This document shows positions 1-64,000 of a stretch of DNA of 64,000 nt, in pieces. The stretch comes from Escallonia rubra (lineage: Eukaryota; Streptophyta; Magnoliopsida; Escalloniales; Escalloniaceae). Position 1 is the stretch's first letter. Each line of letters starts with the position of its first letter. The notes beneath the pieces are model-generated. The model was not told the origin of the DNA. It worked only from the letters and a program-made list of their open reading frames with translations, and made no database searches. The stretch covers positions 62,001-126,000 of the forward strand of contig JAVXUO010001091.1 in assembly GCA_033065855.1 (NCBI GenBank), read 5' to 3'. The position numbers were made by a program, and so were the translations under genes.

Positions 1-683
1 AGATCCAGCTTCGATTGTTGGACCAAGATAGACGAGGGCCACGATCACGTAGAGGCAGAAAATAGATTCCATTGGTCGAGTATCACTCGATAAATAGGAT
101 CGGTACAAGGCTCTTGGGCATTCATCTTCTCATTTAAGCTGAAGAGATGGGGTTGCCCCATCCCTAGGCTGGTTTAGGATCAGCTGAGCGTGTAGAGAAG
201 ACGAGATTTGTGACTGTGATCTGTGAGGTAATATGTTAATTCTAGTTTAATATGTTAATTTTAGTTTAATTTCACTGATTTTATAGAGGTTTAGAATATA
301 TGTTTGGTTAATTTAATTTTAGTTTGATTTCAGTGATTATATAGAGATTTAAAAAAATCTCTATATAATATTATTTTAATATTAAAATACTATAAATTGT
401 TTTTGGTGAATTCGATATAATTTTTGCACCCCCTGAAAAAAAAAATTATGGTTCCGCCCCTGCTTGGATGACAAGGTATAACATGGAACAATCAGGGTTT
501 TCTTTGATAGTAATTTGATGTGACAAAAGAAACAATTAATGACAAATGTTGGTAGCAATTACTATTAGCAGTTCGCATTTGAGAGTAAGACCATATTTTC
601 TTCAATGAATTTTCCATGCTTCGAGTCTTTGATTAGCATTTTGTAATTAATTTACTTATTATGATTTAATTAAAATAATCATA
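1..683. other. AT-rich intergenic DNA, no gene seen
   Basis: No convincing reading frame, splice signal or element end was found. The stretch is AT-rich, with short near-repeats such as 'tatgttaatt' around 230-265, which suits decayed transposon or intergenic sequence. Confidence 0.5.
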
Positions 684-2113
684 CTAAAAAATTTGCAGGT
701 AAATATTACACGTACCCGTATGGTCCGGGTAAATGCGGGTTGGGCATTGTTATACCAGCGAGTTAGTTTTACTCGGGGTTTTAACTTTTAATCTCTTTCA
801 TGGTCAACAACAACTCCAAGCCTTCAGATAGTATCCTCGGTCGCCCTACTAGATAGCCCAACGCCTTCTGCTAGTGTCCACCATTTCTTTTAGGTATGTG
901 ATTGTGTCTATTTTTAAATGTTGTGAGTTTGTGTCTGTGCGTGGGCCCATTTGTTACTCTGTTGTCATTCTAATGTGTGTGTGCGCGCATGTCTGTGTGT
1001 GTGCACGTCTCTTGGGTGGGTGGGTGCGCTTACTCTATGTGTGTGCATGTAGGCTCTGCGTGTGAGTGCGTCATTATGTGGGTTGTGTGACTGTGTATGG
1101 GTGCCTTTGTGTTGTGTTCGCGCATGCATGCTTAAGTTATCGTGTTGTGCATGTGCATCTGTTACTCAGTGTGTTGTCTATTTATTGTACTGGTGTGCAT
1201 CTGTGTGTGCGTTTGCGTCTGTTGTGTGGCTGTGTTTTTATTCTATGTATTTGTGTGTGTATTCAGAGGGTGTGACTGTGTCATTTTGTCAGTTGTGTAA
1301 CTTGTGAGTGTGATCGTGTATATTGTTCATTCTGTGTTTTGTACTGTTATTTTCTTGTGTGGCTTAGGCTGGGGTTATCTGTGGGTATACCCGGCCCAAG
1401 GTGAATTTTGGGGCATGGGTCTAAGAAAATGCTATTATAAAATTCAAGGTAATTTTTACATGTACCCACGATGGTTTACCCGCAAGTACCTGTTTGCTAG
1501 GTCTAAATTGCTTCAACATAGATGCATTTCATGCAACAATGCGATCAGTTATCCATTGCTCTTACATTTGCTTCTTAAGCGCCTTCCAAACTTTTCGGAG
1601 CAGAAAAAGGAGAATTGAACCAATTTTTCTGCCTTATATACTCGTGGATACTTGAACCATGTCCGCCGCAACATTGTTGACTAGTTGCTCGCAAATGGAT
1701 TGCAAACTAAGTTTGTTTTTTGGCTTTTGATGTAATCATGAGAATTGCATTAATGGTAAGAGTTTTCGATCATGACAAAACTACAACCCAATTAAAGGCG
1801 ACATATATTACTATTACAAATCCAAACTAAAACCCATTACAAAATCAAAGCTCATTACAAACAAAAACAATCAGCAACTCTACCCAACTACAACTTAGAT
1901 TAACTTGCTGTGAAAGGCTAAAATTATGGTTAGATTTACAGGCTGCAGTTGTAAGAAATGTTGTTGACTAAATTGATTGGATGAAGATGGACAAGATGAG
2001 ATAAAAGGATACATAACATAAACGTGGATCAAACCGTCCACAAGTAATAACGACGATGTTTCAACGTCACTGTATGGTGGAATCAACAAAAAAGGGGATG
2101 ATAGAATCTAAAA
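684..2113. repeat. Dispersed repeat, copy 1 (unclassified transposon-like)
   Basis: This stretch is closely similar to 12397-15125. Both start near 'aaaaaatttgcaggtaa', both run through a block of alternating GT/TGTG sequence (about 950-1310), a conserved block with 'aaaatgctat' (about 1420), and both end near 'gatagaatctaaaacc'. Copy 1 carries roughly 200 bp (about 1860-2060) that copy 2 lacks. Short GGGTA/TACCC motifs lie in opposite orientations near both ends, which suggests a DNA transposon, but no clear terminal inverted repeat or target duplication could be fixed. Cys/Val-rich open frames inside come from the TG repeats and are not genes. Confidence 0.75.
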
Positions 2114-2284
2114 CCCGCTCAAAATCCGACGCCGCCGCCATCACCACCGACTTCACCACGGCTACCAGCACCCCGGTGCACTACGGCCACCACCCAGGCG
2201 CACGATAACCGTCACCCGGCACCACCACCGGCAGATGTACGCCGCACAACCACTACACTACCATCCCGCCGCACCGAATTGAAG
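2114..2284 (+). other. PIGY: Possible 5' untranslated first exon of PIGY
   Basis: A GC-rich island, unusual for its surroundings, ends at 'ttgaag' followed by a GT donor (gtaaaa at 2285). The next good acceptor (tttgcag, ending 6287) lies just before the PIGY coding exon. A leader exon here with a ~4 kb leader intron is plausible but inferred. The GC-rich stretch could instead belong to the neighbouring repeat. Confidence 0.35.
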
Positions 2285-5200
2285 GTAAAATCAAACGGGT
2301 GCCAAGTGTTTATGTTCGATTTAGGCTTGAAATCAACTGTTAATGTTGTTATGCGCTTCTTCTTCTTCTTTGTGCTTCTCTATTATGTTTCTCTCCTGTG
2401 CTAGTTCTTCTTCTCCTTCTCTCATGTACCACACGGTGATAAAGATATTTTTCAGTTGTTATGTACGTACTACCGTTCAATTACAATTCTTGAAAACATG
2501 GAAAACTCAAAATGAGATGGTTTTCAGTTGAATTCTATTCTTTGCTTTATAAGATTGTGGAATGTTGATTGTTGGAAACTCTGAAGTAGATTTATGTTGA
2601 GATGTGATACATATTTAATTAGCGATGCATCTTATCAGAACACACAGAATAGATTTCATAGTGTTCCCACTGTAAAAGAAATCTGCTTTCACAGAAGTGC
2701 CATCTCCCCCGTGTCTCGACCATGGTTGGTGTAGGTCTGGGCACTACAGAGCATTCTAAATAGTCTATCCACAATCCATGAGATTTTTTAGAAAACTCAT
2801 CCGCTCTCATACTTGAGATCCTCATCCTATTCCTTTTCATAAGCCATCCTAACTTCTTTGTTTGCCGCCCCCATGATGCCAATATTTCAGAAGACCCCAG
2901 GAGAGCATTTTTCTAAACCCCATGGTGCCAAAAACCATCTCCCAAGCAAGCAGTGGGTGACACACCCCCAATCCGAGTTCTTTCTTCCACCCATACTGCC
3001 GCACAAGGAATCTCATGCTGATTTAACCAAACAAAATTTTCTGATGAAAGGTAAATCAGGCTTAAAGATAAAGAGTTAAAGGGCCAAAGGCGTCCTCGAT
3101 TCTTTGCTTTTTTTTATATTTATATCTTGACCGTTGCATTTCTGTTAACCCCTCTTCAATTGAGATATGAGACATGCATGGGCTCTTGGTTATTTTTGGA
3201 AATGTGCTTCTTATTTTGAGTGTAGCAGTTGAGTTGCACCGCGTCCAATCATGATAGTGCTACTTGTAACACTACAGGTAGGGACTCAAACTTGACTTGG
3301 TAGCAAATGCAATCTCATTACTAGTCCCTGTTTGGTTTATGTTGTCCTACAATGTATATGGATAGTTGGATTGAGCTACTTCTTAAGTCTGTAATGTTGA
3401 GGTATCGGACCATCCCCGGAGCCTTTACTTTTCAAGGATGGAAATCTGTGTCCTTCGTTGTAAATGGTGTGAAAAAACATATTTCGTGGTTCATGGCGTC
3501 CTCGATCTTTGGTTGTTACGGGTTTGCTTAGTGAGCTAGCATTATAGATGAACTAGAAGCCGAATTCTAAATAAAGCACAGGCTTTTTCTTTTCCTTTGT
3601 TTTCCCACTCTGAGACTGCTTTTGTTTTCTGTTTTTCGAAACTGGCATTGATTCCCTTTTGTGCATGAAAACGGTTTATCTAACACGTTGAATCTTTAGG
3701 GAAAAACTATACACTTTTAAGATAATTTTGTTAACAATACGTGTTTTGCAGCTATGCTACAATTACAATATACATTGTGTACTTGTATAGCCCAGGAACA
3801 CTCTATTGTAATGTCACCATCGATCCTGACTTCATATTATTCGCTTTTGCTATGTCAAAGGCTAAGCTTTAGTTTTTCGTGAATTGTTTCTGATCTGTCT
3901 GTCTACTTCCATTATCTCTATTTTTCATTGATATTATGGCATTTACGTTCATGTATACGAAAAGATAGAATGCAAACAATATCCTTTTAAGAATTCTGAA
4001 CGAATTTTGATGATTGTAGTTTGAGTTACTGATGGGTTAGGGCTTATTGCCTGGCTCTTCCAATGTGCATAACTCATTGAAAATAGGATCGCAGTTGGCT
4101 TGATAGCTCCATTCTTGTGAACTTTTTATGTTTTTCATTGTTGTTGAAAGTGAAAGTGGATTTCGGTTGACTGGGTTGTTTAAGAGAAAGATATTCGCGT
4201 GGTGATTTTTCACTTGGGAACAAAGCAATACTTCTAAAAGTTGGACATTATTAGCGAATGTGGTAATGGACTGCTTAATATACATTACATTAATGCCCTA
4301 CAATCGTGCTTTAAAATGATGTTTCTGTACATTAGCCATTCATACGGTGCTTATGCTATATCTGGTATTGACAAATGCTAAGTTGTTAAGATAACACTGC
4401 TAACATTTTCGCATGTCATTTTTGGCGCAAGCTACTTCATCGAATTTCAATTTCATGGAGGTCAAAATAGTCCTGGTAAAATATTACACTTTGGTGTAAA
4501 GTACTAATGTAAATATATCAATTTGGCCTGCCTTAACTTGAAAAAAATGATTAGGCATCTAACATTTTTTTTGTTTTTATCCTTTAGATTGTAACTTCTA
4601 TTGCTGCATTAAGAGAGATCATTTTGTTTCTTCTGATAGGGTTTTGATAACTCTACATTGTAGCATCCCACATCATTTTGGATTCGTTTTGTACATTTTG
4701 ATTTATAACATAATATTTAGTACCTCTTCCTCCTACTTTAGTTCTAGTTTAGGAAATTTTCAGGTTTGGACGCATGCAGCGTAAGGGATTTGGTTTTTGT
4801 TTTGATCTTTCAAGTATTAGGTTTTAAACTTGTTGAAGAGCATGATATCATTTCCTGTATTACTTTTGGTTACTTGTTTACTTGACAAATATTTAGCTGC
4901 GGCTCGCAATTTTTATGTTATCTTGAATAATCAATATGTAGAGATTGAACAATGACTGGCTGAATCATCATTCTTGAGTTTGAACTTTCCATTATATATT
5001 AATTGGTTAAAATAACTCATATTATCTCTTTATATTAGTCAACAGTCATGTGCAACGCATGTGCTTTACAACCAGTGATGTTTAGATCCTAGAATGAAAA
5101 CCTCATTTCATCTATTGATCTATAATCTGTGCTATTGTTAAGCAAGAAGCTTTCTTAGGTGAGCTCTAATGCCAAAGCACATTTGGTTTCTGCCAAAGCA

Positions 5201-6287
5201 AGGTACTGTTGCTGTATCACGAGGAACAGCTAGTCAAAAGCAGAAATTGCTCTAGCAAAAGCAATTTTTACTTTGACAGTAGCGTTATACTTCCAACTTT
5301 AGTGATTCTCCTTCATTTAACGTGTTAAAGTCAGACACCAGTCATCTTAGAAAACAATATACATGACAACAATTAAGTACCATCGTAACATCCTGCACAA
5401 ACCCATGGGCTTCGTATATCTTCTCGCCCACGATCCCTCCTTTTAGTTATGCTAGTTTCTTATTTTCAGCAGAATTGAGGCCTTCATGGAGTTGCAATAA
5501 TTTTCTTAATAGGAATTGTTATGTGAAGAATTTTTCAGGTGTATTGGTTCTAACAATTAGTTTTCATGCTTAGAATTTACAAATTTATAGGGGAATTGTG
5601 ATCGTCCATTGTTGTAACGGACCTTTTTAACATTGGCACACAGTAATGAAGGCCATCTATATTCGATTTTGGATTGAATACTAAATGCTGTTCTATGACC
5701 AATAACAAGTGGCTAGTTCCGTCTTACGCTGACTTTTGTCGGCATTTAGGCGAACTTCAGTGCTTGAGTCTTTTTCAATTTGTTAGAATTCAAACTCGTT
5801 TTGTTAAGCTCCCTCCATTGAATTTCCCCCCTTGACTTTTTTGCAAATTCATATCATAGATTTATTACATGCAAACATTGACTTTACTCATTATTTTCTA
5901 TTTTCACCTTCGCTTGACTTACCAAATAATACGTATTTAATCAGTGATTGCTATTTGAGTTCAATTCAAAGTTTACTTGTGCTAAACCTATGCTAGGTTT
6001 CGGAAAAAGTCAAATGGAAATGTTTATGAAAGCGAGTATTATTTAAGGGTTTGCTTTGTTAACGCATGGTTATTGGTGGTGAAAAAAGTGATTTGTTAGT
6101 TCTTATGAAGTACTAGGAGGATACAATGTGGCATACCCAAGTGATCCTGTACTCCTAGTATGTATTGGCTTAGGGGATTATGTTTTGGGATGTAAGAGAC
6201 TGAGATGTTTTTGTGTTGCTAAGTGAACATTCAATTTGGTGCGTTAGAGGAATGAAATCTTGATGAGCTGTTTGATCTCATTTGCAG
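2285..6287 (+). other. Putative leader intron of PIGY, no coding content
   Basis: AT-rich DNA with no frame that looks coding. The short minus frame at 2619-2882 shows no recognisable domain. A Helitron 5'-end-like sequence lies at 5025. Around 5160-5300 there is a short diverged repetitive patch ('gccaaagca' twice) of MITE type without clear ends. Confidence 0.4.
5025..5075 (+). mobile_element. Possible Helitron 5' end
   Basis: The sequence begins TCTCTTTATATTAG directly after an A, the usual Helitron 5' context, and is followed by a GTGCAACGCATGTGC motif that resembles the hairpin region of the 3' end at 7228-7254. If both ends belong to one element it would be about 2.2 kb and would enclose the first PIGY coding exon, which is hard to reconcile with normal splicing to the exon at 9473. 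They may belong to separate insertions. Confidence 0.25.
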
Positions 6288-6290
6288 GCA

Positions 6291-6346
6291 ATGCTGGATG
6301 CTGGTGAGGGATAATGCATAAATGCATTCTGGGGTGTGGTAGATAA
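6291..6346 (+). promoter_or_regulatory. Three upstream ORFs in the PIGY leader
   Basis: Three short ATG-initiated frames precede the PIGY start within 75 bases: 6291-6314 (7 codons plus stop), 6314-6346 (10 codons plus stop) and 6322-6342 (6 codons plus stop). The first and second share the base pattern TAATG, so the stop of one overlaps the start of the next. Such a cluster usually lowers translation of the main frame or makes it depend on reinitiation. That effect is inferred; the frames themselves are seen in the sequence. Confidence 0.6.
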
Positions 6347-6365
6347 AAGGACGGGAGTACAAGAC

Positions 6366-9300
6366 ATGCGGGCTATTTCTCAGCGGGTAGTTTCAAATGG
6401 AGAAGTGTTCTGGGGCTGGTTCTTTTTGATATTTGGGTCGACTTCCTTTCTGGCTTTCTTCTATGCTGCAATTTTATCGAAATTACTTCCACGATCAAAC
6501 CATGCAATCATATCTGCCATACAAGATGACAGGTTTAGTTTCTTTCTACTAAAGTTTCACCGCTATGTATATTATCAAATGTCTTCGACATTGGTGGAAC
6601 CTAACTGTAGCTTGAGAGGGTTTGTAATGATGTGTCATCATCCGATGGTTGGCAAACGAAGTAGTTAGAACTATTGAAGTAACTCCGTATAGTCTCCTTT
6701 GATGTGAGTGGGTTAGCTCGAATGAGTTACGTATTGAATCAATTTGGATAGCCAAAGTAGATTGGATATATTTGAGCTTGCTTATTTTTGCCCCAAGTTG
6801 AATATAGGTAGTGAAGAAAGAAGCACCTACAGAATCATCAAGGAAAACGCATAATGATGCCTCTGATAGGGAAAATGAGTTCATAATTCTTTGAAAGAAC
6901 TGGTATGAGCAATTAAGTTAGCCAAGACCTTCCAGCTCCAACGTTGTAGAATATTATAATATAGCTTTTACATTTGATGAGGGAAGATATATGCGGGACT
7001 GATATGCGGGACTGATGTATCACATCATTATATGTATTTCGATTTGGTTGGTATATTCTATGCCTTCCAAAACTCTAATCCTATTTTCTCGAATACTTAC
7101 AATTTTAAATAGAGCTTAATAGGTGTTAAATTTTGATTGGCCACAAAATGACCTCCAACCTTATGAATTCTAACCATCCAACCCCATGATCTCCCTTCTC
7201 CCCCTTCATAATTAACTACCTCCCTTACCGTGCTATGCACGGGCTTTTAGCTAGTGTAAATGAAACATTTTTGAAAAGGTTTTCAACAAGTATGTTCAAG
7301 GAAAGAGTTTGAATAGGACTTAGATGTTTGAAAAACTTATGTCTAGGAAACTTTTGAATTGGAAGAATTTCTTGACAAAAGTAGGTTGCTAAGAGGAGAG
7401 TAGGATCAATATATGTGAGCTTTCAGGATTTAGGAAAATTGCTCCTCAAATGGAATTTGTTGTGTGTATTATTTGTTCAGACTGAGCATGACACGGGCAT
7501 GTTTGTGAACTGAATGTGGGCATTGTGGCCCTGGGATTTTCGGACGCGAGCATGTAGAATTGTTGGCGAGATCATTATATATTATCTCGTGAGATTGTGT
7601 ATGACGTTTTTATTCATATAAGGTTATCGGCATGCTTGTGTGCTTACGGACAAAGAACAGAAATGCCTTCTTGTAAGAGTATGGTGGCCACAAAGCAAGA
7701 ATAGTGCTAGATGAAGCCTCATGGTCATTCTGTTGCGGCACAAAAAGGTGGGGGCGTGACATTAAGGCACAGCTATGGTGCTGTAGTGATGTTAGGTCCA
7801 CATTGAGGGTTCATAAGAAGCTTCAATACTTGAAACTTATATAGAATGTAGGATCGATGGAGAGAGTTTGAACTACTGCTTTTTGTTTCATGTTTTGTCT
7901 ACTTCCGTTGTTTTGTCTACTTCCATTTTCCTATCATCTAGGAGAGCTTGTGAAACACCACACATTAAAGATTCGTGGCACATTGAGCCACTTCCTTTAC
8001 CCACCAAAAAGAAAACCACGACTTGGGTTTTACTTATTTGGTTTCATTTTGTGGTACAGGTGAAATGGAAAAGTAGACTTGATAGGCATCAGTGTCTTAT
8101 CATTTACAATTTTTAAAGATCAGCTAGTTATGAAGATAGAATTGCCGTCTATGCATGTACTGCTCGACAGGTTTACTAATTGATAAGACAATATCTCTAC
8201 TTTTAACTTTTAATTCACTCACTATCTTAGGATAGATTGGCATATGAAATTTCAGTTTGAGCTCCTTAAACCATAAACAATCAACTTGATTTTGTTTTGT
8301 TTTGTGGTCATGTTGGAATGTATGTATACTGCCAAGTCAATGTAATGACAAAGTCTACGGCCCCACCGTAGGGCAATGCCTCCCTTAAAAAGGCTTAGCT
8401 GGTTTGGGTTTTTCAACTGGCTTATATATGGAATGAGTATATACCATGGGCCAAGATTTGGGTATATGGAATGAGTATATACCATGGGCCAAGATTTGGG
8501 TTTCTCAACTGGCTTATTTATCTGGTTTAGTTTGTGAAACAACTAAATTGCCAAAAAAAAGTCCCGTTTCAGCTAGGCTTTGGTTTAAAAATGTTCACAA
8601 TGGTTAAAGATCGTGTAGTGTGGAAAGTAGTGCCCTCTAGTTTCAGTCAACGATGATGATTAGTTGACTAGAATAAGGATAGTTTTTTGTCATGCATGCA
8701 CTGCTCTGGTTGCCAAGTTCATTCCTCGACTTTGTTTTAACTTTAAAGTCTGGCAATATTCCAAGATAGGTTTGCATATGGCATCTCAATCCCAGCTCCT
8801 CAAGCCATAAACAATCAGCTTCAGTTTGTGTAGTGGTCATATTAGCTTTACATGAACCTATGTTACACGAACCTATGTTACACGGACTCTTCAAAATGCA
8901 CGAAGTATTCGTGTATGACACTCGGACATGGGTATGGAATGTATTCAACACATCAACTAGGATATGCTACTAACATACTATCTTATAGTTTTCTCTTAGT
9001 ATTGCTTTATGATGAGATAAGTATTCAATCAACACAATTTTGTATCACGTAAATTACCGTTTTACCTTTAGAACAACTAAAAAGTAATAGTAAGTCTGAA
9101 TCTTTTGTCGTTCCCCGTGCCTTGGTTTTTTAAAGTTAGACGAATTTGATGCTTGGACACATCCTACCCGGACACTCGTACCAAGTCCATCTAACATAGA
9201 CAGGGACGAGTATATAGCTTACTTTCACGTTTTGTATAGACTAGGATCTTTTGCTGTACAGTACCTCTGCTGTAGTTGAAAAATGTCGCTTCATGATCTT

Positions 9301-9566
9301 TAAGAACATCGACAAGACAGATTTAGTGGCAAACTTTTGTTGTTAAAGCTGTTACAACAGCGATTCTGTACAGTAGAGGATCTTTGTCCTTTGGATTATG
9401 ATGTTTCCAACATTGATGCATTGGACAACTGCATATTTTTGTTTCTCTGACCTGGATTTTCTTCTGATACAGGTATTATTGCTTCTTGGTGCCCTTGACA
9501 TTTCCTATCCTTGTTGTTGCTGTATATTTCCACTGGCTCAGCATGAAAGTGTTCAAGCATGCGTGA
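6366..9566 (+). CDS. PIGY: PIG-Y-like subunit of GPI-GlcNAc transferase
   Basis: Two coding exons, 6366-6532 and 9473-9566, give 86 residues. Splicing is phase-matched: donor AG|GTTTAG and acceptor cag|G restore an Arg codon. Residues ~14-40 form a membrane segment (EVFWGWFFLIFGSTSFLAFF), a conserved loop follows (SKLLP...SAIQDDR), and a second segment ends in VYFHWLSMKVFKHA. The final Leu/Pro-rich segment followed by the WLSMK-FKH ending matches the PIG-Y family (the human protein ends WTWMGIKLFRHN). PIG-Y is the smallest subunit of the ER complex that adds GlcNAc to phosphatidylinositol, the first step of GPI-anchor synthesis. The ATG at 6366 was chosen as the first ATG in the frame; three short upstream ORFs precede it. 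The intron (6533-9472) contains a Helitron end, short duplications and a MITE. The gene looks intact. Confidence 0.85.
7219..7254 (+). mobile_element. Helitron 3' terminus
   Basis: A 6-bp GC-rich stem (CCGTGC / GCACGG, 7228-7242, loop TAT) is followed eight bases later by the terminus CTAG (7251-7254) and then a T. A hairpin close to a CTRR end inserted before T is the standard Helitron 3' signature. It lies inside the PIGY intron. The matching 5' end is uncertain; a candidate lies at 5025. Confidence 0.55.
8190..8860. repeat. Local duplications inside PIGY intron
   Basis: Two similar ~100-bp blocks lie about 520 bp apart, around 8230-8320 and 8750-8850; both contain 'accataaacaatca' or a close variant, preceded by 'gcatatg'. 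Between them a 38-bp unit is repeated exactly in tandem (8425-8462 and 8463-8500), containing 'taccatgggccaagattt'. No coding content was seen. Confidence 0.7.
8868..9201. mobile_element. MITE-like element with inverted ends
   Basis: The left end reads 'cctatgttacacggact' and the right end, reverse-complemented, 'tctatgttagatggact', an imperfect 17-bp terminal inverted repeat. Inside are CACTCGGACA and CCCGGACACTCG motifs, also in inverted arrangement. 15 bases including the left end are duplicated just outside it (from about 8853). The element is ~330 bp, non-coding, and lies in the PIGY intron. Superfamily is not certain. Confidence 0.55.
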
Positions 9567-11050
9567 TCTTATCATTATGGGGTGAGGGGAGAGGGATTAT
9601 CAGGACCGTTAGAAGGGACATGTGTGACTAATGTTATATCTTCAATGTGTGAAGGTTAGCATGCTCATGTAGCGATTATTTCTGGAAAGGAAATTTTGAG
9701 ACATACCTTACTTATGGTGGATGTAAATTGCAGATTTAAGGGGAGACTCGAGTCGTATAAAGGTATATTTCAGAATCCCAGGCGTTGCACCTTGCTTAAT
9801 TTGCTGAGCTACAAAGAATTCCCATGTTTAAGACTTCGAAAAAGTTGTGAATACCGTGCAGCCTGATTCCAGTAGTTGGCATTGATTGGGTCAGAGTTGG
9901 TTAAAAGAGTTCTTTACCTAACCCATTTGTGAGTTGTCCGGGTCTGAGTCGAGGTGGATTGTTTCAGAAACACGAGAATAAACAGACCCCTCGGCCCAGC
10001 CTGAGAGAGTACATTTTACCACATCTTGCGCGATTGGGCTTTGCCCTTGCACCGAGGACACGGAGTGACCCACTGGTGTAAACCATTGTTTCCTCTAAGA
10101 GGAAACACTGGATTTCAGAAAGTTTACTCCATGTAACTCTTAACACGATTCAACTTTTTTTTTTGGTAGAAAAGCAGAATAGCATCGATAGTTTAAAGGT
10201 TTGGTCACCTTACGGTGAATATAGATGAACAGTTAATCGTGACATACAATGAGTTTCAAAAGGGACTTCCAACCTATCTATGCTACAAGAGATGTGCAAA
10301 GCCAAATATTTACACAAAATAAGTGCTCATGATACAAATGAATTCAGAGATCTTGTTGTAGCAAAAAGTCACGCACCTAGTCCTGATAGAGGGTAATGTG
10401 TGCATGGCAAACAAAATCAACTAGTGATCTGGATTCCTTGAACTGAGACGTGTGGCTTCGTAAAAAATGAACCTGTGAAAGTCTAATAGTACATAGTAGA
10501 AGTCATAAAAAAATAGGTACAGTGGTATCAGGGATGTCCTCCGTATCCAATAGCTGAGAAGCAGAAAATTGGAGTCGGTCAATATTTTAATATGCAACAC
10601 TTTGTTCTTTTTTGTCCGGTGAGAGGCAATTAGTAATACTTTGGAAATGTCAGTCAATTCATCTGATACAAGAAAAGATATCATCGCTGACCAACATCGA
10701 AGACCACTCTCTGTCAAGCAGTACAGTCATATGCTGGATTTAGATATGACCTTATTGAAGCAGACAACTATGATCACTGTGAGGGGTCTCAAAATTTCAC
10801 TGTTGCACTGGATGAGATTAGAATGAAGAGATATTGGGAGAGCAACTTTCAATTGCATGCTATTATTGGGAGAAGCTTTTTTTTTGGGGTGGGGGGGGGG
10901 GGGGGTGGGGGGGCATCGTCTTTACCAAGGATATTCTGGGTGAGAGATGCAATACTATCAATAGTACGGGAAGGCTGGAAAGGGGTTTATCTGAAAATAA
11001 GATTATTTCTATGAATTCAGATGCACCAAATGGTGGAGACGATCTGAATG
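9567..11050. other. PIGY 3' flank and intergenic DNA
   Basis: The first few hundred bases probably include the PIGY 3' UTR. No other coding exon was recognised; the minus frame at 10421-10717 has no familiar motif and no supporting splice sites. A poly-G tract interrupted by single T residues lies at 10886-10912. Confidence 0.4.
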
Positions 11051-12300
11051 TTTTTTTTTTTTCCAATATTGGTCACTGGCACCTTTGGTTTTGGAGCCAA
11101 GCTATTACGATTCCGTGAAGGAGCTTCAAATTTTGGTTATGTGTACCTACCAACCCCCCAAACCAGATTGGTCTAACTGTCGGGTAATCAAAGAGTAGAT
11201 GATCGATTGTTTCTGCGTGACTTTGGCATATGGGGTAGGAATATGAATTAGATATGTTGAGACGATGAAGATTGAAGTATAGAGGAAGCCTATTCCACAA
11301 TAATTTCCATAAGAAGAATACTAATTTTAAGGGAGTGGGTAGCGACCACACTTTTTTCCAAAGTCTTGAGTTAAAGGGAGGTCTAGATTGAAGGCCACGA
11401 AGTTTACGATCTTCGGAGTTGAGGTGATATAGCATGCAATAAGCTAAAGAGACGATGTAATCATCGTTCTTAGTTCCCTTCCAAACCTGAGTATCTTCAA
11501 TTGGGTGTGGTGAGATATGGATAGCTAGAATCTTGGTTGAGAGCTCGGTAGGGAATATAGAGTTCATTGATTGGGTGTTCCAGGCATTATTATGGATGAG
11601 ATCTTTGACTAGTGAAACTTGATGGTAGTCGTCATTTGAAACGACAAGGGGTTGGAACTCCTCACTAAGAGTCAAGTCGTCTTTCCAAATAGAGATCTTG
11701 GATCTAGTACCAACCTACCATCTAAGACTCCTTGTGATGACCTGGCGCCCCGCTAGAAATTCCACGCCAACCTTAAGAAAAATTTCCTTTTGTTTAGCAA
11801 TTTCTAAAGTTAGATCTGGTACAATATTTTCCCGTAAGAACTCTTGCTAGTAAGCTCTTAGGCTCCTTGAGTATCCTCCAGCTGGTTTTAGCTAGAAGAG
11901 CTTGATTAGAAAGCCATATGTCCTTGAACCCTATTCCACCCGTATATTTAGGAACACATAAAGCATTCCGATTAATCTAATGCACTGAGTTTGTACGATC
12001 AAACCTTGCCCACCAGAATTTACACAGGAGCGAGTTAATTGATTTACTGATAAGTTTTAGGAACATACAGAACTGTAAGTGGTAGTTGAGCAGTGATGAC
12101 AACACATAATAGATAAGGGTTGCTCTGCCAGCCTTGTTCAGAAGGACACCTTTCCACCTTACATATATCGTCTGGATTCACCTTTGGTTGCATACATATC
12201 CTTATTCTTTGTAAATCTACATAGATGTTCTGCCAGTCTCATGATCTACAAAAGCTTTAAGAATCGTTACAAGCGGGTCCTTTTTTCTTTAACGGCATCC
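11051..12300 (-). mobile_element. 5'-truncated L1-type LINE, 3' part
   Basis: The minus frame 11073-11675 encodes about 200 residues typical of the end of a plant L1 ORF2: the LWKKVWSLPTPLKLVFFLWKL block, then NRLP and a zf-RVT-like region (PICQSHAETIDHLLFDY). The zinc-finger pattern is imperfect, Tyr standing where a Cys is usual. Upstream on the same strand (about 11700-12300) a decayed reverse-transcriptase tail can be read in pieces with many stops, including a QALL-AK--WRIL-type stretch. After the stop at 11073 the strand runs into an A-tract (11051-11062 as T on the plus strand), the expected LINE tail. The 5' end was lost or never copied. Confidence 0.75.
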
Positions 12301-12903
12301 CACATTTGCCTTAGACCAAGCAAAGCTTACCATGACCTATAGGTAGACCTCGCCCGGGGCCAAAAAACTAGACATGGACATTAATTTTGTCTACTAAAAA
12401 ATTTGCAGGTAATATACCCGTACCATATGGTCCGAGTAAAAATGGGTTGGGCATTGTTATACCTGCAGGTTAGTTCTATTCGAGTTTTAAATTTTAATCT
12501 CTTTCATGGTCAACAACAACTCCAAGCCTTCAGACAGTATTCTTGGTCGCGCTACTAGACAACCCAACGCCACTTCCTACTGTCCACCATCTCTTTTAGG
12601 TATGTGATTGTGTCTGTTTTTTTATATGGGAGTGTGTGTCTGTGCACGGGCGCATTTGTTACTCTGTTGTCATTCTAGTGTGTATGTGTGCGCGCACGCA
12701 CTAGTCCATGTCGATGTGTGTGCACGTCTCTTGGTGGGTGGGTGCGCTTACTCTATGTGTGTGCATGTAGCCTCTGTGTGTAAGTGTGTCATTATGTGGG
12801 TTGTGTGACTGTGTATGGGTGTCTTTGTGTTGTGTGTGCGCGTGCACGCTTATGTTATCGTGTTGTGCGTGTGCATCTGTTACTCAATGTGTTGGTTATT
12901 TAC

Positions 12904-14390
12904 GGTCCGTTTGGAACCAATTCTTTTAGGATTTGGATTTCATATTTGGAATTGGATTTAGAATTCAATTCACTTTTTTTTGTTTGGAACGAAAGGGAAT
13001 TCAAATCACAGAATTCCAATTTTGTGTTTGGAGAACAGAGGAAATGGAAAGGTAAAAAACTTTTAGACAATTATATCTTTGATTCACGATAGAAAACAAA
13101 TTACGGTAAGTAATTTCAAGTGTGCCACCACCACCACATGGTGGTGGTGGCAGCACCACACGGGGTTGCAACATCGACGGTGGAAGTGGTGGGGTGGTCA
13201 AGTGATGATAATGATGGTAGTGTTGGTATTGAGGTGTAATAAGGTGTAACTAGTGGTCGTCAACTGACGCCAATAGTGATGCTGGTGGCGGTGGTGGCAA
13301 TAATGGTGGCGGCGGCGGTGATGGCAGTAGTGGTGACTATGGTGGTGGCATTATTGGTGGTTATGGTGGCGGTGGCTGTGGCGGCGACAGTGGTGTTGGT
13401 GGTGGTGGTGGCGGTGGTGGTGGCGATGGTGGTAGTTGTGTCTTTGGTGGTCGTCAACTGACGCCAATAGTGATGCTGGTGGCGGTGGTGGCAATAATGG
13501 TGGCGGCGGCGGTGATGGCAGCAATGGTGACTATGGTGGTGGCATTATTGGTGGTTATGGTGGCGGTAGGTGTGGTGGCGGTGGCTGTGGCGGCGACAGT
13601 GGTGTTGGTGGTTGTGGTGGTGGTGGCAGCGGTGGTGGTGGCAGTAGTGGTGGCGATGGTGGTAGTTGTGGCAGTACTAGTAGTGGCGGTGGCGGTGGCA
13701 GTAATGGCGGCAACGGTGGTAGTTTTGGCAGTACTGGCGGTGTTGGCGATTGTGGTAGTGGTGGCGGTGGTGGTGAAGGAAGCAGTGGTGGTGGTGGTGG
13801 TGGTGGTGAAGGATGCAGTGGTGGTGGCGGTGGTGGCGATGGTGGTGGCAGTGGTGGGTGGCGTAGTGGTGTTGGCGGTGGTTGTGGCGGGCGGTGTTGG
13901 CGATTGTGGTAGTGGTGGCGGTGGTGGTGAACAGTGGTAGTCTGTGGTGGCAGTGCGGCGGTGTTGGCGGTGGTTGTGGCGGCAGCAACAGTGGTAGTCA
14001 AGGCGGCGATGGTAGTGTAGCGGTGGTGGTGACAGTGGTGGTAGTGATGACGGTGGTTTGGCAACAACAATGGTGGCGATGGTGGTGGCAGTAGTGGAGT
14101 AGTGGTGCTGGTAGTAAAAGTGGTGTGACTGTAGCGTCAATGAAGATGGAGGTAGTGGGTTCATTGTTGGAGAGATCCAAAAAAAAGATAAGATAGGTAA
14201 ATAATTAATTTTAATTTAAGTAAATCGAAATCTCATCAAATCCGACAATTTTTCATCGAATTTCACACTATAGAAACAAATCCAGTCAAATCCCATGAAA
14301 TACAATTCCAATTCCTTTTTTTAATGTTCCAAACAACAAAATTTGAGGATTTGAAATGAAATCCCATCAATTCAATGGTTCCTAACACAC
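12904..14390. mobile_element. Tourist/PIF-Harbinger-like element with triplet core
   Basis: Comparison with copy 1 of the host repeat shows extra sequence here. Its left end reads GGTCCGTTTGGAACCAATT and its right end, reverse-complemented, AGTGTGTTAGGAACCATT, an imperfect inverted repeat of about 18 bp. Both ends continue with AT-rich 'gaatt/aattc'-type sequence. A TTA trinucleotide flanks both sides, the target duplication typical of PIF/Harbinger. No transposase is present, so it would be a non-autonomous copy. About 1 kb of its interior is GGT/GGC triplet repeat. Confidence 0.55.
13107..14110. repeat. GGT/GGC-type triplet array with 194-bp minisatellite
   Basis: About 1 kb consists of GGTGGC-type triplets on the plus strand. 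It includes a nearly exact tandem duplication of a 194-bp unit: 'caactgacgccaatagtgatg' type starts occur at 13261 and again at 13455. Higher-order units of GGTGGTGGTGAAGGA type recur between 13780 and 13930. Because the period is a multiple of three over long stretches, all frames on both strands stay open, giving Gly/Ser-, Val- or Thr/Pro-rich ORFs that are not genes. Confidence 0.85.
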
Positions 14391-15125
14391 TTAGTGTGCT
14401 AGTGTGCATTTGTGTGCGCGTTCGCGTCTGTTGTGTGGCTGTATTTTTATTCTGTGTATTTGCGCGTATATTCAGAGAGTGAGTGTGTCATTTTGTCAGT
14501 TGTATAGCTTGTGAGTGTGAGTGTGAGTGTGAGTGTGAGTGTGTATATTGTTTATTCTGTGTTTTGTACTGTTATTTTCTTGTGTGGCTTAGGCTGGGGT
14601 TACCCATGGGTAACCTGACCCAAGGTGGGTTGGGCATAGATCTAAGAAAATGCTATCATAAAATTCAAGGTAATTTTTACCTATACCCGCGATGGGTCTA
14701 AATTGCCTCAACGTGGATGCATTTCTTGCAACGATGCACTCAGTGATCCATTGCTCTTACAATTGCTTCTTAAGCGCCTTTCGATTATTTTCGGAGCAGA
14801 AAAAGGAGAATTGAGCCAATTTTTGTGCCTTATATACTCGTGGATACTTGAACCTTGTCCGCGGTAACATTGTTGACTTGTTGCTCGCAAATGGATTGCA
14901 GACTAAAGTTTTTTTTTTTTTTTGCTTTTGATGTAATCGGGAGAGTTGCATTCATTATAAGAGTTTCGGACAATGACAAAGATTACAAACCCAATTAAAG
15001 TCGACATATACTACTATTACAAATCCAAACTAAAACCCATTACAAAATCAACAAAAAAAAGGGGGGATGACTTCACTGAATCGTGGAATCAACAAAAAAA
15101 AGGGGGGATGATAGAATCTAAAACC

Positions 15126-16161
15126 TCGTGAACAATCAGTGATCGTAACAATACCCTCGAAGATCGCCATATATACCCATTTTGGACCGCAACGCGTCCT
15201 AGTAACGAAGCCTTTCTTCTGTAGTCTCTTTGCAGTCGGAGTGTATGCTCTATTGGACAACCAGGATGCCGTGAGAAGAGGCATTCTGCAGTAAAATGAG
15301 AAGGAGAAACTTCAGTTTAGCACAGGAAGCTAAGAACTGTTAAAGAACTGGTAACTCTTTAAGCTAAGAGACTAGTACTTTAAAGGGTACACATTGTTGG
15401 ATCACTAAAGGAGCTAAATTGTAGAACCTTGCTAGGTAAATTGAAGCAGTTACAGATGAGCTATTCTGACCAACATATCTAACGAGATTTCAGTTTTGCA
15501 CAAATTTGCAAAAAAATGAGAGTAATACAAGTGATAATCCATTTATCATATTTTGTTAACGTTAGTCACTATTAATTTGGTACTAATCTTATTCTTTATA
15601 ACCCAAAACAATGATTTCTATAGACAAAGCCTTCCTTACTAGCAATAGTAGCTTTAGCGCATATATTATTGTAAGGTGTTATTATTATTTTTTGTTTCAT
15701 GTCATGAGTTATGCATTGTTATCTGCTTTAAAAGCATAAACTTTTAGAGAATGAACCCAACAATGTTATCATGCTTAATACTTTTTCCTCACGTGCAAGC
15801 TCCCGATTGAACGTTGAGAGACGAATCAAGTTAGAAATAAATTAAAATTGAGTGCAAATAGCACTATGATAAAAAAAAGGACAAGATATGCAAGCGAGAA
15901 GAACTGAACCCAAGACCTTGCTAAATCAGAGCTCTGATGCCACATTAAGTTACCGTCTGCTAGCTTTTAGAGAATGTGTCCAACAATATTATCATGTTTA
16001 ATATGCATTAATACACTTTTTAAAATCTTATAAAATATGTTAATAATTGACCATAGCTTGGCTCGTGTTTCTGAGCTAGTTAAATCAACATGATAAACGC
16101 TAATGTCGGCAAAAAATCATGTTAAGAAAAGGGTCACGAGAAGCTTAATAAACGTTCAAAA
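15126..16161. other. Intergenic, no gene recognised
   Basis: The minus frame 15048-15284 opens after an acceptor-like 'tactgcag' but resembles no family I can name and partly lies in the repeat end. The rest is AT-rich. It is the 3' flank of the TIR-CBM22 gene. Confidence 0.4.
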
Positions 16162-19100
16162 TTAATCAAAACGGACCTGGAGATCAAGATCAGCTGGTGC
16201 TTGACGTGCGCACACCCGTGGACCTCTTACAAAAATATCAGTGCCTGGTGGAGAACCGTTTAGGCATATGACTGCTGTTAATGGGGCACAAGGTAGAAGG
16301 AACTTCCCCTCCAACTTCACCCAGCTCTTCTTTGTTGCCAGTGCCCTTCATAACAAGAAAAGTACTGAAAACTTTTTGAGGAGTCGCAAAATTTATGGTT
16401 GAATCATTTCCTTCATTATCACAGCAAAAAGAAGAAACTTGCATGAATATGTATAACATGGTCGAAGAGGCCCAGGGGACTCCAATCAACAACCTTCTGG
16501 GGTGCATTTTGGTTCCCAGTTCGGTTAGTCTCTGAAGACACTTGCGGAAAAAAGGGAGAGAGACACTTGGACGTCTAGCTTATGAGCTAGCATATCATTA
16601 AAGATAGAAACCGGAGCATACAGGAATTGGATCAGTCTTTAACCGGAGCATACTCCTCTGAATGCGTCCTTAAGATCATCAAGAGAAGGGAACTTAGTTT
16701 CGGTCGACGCTGAAGCTGGCTCGAGAATACTTCATACGTTCAACCAGAAAAAATATATATATATATTATATGCTCCGAGGAGAAATTGCTTTTGACCACG
16801 TACATCTAAACTCCCTTTAGAGCATCCGAAGCTCGACTGCGGCCCATTTGTTCCATGCTGCTGCTTCGGCATCACGTTATACGAAAGGGGTTCACTATTC
16901 CGTAAGGCGCGTAATTAAGACTTTCTTTTCTCACTATCTGATCTAATATTTAGAGAGTTTCAGTGCGACCACTGGGGATTGTGGGACTTTCTCATCTTTG
17001 CCTTTGTAATTAGTGAAAATCTTGCTGGGTTGTTTCTCGTTGCATAACCCTGTTAAATCCTCTCTAATTGCACAAATGTAGTTTTGTGTTTTTTCTGGTG
17101 TAGTAAGATTCAAGTAGTGAGGATGTAACGAAGCGAAAATGGTAGAAAAGAAAACATTACGTGACACGGCTGTCATGTATATCACTAACCTTGCTACGAG
17201 TCCGATACTTGTGCTTAGATTATGTCTTCGAATATGTATGGTTGCATCGACATCATCTTCGCCGTCCCCTGAAACTCGAACTTCCGCATTGAGTTCATAA
17301 ACAAGGCCTTTCTGCACTCGAGCACTGATGTCTTGTTCGATTCCACTGTAATACTTGACGCGGTTGGTTGTTCTCGCACAGCCCAAGGATTTACTGAACT
17401 CTGCTCTGCACAAGTTCCTAGCCCATTGTTTTCCATCTTCTAGAAATTCAGGATTTTGTATGATGTTGATGTCCTTGATGTTGCTTGTAAACTGTTTTAC
17501 CTTTATTTAGTCACAAAATGAAGAGTAATTACGTCATGAACGTACAAAGCAATAACATCATTGCTTGAACTCGGTGAAAAGTGAAGTGAAGCACAGTAGG
17601 AAATTAAACTTTTACGTCAATAAGTTTCCACGAAATGCTTGCTTGCAATTAAAAGATTCAGAGAAACAACATGATGATTCATGTTGTTTCTCTGAATCTC
17701 GATTGCAATACTCCGCCATAGTTGTGTCCCTGAAAGTCTTAAACATGAATCACGCTGTGTCCCTGAACGTTGATCTTAAATCATTTGCACCAGCTATTTA
17801 ATAGCTTACAGCCAAGTAAGTTCAAACTGAAATACTCTGTCATAATTGATTCTTTTGTTGTCAGATACAAATCTTACATCGGTAAATAATTAATATTACT
17901 TCAATATATAAGTTTCGTAGGCCTCATTGCCAATTCATTTTGAGTTGGATGCTTTTACATAGTGTCAGAGCAGGTGGATCCAGATCCCGCAGAGAATTCA
18001 AAAATCAGTTTTTCCACCGTCACCCAATTTATTTCTACATGTGCTAGGCGCACTCAAAAATCAATCTGGCCACACACGAAGGGGCATGTTGAGAGATACA
18101 AATCTTACATTGGATAAATAATAAATAATGCTACTTCAATATATAAGCTCTGTACGCCTTATCTCTCATTGTCAATCGATTTTGAGTTAGAACTACAAGA
18201 AAGTCGTTAGGTACCTCTTTTAGCGCCACCGAGTCAATGAGCAAGTCAACTTCGGGAGGGGGACCTTCAAGATAGAAAAACCACCGCGCCCCTTTTATAT
18301 GCGGTAAACGGAACGTGAAGCCCTGTATCTCTTCCCACTGCTGACCTCTTATTAGAGTCCTGCTTTTTATGTGGGGAAAAAGTTCGCAAATTCATTTTCC
18401 AAACAACCCACCAGGGGGAAAAGATTCAACAATAGTTTAAAGCACAATTTCTCTAAAAGCTTAAGCCGTTAGAGAAGTTAGAGAAATTGATCGCACTTCA
18501 TTGGCTTTAAAAAGAAGTATTACCTTCCGATATTCAAGTACTTTTCCTTTTTCTCTCTACGTTCTAATCTTAATGTGGCTTGGACTTTGGCGATCGGTTC
18601 TACATTCCTCAGCTGTATGCATGCAGATAGCATGTAGATAGTATCTGGTGCAAATTTGGAAGTGATTTCTTGTTCGAGGCCTTGCCATTTCTCTGTCCTA
18701 TGTTTTACCCAGGCAAAATGAGTACTCCCTTCTTTTGCTGCAGGGATTCCTTTATATCCATATCTATGTATAAAAGTATACTCTTTATGCATAAGCTTCC
18801 ATGGTTCATCTACTCCCCAAGAGAAGTCATGGTTGTGTATGATATTTCCAAGATCTTTTTGAATCTGCAAAGCAAGGTATTAATTAGGTATCATCCACAT
18901 ATTTTAACCGAGACTATGATGGCAAAGAGAAGCTTAAATGATCTAACATCAAATCTTACGAGACTAGTTAGGGAAGATTTACCACTTGATTAATGATTGT
19001 GAGACTGTACACATCACACAATAATTTTTCCAGACCATTTTTTACACATGTAAGAGTGGATTTTCCTGAAACTTGGTCTTCCAATGTGGCATTTAAACTG

Positions 19101-20175
19101 TTAATCAAGAGCTCCAAGAATCTACTTCAAGAACCATTAAATGCTCGGAATGCCTGAACATCTCAAGCGGGAGTAGTACCTTTGGGACAAAAGAAAATTC
19201 GATTCCTTATGTACATGCAACTCTGCTTGAGACCATCCAAATTTCTATTACACTGCAGCTAAGAGAAAAGCCAAGCAAAAGGATTGTTTTTACATGCATT
19301 GATCGATCCCTATGTCTTCCAGTTGATAAATATGCTATTGATCATCTGCAATCAAATCCACTTAGGAATAACTCGCACAACCCAACAAGAAAATGAGCTG
19401 CGCATGAGAAGACTAACAGTTCTGTTACTACCTTGCGGAGCGAGAGCGGCTGGATGTTCTCGACAAGGGAGTCTGCTCCAACGAATTGTTCCACAACACT
19501 TGACACCATATGGCTCTTTTCCTGAACTATTTTATCGACAAGTATCTCAATACATTTCGATTCACGCCTGTAAGCTAGAAAGAATTTATATATGAGATCT
19601 CTGGTTTGACATGAAGGAAAATGCAGAAGTCTTAAGGCGACAGGTTCTTGAAAACGAGGTTATAGAACTAACCCGTTGGCTGTATTTGAGACATCCAAAC
19701 CTGATATACTGGTTACTTCAATCAGTGCCTTCCTCCATCCGGGTACCTTCTCCTTACATCTGACTTCATGTTTGGCAAACGCGTCTGCAAAACTCCCTGT
19801 TTGGTAGCGAATGACTGATGGTTCTACTTGGTAGAAGACGGGAATGACGGTCAGTCCCGTCAGGTTCCTGCATTCCATGATCTTGACGAGTTCATCCAAG
19901 CACCACGACGAAGTTGCGTAGTTCCTCGAGAAAACTACAATGGCGAACATGGACTCTTGAATTGCCCTCAGAAGTTCAAGCGGGATCGACATCCCCGTTT
20001 CGAGTTGCTCGTCATCTTTGAAGGTGTGTACACTCCTCCGGATCAAAGCATCGTAGAGATGGTCAACAAAGTTGTTGCGCGTGTCTGCGCCTCTAAAGCT
20101 CAAGAACACGTCGTAGATCCATCGCCTTGGAGCACCGGAAGAAGACGCCGTCTCTGTCCCTGTTAAGGAGGCCAT
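16162..20175 (-). CDS. TIR domain fused to two CBM22 modules
   Basis: Six exons on the minus strand (20175-19673, 19567-19432, 18864-18524, 18359-18215, 17491-17190, 16345-16162) join in one frame of 536 residues with intron phases 2,0,2,0,2 and a TAA stop. Residues ~20-165 are a TIR domain: YDVFLSFRGADTR, the loop near KDDEQLETG, WCLDEL with the Glu (residue 95) used by plant TIR NADases, and VIPVFYQVEPS. Residues 168-213 match the usual TIR/NB-ARC linker (ESKCIEILVDKIV, FVGADSLVENI) but stop before any P-loop. Residues ~214-375 are a CBM22 module (NIIHNHDFSWG, KWQGLEQEIT, ATLRLE, WEEIQGFTF, YLEGPPPEVDLLID). Residues ~376-536 are a second, more diverged one (INIIQNPEF, SGIEQDI, KSWVKLEGKFLL, GSPPGTDIFV). 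CBM22 modules normally precede GH10 xylanase domains in plants; none follows here. No signal peptide is evident. Exon structure is a manual prediction; transcription is unproven. Confidence 0.7.
17654..17699. repeat. Perfect 21-bp hairpin in intron
   Basis: The arms 17654-17674 and 17679-17699 are exact reverse complements ('agattcagagaaacaacatg' on the left) separated by a 4-base loop. It lies in the intron between the two CBM22 modules. Such a short perfect stem could be a small inverted duplication or MITE relic; no miRNA claim can be made from sequence alone. Confidence 0.85.
17856..18197 (+). mobile_element. TRIM (miniature LTR retrotransposon)
   Basis: Two ~105-bp direct repeats (17856-17959 and 18087-18197) both begin TGTTG, contain 'gatacaaatcttaca' and end in ACA. 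The short interior starts with a 'gtgtcagagc' primer-binding-like site complementary to initiator Met tRNA and ends in a purine-rich 'gaaggggca' tract. No protein is encoded, as expected of the TRIM class. It is a fossil inside the TIR-CBM22 intron. The two repeats differ visibly, so it is not recent. Confidence 0.75.
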
Positions 20176-21074
20176 CTGGTTTATATGATCCCCCAGCCAG
20201 GACTACCAGTTCATCTGGCTAGGCCATTTGATTAGCAGCTGTTTGTCCAAATCAAGAACTTCCCCTTTACTTTTCTTTGAGATTGTTGACTGAAAGAGGA
20301 GACATTGGATAAAAAATAAACAAGCAGATTGACAGTGAGGATAGACATTCAATCTGCTAGTATTAAAATGAACGTCCTGCCATTGAACTTCGCAAAAAAC
20401 TGTTTGAATATCATAAACTAGAAAAGAAAGAAACGTGACATCTGCATAAGAGATGACTTTTCTAAGAGATCACTCGCTGTCACTAATTTAACTGTATCCC
20501 CAAACTAAGTACTCCATCAAGGTAAAAGACATTGACTGGTAAAGTTTCAGTCCAATATTAGGCTGAAGTTGAGCCATGGGGCCTCAAAACTGAACTGGAT
20601 ATATCTATGTCTATAACTGTATATCTATATAAAAGCACAAATGGTTTTTAAACGCCCTGTTTTGATAGAAGTCTTCATAAAAAGGTTATAGGGGTGATTA
20701 GGGTATTTTTAATTTGACTTCAAACTTTCTTTCCCAAAAAATACCATTTTTGAAATGTTTTTAAAAACTAAGGGTGCTTTTTACTTCTCGTAGGGTATCA
20801 AGCCTCTTTCCTCAAATTATCCTTACTAAAATATATATTCTTATTATAGTTAAGGGTTATGTTGGCACTAACCAAAAAAATGAAAAAACTAAAAATCCAA
20901 TGAAACCCCTATATATTCACACGTGAACTCCTACATTCTCTCTTATTACTGAAAAAATTATATCAAAACCTATACTCATTCATATTAAAACTAAACTATC
21001 CTAGAGCTATTACATCAAATTCGATCAAATAAAACAACTTGCAATTAAGAGAGTTTTTGCAACCCTCTAGTCGA
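20176..21074. other. Upstream flank of the TIR-CBM22 gene
   Basis: Divergent, AT-rich sequence with no coding content; it should hold the promoter of the minus-strand gene, but no element could be assigned with confidence. A stretch near 20735-20800 resembles one unit of the tandem repeat at 22130-22795. Confidence 0.4.
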
Positions 21075-21149
21075 AATGCAATAGTTTACCTTAAACTAAA
21101 TTAAAATTTTCAATTTTTTTTAATTTAGTTTAAGGTAAACTATTGCATT
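21075..21149. repeat. Perfect 32-bp inverted repeat
   Basis: Arms 21075-21106 and 21118-21149 are exact reverse complements ('gcaatagtttaccttaaac' on the left arm) around an 11-base loop. Partial copies of the arm ('atagtttacc', 'gctattgcatt') follow within 100 bp, suggesting a decayed foldback element. Confidence 0.85.
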
Positions 21150-21336
21150 GAACTAAATGTATGCAACACTTTAAAGTTAGCTATTGCATTAATTTAAACT
21201 ATGTGAAATAGTTTACCAAAAACTAAATACATTAATTCTAATATGGAGAAAGCAATAGATTTTTACTTTATTTCATATTGGGATATGTTGTTACACCGCT
21301 AAAGATTTGATTTATTGTGCATGTATATAAATTTCA

Positions 21337-21340
<4 letters not shown>

Positions 21341-21387
<47 letters not shown>
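21341..21387. repeat. (AT)n microsatellite
   Basis: About 23 uninterrupted AT dinucleotides, directly abutting the start of a solo LTR. Confidence 0.95.
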
Positions 21388-21391
<4 letters not shown>

Positions 21392-21803
21392 ATGGGAAAA
21401 ATACCATTACTTAGGATGAAGACACGTGTCTTCATCCGAGAGGAATAAAACTGTTCTTCTAAATCAACAGAACCGTTGTATATTCCATTAACTCTGGTAA
21501 CTCCCTAGTGAATGGTACTAAACTGCTCATTAAATAGTTTAATACTCCATTTATTAGAGTAACCCCCTCATCAAGATAAAGCAATTAACGTATTAAAAGA
21601 AGTGCTATATAAAGAGAGGAGGGGAGATAGACAAAGGTAAGATCTCCACTGATAAACTAGATACTCTCTTTGATACGATTTTCTGACTTAAGCATCGGAG
21701 TTTTCTCCGCCGGAAACTCTTCCGGCGAATCACCGGTGTTGACTGTGTTGTGCAGGTCTATTCACAAGGAAGTCAAGTTGCGTCCCGTATTTCATCAGCA
21801 ACA
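21388..21803 (+). mobile_element. Solo LTR, probably Ty3/Gypsy
   Basis: About 416 bp from TGATATGGG to CAACA. It contains a 'ctatataaag' TATA-like box and a 'cttaagcatcggagt' stretch common in plant Gypsy LTRs, and lies between AT-rich ATATA flanks that may be the target duplication. No internal region or partner LTR was found next to it, so it is a fossil left by LTR-LTR recombination. The exact 3' edge is uncertain by about 10 bp because of flanking AT repeats. Confidence 0.55.
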
Positions 21804-22129
21804 ATATATATCAGTGTAAGGAAGCTATAGTAAAACTGAAGTTTTCTAGAACTTTTAAAATGCATATGCAATCATGACTTTGAGAATCGCTACATCATAT
21901 ACCATTCTGCTCCTAATTCTAATTTGGGGTCATGGCAAATAAATAATCCTAAATTGGTATTAGAGTTACTTGTATAACCAAATATGCATGATATTGGGGT
22001 GATAGGGTTAGGTGAAACTCAATTAAAAAGGCTCCAATTTGTTTGAGCTTCAATAATTAATCATTTTCTTTTTCATTTTTTTTGGCTTGAAAAGCTCCCA
22101 ACTTCTGAAACGCAAGGGGTTAAATATTT

Positions 22130-22795
22130 TTTTCTTCAAATACCCTTTTTTTTAAATTAAAAGGTTTCTAAAAATTAAGGGTGTTTATGATTCTATATTA
22201 CAACATTTTTGGCTAAATTTAAATATTTTGTCGCTAAAGAGCTTGAAAGATCACTGATGCATCTTTTAGTGACAAAAGAATATGACTTCCACCAAATGGG
22301 TGTGAATCTAGCCCCACCGTATTAAAAGTTACCTATGGTTAAATGGCTAAACCTTTTTTCCTTAAAGGTACGTATTTTTTAATTTATAAGGTTTACAAAA
22401 AGTAAGGGTCTTTTTTACTTTAAATGGGGTGAGGCTAAACGATAACATTTTTGACTAAATTTAAGCATTTTGTCACTAAAGAGATTAAAGGTTCACTGAT
22501 GCATCTTTTAGTGAAAAAAAAAAGAGTAAGAATTTAATCAAAACGGCTCTAAGTATAGTCCCACCGTATAAAAATGATCCCAGTCAATTAAATAGCTTAA
22601 TTTTCCCCCTTAAAATAGCCTTTTTAAATTTATAAGGTTTACAACATTAAGGGTGTTTTTCACTTTTATAAGGCTAAATTACAATATTGTTTGCTAAATT
22701 TTAAAATTTTGTTGTTGTTTTCTAAATAGTATAAATTTAACCAGAACGGAGGCTAATATATCCCCACCATATAAGTGTGATCTTAGTCTATGCTC
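22130..22795. repeat. Three diverged ~240-bp tandem units
   Basis: Units start near 22141, 22368 and 22615. Each contains 'aaggttt..aa..taagggt', then 'aca(t)att(t)ttgctaaatt', and the first two share 'actgatgcatcttttagtga'. A 'ccccaccgtat'-type motif occurs once per unit. Spacing is about 227 and 247 bp. No coding content was seen; a fourth, partial unit may lie near 20735. Confidence 0.7.
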
Positions 22796-22899
22796 ATCTT
22801 TAGAGAAAACCATCACAACCTAACGTTATTTGCGTACATCAAAATTGTAAAAAAAAAACTCCTTAATTTCCACTCTTTAGAGAACCGATCCCACGTCCA

Positions 22900-25825
22900 G
22901 GTATTATCACGTTCCTTTCTTATGTATTCTTTTGTCGGGAAGCAACATTGACACAATTTTTCAAAGGAGTCGATATCAAGAGCAAAGGCGCCGTTGGAGC
23001 AGCTGATACACATTGATTTGTGTGGTCCAATCGATCCAGCATCTCTTGGTAAGAACATATATTTTTTACTATTCATTGATGACTATAGTGGGAAAACATA
23101 GGTTTATTTCCTCACGCAGAAGTCAGAAGTGTTCTCAACCTTCAAGAGGTTTAAGGCTCTTGTCGAGAAGCATAGTGGATATCAGATCAAGGCGATGAGA
23201 TCTGATCGAGGTGGAGAGTTTATATCTAAAGAGTTCAAGGCATTATGTGAACAGAATGGCATCCGTCGACCACTTACCATTCGATATTCACCCCAACATA
23301 ATGGAGTGGTGGAAAGAAAGAATCGATTGATAGTGAACATGACTAGAAGCATGTTGAAGAGGAATAATTTGCCCAAGGATATTTGGGCTGAGGCCGTAGA
23401 TTGTGCGGTCTATCTATTGAATCGATGTTCGACAAGGAGTGTGTGGAATCAAACACGACAAGAAGCTTGGAGTGGATACAAGCCAAGTGTGTCCCACTTG
23501 AAAGTGTTTAAAAGTATTGCATATATATGTGCATATTCTTGATCAGCAAAGAAAAAAGCTCGATGATAAAAGTGAGAAGTTCATCTTCATCGGTTACAAT
23601 CAACAATCAAAATGGTGCAAGGTATACAACCCTGTTGATAAGAAGATGAAAGTCAGTCGAGACGTGACTTTCAATGAGAAGAGCTCATGGGACTGGACTG
23701 ATCGAGACAAGGAGCAGTATGTTTTTTATCCGATCGATACGGATAAAAAAAGATAGAAGAAGAGCCAATAGAACATGTGACTCCCTTGAGTCACGTATCT
23801 CTGACTCAATCGAGTCCATCATCATCATCGGTCGATAGTCCTGTTAAGACAGAACCACAAGGCAAGAGATCCCTGGAAGAGATTTATGATGATTTGAATT
23901 AGAACCAAGGTATGTTCTGTCTCTTTGGCGATACTGAGCCAATCGATTTTGATGAAGCATCAAGAAGTGAAAAATGGAGGAAGGCCATGAATGAAGAGAT
24001 CGATGCAATCGAGAAGAATGATATTTGGGAGCTGACGACTCTTCAATCGGGAAAGAATCCCATTGGTGTAAAATGGGTTTATAAAGTGAAGAAAAATTTT
24101 GAAGGCAAGGTTAAGAGATACAAAGCAAGGCTTGTTGTCAAAGGATATAAGCAAAGGGTTGGAATCGACTATGATGAAGTCTTCGCCCATGTCGCTCGAT
24201 TGAAAACGATACGACTGTTGATATCTCTAGCAACTCTAAATAAGTGGAAGATCCATAGGATGGATGTGAAGTCAACCTTCCTTAATGGTTTTCTTGATGA
24301 AGAAGTCTATATCGAATAACCCAAAGGATATGTTGTTGGAGGCCATGAAGACAAAGTGTTAAGGCTGAAGAAGACCTTGTATGAGTTGAAGCAAGTGTCA
24401 AGGGCGTGGAACATTCCCATCGACAAGTATTTTGAAGATAGGGGCTTTAAGATGTGCCCACATGAGCATGCCCCCTACATCAAGATGAATGGAAAAGGTG
24501 ACATCTTGATAGGATGTTTATATGTCGATGATTTAATCTTTACATGCAACCGTGTGAAGATGTTTGATGATTTTAAGAAGGAAACGGCCAAGGAGTTTGA
24601 AATGACTAATATCGGTTTGATGTCATATTATCTTGGAATCGAAGTAAAGCAAAGAGATTATGAAAATATGGAAAATTGTAACACAATCAGTATCCCCATC
24701 GAAGTTGAAAAGAAGTTGTCAAGACACATCAAAGAAGGTCCAATCGATCGGACCTTATTCAGAAGCTTGGTTGGTAGTTTGAGGTTTTTGACGTGCACAA
24801 GGCCTATGCAATCGCTTTTGTTAGTCGATTTATGGAGAATCCGGCAACTTATCACTTCAAAGTGGCAAAAAGGATACTTCGGTACCTTAAAGGTACAATT
24901 GATCTTGGCATATTTTATCCTGCGTTTGGTGATATGAAATAAGTGGGATATAGTGACAGTTATTGAGCTAGAGACGTCGATGATCATAAAAGCACAACTA
25001 GATTCATTTCTTATTTTGGTGTAGCAGCATTCACATGGACATCGAAGAACTAATTGATAGTGACTCTATCGACATGTGAAGCTGAATATATGGCTGCAAC
25101 ATCGACTGTTTGCCATGTAATATGGCTAAGAAGTTTCCTTAAGGAGCTCAGTTTTGATCGAGATGAATCGACACAAATTTATGTCGATAACAAGTCAGCC
25201 ATAGCTCTTGCTAAGAATCCAGTCTTTCATGATCGAAGCAAGCACATCAATACACGGTATCATTTCATCCGTGAGAGCATTGCTAAGAAACAAGTCCAAG
25301 TCAAGTTTGTGAAGTCCGAAGATCAAGTTGCCGATATCTTCATAAAGCCCCTGAAAAAATAAGTCTTCGAGAAGCTACGGAGTCGACTTGGAATAAGAGA
25401 ATCAAGCTTAAAGGGGGCTGTTGAGAGCTAATCTTGATTCTACAAAGTTATGACAATTGATGAGGAAGAATCAAGACATGAATAAATGAATAGAAGGTGA
25501 AAAGTGAAAAGTTATGGGAGTTACTCATAACCTATGAGTGATTAAATAAGAACATGAAAAGTGAAAGGTTAGGGGAGTTATATTTAGGAGATAAGTGAGT
25601 CTTTAAATGTCTTTCTATGTAATAGTATAAATAGGTGCATCTCCTAGTCATTTGGTAGTGGAATCTAAGGGGGAAAAAGTGTGGAAATGGTGAGTGAGTT
25701 TATGAAAAGAAGTGTTGATTGAGTAGAGAAAAATATTTGAAGAGTGTTTCTCATCTCCACTTCCTCCTCCTCTAAAGTATTTCCGCTGCAATATATCTCC
25801 CTTATATTGTGCCCATCACGCAACA
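22900..25825 (+). mobile_element. 5'-truncated Ty1/Copia retrotransposon (fossil)
   Basis: Order of parts: integrase core (about 23000-23550), the integrase-RT linker, reverse transcriptase (about 23900-24950, with a YVDDL box), RNase H (about 25050-25360), a purine-rich tract, and a 3' LTR (25419-25825, TGTTG...CAACA). The order integrase before reverse transcriptase defines Copia. The 5' LTR, gag and protease are absent. The coding region is broken, with about half a dozen interruptions. No partner LTR lies nearby, so age cannot be read from LTR divergence. Confidence 0.88.
25419..25825 (+). repeat. 3' LTR of the truncated Copia
   Basis: 407 bp bounded by TGTTG and CAACA, preceded by the purine tract 'aaaggggg'. 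It includes a TATA-like 'gtataaatag' at about 25626. Confidence 0.75.
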
Positions 25826-26239
25826 CCAGTGGATCTTGTAGTGTGACTTGCCAAAAGCTTGCTCATCCACTTACGGAACTCCAGTCTATTAGAGTTGCGC
25901 TTACTGGATGTGCTGAGGGAATGCGGGATGCAACTTGACGCAGATGTTAAGAGATTGATGTACGTTATAGTTGGTAATAAGTGATGAAATCTTGCTAAAA
26001 TTTTGCTCCATGGAGTCTTTTTAAGCTAGAGTAGCTAAGGTACGTATCACAGTATATAGGCAAGGGTTAGTATATATGTGCATGTGCTTTAGAGTAATGG
26101 AATATCTAAAATGATTGGCCACCGCCCTGATCTCTGCCAAACGGTTGATAGAAGAATATGACTCATAGTAACCTGCCAAGCCACTACAATTTTCGGAATA
26201 TTGGTGATTACTAGCTAGGAAGATTATGATTAGAGCAAT
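25826..26239. other. Spacer between two Copia elements
   Basis: No gene recognised. A short plus frame follows the LTR (to about 25938) but has no familiar motif. Confidence 0.4.
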
Positions 26240-26480
26240 AATATGCACTGGAGGGACCAGACTTTTGGTAGCTTTCAATTCCTCGTGCTCGAGCTTGCCC
26301 CTGTTCATCAGTACCTCTTTACTGCAAAGCGCCATGGGAATCAACTTAAGCCAGCTCTCGGGTTACATGAATCATACATCTTTGGAAACTAAATTGACAA
26401 CACCAACCTGGTTTTTGACGTGCATTCTGACACTGTCGTGAGAAATATCTTCTTTTGGTATGATGTATGAACAAAATGAC
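26240..26480 (-). pseudogene. Possible CBM22-like relic
   Basis: On the minus strand a stretch reads DSVRMHVKNQ, VGVVNLVSKDV and, after two stops, ESWLKLIPMALC. The spacing resembles the middle of a plant CBM22 module (V-A-L-V, IGIANVQ, then a W-KL/Q-L block), as in the second CBM22 of the gene at 16162-20175. The match is weak, has no clear exon ends and could be chance. If real it is a broken fragment of the same gene family about 6 kb upstream. Confidence 0.25.
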
Positions 26481-26616
26481 ATGCGATTCCTTAAGAAGTC
26501 CTAGGCAGGATCTAGGGAGAAGCCTCTTCGTTTGCAAAAAACATGTCCTTCGTTATCAATTATTATTCAGCAGACTTTCTGCTTTAACGACATTCAAGAA
26601 TATTACATATATTATC

Positions 26617-27127
26617 AATTGGGTCTACGGGTGTCCTCACCCATGAGGTAACCCATTTGAATTAGGTCTCTTTAAGTGGCATGGGGAGTTACCTAGTTTG
26701 AATGGGTAATGAATTCTTTATTAAGGTCTTCTAAAATAAATGGAACTCTATCATCTTCTCTAACTTTCTGCATAAGAGGTAGAGAGAAAATTGAGGGAGA
26801 GCAACCGTTTGTGTAGATCTTTGTTGGGTTTGTCAACTCAAATAGGTAACCCTTTTGCATTCTCTATTTATTGTGATTCCTCAAACTCAAATTTGGTGTG
26901 CAAATTTGAGAAGAACCATTGTATTGCAAGTTGTTGATACAGTGGATTTGGTTCGAAGTTTGGCCCGTGGTTTTTCCCTTCTCATTAGAGGATTTCCACG
27001 TTAAATCTTTGTGTCTTATGGTTGTTTATTGTTATTTGGGATTGCATCATATTATTATTTGGGTTTGACTTGCTTTGCATAATATATTATTATTGTTGAT
27101 ATCGAATTCAATTGAGTTGGGACAACA
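26617..27127 (+). repeat. 5' LTR of the full-length Copia
   Basis: Matches 31196-31707 along its length and ends CAACA just before the tRNA-Met primer site. Confidence 0.9.
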
Positions 27128-30100
27128 AAGTGGTATCAAGAGCTTGGTTCTTTGTATAAATTGTATGTGTGAATTGAATGGAGGATTTATGCGGGTGCCA
27201 TGTTAAAGCTTACGGCTACAAATTATTTAATTTGGAAGCCAAGAATGGAAGATATTTTATTTTACAAAGATTTATATGACCATGTTGATGGTGATAGTTC
27301 CAAACCTAAAAGTATGGATTCTAGATCATGGGAGAAATTGAATAGAAAAGTTGTTGGGTTAATTAGGCAATGGATTGACCACGGTGTATTTCACCATGTG
27401 TCCCAAGAGACGAACGCCCAAACTTTGTGGAAAAAGTTAGAGTCTCTTTATGAGAGGAAAACGGCCTAGAATAAAGCCTTTTTAATTAGAAGGCTTGTGA
27501 ATTTAAAATTCAGAGATGAAAATTCTATTGCTGAGCATTTGAGGAATTTCCTGAGTTTGGTCAATCAGTTGACAACCATGGAAATGAATTTTGATGATGA
27601 GATGCAAGCCTTGTTGCTTTTGAGTTCATTACCGACAGTTGGGAGACATCAGTTGTATCTCTGAGCAATTCTGCTCCCAATGAGAAGCTAACTTTGTGCA
27701 TGGTCAAAGATAGCATGTTAAATGAAGAAGAAAGGCGCATGGATGTAGGCACTCATCAATCACAGACTCTTGTCTCCGAGAACAGGGGCAGACAATGGCA
27801 TAAAGGTGAAAATAAGAGGTATAAGAATCGTAATAAAAGCCAAGGTGCCAAAGTTAAGTCTAAAGGATGAGATGATTCGAAAGAGTCATTTGTTTGTTAC
27901 CACTGTAAACAGGAAGGCCACTTGAAGAGAAATTGTCGTATTTGGAAGCGAGAGCAGAAAAGTGGTGACAAGGGGAAGAAGGCCGGACAAGAACACTACG
28001 GCCAGTGTCTATGAAGATGTGGTAGTACTTTCTGTTGGTGAGGAAGATTGCTTGCATGTTTCAGATCAAGCTATTGAGTGGGTTGTTGATACAGCGGCCT
28101 CATACCACGCTACTCCCCGGAAGGAATTCTTCTCTACTTATAAAGCATTTGACTTTGGGGTTGTGAGGATGGGCAATACAAGCCGGTCAAAGATTGTAGG
28201 AGTAGGTGATGTGTGCATTCAGACAATTGTTGGTTGCATAGTTGTGTTGAAGGATGTTCGACACATTCCAGATTTGCGTCTCAACTTGATTTCAGGAATA
28301 GCTATGGATAGACAAGGCTTTGAAAATTATTTTGGCAATGAAAAATAGAAGCTCACTAAGGGTTCGATGGTAGTTGCAAGAAGGGCTGTTTGTTGTACCT
28401 TGTACAAGACCTATGTCAAGGTGTGTTCTAGTGGATTGAATGCGGTTGAAATGAGTCTTCACCGAACTTATGGCACAAGAGACTTGGCCACATGAGTGAA
28501 AAAGGCTTGCAGATTCTGGCGAAGAAGTCTCTCATTTTTTTTGCCAATGGTAATGTTTTGAACCCTTGTGATTATTGTTTATTTGGCAAACATCATAGAG
28601 TTTCATTTAGTTCCTCTTTGAAAAAAAAATCTAACTTGTTAGATTTGGTTTACTCTAATGTTTGTGGTCTTATTGAGGTTGAATCAATAGGAGGAAACAA
28701 GTACTTCTTGACTTTCATTAATGACCCTTCACGTAACGTGTGGGTTTATTTTTCGAAAACAAAAGACCAAGTGTTCCAGTATTTTTAGAAGTTTCATGCT
28801 ATGGTTGAAAGAGAGACAAGAAAATCATTGAAATGCCTTCGTACAAAAAATGGAGGAGAGTACACTTCAAATAATTTTGAAGCATATTGTGCTGATCACG
28901 GTATACGGCATGAGAAGACAGTTCCTCGCACACCCCAGCACAATGGTGTAGCAGAAAGAATGAACCACACTATAGTGGAGAGAGTCAGATGCATGCTGAA
29001 GATGGCCAAACTTCCGAAGTCATTTTGGGGTGAAGCTGTTCGCATTGCTTGCTACCTTATCAATAGGTCTCCATCAGCTCCATTAGATTTTGAGATTCCA
29101 GAGAATGTGTGGAAAAGGGAGTGATGTCTCCTACTCCTATCTGAGGGTGTTTGGGTGCAAGGCATTTGCACATGTACCAAAGGAGCAGAGATCGAAGCTT
29201 GATGACAAGTCAATTCCGTGCATTTTCGTGGTTATGGAGATGTAGAGTTTGGATACAGGTTGTGGGATCCCGAACAGAAGAAGTTGTTCAGAAGCAGAGA
29301 TGTGGTATTTCAAGAGAATCAAAATTTGGCACACTTGGAGAAACAGACACAACCTAAGAATGTGAGAGCTCTTGACCTCGCACCAGTACCTTCTTCATCT
29401 CCAGATGCTACAGACGGGGAAGAGGTTAACGAAGAAGCTCCTGAGACAGATATTCCAAAAACAGATGATGTTGAAGTTGAGCCAGAGACAAAGGGTCTTG
29501 ATCAGGGGGAGCATGAGGAACCCCCAGAGACTACGGTGCCTCAGACACAGAGGTCTTCCAGAGAGCGTTAGCCATCAGTTAGATACTCACCCAATGAGTA
29601 TATTTTGCTTACTGATGAGGGGGAGCTAGAGAGATTTCAGGAAGCTCAAACTCATAAAGACAAGAATTGATGGGTGAAAGCAATGGAAGAAGAGATGAAT
29701 TCTTTGCAGAAAAATGACACTTATGAGTTGGTAAAACTTCCTAAAGGTAGGAAAGCCTTGAGAAACAAATGGGTGTTCAAGCTAAAGAAAGATGGAGAGA
29801 AGCTAGTGAAGTACAAGGCTCGATTAGTTGTCAAGGGCTTTGGGCAGAAGCAAGGGATTGACTTTGATGAGATCTTTTCCCCGGTTGTGCAAATGACCTC
29901 TATTCGAGTAGTCTTGGAGTTAGTGGCTAGCATGGATCTTGAGCTTGAGCAGTTAGATGCCAAGACTGCATTTCTTCATGGGGATTTGGAGGAAGAGATT
30001 TATATGCACCAACCTGAAGGATTTGGAGTTAAAGGGAAAGAGCACATGATTTGCAAATTGAAGAAAAGTCTTTACGGCCTCAAGCAAGCACCAAGGCAGT

Positions 30101-31195
30101 GGTACAATAAGTTTGATTCATTCATGGTGGCTCATGAGTACAAGAGAACTGTAGCTAATCATTGTGTTTATGTGAAGAAATTCCTAGATGGTAACTTCAT
30201 TATTCTTTTACTTTATATGGATGATATGTTGATCGTTGGGCAAGATGCTAACATGATTCATCAACTTAAAGATGATTTGTTCAAGTCTTTTGACATGAAA
30301 GACTTAGGGAATGCAGAGCAGATATTGTGTATGAAAATTACCCGTGACAGGAAGGAAGTTGTGGTTGTCACGGGAGAAATATGTTGANCGAATGCTTGCA
30401 AAGTTCAACATGAGAGATGCTAAGCCAGTTAGCACTCATCTTGCTGGTCACTTTAAGCTGAGCAGAAAGAGAAGATATGGCAATGGTTCCCTACTCGTCT
30501 ACAATAAGGAGTCTTATGTATGCAATGGTCTGTGCTCGTCCAGACATTACTCATGCAGTTAGTGTTGCGAGACGATATCTCTCTAATCCTGGTAGAAAGC
30601 ATTGGGAAGCTGTCAAGTGGATTCTTAAATACTTAAAGGGTACTTCAAGTTTGTGTCTGTGTTTTGGGGGTTCTACGCCAATCTTGGAAGGCTTTACAGA
30701 TTCAGATACGGCAAGTGACCTTGATGGTAGGAAATCTACATCAGGCTTATTATTTACTTTTGCAGGGGGAGCTGTGTCATGGCAGTCCAAACTGCAGAAA
30801 TGTGTTGCCTTGTCTACGACAGAGGCTGAGTACATTGCCATTACTGAGACTAGTCAAGAAATGTTGTGGTTGAAATGCTTTCTCTGAGAGTTGGGTTTGA
30901 GCCAAGAGGAATATGTAGTTCATTGTGATATTCAGAGTGCTATGGACGTGAGCAAGAATGCTACATACCATTTTCGCACGAAGCACATTGATATTCGCCA
31001 TCATTGGATACGCGAGGTGATAAAAAATCAGTTGTTGAAACTAGAAAAAATCCACACAGACAAGAATCCAGCTGACATGATGACAAATGTGGTTCCTAGA
31101 GAGAAGCTTAAGCTTTGCAAGGAGCTTGCCGAAATGGATCCCAAGTGAGTGGTCGTGTTTGGATTCCCTCCTCTCATAAGTTCTGAGGGGGAGAT

Positions 31196-31707
31196 TGTTG
31201 GGTCTACGGGTGTCCTCACCCATGAGGTAACTGATTTGAATTGGGTCTCTTTAAGTGGCATGGGGAGTTACCTAGTTTTAGTGGTTAATGACTTCTTTAT
31301 TGATGTCTTATAAAATAAATGAAACACTATCATCTTCTCTAATTTTCTGCATAAGAGGTAGAGAGAAAATTGAGGGAGCACAACCATTTTGGGAATTCTT
31401 TGTTGGGTTTGTCAACTCAAACAGGTTAACCTTTAGCACTCTCTATTTAATGTGATTCCTCAAATTTGGTATGTAATTTGAGAAGAACCATTGTATTGCA
31501 AGTTGTTGATATAGTGTATTTGGTTTGGAGTTTGGCCCGTGGTTTTTCCCTTCTCATTGGAGGGTTTCCACGTTAAATCTTTGTGTCTTGTGTTTGTTTA
31601 TTGTTATTTGAGATTGCATCATATTAATATATGGGTTTGGCTTGCTTTGCCTAATATATTATTATTGTTGGTACTGAATTCACTGTGACAGTTGAATTGG
31701 GACAACA
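31196..31707 (+). repeat. 3' LTR of the full-length Copia
   Basis: Begins TGTTGGGTC after the purine tract and ends CAACA, followed by the TTATC target duplication. Confidence 0.92.
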
Positions 31708-31712
31708 TTATC

Positions 31713-33065
31713 TGCAAAATCAGGATGTTGTTAAGACATCTAATAATGCACTACTGGCCGGGCCTTTTCAATAGCATGACGACCGAGCTCCGGTCAATTA
31801 CATAAGAGTGTGGCCATAAATGTATCATGTTTCTTGGACATGCAGCTTTGTTCTAAATCTTTAATGGAAGGAAAATCCAGCCACCTCGTTAGCAAAAGAA
31901 GTCTATAGGATTAAGCGAACCATTAACAAGCATCCTTTTATGCAAAAGGTGTTCAGAGACTGTAAATAGTGGTTTCCACCACTATGCTGGTACTAGTTTG
32001 CGAGCACAACGATGATAAACTGCATTAGAAACTATTCATTCAGCAAAACACTTAAGGTACGGAAGTGCTTGCGAAGAAGTAATAAATGTAACTATTTCAC
32101 CTGGAATGTTTGTACAAAGTTTATCATGCGGCATGATCTTATCATTTCACAGCGAAGGATGCATGCCAACGAAAGTACTTTTATTCTGCCGCAACATCCT
32201 TTCTTGACATTCTTGTGTTAATGTTAATGTTTCCATTTTCAGTTCTTTTGTCTTCTTGAGCCAAATGTAGAGGACACCACTAGATTAAGTTTTGCTATAA
32301 CACCAGATAGTAACATGATTAGAGACTGCTCCTCTTCTAATCCATCTTCACCTTCGTAAGGTGCGCATGCGTCGTGGTCTTACTTTTGGCGAAGTTATCC
32401 AGTAAAATATTTGATTTGGTTATATATACACAATTATGTTAAACAATATTCAAACCATAGATTTTACTGGTGCAACCGTCCTCTTGTGTCCATGCTGAAA
32501 TCGATTACTGCACATCGGAACCACTTCAGCAATAATTGAGCTTGGCAGTAATGCTGCCTATTGTCCCTTTGGGATGATCATGCTTTCCTATAAGCAGTAT
32601 GCGGTACAGTTTCTCTTCTAGGATGCTGCTGTCATCGACCTGTACTCCTAAAGTTTCTGTCTTGTAATATGTTTTGAGATTCTGAAGTAATTTTCAACCC
32701 AAATTTCTAGTAACTTTTAATCCTAATCTATGTTATCGTACATTCTCTCCTAGATACATGGTGTCACACTCTACTCCAGCCCTTCCTTGCATCCCATTGT
32801 CATAATAATTTCTAACATGCTATAACAAATCAAATGATCACTTTGGGACAACGGGCACAGACTCATATTCAAGATACCCCGTGCGACTGAAACATGTTTG
32901 AAAATGAACACTAGGAAAATAATATAAACGGATCTAAAATAGTATAAACGGATCTAAATTCGATAAACGATCAAATCTCAAGAGAAACCAAAGTCTACTG
33001 CACACTAGTTCCCTGGCTGTCTCAATACATTTTTGGTTTACCAAGATGGAGAAAGAGCAAGATAG
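31713..33065. other. Intergenic, nothing recognised
   Basis: AT-rich sequence without supported genes. A short direct duplication ('tataaacggatctaaa', about 32926-32957) is the only structure noted. Confidence 0.45.
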
Positions 33066-33948
33066 CTACTCCTCGGGTTCTCGTGACCTCTCAGCTAACA
33101 GTGCATTGTGCTCATCTCTCAAGTTGTTATACTTCTCAATCAAGTGCCAGAAACCTTCCTTTTTCTCCTCCGGAACTTTTTCCAGAAGTAACTTCAGTTC
33201 TTCTTTTTGTTTTTTGAGCCCTTCAATCCTCAACATTCTCTCATTATGCGCTCTCTGCAGTTCTTCCAACTCTGATGCCTTTTCCACTGCAGACAAAAGT
33301 TGTACAATATGATGCAAATTATAAAGCCCCAGAGTGACATTTGTATTGTAGATTCAGAACATACTAGTAAAAGTTTTATTTTCTTCCTGAAGATCACGGA
33401 AAAAGACAGAATGGGAAACGCCATGAAAACTTGCTGAAATTCCCATTTTATGGAAAAGCAGTTGGGGTTGAAAGGGGAAGGGGAGGAAGGTAGAAGATCA
33501 TGGCTGTTGTTCCAACACATTGGAGTGTGGACGTTCTTGAAGCACTGACAGCTTTGTTGCTTGGGAAATATTGCTGAGACCATCTGAATGTAGCTTATAT
33601 AACATATGACTTACTTATGTTCTCTTAGGGTAATCACTTGTATGGATTTACTTGCTTGATCCTCCCAATGTCATTGTCAATTGTATTCAAAGAAGGGAAG
33701 CCTTTTGGTCCTCAGCTTGGCATGGATGTCTTTGGCGATGGCACTCCCTTGTGCATTGCTAGTTTAGCAAATGGATTGTGATACTGTGGGCGAAATCGAT
33801 AACTTTTGTAGTCGTGAACTAATTTCTTCCGAATGTTGCATGCACATAGAGGGCTCAAGAAAATACATTTCTTGAAACAATGAATAGAGAGGCATGAGGA
33901 AACAAGGAAGTTACCTGCAGAGTTGAACGAGTTGCTGCCACTCTCCAT
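33066..33948 (-). CDS. Small coiled-coil protein, unknown function
   Basis: Two coding exons, 33948-33915 and 33286-33066, give 84 residues. The donor (GCAG|GTAAC) and acceptor (tctgcag|TGG) are good and phase-matched (phase 1). The protein begins MESGSNSFNSAVEKA and is then almost wholly charged helix with a leucine heptad-like pattern (LEELQRAHNERMLRIEGL, KKQKEELKLLLEK, FWHLIEKYNNLRDEHNALLAE), ending REPEE. This is a short coiled coil, soluble, with no signal peptide or membrane segment. The start is the first ATG after an acceptor at 33963 (tttctag) that would join it to a GA-rich leader exon around 34317-34575. Good splice signals and codon continuity favour a real gene; I do not recognise its family. 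Confidence 0.65.
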
Positions 33949-34316
33949 GATTGTCAATTCCTAGAAAGAAAAGACAGCTCCATATCAGTAGTTCTTTATC
34001 TCTTCACTGTGTGTTTCTGTCTTACAATAATGGCAGCGTTTGGTTAAGTGAAAAGGAGTTTCCTCTGAAGCTCCTTTTCACTACTACTGTTCTATCAGTT
34101 GTTGTGGGTGTTTATTACACATACAATTCCTACCATTTGGTAAGTGAATTTGGTACACTTCAGTGTAAAGAAAAATTTCGCGGAGAAAAAAATGTGCTTG
34201 TAATCTAATGTACGAGGTGAGGGGAACATGTATAAATTCTCGTACAACTGACACTAATGCAACTGATAAGGAGCAATAGTGTCCATGACCAGATAAACTG
34301 ACCTTGTTTTTGCTGT

Positions 34317-34575
34317 GTCTTCTCTCTCTCTCTCCCTCTCCCCTTCTCCCCCTTCACTATAAGCTGCACTTGAGTAAACAGCATACTGCCGAAGCTTAAA
34401 TAAGCTTTAGCCTTGAGTTGAAGGTTTGGCCTGTGACCAAGCTGATCAACAAAGAAACCGTGATCAGAGCATTTCCCTTTGTTGGAAAGAGAAACACCAG
34501 TAACATCCATAGGTACAATCATTGCTCTGCCATTGACATGTAAGTGGTTCACTTTCTCACATTCCTGGTACGCTG
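34317..34575 (-). other. Possible leader exon of the coiled-coil gene
   Basis: On the minus strand the sequence runs from an acceptor-like 'taccag' to a GA-rich patch and ends 'acaag' before a GTCAGT donor (about 34316). Joined to the acceptor at 33963 it would be 5' UTR. An open frame crosses it (34205-34552), but splicing would put that frame out of step with the ATG at 33948, so I treat it as untranslated. Confidence 0.3.
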
Positions 34576-36095
34576 GGAATCAGAACATGATTCACGTGAA
34601 TAAGCTGATGTGACCACGTACAATATTTTGTTCTACTCGATTATTAATCATTACCCCCCTCCCCAGGGTAGAAAATTTTAGGTGTCTTAGAACCGTGAAT
34701 ATATTGTATGATAACATCGTGCTCTCTTTATTTTTTTTCTTTATCGTATCAATTTTCTCTAATTCATCAGTCTTAAATGGTCGAGACTATGCAATATTTA
34801 CTTACCCAATGCAGATCGTGAGAAATGGGTTGCTTGCTGAGCCTTGGTGAGACTACAAGAAAAGGACCCTTGGGCTTCTTGGTAGATCGTTAATTACGGT
34901 AGGTAATCAGATTGGACCTTGTTGGGCTACTTTTTGGACGCTAGTGATGGTGATCGGTGGCAAGTAGTTTCCCAGGTGGAAACGTTATCAAGCGTGGGAA
35001 ATTTTAGAAAATATGTTTCGACTTTCGATCTAACCTATTTTTGCATGAAAATCGTTTTTAAAGATGTAAATTGGAAGAGAGCATAAGATCGAGCTGTAGT
35101 CTGACCAAACTATTTGTAAACTCATTCATTCACGGATAAGAATCATCTATGTTATACAGCATTTCTGTTGTAACAGCTTTAATAGAAAACTATTGCCACT
35201 AAAATTTTTTGTCGATATTGCTAAAATATATTTAGCCATATTTTCCTATTACAGCAGTGGAGCTGTACAACAGAAAATCTTAATTTTTCATTCACATAGT
35301 TAAACAATGTCTTTTTCTTTATTGGATCAGGAAAATTGCATTCATAGTAAGAGTTCATGCAGAGATACCTAAAAGATAATATTGCGACCGAAGTGAGGAA
35401 GACATTAACACTATCAAGAACTACACCACTATAGCCTAGATTCACCACGTCCTATGCCAGTTCTCAAATGTTACATACCAACACAATCAAGAGCTACCCC
35501 ACTATACCTAGATTTACCACATTCTATGTCATGCCTATTTATCATTAGCTATAGAGATTGCAGTAGCAAAATAAATAACATTCTTAAACAAGTCTTTATG
35601 CTTCTTCAACAAAGTGCAACTGTGAAGCTCATATATATATATATATAAACGCTTTCGGAATATGCAAAACTATAATGCAAGTGATGATGAATGGAACAAT
35701 AGCCGGTGAGATATTCTCTTTTTTGTTCTTTTTATAGTTATATAAGGGTAGAAGGTACAAACAAAACATATAACTAGAACAATAAATTCATTGCTGGAGT
35801 GTTAACCTACTAGGCACTTCTGTAAACTCTAAATGGTATGGTGTACAGCAGAGATACTTTTTATAACTTTAGCAATAAAAGATTATTGCTATAAGTATTT
35901 TGTAGCTGTTTCTATACCCAGCGGCAATCTTTGTAACGTAAAGAGACATTTAGTGACATGTTATTGTTACGGTACCTAAATATTGTATAACTAAACATCC
36001 TGATCCCGCACCCTTCAATTCCAAGTTTCTTGCACTATATCCTTCTAGAGTGAGCAGCGCTCTCACTCTGCAATTTTCATGTCATGCACATATAA
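34576..36095. other. Intergenic, nothing recognised
   Basis: No supported gene. A ~50-bp imperfect tandem duplication lies at about 35412-35530 ('caagaactacaccactata' and 'caagagctaccccactata'). A short (AT)n patch lies at 35631-35646. Confidence 0.45.
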
Positions 36096-36103
36096 CCAAT
36101 AAG

Positions 36104-38438
36104 CAGGGGCGGAGGGAATGGGGGGCACATGTGGGCCGGTGCCCACCTGCTTCTCTGTGAATTTTCTATATTATATGGTATATTTTATCCTTAATGGGAA
36201 AAATGCCTACCTAATTTTTTAAAAAAATGCTTAAAAGAGATGTATTTTTAGTCACTTTATATGTTATGCTATATGAAAATTCTAAAAATAGTTTAAATAA
36301 AAATATCTTTTTAGCCATTAAAAATGCTAAACTTACTAAATAAAAAAAAGTTCTACGCTTAAAGTCAACACAAAAAAAACTCTTATCCTCTATTGTTTTC
36401 AAAGTCTTCTTATTTCCAAAGCTTGAAAGCCACATAATGGAGAGAGGCACAGAGCGCACCGTCCCCTCACCGGCCTTTCGCCCTCAATGCCACGGCCCAC
36501 TGCCTCCATCGGCAGGTCCACCTCTAGCGACCGGCATAGTCGCGTAGACGGTAGACTCAATCACGGCAGAATGGTTGAAGTCGTGGTGTGTTACTCGAAT
36601 CATCGATTCATCTATTCCTCCAGCTTTGTCGATTCATCATGGTATATATTTGCAATGACGTTCTCCTCATATTTTCTTTCCCAAATTATCAGTGTTTCGC
36701 CTAATTTTCTCCACGACAATCCATTTAGCCTAAAAATCATGAAGAATCCTCTTTTTCCCCAAATATAAAGCCATCATTCTTCCAGTGATTACTGAAATTG
36801 CTCCACTACCTCCATGCAAAGTCGCAAATCCTAATCTTCTACTTTGAAAACATGGTAAGATCTAGACTTCCCGTGTTTATTCTTACAATTTCTAATTCAA
36901 ACTTGAATCCTTTCCTTTTTGTTTCAAATTAGAATTTGATAATTGATGTCCCAATTGGGAATTAGGGCCGCTAGTGGGATTCTTAATTTCAGATTGAGAT
37001 TTTGGATTTTTATCTCTGATTACAATTGCTACTTGTGGGTGGTGAGTTTATAGGTTTCAGATTGAGGTTTGTTAGGATTTTTTATTTTGGATTGAGAGCT
37101 TGACAATTGATGCTTGTGGTTGCAATTAAGAAGTGGGAATTTGGCATTTGGGAGAATTTAGCACTGAATTTGGCAATTAGGTTTGAGAATTTGAAGCTTT
37201 TATAAAGGGAAAATTGCATAAAATACCCCTATGGTTTGGGGTAGTTGCAAAAAAATTCCTGCTGTTACGAAAATTGCAAAAAGACACCGCAGCTTGCAAA
37301 AGTATTGCAACAGACGATTCCCGTAACAGAATGAAGAAAATGTCTAAATTACCCTCTATATATATTGTAATTGTAGATCTTAAGGTTTTTTTTTTGTTTT
37401 TGGGTATGAATGTCGCAGGATCTACACGACCGGTGACCGGTGTTCCCTCGACTCTCAGCGGCGACCGGTGTTCTGCCTACAACCCGACCCTCACATGTGA
37501 CCGGTGTTCCCTCCATTTCTCCATCGTCTCCCCCTCTCCTCTTTCCCCTTCCATCCCCTCCCCTTCATGTTGCCTCACCTGGTTGCTTGCGCTGGCCCTA
37601 ATAAGGGCTTGGGCTTGTGGCGATGAAAGGCCTTGATGGTGGTGGGCAAATGGCCAAGTCACGATTGAGCTAGCAGTGACGGCAAAGGATCCATGGTAAG
37701 TGGTCGAGGCTGATGATGCAGATCAAGTCCGCGGTGGGTTTACGGTGGGGGAAATGGATCTAGTGGCAGCGGTAAAGGGTTAATTGGATGGTGGTGTCAA
37801 AAATGGGCGGTGGCAGAAATAGGGGATGGTGGTGGTGGATGGGGCCTGGTGAGGGTGGCGGCTATGGTTTTAGCTAGAGGGGCTGAGGCACCAGTGATTG
37901 GGCATAGCATGTGGTTGCGGCGGCGGCGATTGTGTTGAGGCGACGGTGGTGGCAGAAATGGGTGGTGGTTAGGGTTTAGGATTTGGGGAAGGAAGAAGAA
38001 ATAAAGGGTATTTTTGTCGTTTCGAGAAGAAATAAAGGGCATTTTTGTCGTTTCGTTAAGTTAATCTCTACCAAACGCACTCTTTAGGAGCATGAACATC
38101 ACATGCCGTGAGTTTGAACGATTTTTTTTACGGTTGCAATACTTTTGCAAGCTACGGTTTCTTTTTGCAATTTTCGTAACAACATGGGTTTTTTTGCAAC
38201 TACCCCAAACCATAGGGGTATTTTATGCAATTTTCCCTTTTATAAAACAAGTTGAATATACTGCCCACCTGACGAACTGGAAAGTTCGAATTGCCGAATT
38301 GGAGTTCTTGTTTCTTGCCCCTTTGGCCCAAGTTCATCAGTTTGTTAGGTTTAAATCATTGACGAAGGTATTTTAAACCAAAAAAAAATTGGCTATTAAG
38401 TGCCCACCTTGAACTAAGTTTCTATAGCTTCACCACTG
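36104..38438. mobile_element. Non-autonomous hAT element
   Basis: The left end is CAGGGGCGGAG and the right end CTTCACCACTG (inverted: CAGTGGTGAAG), an imperfect terminal inverted repeat of hAT type. It is flanked by CCAATAAG (36096-36103) and CCAATAAT (38439-38446), an 8-bp target duplication with one mismatch, the hAT signature. Subterminal 'gtgcccacc' occurs near both ends in opposite sense. No transposase was found. A 1.03-kb MULE sits inside at 37207-38237. Confidence 0.75.
37207..38237. mobile_element. MULE with ~105-bp inverted ends
   Basis: The ends (37207 to about 37311, and about 38128 to 38237) are long, nearly exact reverse complements starting GGGAAAATTGCATAAAATAC. Both sides carry TTTTATAAA (37198-37206 and 38238-38246), an exact 9-bp target duplication, diagnostic of Mutator-like elements. 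The interior is GC-rich, quite unlike the ends: 'gaccggtgttcc' recurs three times around 37427-37506, and a GGTGGTGG-type part spans 37640-37980. No transposase frame was seen. The interior could be captured host DNA (Pack-MULE), but I cannot name a source gene. Confidence 0.85.
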
Positions 38439-38480
38439 CCAATAATATATTGAAAAAACCTGCCATCATGCTTCATCCTC

Positions 38481-38530
38481 TCTCTCTCTCTCACACACAC
38501 ACGCGCGCGCGCGCGCGCGCACGTGCGGGC
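38481..38530. repeat. Compound microsatellite (CT)n(AC)n(GC)n
   Basis: Runs of CT, then CA, then about ten CG/GC dinucleotides in a row. The alternating purine-pyrimidine part is of the kind that can form Z-DNA. Confidence 0.95.
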
Positions 38531-39250
38531 ACACATGATTTCCTAGACAAAAGTTGATATTGCATGTGATATAGCTTCACTATCTAAAGTAATTTTAGGT
38601 GTTGAGGGTCGTGGCTCAGGATGCGACAAGAATATCATGTGTGAGCGTGAGAATGGCTGGACTCGTGACACTAAAGTTCTTGTATGTTATCAAAGTGTTA
38701 GAGTTTATTGTTCTCTTACTGGTTTCATGCAAAATATGGGGTGTTTATATTATGCCATCAAAGGGAAGGGTCATGTGAGCAATCACGTCGCGTTGGTGGA
38801 TAGTAATAAAGGACAAGACCTTCTTGTGTCAGTTTTATGAGACTCAACTATTGATAGTGAACAAAGATTAAGAGCTAGATGAGCATACTTTGTCTCCTCA
38901 GCTAAAGGGCTTGGGAAGTACAATGGTTCCCTTTAAAGCACAATCAAGGAAACAATGCCAACCCCAGGGTTGTTGCTACGTACCCTCGGGTATGTAATTA
39001 GAGTTTAGGCAGACAGTATTCCTGACCTCGTTGACTTTAGTCAAAGGTCGTTCAAGGTTCACAAGCTTTGACCATAATGGTCTAGTCATCAATTTATTCT
39101 TCGAGTTTGACTCGAATATGAGACCATATTGGCTACACTGACGACTCCCAACACTAAGCATCATGGCAATACTTCTAAGATAATAAGAGCTAATATCTTT
39201 CCCTAAAATCTTTGAGGTGTTTGAAGTGTCATCGTGTAATCTTATAAGCA
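38531..39250. other. Intergenic, possible decayed transposon
   Basis: An open frame at 38637-38840 and following fragments have no recognised domain. The region lies between two hAT elements and may be remnant transposon sequence. Confidence 0.35.
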
Positions 39251-39383
39251 GACCATGAACAACGCAAGCCCGGGCTACAAGGGCCTGGACCACATTATAC
39301 CCCAAAAAGCCCGGGGTGACCATGAACAATGCAAGCCCGGGCTACAAGAGTCTGGACCACATTATACCCCAAAAAGCCCGACC
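39251..39383. repeat. 67-bp tandem duplication rich in CCCGGGCT
   Basis: Two units (39251-39317 and 39318-39383) starting 'gaccatgaacaa' and ending in 'ccccaaaaagcccg' are nearly identical. The GCCCGGGCT motifs resemble the subterminal sequence at 43915-44213, so this may be the left subterminal part of the Ac-like element. Confidence 0.75.
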
Positions 39384-40301
39384 AGCTCGCTAAATCCATC
39401 TAAACTTTGAATCCCCCCCCCCCCCCCCCACAACGGCCAAATTTTGTAAAAATGACACTTTTAACCCCCTCCAACAGCTATATAACGATTAGTTTGAGCG
39501 GTATATTCATCCAACCTTATACCAACAACTCTTTTATGCACTTTTACTTACCCTTCCTGACAACTATTAACAGCTAGTTTTAGGGTATTTTAGTCTATTG
39601 TGAGGCATAAAATTTTCATAAATCGACTCATTCTCTTCATATTATTCACACCTCAATTACAGTTCAGAACTCTCGCTTTTTTAAAAGCTTTCTTGTGCAT
39701 TTTTATTTGCTACTAAGCCTCTCAATTTTTCGACTACAAGCTTTCTTTAATTATTAAGTGATAGCTTTTAAGTAAAAACTAAGTATTATTTATTAGTTTT
39801 ATTCTTTGACTACTTAATTTAGTCTTACCAATTTTACGTTTTTTTCTTTCAAACATTCTAAAAAATATGTCTACTTAAAGACCATCAAAATCAAGTAGTC
39901 AAAAACGTCCACCACCACGAGTACCACAACTTTAAGAGACATCACTAGTGGGTATAGACATTTAAAACTTCTTAACTTTTAACAAAAATAATTCTAATTT
40001 TGAATATACCACTTCACAAGATTAACAATACTTTAGTCAAGCACGCAACTTTCTAGGAGACATTAATATTACGATCAGTGGTGATGGAGATGATGAACCA
40101 ACTAATCATGCCTCAAGTCCGCCAGAAGCCGAAAGGACGGGAAAAAAACTGAAAGCATAATGTTGGGCTCATTATACAAAGACCATGGTTGATGGTGTAT
40201 CCAAAGCTCAATACAAGTATTCTGAAAAATATCATTTGCATGGTAGTGATAATGCACATCTTAATAGGAATTTCTTGCAATGTGGATCTAAACAAAACCC
40301 A

Positions 40302-41010
40302 GTGTTATCAAAGGCACGCTTAGGCGCAAGGCGCACTTCTTGTGCCTTGCCTAGGGCTAGGCGCAGCACCTTCGAAAAGGCGCGAGCCTTGCGCGCCTAG
40401 GCGCAAGGCGATGTTGGAGGTGCAAAAAAAAAAGCCCAAAAATCCTAATTTTTTAGTTTTGCATTATGGCATCATTTCAACCGTTCATTATTGTTGATTC
40501 TTTGTTTCATAACATAATAAATCAATATGTAAACCATAAAAATACCTAAAACTCCCAATCCCTAATCAATCGATTCTCTTATTATTGTTCATTATGCTAG
40601 TATTTCGTCATCAATTGTTACTTTCTTTTAAGTAAATCTACTCATTCACTTCACCTTGTAGATGAAGAAGATGAAATTGAAGAAGAATCTCAACTAGACT
40701 TGAGAGCCTATGATTTCCTTTCGAGAAAAACATTGTTGCCTTAGCTCTCACTGATAATGAGGATAACGTTCTCATATTCACTTAGGATTAACTACTTCTT
40801 ATTGGATTTGAAACTTTTTCTAGTGTTGAAAATTTGTTTAATTGTAATGTTCTGAATTTTTTTACGTGATTATATTGGTTTAATACACTAATATCTATTT
40901 ATTTTTATTTTGCGCCTCACTTCGAAAAGGCGCGTGTCTGCGCTTTGCGTCTAGGCTCCAAGGACCCTTTGGGCCTTAAATGTCCCTGCGCCTTTAATAA
41001 CTATGACAAT
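40302..41010. mobile_element. MITE with GGCGC-rich ends, inside hAT relic
   Basis: Left end 'gtgttatcaaaggc' and right end (inverted) 'atagttattaaaggc' form an imperfect terminal inverted repeat, and both sides carry 'cttcgaaaaggcgcg' and many GGCGCAAGGCGC-type motifs. The interior is AT-rich and non-coding. It interrupts the hAT transposase reading. Superfamily is uncertain. Confidence 0.65.
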
Positions 41011-41211
41011 ACCAAATTGATGATAGTAAAACACAATTTTTACAGTAAGTTATTCATTCATAATCAGTGACAGCAAAGAGACGGCTATGCATAATTTATT
41101 GTGCGCAGTGAGGAACCTTTCAACTTTGTTGGTAATGAAAAGTATACTAGATATACGAATAATTATGTGCACCTTCGTATAAAAAAGGTTCATAGAAATA
41201 TTATTAGGTTT

Positions 41212-42541
41212 TTTTTTTTTTTTGATAAAGATGAGAATAGCATTGAAATTAAAGCGCTTTGAAGCGATTACAAGATTTTGCCAAACGGCTGAAAAAGGTC
41301 ACGACATTTTCGTGACTCAGAGTATACAAGAAATTAAACCACTAACCTATAGACCGTAAACTAATTACAATTAAACTGAAGCAGAGCATATCCTACACTT
41401 CAGCTTAACTTAAAGTAATATGTGTAGGCCTACAGATTACAAACGACAACAAATAAAAACTGAAGCAAACAAAATTAAAAGTACAAAGATTACAATGAGG
41501 AAGTACGATTACGTAGCCCTACGAAGATCGAAGGTGAACTCGATAACCAAAGGGATCGCAGCGCTAAAAAACAAGAGGATGTAAATCATGCATGGGTCAC
41601 CATATTTTACCGACCTTGCCACCCCCCAAACACGGCAACCGAAAAACCCGGGGAACAAACCAAAACTATCACAACCGGCTATCGGGCAACAAACCAAACA
41701 AAACATGGCCGGCTAAGCAAGACTGAAAACCCCCCCCCCCCCCCCCCTTCCTAGAGCAGGTTACCCTATACCCCCTCCCCCCTCCCAAGGCCCCAACCCC
41801 CCACCCCCCACCCCCCACCCGAGGACAACCCAAACCCCTATGCCCCCCGAGGCCTTATCCCCCCCACCCCCCACCTGAGGACAACCCAAACTCAGAAACC
41901 AGTAAACCCAAAATTCAAACCCCCCCCCCCCCCCCATCCTACTTTTGAGCCCCCACTGCTGCCGGAAATTTCTGCCCCCGCCGGTTTTTTTTTTTTTTTT
42001 TCGGCCGCCGCCGGTGCGTTTCCGGTCGCCGCCGATGGAGATCCGGTCACTGTCGGAAATTAAGACGAACACCCTAGCAACGACAACCTCGTCAATCAAG
42101 CCTATTATTGAGCACGATCACCCAGAGCCTGTAGATCCCACACTCTGCCGGCAGGATTCCGGCAACATCCGGTGAAATCCCGGCCACATCGATTCGGTCC
42201 AAACGAGCTAGCAGATCGAGGAAAAAATCCAGGTCAACATAGATCGAGAGAGATCGGCGCAGACCGAGGGAGATGGCGCCTCACCGCACCGCCGTTGTCC
42301 CCGTCGGCCACCTCCATCCATCGCCGGCCACGAAAGTACCCTAACCTCAAAGAATCCAACACACATCTAGACGGAAACAATCAAAAGCTAGGCCGGATTC
42401 TGGCCGCCGCCCCACGCGCACCTACGCACGGTGGGGCGGCCATGGATGCTTTGCGGTGGGAAGATAGGTTGTAGAGAGAAGGCAGAGACTTTTTTGGTTT
42501 TTAGAGAGAGAAGGATGATGAATAATTGAAATGCCTGACTC
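41212..42541 (-). mobile_element. LINE-like retroelement with 15-bp target duplication
   Basis: The element is flanked by AATATTATTAGGTTT on both sides (41197-41211 and 42542-42556), an exact 15-bp duplication, and begins on the plus strand with a T-run, i.e. it has a poly-A tail on the minus strand. This is target-primed retrotransposition. The minus-strand 5' part is a 'ctctctcta' leader followed by GC-rich sequence; no reverse transcriptase is present, so it is a non-autonomous or internally deleted copy. Long C-runs lie at about 41729-41748 and 41920-41935. Confidence 0.75.
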
Positions 42542-44355
42542 AATATTATTAGGTTTGATGCAATGAAACGATATAATGCAGCGAAATTATGGTTAATTAA
42601 TTATTTTAAATTTTTTGATGGTAAAGTTAGTTCTTATGTCTGGTATTTGGAAAACTCCTAATCTTCTTAGTATTCTTGTGTGTGACGGCGTATTGGATCG
42701 ATGCAGACTAACTTGTGCACAAGAGAATGACTGCTTTCAAAATGTTTACACATCCACATGATGCCTTGCATTTCCCAATAATATACATAAAGCATTGTGA
42801 ACTATAAAATCGATAACGAAGATAATGAGTATTAGTTTTAATAATGTTGATATCGAACTGTTGAAAATGAACCTCAATCATATGATAGATGGAAATTATT
42901 TTCATGTTCAACGTGTCTGCTATATAATTAGTTTACTTGTTCAAAATGGTTTAGCTGTTGTAGCACCACTTATTTCTAAGATAAATGGTATTGTGTATGT
43001 TTGTTCTTCGGGAGTAAGAAAACAAAAATTTTAAGTTTTATGTGCTCAATATGATTTGCCGCTAAGGGACCTCTTACAGGTGTCTAGGACAGGTATAACT
43101 CCATATTTTATGTTTTTACATGTTGTGGTATACAAACAAGTTTATACTCACTATATTCTAACCAAGTTCTCACAAGGCTTGCCAAGTCCTGATGCCTCGG
43201 AAGCAACTGGATACGTGGTTGAATTTTTAGAGGTATTTTACAAGTTTACCGTTCTATTGTCTGGTGCTTATAATCCGCATCCTCTTTCGTATTAGAAATA
43301 CTTAAAATTGCTAAAGTTTTAGACCAATGGAGAAACTGAAAATGTTTAGTGCTATAATGATAAAAATGGACATAATATTTTCAAACATTGATCAGAATTG
43401 CCTATTGTATTTACTGTTGCCACTGCTTTTAATCCTAGATTCAAGTTATATGGTGTAAATTATGCAATACAAAAGTTTCAGATAAAATGTTGTATGAGTC
43501 ACGAGCTCAAACGAGCTTTCAAAATCAATAAGTTGGTCGTTTGAACAAATTTATAACTACTATCGAAGTTCTATTGACAAACGCATGCGCTCGCTATATC
43601 GACGAGTGTCAAATATATTATGGTTCATATCTTAAAAGTTTGGAAGATTTAGTAGCAACATAAAAAGATTGGAAGAACATTCTCCACTTTTAAAATAATT
43701 AGGTTTTTTTTTTCCCTTTTCCCAACTTTTTTTAGATGTTTTATCTCACTTTTTAGTTTTCATTGTCCCACTAAATTTTTTCAAACAAATCATATATAAC
43801 CAAAATAAAGAATATATACACATATGCCCGACATTTATTGGAAAACATCACTTTTTTTTGAACAATTATTTTTTTAATTTGAAAAGCTAGATTATTCCAC
43901 TTATTTGTTTACTAACAGCCGGGCCCAAGCCCGGATTAAAAGAGGACCTATTTAAAAGTTTATCAACAAACTAAGTTTATTACAAAATTAAAAAAAAAAG
44001 TTTAAATAAAACAAAAAATAATTTGACATTATGAGCAAGCCCGGCCCTGAATTTCGAGCGAAGGGCCTAGACTAGGGGTGGGCCATCATAATTATGAACA
44101 AGCCCTGCCAATCCCGTGTCACCCTCGACCCAAGCCCAGCGGCCTGCTACTACACAAAAGCCGCCCGGGCTAGGCCACCGCCCGGGCCAGCCCAGCCCGG
44201 CCCGGCCTAATTGACAACTCTAATTAACTCATTGCTGCAATGATAACCTATTTATAATAATGTCTCATCCCATACACAAAATTTTAAGAACTCCATTTTT
44301 GAGAGAACAAAGATTCTCAGCACTTTGTCACAATGACATGATCTTTTATTAGTCT

Positions 44356-47300
44356 TTAAGCATCTATGTTGTGAAACCCTGGGAGAAGAGAAGTAATGAA
44401 ACCGAAGACAATCATTTGGACCTCCTTTACAATCACCCACAAGCGGTTACGACCATTGCCCGGTGCAGCATCCGCCACATTGTCATTCTCACCCGGCTGG
44501 TTTCTGTCATTTGGGCGCAGATTCTCATTTTCAGCTGCTCCTGGTTGTCCTTCTGCAAAGATAGTAAGACAATATTGCCATGATTTTTTCCGCTTCAAGA
44601 AAACGATCAGGGCCAAAGAGGAAAATCCAACATAAATGAGTTTGTAGAAATGCAGAAACACAAGGTAACACCACCGGTTGGAGAAGATTAGAAGGGAAGG
44701 GGCTGGCAAGAACAAGATGAATTACAATGTTAAATAATCCATACGTGCATAGTACAAAACTAGTAAACTCCTAAATAGGGAAAAGTTGGGACCACTCTAG
44801 GCTCCATTTGGGGCTGAAACAGATAACAAACCTAGTGGTAACAGAATACAAGGTGCAATCTTCTATAGAAGGGCTAGATTTATGACAGTTGTTCACAAAT
44901 AATTAAGATCAGTAGATAACTAACCACCATATTTAAAAACTTGCAATTTCATAGCACTAAAGAAAAACAATTTGAGTTTAATTTTCTTCTTTTCTTTGCT
45001 TTTATCTTTTAAATTTAATGAGAGAGGGAGAGAGAGATAAGTACATAAAACGGCTCGCATTAACACTGGATCAGTAACATGTCCGTTTGTCGCAAATCAA
45101 AAATATGAGTGCCAATTTGAGCACCTGCCTGCCCACCCGCCCCAAAAGGAATGGGATCGAGGCCAAATATGTAGTGATCAGATGCAATCGAGATCAAACG
45201 GGGCATGATGGGATTTATCCATCCCCGACCAACCCTGACTAAGGCCAACCTAGACGATAGTCACATTCTGACATTCAAGAAGCTGCTCTCTTCTTCTAAA
45301 AACGTAACATGAATATCTGTTTAGAATCTAGGTGAAATAGACATCAAAATATGGTTACTGGGACCACATATAAGTGCTGACATTAGGGGAAGGAGCGGTC
45401 CTAAATTCAGAATAAGTTGTTGCAACCCCGTAAATAGAGCACTAAGAGGTGGACGGGGTACCTCAACTGCCATTCCTAATTACATGTCTCACCTAACAAC
45501 AATAGTTACCGATTTAGAATTTCTTTAAGTTAAAGATGTTTTGCAGGACATCCTCCAGCTTTATGCGTTCACAGATAGATGATCCATTGGTATAGAGGGA
45601 CGTTAAGTACCTGCCGCAGCAGCATTCTCATTCCCCTGCCTCGCACCAGCAGCATCCGCCCTCACAGCTGGTCTCGGTGGTTGAGGAGGTGCAGCTGCCC
45701 TCTGCATTCCTTGGGAAAGCCATCTAATTAATGGTGCAAGAGCTCCAGTTTGATACCTGCAGTATCACAACACAAGAAAATATTACACAAAGGTAAGCAG
45801 TAAGCACTCACACAAACACCCTTAACCATACAAAATTGACAACTCAAACAAAAGTTGAAAAGTTAAATTGATACCGTAAGGTAAACCTTGAAACTCTCTA
45901 AGGCGCACGAAAAGAGAACATCGCATGCAGAAAATCTCACAATCGCAAGAGAACAGAAGGAAAACAAAATGAGAAGGAAGAGTCTGAACATTACTTACAA
46001 ATAAACGAGTGATGCAAAAAACATGAGGAGAACAAGCCTCTGTCTTGAACCATCTTGGTTGAACAAAAAAATCACTGCAGCCAGCTTTAGCATAAGCAAC
46101 AAATCGAGCTGAAATTGAATTTGAAATCTCCTCACAACAACTTGTCTCTGTGGTGCAGCTGCTTGCTGTTGCTGTCCCATTTGCCCTTGCCCCTCCCCAA
46201 CTGCTGCTGTCTCTGAAGAACTTGGCCCACTTTTGGTCACACATATGCACCCGCGTTTGTGAGAAAACAAAAGTTCTATTAATGAATGACTATTATACTA
46301 GATATAGCTATGAAAACTGTTCTCAGCAGATAAAGAGTAAATAACGTAAATTATATGTCCAGTCTTTTCTTCCCATATAGATGAAAAGGAGCGCAATTAT
46401 GTAACCATCTTTTTTTTTTTTTTTTTTTTAATTAGACTAAATAATATGAATCAACAGGCAAAATTCTTTTACTCCACCAATAACATCCTCCGACCCCCAA
46501 GACAGTTACTGAATTTCATATCCATTTTAGCTACAGATAACTGTTAAACTAGACATACATAATAACATTATAAGGCACCAACCAAACTGCGTGGCTTCTC
46601 AAGCTATTCTCATGTGGGTGTTGAGTCAAAATAAAGGTTCCACTTGGCAAGGTCTTCAAGCTCTGACATCACCTGCTTAGCCTCTTATGCAAACTCCATC
46701 TCTCTGACCTTCTCACTGGTAGGAAATCTAACTTGTCGGATGATGCTGCTAAAGACACCCCTTATGAGGGGTTCTGATTTGCGTTTTTTACGTTCTTTCA
46801 CTGTATTGCTCTATGCCCCGCACCCCCTGAACCACCATGATCCACAAACTTCCCCTTTTCTTCACTAATAATCTCAAGTGGCTAAGCCAACTTACGTATT
46901 TATACATCTGATATATATAAATGTTAGAGAACTTAAAACAGTATTATAAAATATTCCAGAAGCATGTGGTTTCCAACTAGCGTAAGACTTAAGACTTAAA
47001 GTCACCCCTCTAGCAACGACTCTTGACAGTCTAAATTTTCCAGTAGGTTCTACGGAATTCAAACTAGAATGCATACATATGGGAGATATCCAACAGTTCC
47101 TGTGAGTGTTGAATCATTTTGTGTCCAACATGGTGATGGGCACGTAGCTAGCCTTGGAAGTGCTTGTGCTTCACAAGTAAAATGTAAAGGAAAGATATCA
47201 GACGTTAAGGATTATGACGGAAGAAAGTATAAAATACGCTTAACCAAAAGACTATGAACTCAATGACGAATACCTAGTCCTAAATATTAGCCTCTCAAAC

Positions 47301-49839
47301 ATCAAAAGATGCACAGCCTTTTTTGCAAACCTAGGTGCCTTTGGAAGCAGCTCTAGAACCTCTGAACCTAGTACCAGTTCTACCCAAAAAGCAAGAAATA
47401 AAAAGAAGCCAATAGGCAAAGATGCAAAATGGACGCCCGGAAAACCAGCTCTAGAATCTATGAACCTACTATCAGTTGCACAAGCTGCATAAGCATCAGA
47501 TAACATAGTATAAGTAGATGACAAGGTTGAATAACGGGCTCTTGATAAGTCCCAAGTCCCAGCATCACAAGGTACTGCAGAAATACTTACGTTGGTACAT
47601 TGTAAGTGAGAGGTATAAGAGTGTTGGATGGATATCCAGCAACTGGCCCCATGAATGGATGGACAGGAACAGCATAAATGCCTGCTCCACCATTCATCTG
47701 TTCCTGGCCCTGCTGCAAAGGGAATAGCCCAGGAACCAGTGCAGGGTACATAATCGGGAACATCTGAAAATTACCATTTGGTGCAGCTGCAAATCCACAG
47801 AATGGTGTTGCCTGCGATAACGAGGAAAAAGTGATTAATACGCCACGAAGATGGTGCTCCCATAATGCCTTGGATATGTAGACATACGGTAGTGGCTCTT
47901 TGCTTTTAACAGGACAGAAAAAGTCAATAGTAGAAAAACAGCTCGCTCGCTTAAAACCTAAGAAGCACGGACACGGGTGCGGATACGGCATTTTTTAAAA
48001 ATTTAGGATACGGGTGCGGCGGGGATACGGCTTATTTTATAAATATTTTTTTAAGTATGTATACTTAGTATTTAATTTTTAAACAATTTAAATCTTAGTA
48101 ATCATAATATATGTGTTTGATATATGTAAAAAGATATTAATATTCCAACCAAATTAGTGAGTTTTTAAGTTTAATGGATTCTTTTGTAAATTTTAAAGCA
48201 TTCAACCAAATTAGTAAGAATTCGTTAAGTTTAATGGGTTATTTTATAAATATTAAAATTGTAGAACTGAACGTAATAAAGTTTTAGGTGGTATCACTTC
48301 TATTTCTTTAAATTACTGGGGTTGGTTTATGTAATAACTTAACAATTGGGGTCCTTAAAATAATAGTATAACAAAACTAATGTCAACAACTCAAAAGTCA
48401 AAAGATCAGAGACAACACATCGTCACCGATCGACTCTGGGGAAGACGGCGCTCGCCGCTCACCGCAGTGGGTCGCCGGGACTCGCCGCACGTGGCCGCCA
48501 CAGTGGATCGCCGGTGAGTCTCCTTCTCCTTCTCCTTCTCCTTCTCCTTCCTTCTTCTCCTTCTTCTTCTACTTCTTCTCTCCAGTGTCTCCTCTCAGAT
48601 TTCCGGTGGTCGCCGGAGTTCCCGATGGTGATAGATCTGAGCCGATACGCACCCGATCCGTACCCGGGATTTAAGAAATTAAAAAAAAAAAGAAAAAAAT
48701 TGTGGACACGCACCGGTGCCGCACCCGACGTGTATCCGGTGCCGGTGCTTCACCCTAAGTGCCGCACCGGTGCTTCATAGCTTAAAACTCTAGAAGGCAA
48801 GTTGGCTTTAACTTGAGAGAGGGAGATAGTTAGAATGGGCTCACTAAAATGCAGAAAAGCATTGCAGCAACTTTTCAAATCGGTAACAATGGAAGCCAAT
48901 TTCCAAAACCAAAAGCAACTTCACCGCTATATATCACGAACAACACATACAAAGTTTAAAAAATAAGCATGGTCCAAAGAGAATCATCAATATTAAGAAA
49001 TAAAGGTACACAAAGCCCAATATGTTATATACAATGTGCTCTTTTTAAATCATTAAAACTCATGACAATTACCAAGTCATGGCAAAATCCAACACTTCAA
49101 GTTCTTATAATTTGGAGTTCAAGTGTTTGTTTCGTACATTAGAATTCAGATACGATTTCTAGTTTTCTAGAAGTTCGACAGTTTATTTAAGATCTGCATG
49201 TGTGTGCAATGTGAGCTAAAAGACTTAAACTTGTACATTGAACCAAAAGCATTCAAAAATTGGTTAAGCTGTATAGCAGATATTTTCTATCTACTTCAAA
49301 CCCAGGCTAAATTTCAAAGAACTTCACTTCACTTCACATATCATAAATACATAATTAAATAACAAGCCCTCATGTATACAGCTCAAATCACTTGTCATCA
49401 CAAATTAATCTCCCACCCAAAAAACAATTCACACGTGAAAAACCATGTTAAAAGACCACACACTACAATTTCTTATGAACAACAGATTCACACGAAACAT
49501 CCCACGCAAGATTTTTTTTTAAATTCAACAAATTAATTGGACAAATCGTAAATGAATCAGAAACAAGAAACTGGCATTGACCAGTGAATTTTTTTTCACC
49601 CAGAGCAAAATAAAACCTTAAAAAAAGCACCCTGTGACGGATCTTTGTAGGGAACCCCAATCAAAAACAAAAAAAACCCATCTTCTAATATTGGGGAGGG
49701 AATATATACTATAACGAATGAGTGGTATGTTGAAAAATGAGAAATTGGAAACCTGGGGTTGCTTGGGGATGGCTTCTTCGGGTAAGTTACGGGATGAAGG
49801 CTGCTCGGATGTTGAGCTTGCTTCGGATTCTTCCGCCAT
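44356..49839 (-). CDS. HERP/HERPUD-like ER membrane protein
   Basis: Five exons (49839-49753, 47811-47591, 46229-45999, 45756-45611, 44552-44356) join in one 293-residue frame with good GT..AG sites and matched phases. The N-terminal part is acidic and Ser-rich (MAEESEASSTSEQPSS), then hydrophobic/Pro-rich (FPIMYPALVPGLFPLQQG). A Gln/Ala-rich stretch (QGQMGQQQQAAAPQRQ) leads to RRFQIQFQLDLLLMLKLAAVIFLF, DGSRQRLVLLMFFASLVYLYQTG: two adjacent membrane segments ending in a YQTG motif, as I recall for HERP proteins. An Ala/Pro/Asn-rich linker follows, and the C terminus holds another hydrophobic stretch (IVFGFITSLLPGF). HERP proteins act in ER-associated degradation. No ubiquitin-like domain precedes the membrane part, so function is a tentative inference; that the gene is real is well supported. 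Confidence 0.85.
47958..48779. mobile_element. MULE-type MITE in intron of the HERP-like gene
   Basis: An 822-bp element bounded by TAAGAAGCAC... and, inverted, TATGAAGCACCGGTGCGG. Flanks carry GCTTAAAAC on both sides (47949-47957 and 48780-48788), an exact 9-bp target duplication, as for Mutator-like elements. The ends are rich in GGGTGCGGATACGG-type motifs. An internal (CTT/TCC)n pyrimidine run lies at 48520-48575. No transposase. It sits in intron 1. Confidence 0.8.
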
Positions 49840-51044
49840 TGGAGCTCGCTGCAAAGAGGATGCAGAGTTTGTTGATGTATCGTAGATTTCTATTTGGTCT
49901 TTTTCTTTTCTTGACTTTTAAAGGGAACTTCTGCTACGTGTGTGTTTGTTGTGGCACCCAATCATATACTGCCACGCAATCGTAAACATTTCTCTGTACA
50001 AGGATTTCAGGAATCCATTCCACTTTTTATTTTATTTTTTTGGGGATAAATAAGAAAAAAATCGTTAAGCATAAACTGTCGCAGTTACATCATAATTTAT
50101 ATTATATCAAGACATTTATATGAAAGGCAATCACACGTCCATGACTTATATAATTATATACAGACAATACAAAAACAGGCTTTTAAGTGGTACAAAAGGT
50201 ATTTAAAGGTTTGTCAAAATACCGTTTTGTACTCAATCTTCTGATAAACCATGTAGGACACTAAAAGGTGAATTTCCTTCCGTTGCTCAGGTGCTACCTT
50301 ATCTACAAAAAAGGATTTGAAGTTTAACATTATAGAGTAAAAGTCAAAACAGGATTAGGGCCACGGTGTATTTATAAAATACCTGAAATTGTGTGAATTT
50401 GGACAGACACAACTATTGGGAAAAAACAGTTGCAACAGTTAAAAATAACTGCCAGAAAATTATTTGAAATAAATCAAATTTTGAATTTAAATAAATCACA
50501 CTTTTTCAGTAAAACTATTTTTTCGAAAATGCAAAATATTTTTAAAAAAAATAAGTCACGTTTTTCGCGACCGCGACTAAGTGTTAAGTACGTCTAAACT
50601 CGCGCACCCGCACGCTGGTAGCATGTAGACTAACACACTCTAATCTTACTACCAAGTACATTGTAAAAGCACATTTATCCTTATAAACCATTTTCAAAAC
50701 CCATTTTCAAGCATGTGGGACAAAAGAGTTTGTTTGTTTTCAAACAATTCACAAATCCAACAACCGCATCGACTTGCAAAGGACATAAGATTGTACCTCC
50801 ACAATTAAACCTACAATCTTATTTTCTCCGTAAGCAACCAAAGCCAACCGCAACACCACTCCCACACCCACGTACAAGTTTCAAGTGGTGAACCAAAGTA
50901 TTGCCAAAATTATCGATACACAATTACGTTGTTGAAAAGTTTTACTACTTTTTAATCTTACTTGTTAAATTCAAACATTTTTAAGGTGTATTCATGCTTT
51001 AATTGCACTTTGTTAACTTTGCAGTACAATTAAGCTGTAAACTT
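49840..51044. other. Upstream flank of HERP-like gene, intergenic
   Basis: Holds the 5' UTR and presumably the promoter of the minus-strand gene near 49840-50000. The rest is AT-rich with no recognised gene. Confidence 0.4.
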
Positions 51045-51620
51045 AGGGTCTATTTGACAAAGTTATAGTTTTTAGTTTTGGTTTTCTAAAAAAATAAAAA
51101 TCAAAACTAGTTGTGGTTTTTTTTTTTTAAAGAAAAAACGGATAGATGTTTGGTAAAAGCAGTTTTTGTTTTTGAGTTTTCTTTCAACTTTCTTTTTTTC
51201 CATTTCTCCTTAAATTCTCTTCTTCTCCAACAAAACCTCCAGTCAAGCATCGCCACCAAAATCGCACCATCGCCAGTTAGCACCACCACCAGTCAACACC
51301 ACAACCAAAATCGTGATCGTGGACGGCGCTGGGATTCTCAATCGTGGACGGAGCTGGGCTACTCGATCGTGGACGGAGCTGGTGTGGTCGTTTCGTTTTC
51401 TTTGAAATATAATTCAAAGCCGGTGAGGTTCTTCTCTTTATTGATTTTTCATTTTTACAGTTAAAATTGTACTTCAATAATATATATCATTTTTTCAGCA
51501 ACAAACTGAACTATTAAATTAAAAAGATAAAAATCCTTTGAAAATGAAGAGCATACGAATTAATTTTTTTGACAACACAACACTAAAATCAACAAAAAGG
51601 ACATCCAAACATAGCTGTAA
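51045..51620. mobile_element. Possible Tourist-like MITE
   Basis: The left end 'gggtctatttgacaaag' and right end, inverted, 'gctatgtttggatgtcc' resemble the short ends of Tourist/hAT-type MITEs. The target duplication was not resolved. A GGACGG(A/C)GCTGG motif is repeated three times around 51323-51380. Confidence 0.4.
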
Positions 51621-51779
51621 CTTTTGCCACTAGAACACTTCCAGCGACGATTTTGTAAAAGGTTGTGCAAAGAAAAGCATTGACAGGATCAGATGGAGCC
51701 TCTGTTTAAATACCCCGACAGTCCTATGCTCTTCTTCGTTTTGGACAGAAGAAGAGTGGAGTAGGTCTCGAGTTGCGCA

Positions 51780-54700
51780 ATGCCGGTGGATCAGGCCGAG
51801 CTAGACACCGAGCAGGTACTATTTAACGATTTAAAACATTGTTTGGTCTTTGATTTGTAACCTGAAATTGATAAAATGCAGATCATTTCACTTCCATAAT
51901 GTGATTTACATGATTTAGCCTCAGCTTTAACATTTGCTTCCATGCTAATGTGAAGTTCAATCTCTTGCTTGTCTATTCTATGAGATATGGATACTGCATG
52001 CACGCGTTCCATTCGATCTTCGTGAGTTCCTGACATAGATTACGCACTGAGTAAACATCGAATCATACTCAAAATAGCAATTGTAGATTATTTAAGTATG
52101 TTTGGTGATCTATTCTGGGAATTCGCAAAAAATCAAATGGGGAAAGTATGATGGAAAGAAGGGAGTATAACTAGCTCTAGAAGTAATGGCTTTTCGCGTG
52201 GCTAGTGGCAAATCGAGTTTGTGCTTTAGTTTCAAGGCTTGTGCTGTCCATCATGTGCAAGTGGGGCGACGAGGCTTGCCTCCTCGATGTTGCCTCAGCA
52301 TTGTACGATACTCGATGCAAGTTGTTGCGACATCCTTTGCCGTGGTGAATGTATCTGTTGCCTTAAAGTAAATTAGGAATCTTACGATTTGACCCAGCAT
52401 CCCGCCACACCGATGCCATTGGTAGACCCCCTACACACATGTGCTGTTGTGGCAACATTCTCTTGAGTCATAATCCTCCTGGAAATGCTTAAATTGTGCA
52501 TTTTTTTTGCAATCTGACATGCCACCTTCCATGAGTTAAGGCGGGAGGATTCACGTTAAGTTGCAGGACCACTTTGTTCTTGTTATATGCATATTCCCGC
52601 CATACTAATCAGTAGCTATTGAGGAGCACTGTGACACATATAAATACCAGCCCTTTCTGGTGGCCATTTCCCCAAACATGAACTCCATTTTTAGTAGAGC
52701 TTGTTATTGTGATATCAAACATTCAAAGTTTGAGCAGTGTCCACTGCAGACACCAAGGGGTTCTAGGTTTATGTTGTTGAAGTTGTAAATCACTGGTAAC
52801 ATTTAGTCATTCCGAGAGATGCACTTACTATAATCTTGTCTATGTTTAAGGTTTTGAAGAGGGATATCCCATGTGAGACCTACATGACAATGGAGCTGAT
52901 TTCAGGAACAGGCCTTCAAATGTTGAAGCGTTATGCTAAAAAGTCTAAAAGCTACAGAGAGCAGTTTCTGGATGATGTAATCACTCTTTTTTCTCTTCCT
53001 TCATGAACCGTGATCCCGGTGTTCCTATTTATCTACTTCTCTTACCTCTTTACAAGTACAAGGATATTTCAATAAGCATAAAGTAAACTATAACTTATGA
53101 ACATCGTGTGACGTCAATTATTGCTTCAACGAATTTCAGTTTTCGCAAATAGATAGCATCTTCAGGTATCTACTTCATTAACGGATAGACGGGCAGGTAT
53201 TACGTTGGTAATAGCAGTATGTAGCTTCTTATTGAATGTTATGATATGTTTGGTTGAAGACTTTTTAAGCAACTTCGAGTAGTATTGAGGTAATAGGTGC
53301 TTTTATTGGTTCTCATTTTCCCCTTGGATAGTGAATACTCTGTAGTTTACACGTAGAACATATTGTGATATCTCATTATGAACCCTTTCATGTGTCTGAT
53401 CAGTTTTCTTTGCTTAAAATTTCTTATTTTTCTACTTTAATAATATTTCTGTTCTTCTTCATTCATATCTTTTGAGGTGTCATCCCATCTTTCATACTAG
53501 GTGGCAAGTTGGATGGTTTCATTTAATCCTACACTGCTACTTGATAAGCACTATTCAATTAGAATAAAGATAATTAGTTTGGTTAAAATCAAGTGATGCA
53601 AGCCACTGTTACAGGATAAGCCAACTCCAGCATATGTTCATGCATTTGTTTGCGTTCTTTCTGACGTATGACATATCCAAGGAAGACACGGTGAAATATG
53701 TGCCGGCTTTAACTGATGAAACGCTTACAGGTAAACCAGGAAAAAGGGATTTCAGCTTTCAGCTTCCTGTTTAGGTGTTAGGTAACTGAGCTCTTATTCA
53801 TTGCCTTGGCAGCAAATCCAAAAAAAGCCAGATTATGCCACGACAAGTGTCTTGCAAATGAAGATACTTATGAGCTGTCTTCAAGGTATGGATCTTTCTT
53901 AAATCTCTGATTTGTGTATTTGTTAGAGATACCTTGATCTGCATAAAACTATTGCACTTCAATATAAAATCAGTTGGCCAGACAAGATTGTCGGAAGTAA
54001 CTTAATGATTGCTTAGAACAGGTTCTACAGAAGCAGCGATCGTGTTTTTTTTTTTCATAATTCAATCTCGTGGTGCCAAAAGGGTGCCCATCAAAGTAAT
54101 GACCTCATATACCCTCTTTCCCTTCCCCGGAGAGAACAAAAGGAAAGAATAGGAAAGCAAGGTTGTTTATTTTCACAAAGCTTGGCAATAGTCAAATAGG
54201 GGGCACGCTCTGTGGATTTTTTCATCTTCTATGTGGTACAGCAAAGGTGCTCATTTCTCCAGCAGATAGTTCTTTCCGAGTTAATTAACTTTGATGATTA
54301 TATAGAGTATTTTGGTAGTTATACGTCTCGAATTGTGTCATGGTTCCCCCGGCCTGTGCTCCGGTTATGCAATTTATAACAAGAAGGGAATCATATCTAA
54401 GTAATGCACGTGTTTTGTTGGGCGTCTCTTTCCTTATCGTCTAATAGAACCCTTCATTGGCCAAACCCTAATTCCAACTTAATTGTTAGTATGCACAGTA
54501 AGTAGAAGTATACTTACTACTGTCCTGACATTTGTGCCTCATTATTAGTGTCGAACTCGACTCATTGACATGGGAGACTTTTGGATGCCCCTTGAGTAGT
54601 AGATAGGTGTGTGTTTCCTTGTCATATGAGCTCGGGTACGTCTTGTTGGGCCTAGCTTGAAGGCATGCTAATTACAGTTCATCCGATAATCACCTTCTTC

Positions 54701-57201
54701 TGTACTGCCTTCTATAAGTGCATTAGTCCGCAAAAATGGATGTTTCATCAGAGATTTCCTGACTTAAACTTGATGCAGCCTCTAATTCCTTTAGGCCTTA
54801 TTTAGTATAATCTAGGATTTGCACGGCCCGTCTAATCTTGAGAGGCTACTTGCACCCGTGCCCTCTTTGGCTGTTATCTAGATCCCCAACCTTCGATATG
54901 TGTTTTTCTTGATCACTCTTAATCTTGATTTTGGCTGTTCTTCTTAGGATCTATTGAAGGCTCTAAATCAACTAGAAAAAGGACTGAAACATAACATTAA
55001 GAAATTGAGTTGTTTTGAAAAGTATAAGCAGGAAGCTCATATCGGCCATTTTGAGTGGTCTCCTATGCACAAAGATCCAACAGTTTGGCGTGAGAGCATT
55101 ACAAACTTTGAAGACATGAATTTTGAGGTATAACTTGAGCCCTCTGAGCAATTGTTTCTGCTATGGAGAGTAAACTGATCATTAACTTCAACTGCCCAAA
55201 AGTGATCTACTTTTGAACTAACTTTTGAAAAACACAGGTGATCACCCTCCACCCAGATACATATATTGATGCTACAATAGATAAATTAGTAGATCACTTG
55301 CATGTATTTACTTTGTAACTAATGTTTCCTAGCTTCTGTTTTTTCTCTAACTTAATATGTGTGTACAGAAAGTCTGAGCCACTAAAAGATATTCAATCCA
55401 ATAGTATTGGAGGCTAATGAGTACATATTACATGGTTGGTAAGCTCAGCTGTGAAAGCAATTAGTGTACTGGGTCAATGGGTCACCAGTTAATTGTTGGC
55501 TTAACTGGTTGGACAGTGACGCAGTCAATAGTGTTTTATAATGCATAAATTACAACTTTTGAGAAACCTAAGATATTTATGCATGTCATAAATGATCGTA
55601 ATGTTAGTAATAGTCATGCATATAAATGGCTAAGAAATTCAGCCGCTTTGATTAGCGTGTGTATGATGTAATGACCCATGATTGCATCCCCTATCCTTGG
55701 AGGAATTTCTAGTAGACTTATGGAAGAAAAGTGCTTTTCTAATAGTTGATCTTTTTATCTCGTGTCTCGTACTTTTATGAAGAAACCACCCCGCATTCTA
55801 CAGAATTTATGAAAAGCATGCTTTAGATTGTTTATAGGCAAAAGTCCAGGGTGTTGGACTGGTCAATAGACCCGCATATCCTACTGAAAATGAAATTTGG
55901 ATACCTTTACTGCATATGAAACCTATTGAATACCTTTTCTGAAGATTTATTACGAAATAGTGAAAATAGTGATGCAATATGCTTTTTGTTGTTCTATTGA
56001 TTATTAGACACTTTCAGTCTGTCCAGGGGTTGATTTTGGTGGAATGCATCGTGATAAAAAATTAGATATGAATGTTTTGCAATGTGTGCCAATGTTTTGG
56101 ACATAAGAAATACCAACCTAGCTGTAGTTGAAGCACGAGGAGGAGATAAGATGTAGGTCCCCTTCGACCACTTCAGATTTCAATTTCTAGAGATGTCCTA
56201 CAGGTTTCTGGTACAGTTTTTCTAGAACTTCTAGGGATCCCACGTTAAAAATGTGTCTTAGTTTTCTACAGTCTCAACATCATTGGAACACATGTTACAT
56301 AGCTTATCCACTGATCTTGCGGCAAAAGATTGTAACTGGGTCGCTGAGAGCTTTGCATGTGGGAACTTATAAGCGAGACGCACCTGAACTGAACTCATTA
56401 AAGGTTTGTCCCACTTATCTGGAGATGACTACTATAATCCAATTTGACCACCCACTTTGTGGACAACTACATCTTCAGTTAAACCATGAAGATTCACGAG
56501 TTCGAAGGCCCTTCTCTGTCAAATGTGAAAGTCATAACTATTGGTGCAAAGCTCTTGCTCAAAAACCTTTAGAAGGAATCAGATGGCAGTTCTTCACCCG
56601 CACCCATAACTCGGTTAGATCTAAGATATTGCATACTATTAATTCTCCCTCTGCCTCTTTAAAACGGACCTCCTTTCACTTTTTGGTATTTTTCCTGAGA
56701 AAGGGACTAGCTTTTAAAATCACCCAATGGTTTTATACCCTTGTTACATTGATAAAGGTGAGGAAACTGAAAACCACAATGAGTTGAGATGGTCAAATTA
56801 TACCTTTTGTTTGAGGGACTGGGGGAGTAATGCTTTTGACTTGCTGGAGTCTTAGTTCCTTGTCGTGCTCGATCATTTCCTTCTGAGTTGACTGAAGAAA
56901 ATATTTTTTCCCATGGATCAATATGAAGTTAATTGACAACGGTGTTCTAGGTCTTAAGGGTCCTCGTTGCAGTACTGGACAAGTCGGATGATTCAAGGGC
57001 GCTAATCGTTGCTTCTTTAATCTCTCTCAGTTCATTCAGTACCATATTCCTGCTGGGCGGACAATAGTGACAGATCTGAAACCCAAGGGGCGCGTCATGA
57101 AATTGATGAACCATGAGGAATGCAGAGGTCACAAAAAATGCCTTGCTGCCATTCAGAGGCTCATCCTAGGTGCCAAGTATGCAAGTTTTTTGCAGATTTA
57201 A
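51780..57201 (+). pseudogene. VHA-H: V-ATPase subunit H, non-processed pseudogene
   Basis: Exons with correct splice sites encode pieces of vacuolar ATPase subunit H, the regulatory subunit bridging V1 and Vo: 51780-51815 (MPVDQAELDTEQ), 52851-52976 (VLKRDIPCETYM...LKRYAKK), 53615-53730 (PTPAYVHAFVCVLSD...), 53813-53885 (ANPKKARLCHDKCLANEDTYE), 54948-55127 ([14 protein letters not shown]...KYKQEA...WSPMHKD) and 56951-57201 (VLRVLVAVLD...QFIQYH...RVMKL-NHE...[16 protein letters not shown], then TAA). The middle, roughly residues 119-299 of ~441, is missing between 53885 and 54948. Frameshifts are visible near 53665 and 57020, and a compensating pair near 57117 and 57150. Introns are kept, so it arose by DNA duplication and not retroposition. 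The intact parent lies outside the window. Confidence 0.88.
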
Positions 57202-58315
57202 CTACTGCCATGGAAATTTATGTTGTACCAGATTGCCTTTAGTGTAGTGTCTTAAGTGAAATAATGTGAAAGCTGGCTGTTTACGAGTTACACGGTTATA
57301 GTTCTTCTTTCTCCAGCTATATGCTTTTGAACAAAGTATTATGCTTGCACTATATTTGAGAATCAAATATATTATTGTGTTTTCTGCTGAAGTAGTTGTT
57401 TCTCCATTCGTGTTATGTACTCGTTCCCGTTATATGCTTGTAGAATTTCCTCGGGCAAGATGGAGGGCAGGATCACAATGCCTAATTGTTAGTGCATATA
57501 GTCTGGTCACCCCTCCTCGTAACAATCTCCTCTAGGAACACTCCTGAGGCAGCGGCTGGACGCTAGCTGAGGAAGAAATAATTGGAGCAAGATTCTTGAT
57601 AAGTGAATAGCTCGAACTGTGAGTGAGGATGATGCTTTGCTTGAGGGGTCTTGTGAGTTTTTGGATTGACTGCGATGTTTTACATATGCTAATGACTCTA
57701 AAGGCGTGAAGTTGAGGATGATGAATGCCTTCGATTCACAAATGAAAAGGCTTTGAAGTCGCGGCGACTGTCAATTAATGGCATCAGGGTGGGGCGGAGT
57801 TATAGGGCAACCCGGACTTTTCCTAATGCAATTGTTTGCCCGCTCATATTCGATCGAACGGTCCCCGGAACAAGACGTTACATCCAACGGATTGGAGGTC
57901 CGTTAGACCATGCAAACGGGCTTTCTTCAACACTAGCCATAAGAATTTCCGGCATGGTTGCATGGGCAAAGTTGGGGATTTAGTGACGCTTTTGTCTCGT
58001 GACGAATGTGTAGCCTTTTGCAGTAAAAAAATCACCGGCAACCGCTTTTCAGGCTGCAAATTTTCAAAAGTCTCGACTCCAACAACCAAACTAGATTGGT
58101 GGCAAAGCACCAAATTAATCATTTGCTGAAGGCATCTTAAGAAAGGCAATTTATTCTTTTAAAATCTTGGTTTGAAGCAGAAGGTAGTCAAAGAGTGTGG
58201 CTCTCCACTCATAGAGGTCCACATCAAGTCTAATTGTTTATCTTTGTCATCCAAGTTAATCATTATTTCTCACTTACTTAATTTGTTTATCATTTTTGTT
58301 CTTTTCTTTTCTTTC
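57202..58315. other. 3' flank of the VHA-H pseudogene
   Basis: Several overlapping short frames on both strands (57753-58149) lack recognisable motifs. No gene called. Confidence 0.4.
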
Positions 58316-58815
58316 TAGTGTAAATTTCAGTTTTGGCCCTCATAACTTTGCATAAATATGTTCTCTAAGTGGTTCTTCATGCTTAAAAAGTTCTCCATTT
58401 GTCCTTTAGGTTAAGTGATTAGGCCGTTAACTCCGTTAAATCAATTCATTCGATGGTTTGACTAGGGGTGAACACGAAAAATCATCGCAATGGGTCCAAA
58501 AATTATACTAAGAATATTTGAAATACTTCAAAACCTGACCGAAAAACGTGAAAATTCACAAACAAATGTGTTGTGATTAACAACCAACTGAAAAAGGGAT
58601 TTTGTTTTATGTTCTTCTTGTATTTGGTTTATGTTTTGTTTAAGTTCTTGGCTTTTATTTTACACTTTTACCGCTCAGACAAACCAAGCAAAGAGGATGG
58701 TGACCATTTTGTAGACATAACTAAGATAAGATTGTAGGAGTAACGGAACTTTTAAAAAATGAGGGACCATTTAAAACGTCCTACAAACTTAAAGGACCAA
58801 ATCTAAAATTTACCA
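58316..58815. mobile_element. MITE-like element with GTAAATTT ends
   Basis: Left end 'gtaaatttcagttttggccc' and right end, inverted, 'ggtaaattttagatttggtcc' form a ~28-bp imperfect terminal inverted repeat of a type frequent in plant non-autonomous MULEs. Non-coding, ~490 bp. Target duplication not clear. Confidence 0.6.
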
Positions 58816-61800
58816 TTCTGTCTATTGTCAATTTGCTAATGGAGACCGCATATAGTAGTAATAAATTATAGTTTTCATAGCAACAAATATTATGGTAGGC
58901 AATCATTGTGGTACATTGGGTTGGTCACAACTCACAAGCAATGGTAGTTGTAGAGGTTTTATATTGCATTAACGTTACTCTATGATTGGTGTGGCTCCTA
59001 GTATGGGGATATGCAGAAAAGATCCATTGTGCAATGAGATCAAGCAGAACAAGAACCATAATGAGAAAAGGTTATTTTGTGCATGAAATGTGGGGGTGAT
59101 GAATTGACACCAAAAATGGCCCTTCTAGACAAAACAACGTGACAAGTGATACACGAAACTTTGTTTTTAGAAACAGCTCCATAATTTATGGGGTCACACC
59201 ATTCAAACTTTTGGGTTTGAGCCAGATTTAAGAACTTTATTGAGATAAAAGGGTAACACCGTTCAAACTTGGGGAGCTGTTTTTGAGGAACATCGAGATG
59301 GAGATCCGAACCGATGGTCAGATACGATATACACTGTTTCGAAAATAACGGTGTACATCGTATTGAAAGTGATGAAAACATGTATAATCTTGTCTAATAC
59401 CATTTCCAGAGTACAAAAATAACAAACTTTTAATTAGGTATATGTCTTTTCAAAAAGTTATGAAGATACTCAACTCATGTCAATTGGATACTGGCTTTCA
59501 ATACGTTTTGGTTGCAGAATAAGTGGATGTAATTCAATGGCTTCCAAAAAGTAGTGAAAAGTATCCTCAAAAAGTAAGTTCAATTTACTCAAGAATAGAT
59601 GGAAATATTACACAGAAAGCTTCCTTTGGCCAAATGCAAAGATAAGAACGATGAAAATGCTTCAGAGACATAGTGAAATGTCCGTATAAGATTGTCAATA
59701 AATATTATTCCATCGTATTAGAGAATTTCAAATTGACCAAAAATAAGTTTTTGTATACTACTAGTTTTAGGTTTTCTTTTGCCCCTGCAAAAGAGGTCTC
59801 TTGAGTTCATGGCCCAACAAGTTCACTGTACTCCCGTCGTATTTGTATTTTGTGAGGGATCGATCGATCAATCAATCAATGTGAGTGAAATATTGCTCTC
59901 ACAATTCATGACGTGAATGTAGCTTGTATGAGTTCAATATAAGTAGAAAACACTTATATGTTCCGGGTTGATTTGGGACCGTTGGAAAGATATCCAGAAA
60001 TAATTCTATAGTTTCCTTAAACTCTCTTTCAATCGCATCGACCTCACGTAAGTTTAACGTTTTTTAATAGTAATAATGAACGGACCTTATTACTAGACAG
60101 TAGTATTACAAGACAATTGATTTTACTACTCCTACAGTTCTACGGTTGCTTCTTGACTGCACTGGCATGGGCCATGTAGTGCTATTTTTGATTGAATCAC
60201 ATCATACACTTTACAATGATTCAAACCTTTATGTGGTAGTACATTATACCATCATTATCTGATGGACGGTTGAAAATTGTCAAGGACTCATTCTCAATTG
60301 CAGCCAAGAAAGTGGACAAGGCTTCTTCTTTGTTTGTTTGTTTTTTTTTTCCCCCCTTTTCCAAGAGCAAGACATATGGGATTGATAATTTTTGCTTCCA
60401 ATCCGAGTTATAAAAATATACCTATAGCTCTTTATATAGTGATAATTAATGATCTTTTGAATAATTAGAGATACTTTTGTTAACAGTTCTATCGACGGTT
60501 CTTACTAACATTTTTCTTAGAATTACTGTATAAATGCTTAAAATAATATTTAGAGACCATTAGTTATCGTTGTATAAACAGTTGTAATCATCTTATTACG
60601 ACTTGGATAGCCGCTGACAAAAATAGGAATCAATAAAGGTAGCTCGGTTGCTACTAAGTATTGGCTCAGAAACAATTGCATGTGTTAGTATGAAAGTATC
60701 CAACTCAAAACTAATTGGATGTGTGTGAATAGGCCACACGACTTATATATCGAAGTGTTAGTTGTTATTTTCCTTACGTGAAACTTATAACTTAACAGTT
60801 AGAAGTGGTTAAGGGGATTGCTCTTTTTCTTAATCTTTTTTTTAAGTTCAAACCTTGAGACCAGTACCCTCTAACCCAAATGCATCAATTGATGTGAAAA
60901 GTACGTTATTTAGATCGTTCGAAAATAGACTTAATCTCGGTTCACTCTAAAATCAATTCGAAAATAACCTTCATTGTCAAAAAGAAAAAAGGAAAGAGAA
61001 AATGATGAAGTAAGCCAGCCAGCAGCCAGCTTGAAGAAAAGTTGGTGGGACTTTATGCTTGTGACAGAGACCAGAAATTAGTGTGCAGGCAGGGAGTTTT
61101 CCTTTTCAATCAAAAAGGACAATTTTACTCCTTCCTTTCTTGCTCTCACTCATCCCTTCCTTTGGACGAAGAAACGGGGCAAAGTGGCGCCGGTGGGAGG
61201 GAAACTAGATTTTTGGACGGAGTTTTGACCAAATATTGACTCAGTCAGAGAATCCTCCCCTATTCTTCGGGTGTATTAACACGCCCAATCTGGACCCTCC
61301 ATTTTACTTACTTTTTACTATCCAACCCACCCCTGCATAGCTTTACTGGGGCCGTAACAAAAATTTATTGCGACATGATAAAGTGATCTCGGTGTCAGTT
61401 AAATGTCGCTTTTGTTTACCGCCAATCATCTCATAAGTCAATTAATCGCAATCGGACTCAATATAATGCCCAAACTTCTTTCTCCCAATAACATTTTCTT
61501 TAAACAAACTCGAAGAAGTTTTTTATTGTAACTTGAGATTTTTGTCTTCTTAGTTACACCGAATAGCGAAATTACTTTTTAAATATGCCAAATAGTACAT
61601 AAAATTACAAAACTATAACGTCAATTGACACTCGCTCTGATGGATTTAAATAAACACAATAACAATACGGGAAGAAAAATTTAGAAAAATCGACAAATGC
61701 TCAGCATTAATGTTCTAGTACATTTTGAAACTTGGTATTGAGCGCAAATTGTAATAGCTTAGGCAAGCTGCTGCTCTCCACCTCGCAAAGCCACCTTCTT

Positions 61801-64000
61801 CTGGAAGTGCAAAAACAAAACCATACCACCTTTTTCTTTTTCCTTTTTTCTTTTAATGCTATCTTTTCCTTGAAACAACACAAATAAATCCATTAACACC
61901 AAGCTCGGTTCACGCGGGTTCAAAATAATATCAATATTCTTTTTTAAAAAAAAATTGCAAGTAAGACGTACGACCAAGTTTTTCAAAAGAAGCCATAAAA
62001 ATTATTGAAAAATGCTTATTCGGTCTTTTATCGACACATGAGCTATTTAATTTGTATCAGTAGAAAGTGTATAAATACATTTCTAATAGTTTCACGGTTC
62101 TAAATAATACATGATTAACTGTATAGATATACACTAATTTATGTACATATGCATATATGTATGAGTGCTTGTACCAACGGTTGATAACATACATGCATAA
62201 TAGCATAAGAAGGATAATGTCGTGTGTTGCGTAAGATATACTCCTCTCGCCATTCATTCACCATATATACAAGCTAAATATAGAAACACTTTGAATATAC
62301 ACTTCGTACCAAGAACATGAACACAATGATGTAGGCCTTGACAATTGAGAAAAGTTAGCGGATCTAAAATTATAATCAACCGGTAACTTGCCATATATGC
62401 AGAGACGATAGTGAGAAGATGATAGAAAAGTAGCTAACATGTTAAATGACCTGATTATTCACTTATTACCTGTTAATGGAGATAAGTTAAAATGTAATAC
62501 ATGGGTAAAATTTCGAAGTTCGAAAAGTGTGCTGAACCATAACAGTGCCCTCCCGTAACGATAGTAGAATTGCTAACAACATTTCTGAACACATTTCGTC
62601 CATAAAAATTCACTAACACCACCCAGGTTTTCGTATTGTCCCAACTAAAGATCAATAACGGTGCTCTCTCTTAACGATAATCCAGATAGAACATTTTTAA
62701 ATGCATTTTGTCCGGAAAAAAATTTCACCAACGACGATTACCACGATTACAGCAGAGAATCGAACAGTAACATTTTAGTATTGATTGATTGATGATAATA
62801 ATAGCAGTGGTAGATGAACACATGGACAACAGCCAGGATTTCTTGTAGGAAGATCTAAAGCTTAAAATACATCACTCAAGAGGGTACGGTGGTTGAACTT
62901 TGTCAGTGATCAGTATCAACTATCAATGGCTATGTGAACGTGCACTATGCAAATGACCAGTTGGATTACCAAATGCCACGCTCGGTCAAGGCGAGTGTCA
63001 CCCACGCGTGTTGCTTCTCTTGTGTATTTCCGAAATTGCACTTGTAGGGGGTGGGGGGGGGGGGGGGGGGGGGTTCATTTGATGCAAAAAAACAAAAAAT
63101 GAAATATATTCTTCTTATCTACTACTAATTCAATTTTGACCAAAATTGGTGGTGTCCGTGCTTTGGAAACGACGTCATTTTGCCAAACTAGTTTGCACGT
63201 TGATCGAGAACGTAGTTTTTCTTCCTTTGTTCTTTTATTTCTATCTTTCTCTTGATTGTTTTTCTCTTGTCGTCGATTTATCACCGACGGATGAGAATTA
63301 TATGGTACACTTTTTAGTGGTTTGAAATTAGTTGTAATTCTAATTGTTACTATTAAATGAGTAAAACTTTTTACAAAATAATCAATGATGCGTCAAATTT
63401 GTGAGTCCAGTAAAATCACACATAAGTTTCCAAGCGATTATTGTTTGTATAATTACAACGTTTGTTCGTTCAAATTTCCTTTTCAACAGTAGGTTTTGCT
63501 CATATAGTAATAATTTTTACTAAAGTATACATATACTACATTTTAAGCCACTCGGAATGCAGTTTCAGCCGAGGAGCTCAAAATGCAATTGAACATGAAC
63601 TTGGAAACATGCAACCTGAAAATGTTCGAAGTAATGCCAATTATGACATTGTTATTATGCTTACAAAAACATGTATTTAATCATCGACAACATCGCCACT
63701 CACATTAATTACATTTCTTTCGTACTTTTTATCTCAACTTGCACGAGTACCTTAAAAAGTGTTCGTATAGCAAAGGATGTGGTTAGAGCTCAAGTGACAA
63801 ATTCGTAGTACGGATCGCAGCAATTGGTTCTCACTTTTGTTTATTTCTTTTCTAAATTTTCTCTCTTTCCTCTTCTTTCACTTTCTTACACGTGAGAGTT
63901 TCTCCTTGTCGGAGCCTATCAATTGATCATTAATAGGCTCCGACAAGAACCAACAATGGAAATTCGCTAGCCTTAAAAGCACGAAATCAAGGTTTCATTG
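58816..64000. other. Intergenic, no gene recognised
   Basis: AT-rich sequence without a frame I can support on either strand. Short frames (for example 59040-59381 minus, 63462-63680 plus) have no known motifs or consistent splice sites. A (GATC/AATC)n patch lies at about 59859-59880. It may include a distal promoter of a gene beyond the window. Confidence 0.45.
63048..63073 (+). repeat. Poly-G tract
   Basis: An uninterrupted run of more than 20 G residues after 'gggggtg'. Such a run can fold into G-quadruplex and is also a spot where assembly length is unreliable. Confidence 0.9.

Follow-up and report, generated by a model that had tools for sequence, protein, structure and literature searches.

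A four-copy family of predicted TIR–CBM22–CBM22 fusion genes in Escallonia rubra

A gene on the minus strand of the analysed stretch of Escallonia rubra DNA (contig JAVXUO010001091.1, positions 62,001 to 126,000; these 64,000 nucleotides are called the window) is predicted from its sequence to consist of seven exons and to encode a TIR–linker–CBM22–CBM22 protein of 546 residues. In window coordinates the exons of this copy, W, are:

Exon 1, 19673..20175, minus strand: start codon and TIR domain, with the putative catalytic glutamate of WCLDEL, Glu95 by manual count; based on the open reading frame, a GT donor, Pfam TIR and the PDB relatives Roq1, RPV1 and RUN1, and kept in four copies.
Exon 2, 19432..19567, minus strand: linker, like the first part of an NB-ARC exon, stopping before the P-loop; based on four matches at E <= 0.001, likeness to the C317 TNL and the Roq1 alignment.
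Exon 3, 18524..18864, minus strand: first part of CBM-a, CBM22-1 type, with the conserved Trp (HRTEKWQG) and Tyr (KYLNIG).
Exon 4, 18215..18359, minus strand: second part of CBM-a (FYLEGPPP).
Exon 5, 17190..17500, minus strand: first part of CBM-b, CBM22-2 type, in which the binding-site Trp is Tyr and the Tyr is Ile in the window copy.
Exon 6, 16177..16345, minus strand: second part of CBM-b, ending at a phase-0 GT donor.
Exon 7, 15250..15285, minus strand: 11 codons and TAG (NASSHGILVVQ*); based on an AG acceptor, a length of 36 nt and the stop in all four copies.

An earlier sequence-only reading had proposed six minus-strand exons with GT..AG borders in matching phase and a product of 536 residues. 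The borders and phases held, but there are seven exons, and the length had to be corrected: reading through exon 6 to 16162 gives 539 residues, and the better seven-exon model 546. The read-through C-terminus was dropped because a GT right after ...DLDLQ, DLDPR or DLDLR, followed downstream by an AG and the 36-nt exon of 11 codons and TAG, is common to all four copies, whereas the read-through tails vary among them in length and partly in sequence. Exon 7 appears to resemble the start of a xylanase CBM22-3 exon and is possibly its remnant. Downstream of exon 7 an extra domain was considered in blocks colinear with C2872. These blocks were taken as non-coding because their similarity is roughly the same across several reading frames and stops abound in them.

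Three further copies were found in the same genome, at C2520:43890-40499 (A42), C2872:80323-85970 (B82) and C2872:113403-118095 (B114), so that two contigs carry two fusion copies each. All four have the same seven exons with identical phases and no internal stops. The 24 introns are all bounded by GT/AG, a count that is not a blind test since exon borders were set from protein matches and then fitted to GT/AG (the exon 5 border of A42 and B82 was shifted by 3 and 6 nt during fitting). Synonymous divergence among the copies reaches 0.58; intron identities are rough where the copies compared are very unequal in length. The TIRs of the other three are 98, 92 and 79% identical to the window TIR; among the 150 matches listed, the next TIRs by score are 67% identical to it, one shorter piece reaching 71% over 115 residues, and the nearest non-fusion TIR by score is that of an ordinary TNL. 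With exon 2 as query, four of the 20 scored candidates matched at E <= 0.001, each at a fusion locus. A CBM-a/CBM-b pair without a TIR in front was not found in the genome search; the only TIR-less matches were an isolated piece resembling exon 6 and CBM22 exons of the xylanase itself.

The TIR domain already recognized by the sequence-only reading was recovered in the six-exon product by Pfam TIR (PF01582; E = 1.4e-49, 168.7 bits against a cut-off of 21.3). Its WCLDEL glutamate also stood up, since SSWCLDELV is present in all four copies and aligns with RUN1 and RPV1. A phmmer search against the PDB gave Roq1, RPV1 and RUN1 as relatives of the TIR, the Roq1 alignment covering fusion residues 19-208. 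By eye, exon 2 is similar to the beginning of exon 2 in the C317 TNL and ends before the place of the P-loop there. The fusion shares with TNLs such as Roq1, RPV1 and RUN1 exon 1, the catalytic Glu motif and the opening codons of exon 2, but it has no P-loop, NB-ARC or LRR. A Pfam search of the product at E up to 1 listed TIR, CBM_4_9, TIR_2 and a weak HpiC1-like match, and neither NB-ARC or LRR nor a Nictaba/PP2 domain. Exons 1 and 2 have the appearance of a TIR-NB-ARC-LRR gene truncated ahead of the P-loop. Matches in the genome were also obtained for EDS1_EP (nine, six of them without stops) and RPW8 (15, of which 12 lack stops).

That two CBM22 modules follow, as had been claimed, was confirmed in the six-exon product by Pfam CBM_4_9, which matched two stretches (E = 2.1e-20, 73.9 bits against a cut-off of 25.9). 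Among the modules of the C988 triple-CBM22 GH10 xylanase, CBM22-1 is the nearest to CBM-a and CBM22-2 the nearest to CBM-b, which holds for all eight modules of the four copies. The introns inside each module seem to coincide with those of this xylanase in place and phase (borders read by eye). A profile built from eight modules, five of the fusion and three of the xylanase, reaches 1DYO and 4XUP. Three contact positions were followed, Trp53, Tyr103 and Glu138 in 1DYO numbering (counted by hand), which Xie is said to have found in 2001 to be important for xylan binding by CBM22 (1DYO). At these positions CBM-a retains Trp and Tyr in every copy and Glu in three of four (Gly in B114). In CBM-b, with residue positions taken from the module alignment with the xylanase, Trp is kept in none (Tyr in the window copy, Ser in the other three), Tyr in none (Ile, Lys, Lys and Glu) and Glu in two of four. 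No GH10 domain appeared in the Pfam search of the product, and a GH10 query gave a best E of 4.9 in the genomic DNA examined. With CBM22-3 as query, all matches there at E of 1 or below lay in the CBM exons of the fusion itself, the best at 1.1e-5. The fusion has two CBM22 in the same order as plant (CBM22)n-GH10 xylanases, but differs from them in the TIR in front and in the third CBM22 and GH10 not found in the DNA examined. For poplar the combination (CBM22)1-4-GH10 has been reported (PMC6852159).

Between copies the dN/dS of the TIR was 0.18-0.20 in five of the six pairs. The sixth, W-A42, gave 1.18, a value resting on one synonymous and four non-synonymous changes, as does that of 1.11 for the W-B82 linker on one and four changes. 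CBM-a ranged from 0.26 to 0.51 and CBM-b from 0.40 to 0.56; evolution is faster in the CBM part than in the TIR, and CBM-b is the least constrained module. Comparison of W with B114, the most distant copy, gave Fisher p values of 1.4e-12 (TIR), 2.8e-6 (CBM-a) and 0.0019 (CBM-b); for CBM-a of A42-B82 it was 0.12. Positive selection was not seen in the CBM part, where no pooled 40-codon window exceeded 1 and the highest pooled ratio was 0.84 (residues 459-498). When the B114 coding sequence was evolved in a neutral, substitution-only simulation, 11 of 2000 runs were stop-free at branch length 0.07 and none of 2000 at 0.14. This suggests that the four copies are probably maintained by selection as a working gene family. 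A fusion fixed by chance, which the sequence-only reading had left as an option, is disfavoured because there are four intact copies under purifying selection, and the chance fixation of a dead fusion is unlikely.

No TIR-CBM22 protein was found among the matches listed in the open-licence PMC literature. The nearest known kind is the TIR-Nictaba (TIR-PP2) chimera, e.g. Arabidopsis PP2-A5. Like the fusion, it has an N-terminal TIR joined directly to a carbohydrate-binding-type domain without NB-ARC or LRR and belongs to a small duplicated family, but its binding part is a Nictaba/PP2 lectin instead of two xylanase-type CBM22 modules. Four TIR-Nictaba are given for Arabidopsis and none for soybean, cucumber and two rices (PMC5485960); tomato is also named (PMC4131498). 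The TIR and PP2 functions of the chimeras are described in a 2026 review as little known (PMC12856790). TIR-only and TIR-X proteins such as RBA1 and BdTIR likewise carry a TIR without NB-ARC-LRR (PMC7282519), whereas the fusion has defined modules of a ligand-binding type. Another host domain, sometimes a lectin, is likewise attached to an immune signalling protein in NLRs with integrated domains, NLR-jacalin and NLR-B_lectin among them (PMC4759884), but the fusion is a non-NLR; neither the word carbohydrate nor CBM appears in the main text of that survey.

These data are best read as a protein that signals through its TIR and carries a sensor or decoy derived from a xylanase. More specifically, we give a probability of about 0.5 to a four-copy intracellular TIR family in which NB-ARC-LRR would have been swapped for two GH10-xylanase CBM22 modules serving as the glycan input of TIR signalling. 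In the ancestor, intronic recombination would have placed TNL exon 1 and the start of the NB-ARC exon in front of exons from a triple-CBM22 xylanase. The protein, presumably without signal peptide, would remain inside the cell, its TIR acting as an NADase that feeds EDS1 and RPW8-type helpers, and the CBM22 pair would be the input part. CBM-a might bind a xylan-type glycan or xylo-oligosaccharide, by which the TIR would be clustered or released, while CBM-b could have another role as protein contact, spacer or module with a changed ligand. The fusion may thus be a sensor made from part of a cell-wall enzyme. Against a glycan sensor counts that xylan is located outside the plasma membrane, so that a cytosolic sensor would need xylan delivered; the loss of contact residues in CBM-b and the Gly for Glu in CBM-a of B114 also count against it.

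In a possible but less probable reading, the CBM22 pair would not be a sugar binder; it would imitate the non-catalytic region of the xylanase that the plant itself makes, capture a pathogen protein directed at this enzyme and thereby trigger the TIR. Such an integrated decoy would agree with the closeness of the pair to modules of the plant's own triple-CBM22 xylanase, with a CBM-b that has lost both the sugar-contact Trp and Tyr in every copy and is still constrained, with the faster evolution of the CBM part and its 0.84 peak, and with the view of integrated NLR domains as likely pathogen targets (PMC4759884). However, even that peak lies below 1, CBM-a keeps its sugar-site Trp and Tyr throughout, and no effector is known. 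Somewhat more doubtful is that the CBM22 tail just helps folding, multimerisation or location and that the TIR is activated when substrate drives its condensation, as has been described for TIR-only proteins. Signalling without a sensor is known from truncated TNL and TIR-only proteins (PMC10972746; PMC7282519), and CBM-b is the least constrained module, but the W-B114 comparison places both modules under purifying selection and CBM-a retains the Trp and Tyr of its binding site.

The number of loci and the unity of the gene were also considered. That the two contigs are partly alternative haplotypes of one region, leaving fewer than four true loci, would be compatible with the other readings. 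It is suggested by the W 3' flank (window 15.3-2.1 kb), which is colinear with C2872:86-104 kb, and by A42 and B82, between which three blocks along the gene show 86.5-87.6% identity. We consider it rather improbable, as no block of at least 300 bp exceeded 91.0% between C2520:31001-126000 and C2872:77001-126000, the copies do not pair as alleles (dS of B114 is 0.54-0.58 to each other copy), and each contig has two copies in any case. Least credible is a pair of adjacent genes, TIR-only and CBM22, or a decayed fusion, duplicated together. Were exon 2 read into intron 2, a short TIR-only product would result, whose tails are alike in three copies, and B114 has an ATG two codons upstream of exon 3. 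Yet these tails of 29, 26 and 23 residues stand against one of 72 in the fourth copy, which differs; in three of four copies just five in-frame codons, without Met, lie between stop and exon 3, whose first Met there is residue 25, within the module. Moreover, the junction 19432/18864 is phase 0 at both sides, as are the exon 2 donor and exon 3 acceptor in every copy, and in B114 the indels of exon 2 comprise whole codons.

Returning to a TIR protein with a captured CBM22 input, it is tentatively proposed that the family might represent intracellular plant immune receptors of a new, non-NLR class, which would use CBM22 for direct sensing of cell-wall xylan fragments, or of a pathogen protein that acts on xylanases, with TIR NADase activity as output. 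The fusion adds a further, apparently independent, case in which a plant TIR is followed directly by a carbohydrate-binding-type domain; its origin can be traced to TNL and xylanase exons, and there is evidence of selection. With it, the question of what is sensed by non-NLR TIR proteins can be put to a direct test: the ligand site of CBM-a is structurally defined, so that binding-site and catalytic-site mutants are feasible at once. If the proposal is true, one small protein would link the surveillance of cell-wall glycans or xylanases to TIR NADase signalling.

A minus-strand gene of six exons, running from a TIR domain through two CBM22 modules, had been proposed for the window by the sequence-only reading. 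These exons, with GT/AG borders and matching phases, were confirmed on the minus strand in the one assembly analysed (G000; 566 Mb, 3222 contigs), where the window corresponds to C2520:62001-126000, and a Pfam check of the six-exon product gave 168.7 bits for TIR (cut-off 21.3) and 73.9 bits for CBM_4_9 (cut-off 25.9), the latter over two stretches. The frame is continuous to the stop at 16162 as described, but it counts 539 and not 536 residues, and the C-terminus placed at that stop had to be replaced. A 36-nt piece with an AG acceptor and a TAG stop recurs in all four copies of the gene in this genome, 3' of a common GT, and was for that reason recognised as exon 7. With it the protein ends in ...DLDLQ NASSHGILVVQ and is 546 residues long. 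The exons of the window copy (W) are as follows, exons 1 to 6 having GT/AG borders and matching phases:

20175-19673, minus strand, exon 1 (TIR)
19567-19432, minus strand, exon 2 (linker)
18864-18524, minus strand, exon 3 (first CBM22 module, CBM-a)
18359-18215, minus strand, exon 4 (CBM-a)
17500-17190, minus strand, exon 5 (second CBM22 module, CBM-b)
from 16345, minus strand, exon 6 (CBM-b)
15285-15250, minus strand, exon 7 (36 nt, AG acceptor, TAG stop, recurring in four copies)

Elsewhere in the window, 23102-30387 holds pieces of Ty1/copia-type retrotransposons (rve, RVT_2 twice and Pol_BBD matches), apparently two elements, and 11073-11714 a LINE-like zf-RVT fragment within a gap in the DNA colinear with contig C2872. 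The stretch 13254-14215 consists of simple repeats in which either strand carries long open frames, the plus-strand ones being Gly-rich; at 12001-14000 the GC content is 0.487 and the GC skew 0.36.

When the CBM22 part was searched against the whole genome, 20 matches were obtained, which included complete sets beyond the window at C2520:42 kb (copy A42), C2872:82 kb (B82) and C2872:114 kb (B114), as well as three pieces of an ordinary xylanase on contig C988 (27-39% identity). Each of these other sets is preceded by a TIR exon (97.6, 91.7 and 78.6% identity to the TIR of W). With the exon-2 linker as the sole query, 20 candidates were scored, and the 4 that reached E <= 0.001 were the four fusion loci. 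All four copies have seven exons in a single frame with one terminal stop (coding lengths 1641, 1632, 1632 and 1626 nt), and in each 6/6 introns are GT/AG, with borders that were derived from protein matches and then adjusted to fit GT/AG, and hence do not form a blind count. A lone exon-6-like copy with its 3' flank lies at G000:C2872:92343-92525; it duplicates 85.2-87.0 kb at 82-88% identity and lacks the segment that carries the acceptor of exon 7. The contigs C2520 and C2872 may partly be alternative haplotypes. However, no block of >=300 bp exceeded 91.0% identity in the stretches compared between them, and the four copies do not pair as alleles. Within C2520 block identity peaks at 95.2%, where the TIR regions of W and A42 align; C2872 contains one internal 387-bp block at 99.0%.

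That the TIR and CBM22 halves belong to a single gene is favoured by the end of exon 2 and the start of exon 3, which are both in phase 0 with GT and AG retained in 4/4 copies, and by the indels in exon 2 of B114, which are whole codons. An independent CBM22 gene would have no evident start in three copies, where exon 3 is preceded by a stop and then five in-frame codons lacking Met, and where the earliest Met within that exon is residue 25; B114 is the exception, with an ATG two codons 5' of exon 3. A short TIR-only isoform may arise by read-through. Its predicted tails measure 29, 26, 23 and 72 residues in the four copies; the first three resemble one another for the greater part, and the fourth shares this likeness in part only.

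Over the whole coding sequence the six pairs of copies showed dS 0.14-0.58 and dN/dS 0.27-0.45 (Nei-Gojobori). For the TIR dN/dS was 0.18-0.20 in five pairs and 1.18 for W-A42, the latter from just 1 synonymous and 4 non-synonymous changes; for the linker it was 0.10-0.38 in five pairs and 1.11 for W-B82 (again 1 and 4), for CBM-a 0.26-0.51 and for CBM-b 0.40-0.56. One-sided Fisher tests, ten in number, uncorrected and not independent, gave p values of 1.4e-12 (W-B114) and 1.4e-6 (W-B82) for the TIR, of 2.8e-6 (W-B114), 4e-8 (B82-B114), 0.012 (W-B82) and 0.12 (A42-B82) for CBM-a, and of 0.0019, 6.1e-5, 0.0071 and 0.045 for the same pairs in CBM-b. At a branch length of 0.07, 11/2000 neutral simulations of the B114 coding sequence (substitutions only) preserved an open frame, against 0/2000 at 0.14, 0.28 and 0.57. 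Taken together, the ratios, tests and simulations suggest that selection has maintained the TIR and both CBM modules since the copies diverged. The TIR exons of W (20175-19673) and A42 (C2520:43890-43388) are nearly identical (dS 0.009), whereas the CBM parts of this pair have dS 0.28-0.41. This suggests that the 5' end of the C2520 copies was homogenised by gene conversion.

At least 150 matches to the TIR were found in the genome (222 candidates, 150 scored). Among the matches listed, the three fusion TIRs (98, 92 and 79%) are followed by score at 67% identity to the TIR of W, one shorter piece reaches 71% over 115 residues, and the best-scoring non-fusion TIR is C317:123850. There the TIR exon is followed by one beginning RHESKVIQELV...DLVGIESRVDEVKSLLELGTDD...GIWGMGGIGKTTLA, matching the arrangement of a standard TNL (TIR-NB-ARC-LRR) gene. 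Exon 2 of the fusion (RESKCIEILVDKIV...QFVGADSLVENIQPLSLRK) is similar to the beginning of this second exon and ends ahead of the P-loop; Roq1 was aligned by phmmer to fusion residues 19-208. At the C988 locus, three CBM22 modules and one GH10 domain are encoded together in a xylanase gene. CBM-a is closest to its CBM22-1 in 4/4 copies (39-42% vs 29-32 and 22-26 for the other modules) and CBM-b to its CBM22-2 (36-40% vs 30-34 and 22-26). The introns that interrupt the two modules (phase 2, following ...IGR and ...SR/AR) and the one behind CBM-b (phase 0) seem to be shared with the xylanase, whose borders were read by eye; the comparison covered these positions. Exon 7 is similar to the start of the xylanase exon that comes next (A42 has NASSYGINFVE* vs CADFGVNIIAN, a short match), which suggests that it is a remnant of CBM22-3 cut by a stop. 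In the DNA fetched, the best E value of a GH10 query was 4.9, and for a CBM22-3 query all matches below E 1 were CBM exons of the fusion itself. Clustered GH10 exon matches occur on each of G000:C2057, C3038 and C2052 (18 matches genome-wide).

The glutamate of WCLDEL, singled out in the sequence-only reading, is retained by the TIR in all four copies (Glu95, hand-counted). Sites in the CBM22 modules were hand-counted in 1DYO numbering on a profile alignment, in which 1H6X deviates from 1DYO at position 25 and 1H6Y at 138. Trp53, Tyr103 and Glu138 reportedly matter for xylan binding, a finding ascribed to Xie et al. 2001. CBM-a has Trp at 53 and Tyr at 103 in 4/4 copies and Glu at 138 in 3/4 (Gly in B114), and has no Arg at the place of Arg25. 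In CBM-b, position 53 is Tyr in W and Ser in the other copies, position 103 is Ile, Lys, Lys and Glu, and position 138 Asn, Glu, Glu and Asp. Change is faster in CBM-b, with the highest pooled ratio (0.84) at residues 459-498. No signal-peptide-like stretch was seen by eye at the N-terminus (MASLTGTETASSSG...). EDS1_EP has 9 matches in the genome, 6 stop-free (control genomes 0/14), and RPW8 15, 12 stop-free (control genomes 1/14, that one below cut-off). Since both are present, the pathway normally used for TIR output is probably in place. Seven of the nine EDS1_EP matches cluster at G000:C1421:47-142 kb, three with stops.

The fusion is most likely an intracellular TIR enzyme in which the sensing part of an NLR has been swapped for a xylanase-derived module; everything past the gene anatomy we infer. 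The kept site of CBM-a argues for a glycan ligand; CBM22 modules are described as binding xylan (PMC8280721). With its lost site and faster change, CBM-b would also be compatible with a protein ligand or a decoy. Ligand binding or clustering would concentrate the TIRs; PMC10972746 reports that TIR proteins undergo substrate-driven condensation. The nearest known kind are the TIR-Nictaba proteins, of which one survey counts 4 in Arabidopsis and none in four further genomes (PMC5485960), and which are named from tomato too (PMC4131498). PP2-A5 is tied to mite response, its TIR catalysis and sugar recognition being described as uncharacterised (PMC12355970, PMC12856790), and NLRs carrying jacalin or B_lectin domains are recorded (PMC4759884). 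A TIR-CBM22 protein was not found in the literature searched for such an architecture. As far as seen in that literature, the TIR-CBM22 fusion is a new variant among the chimeras of TIR and carbohydrate-binding domains.
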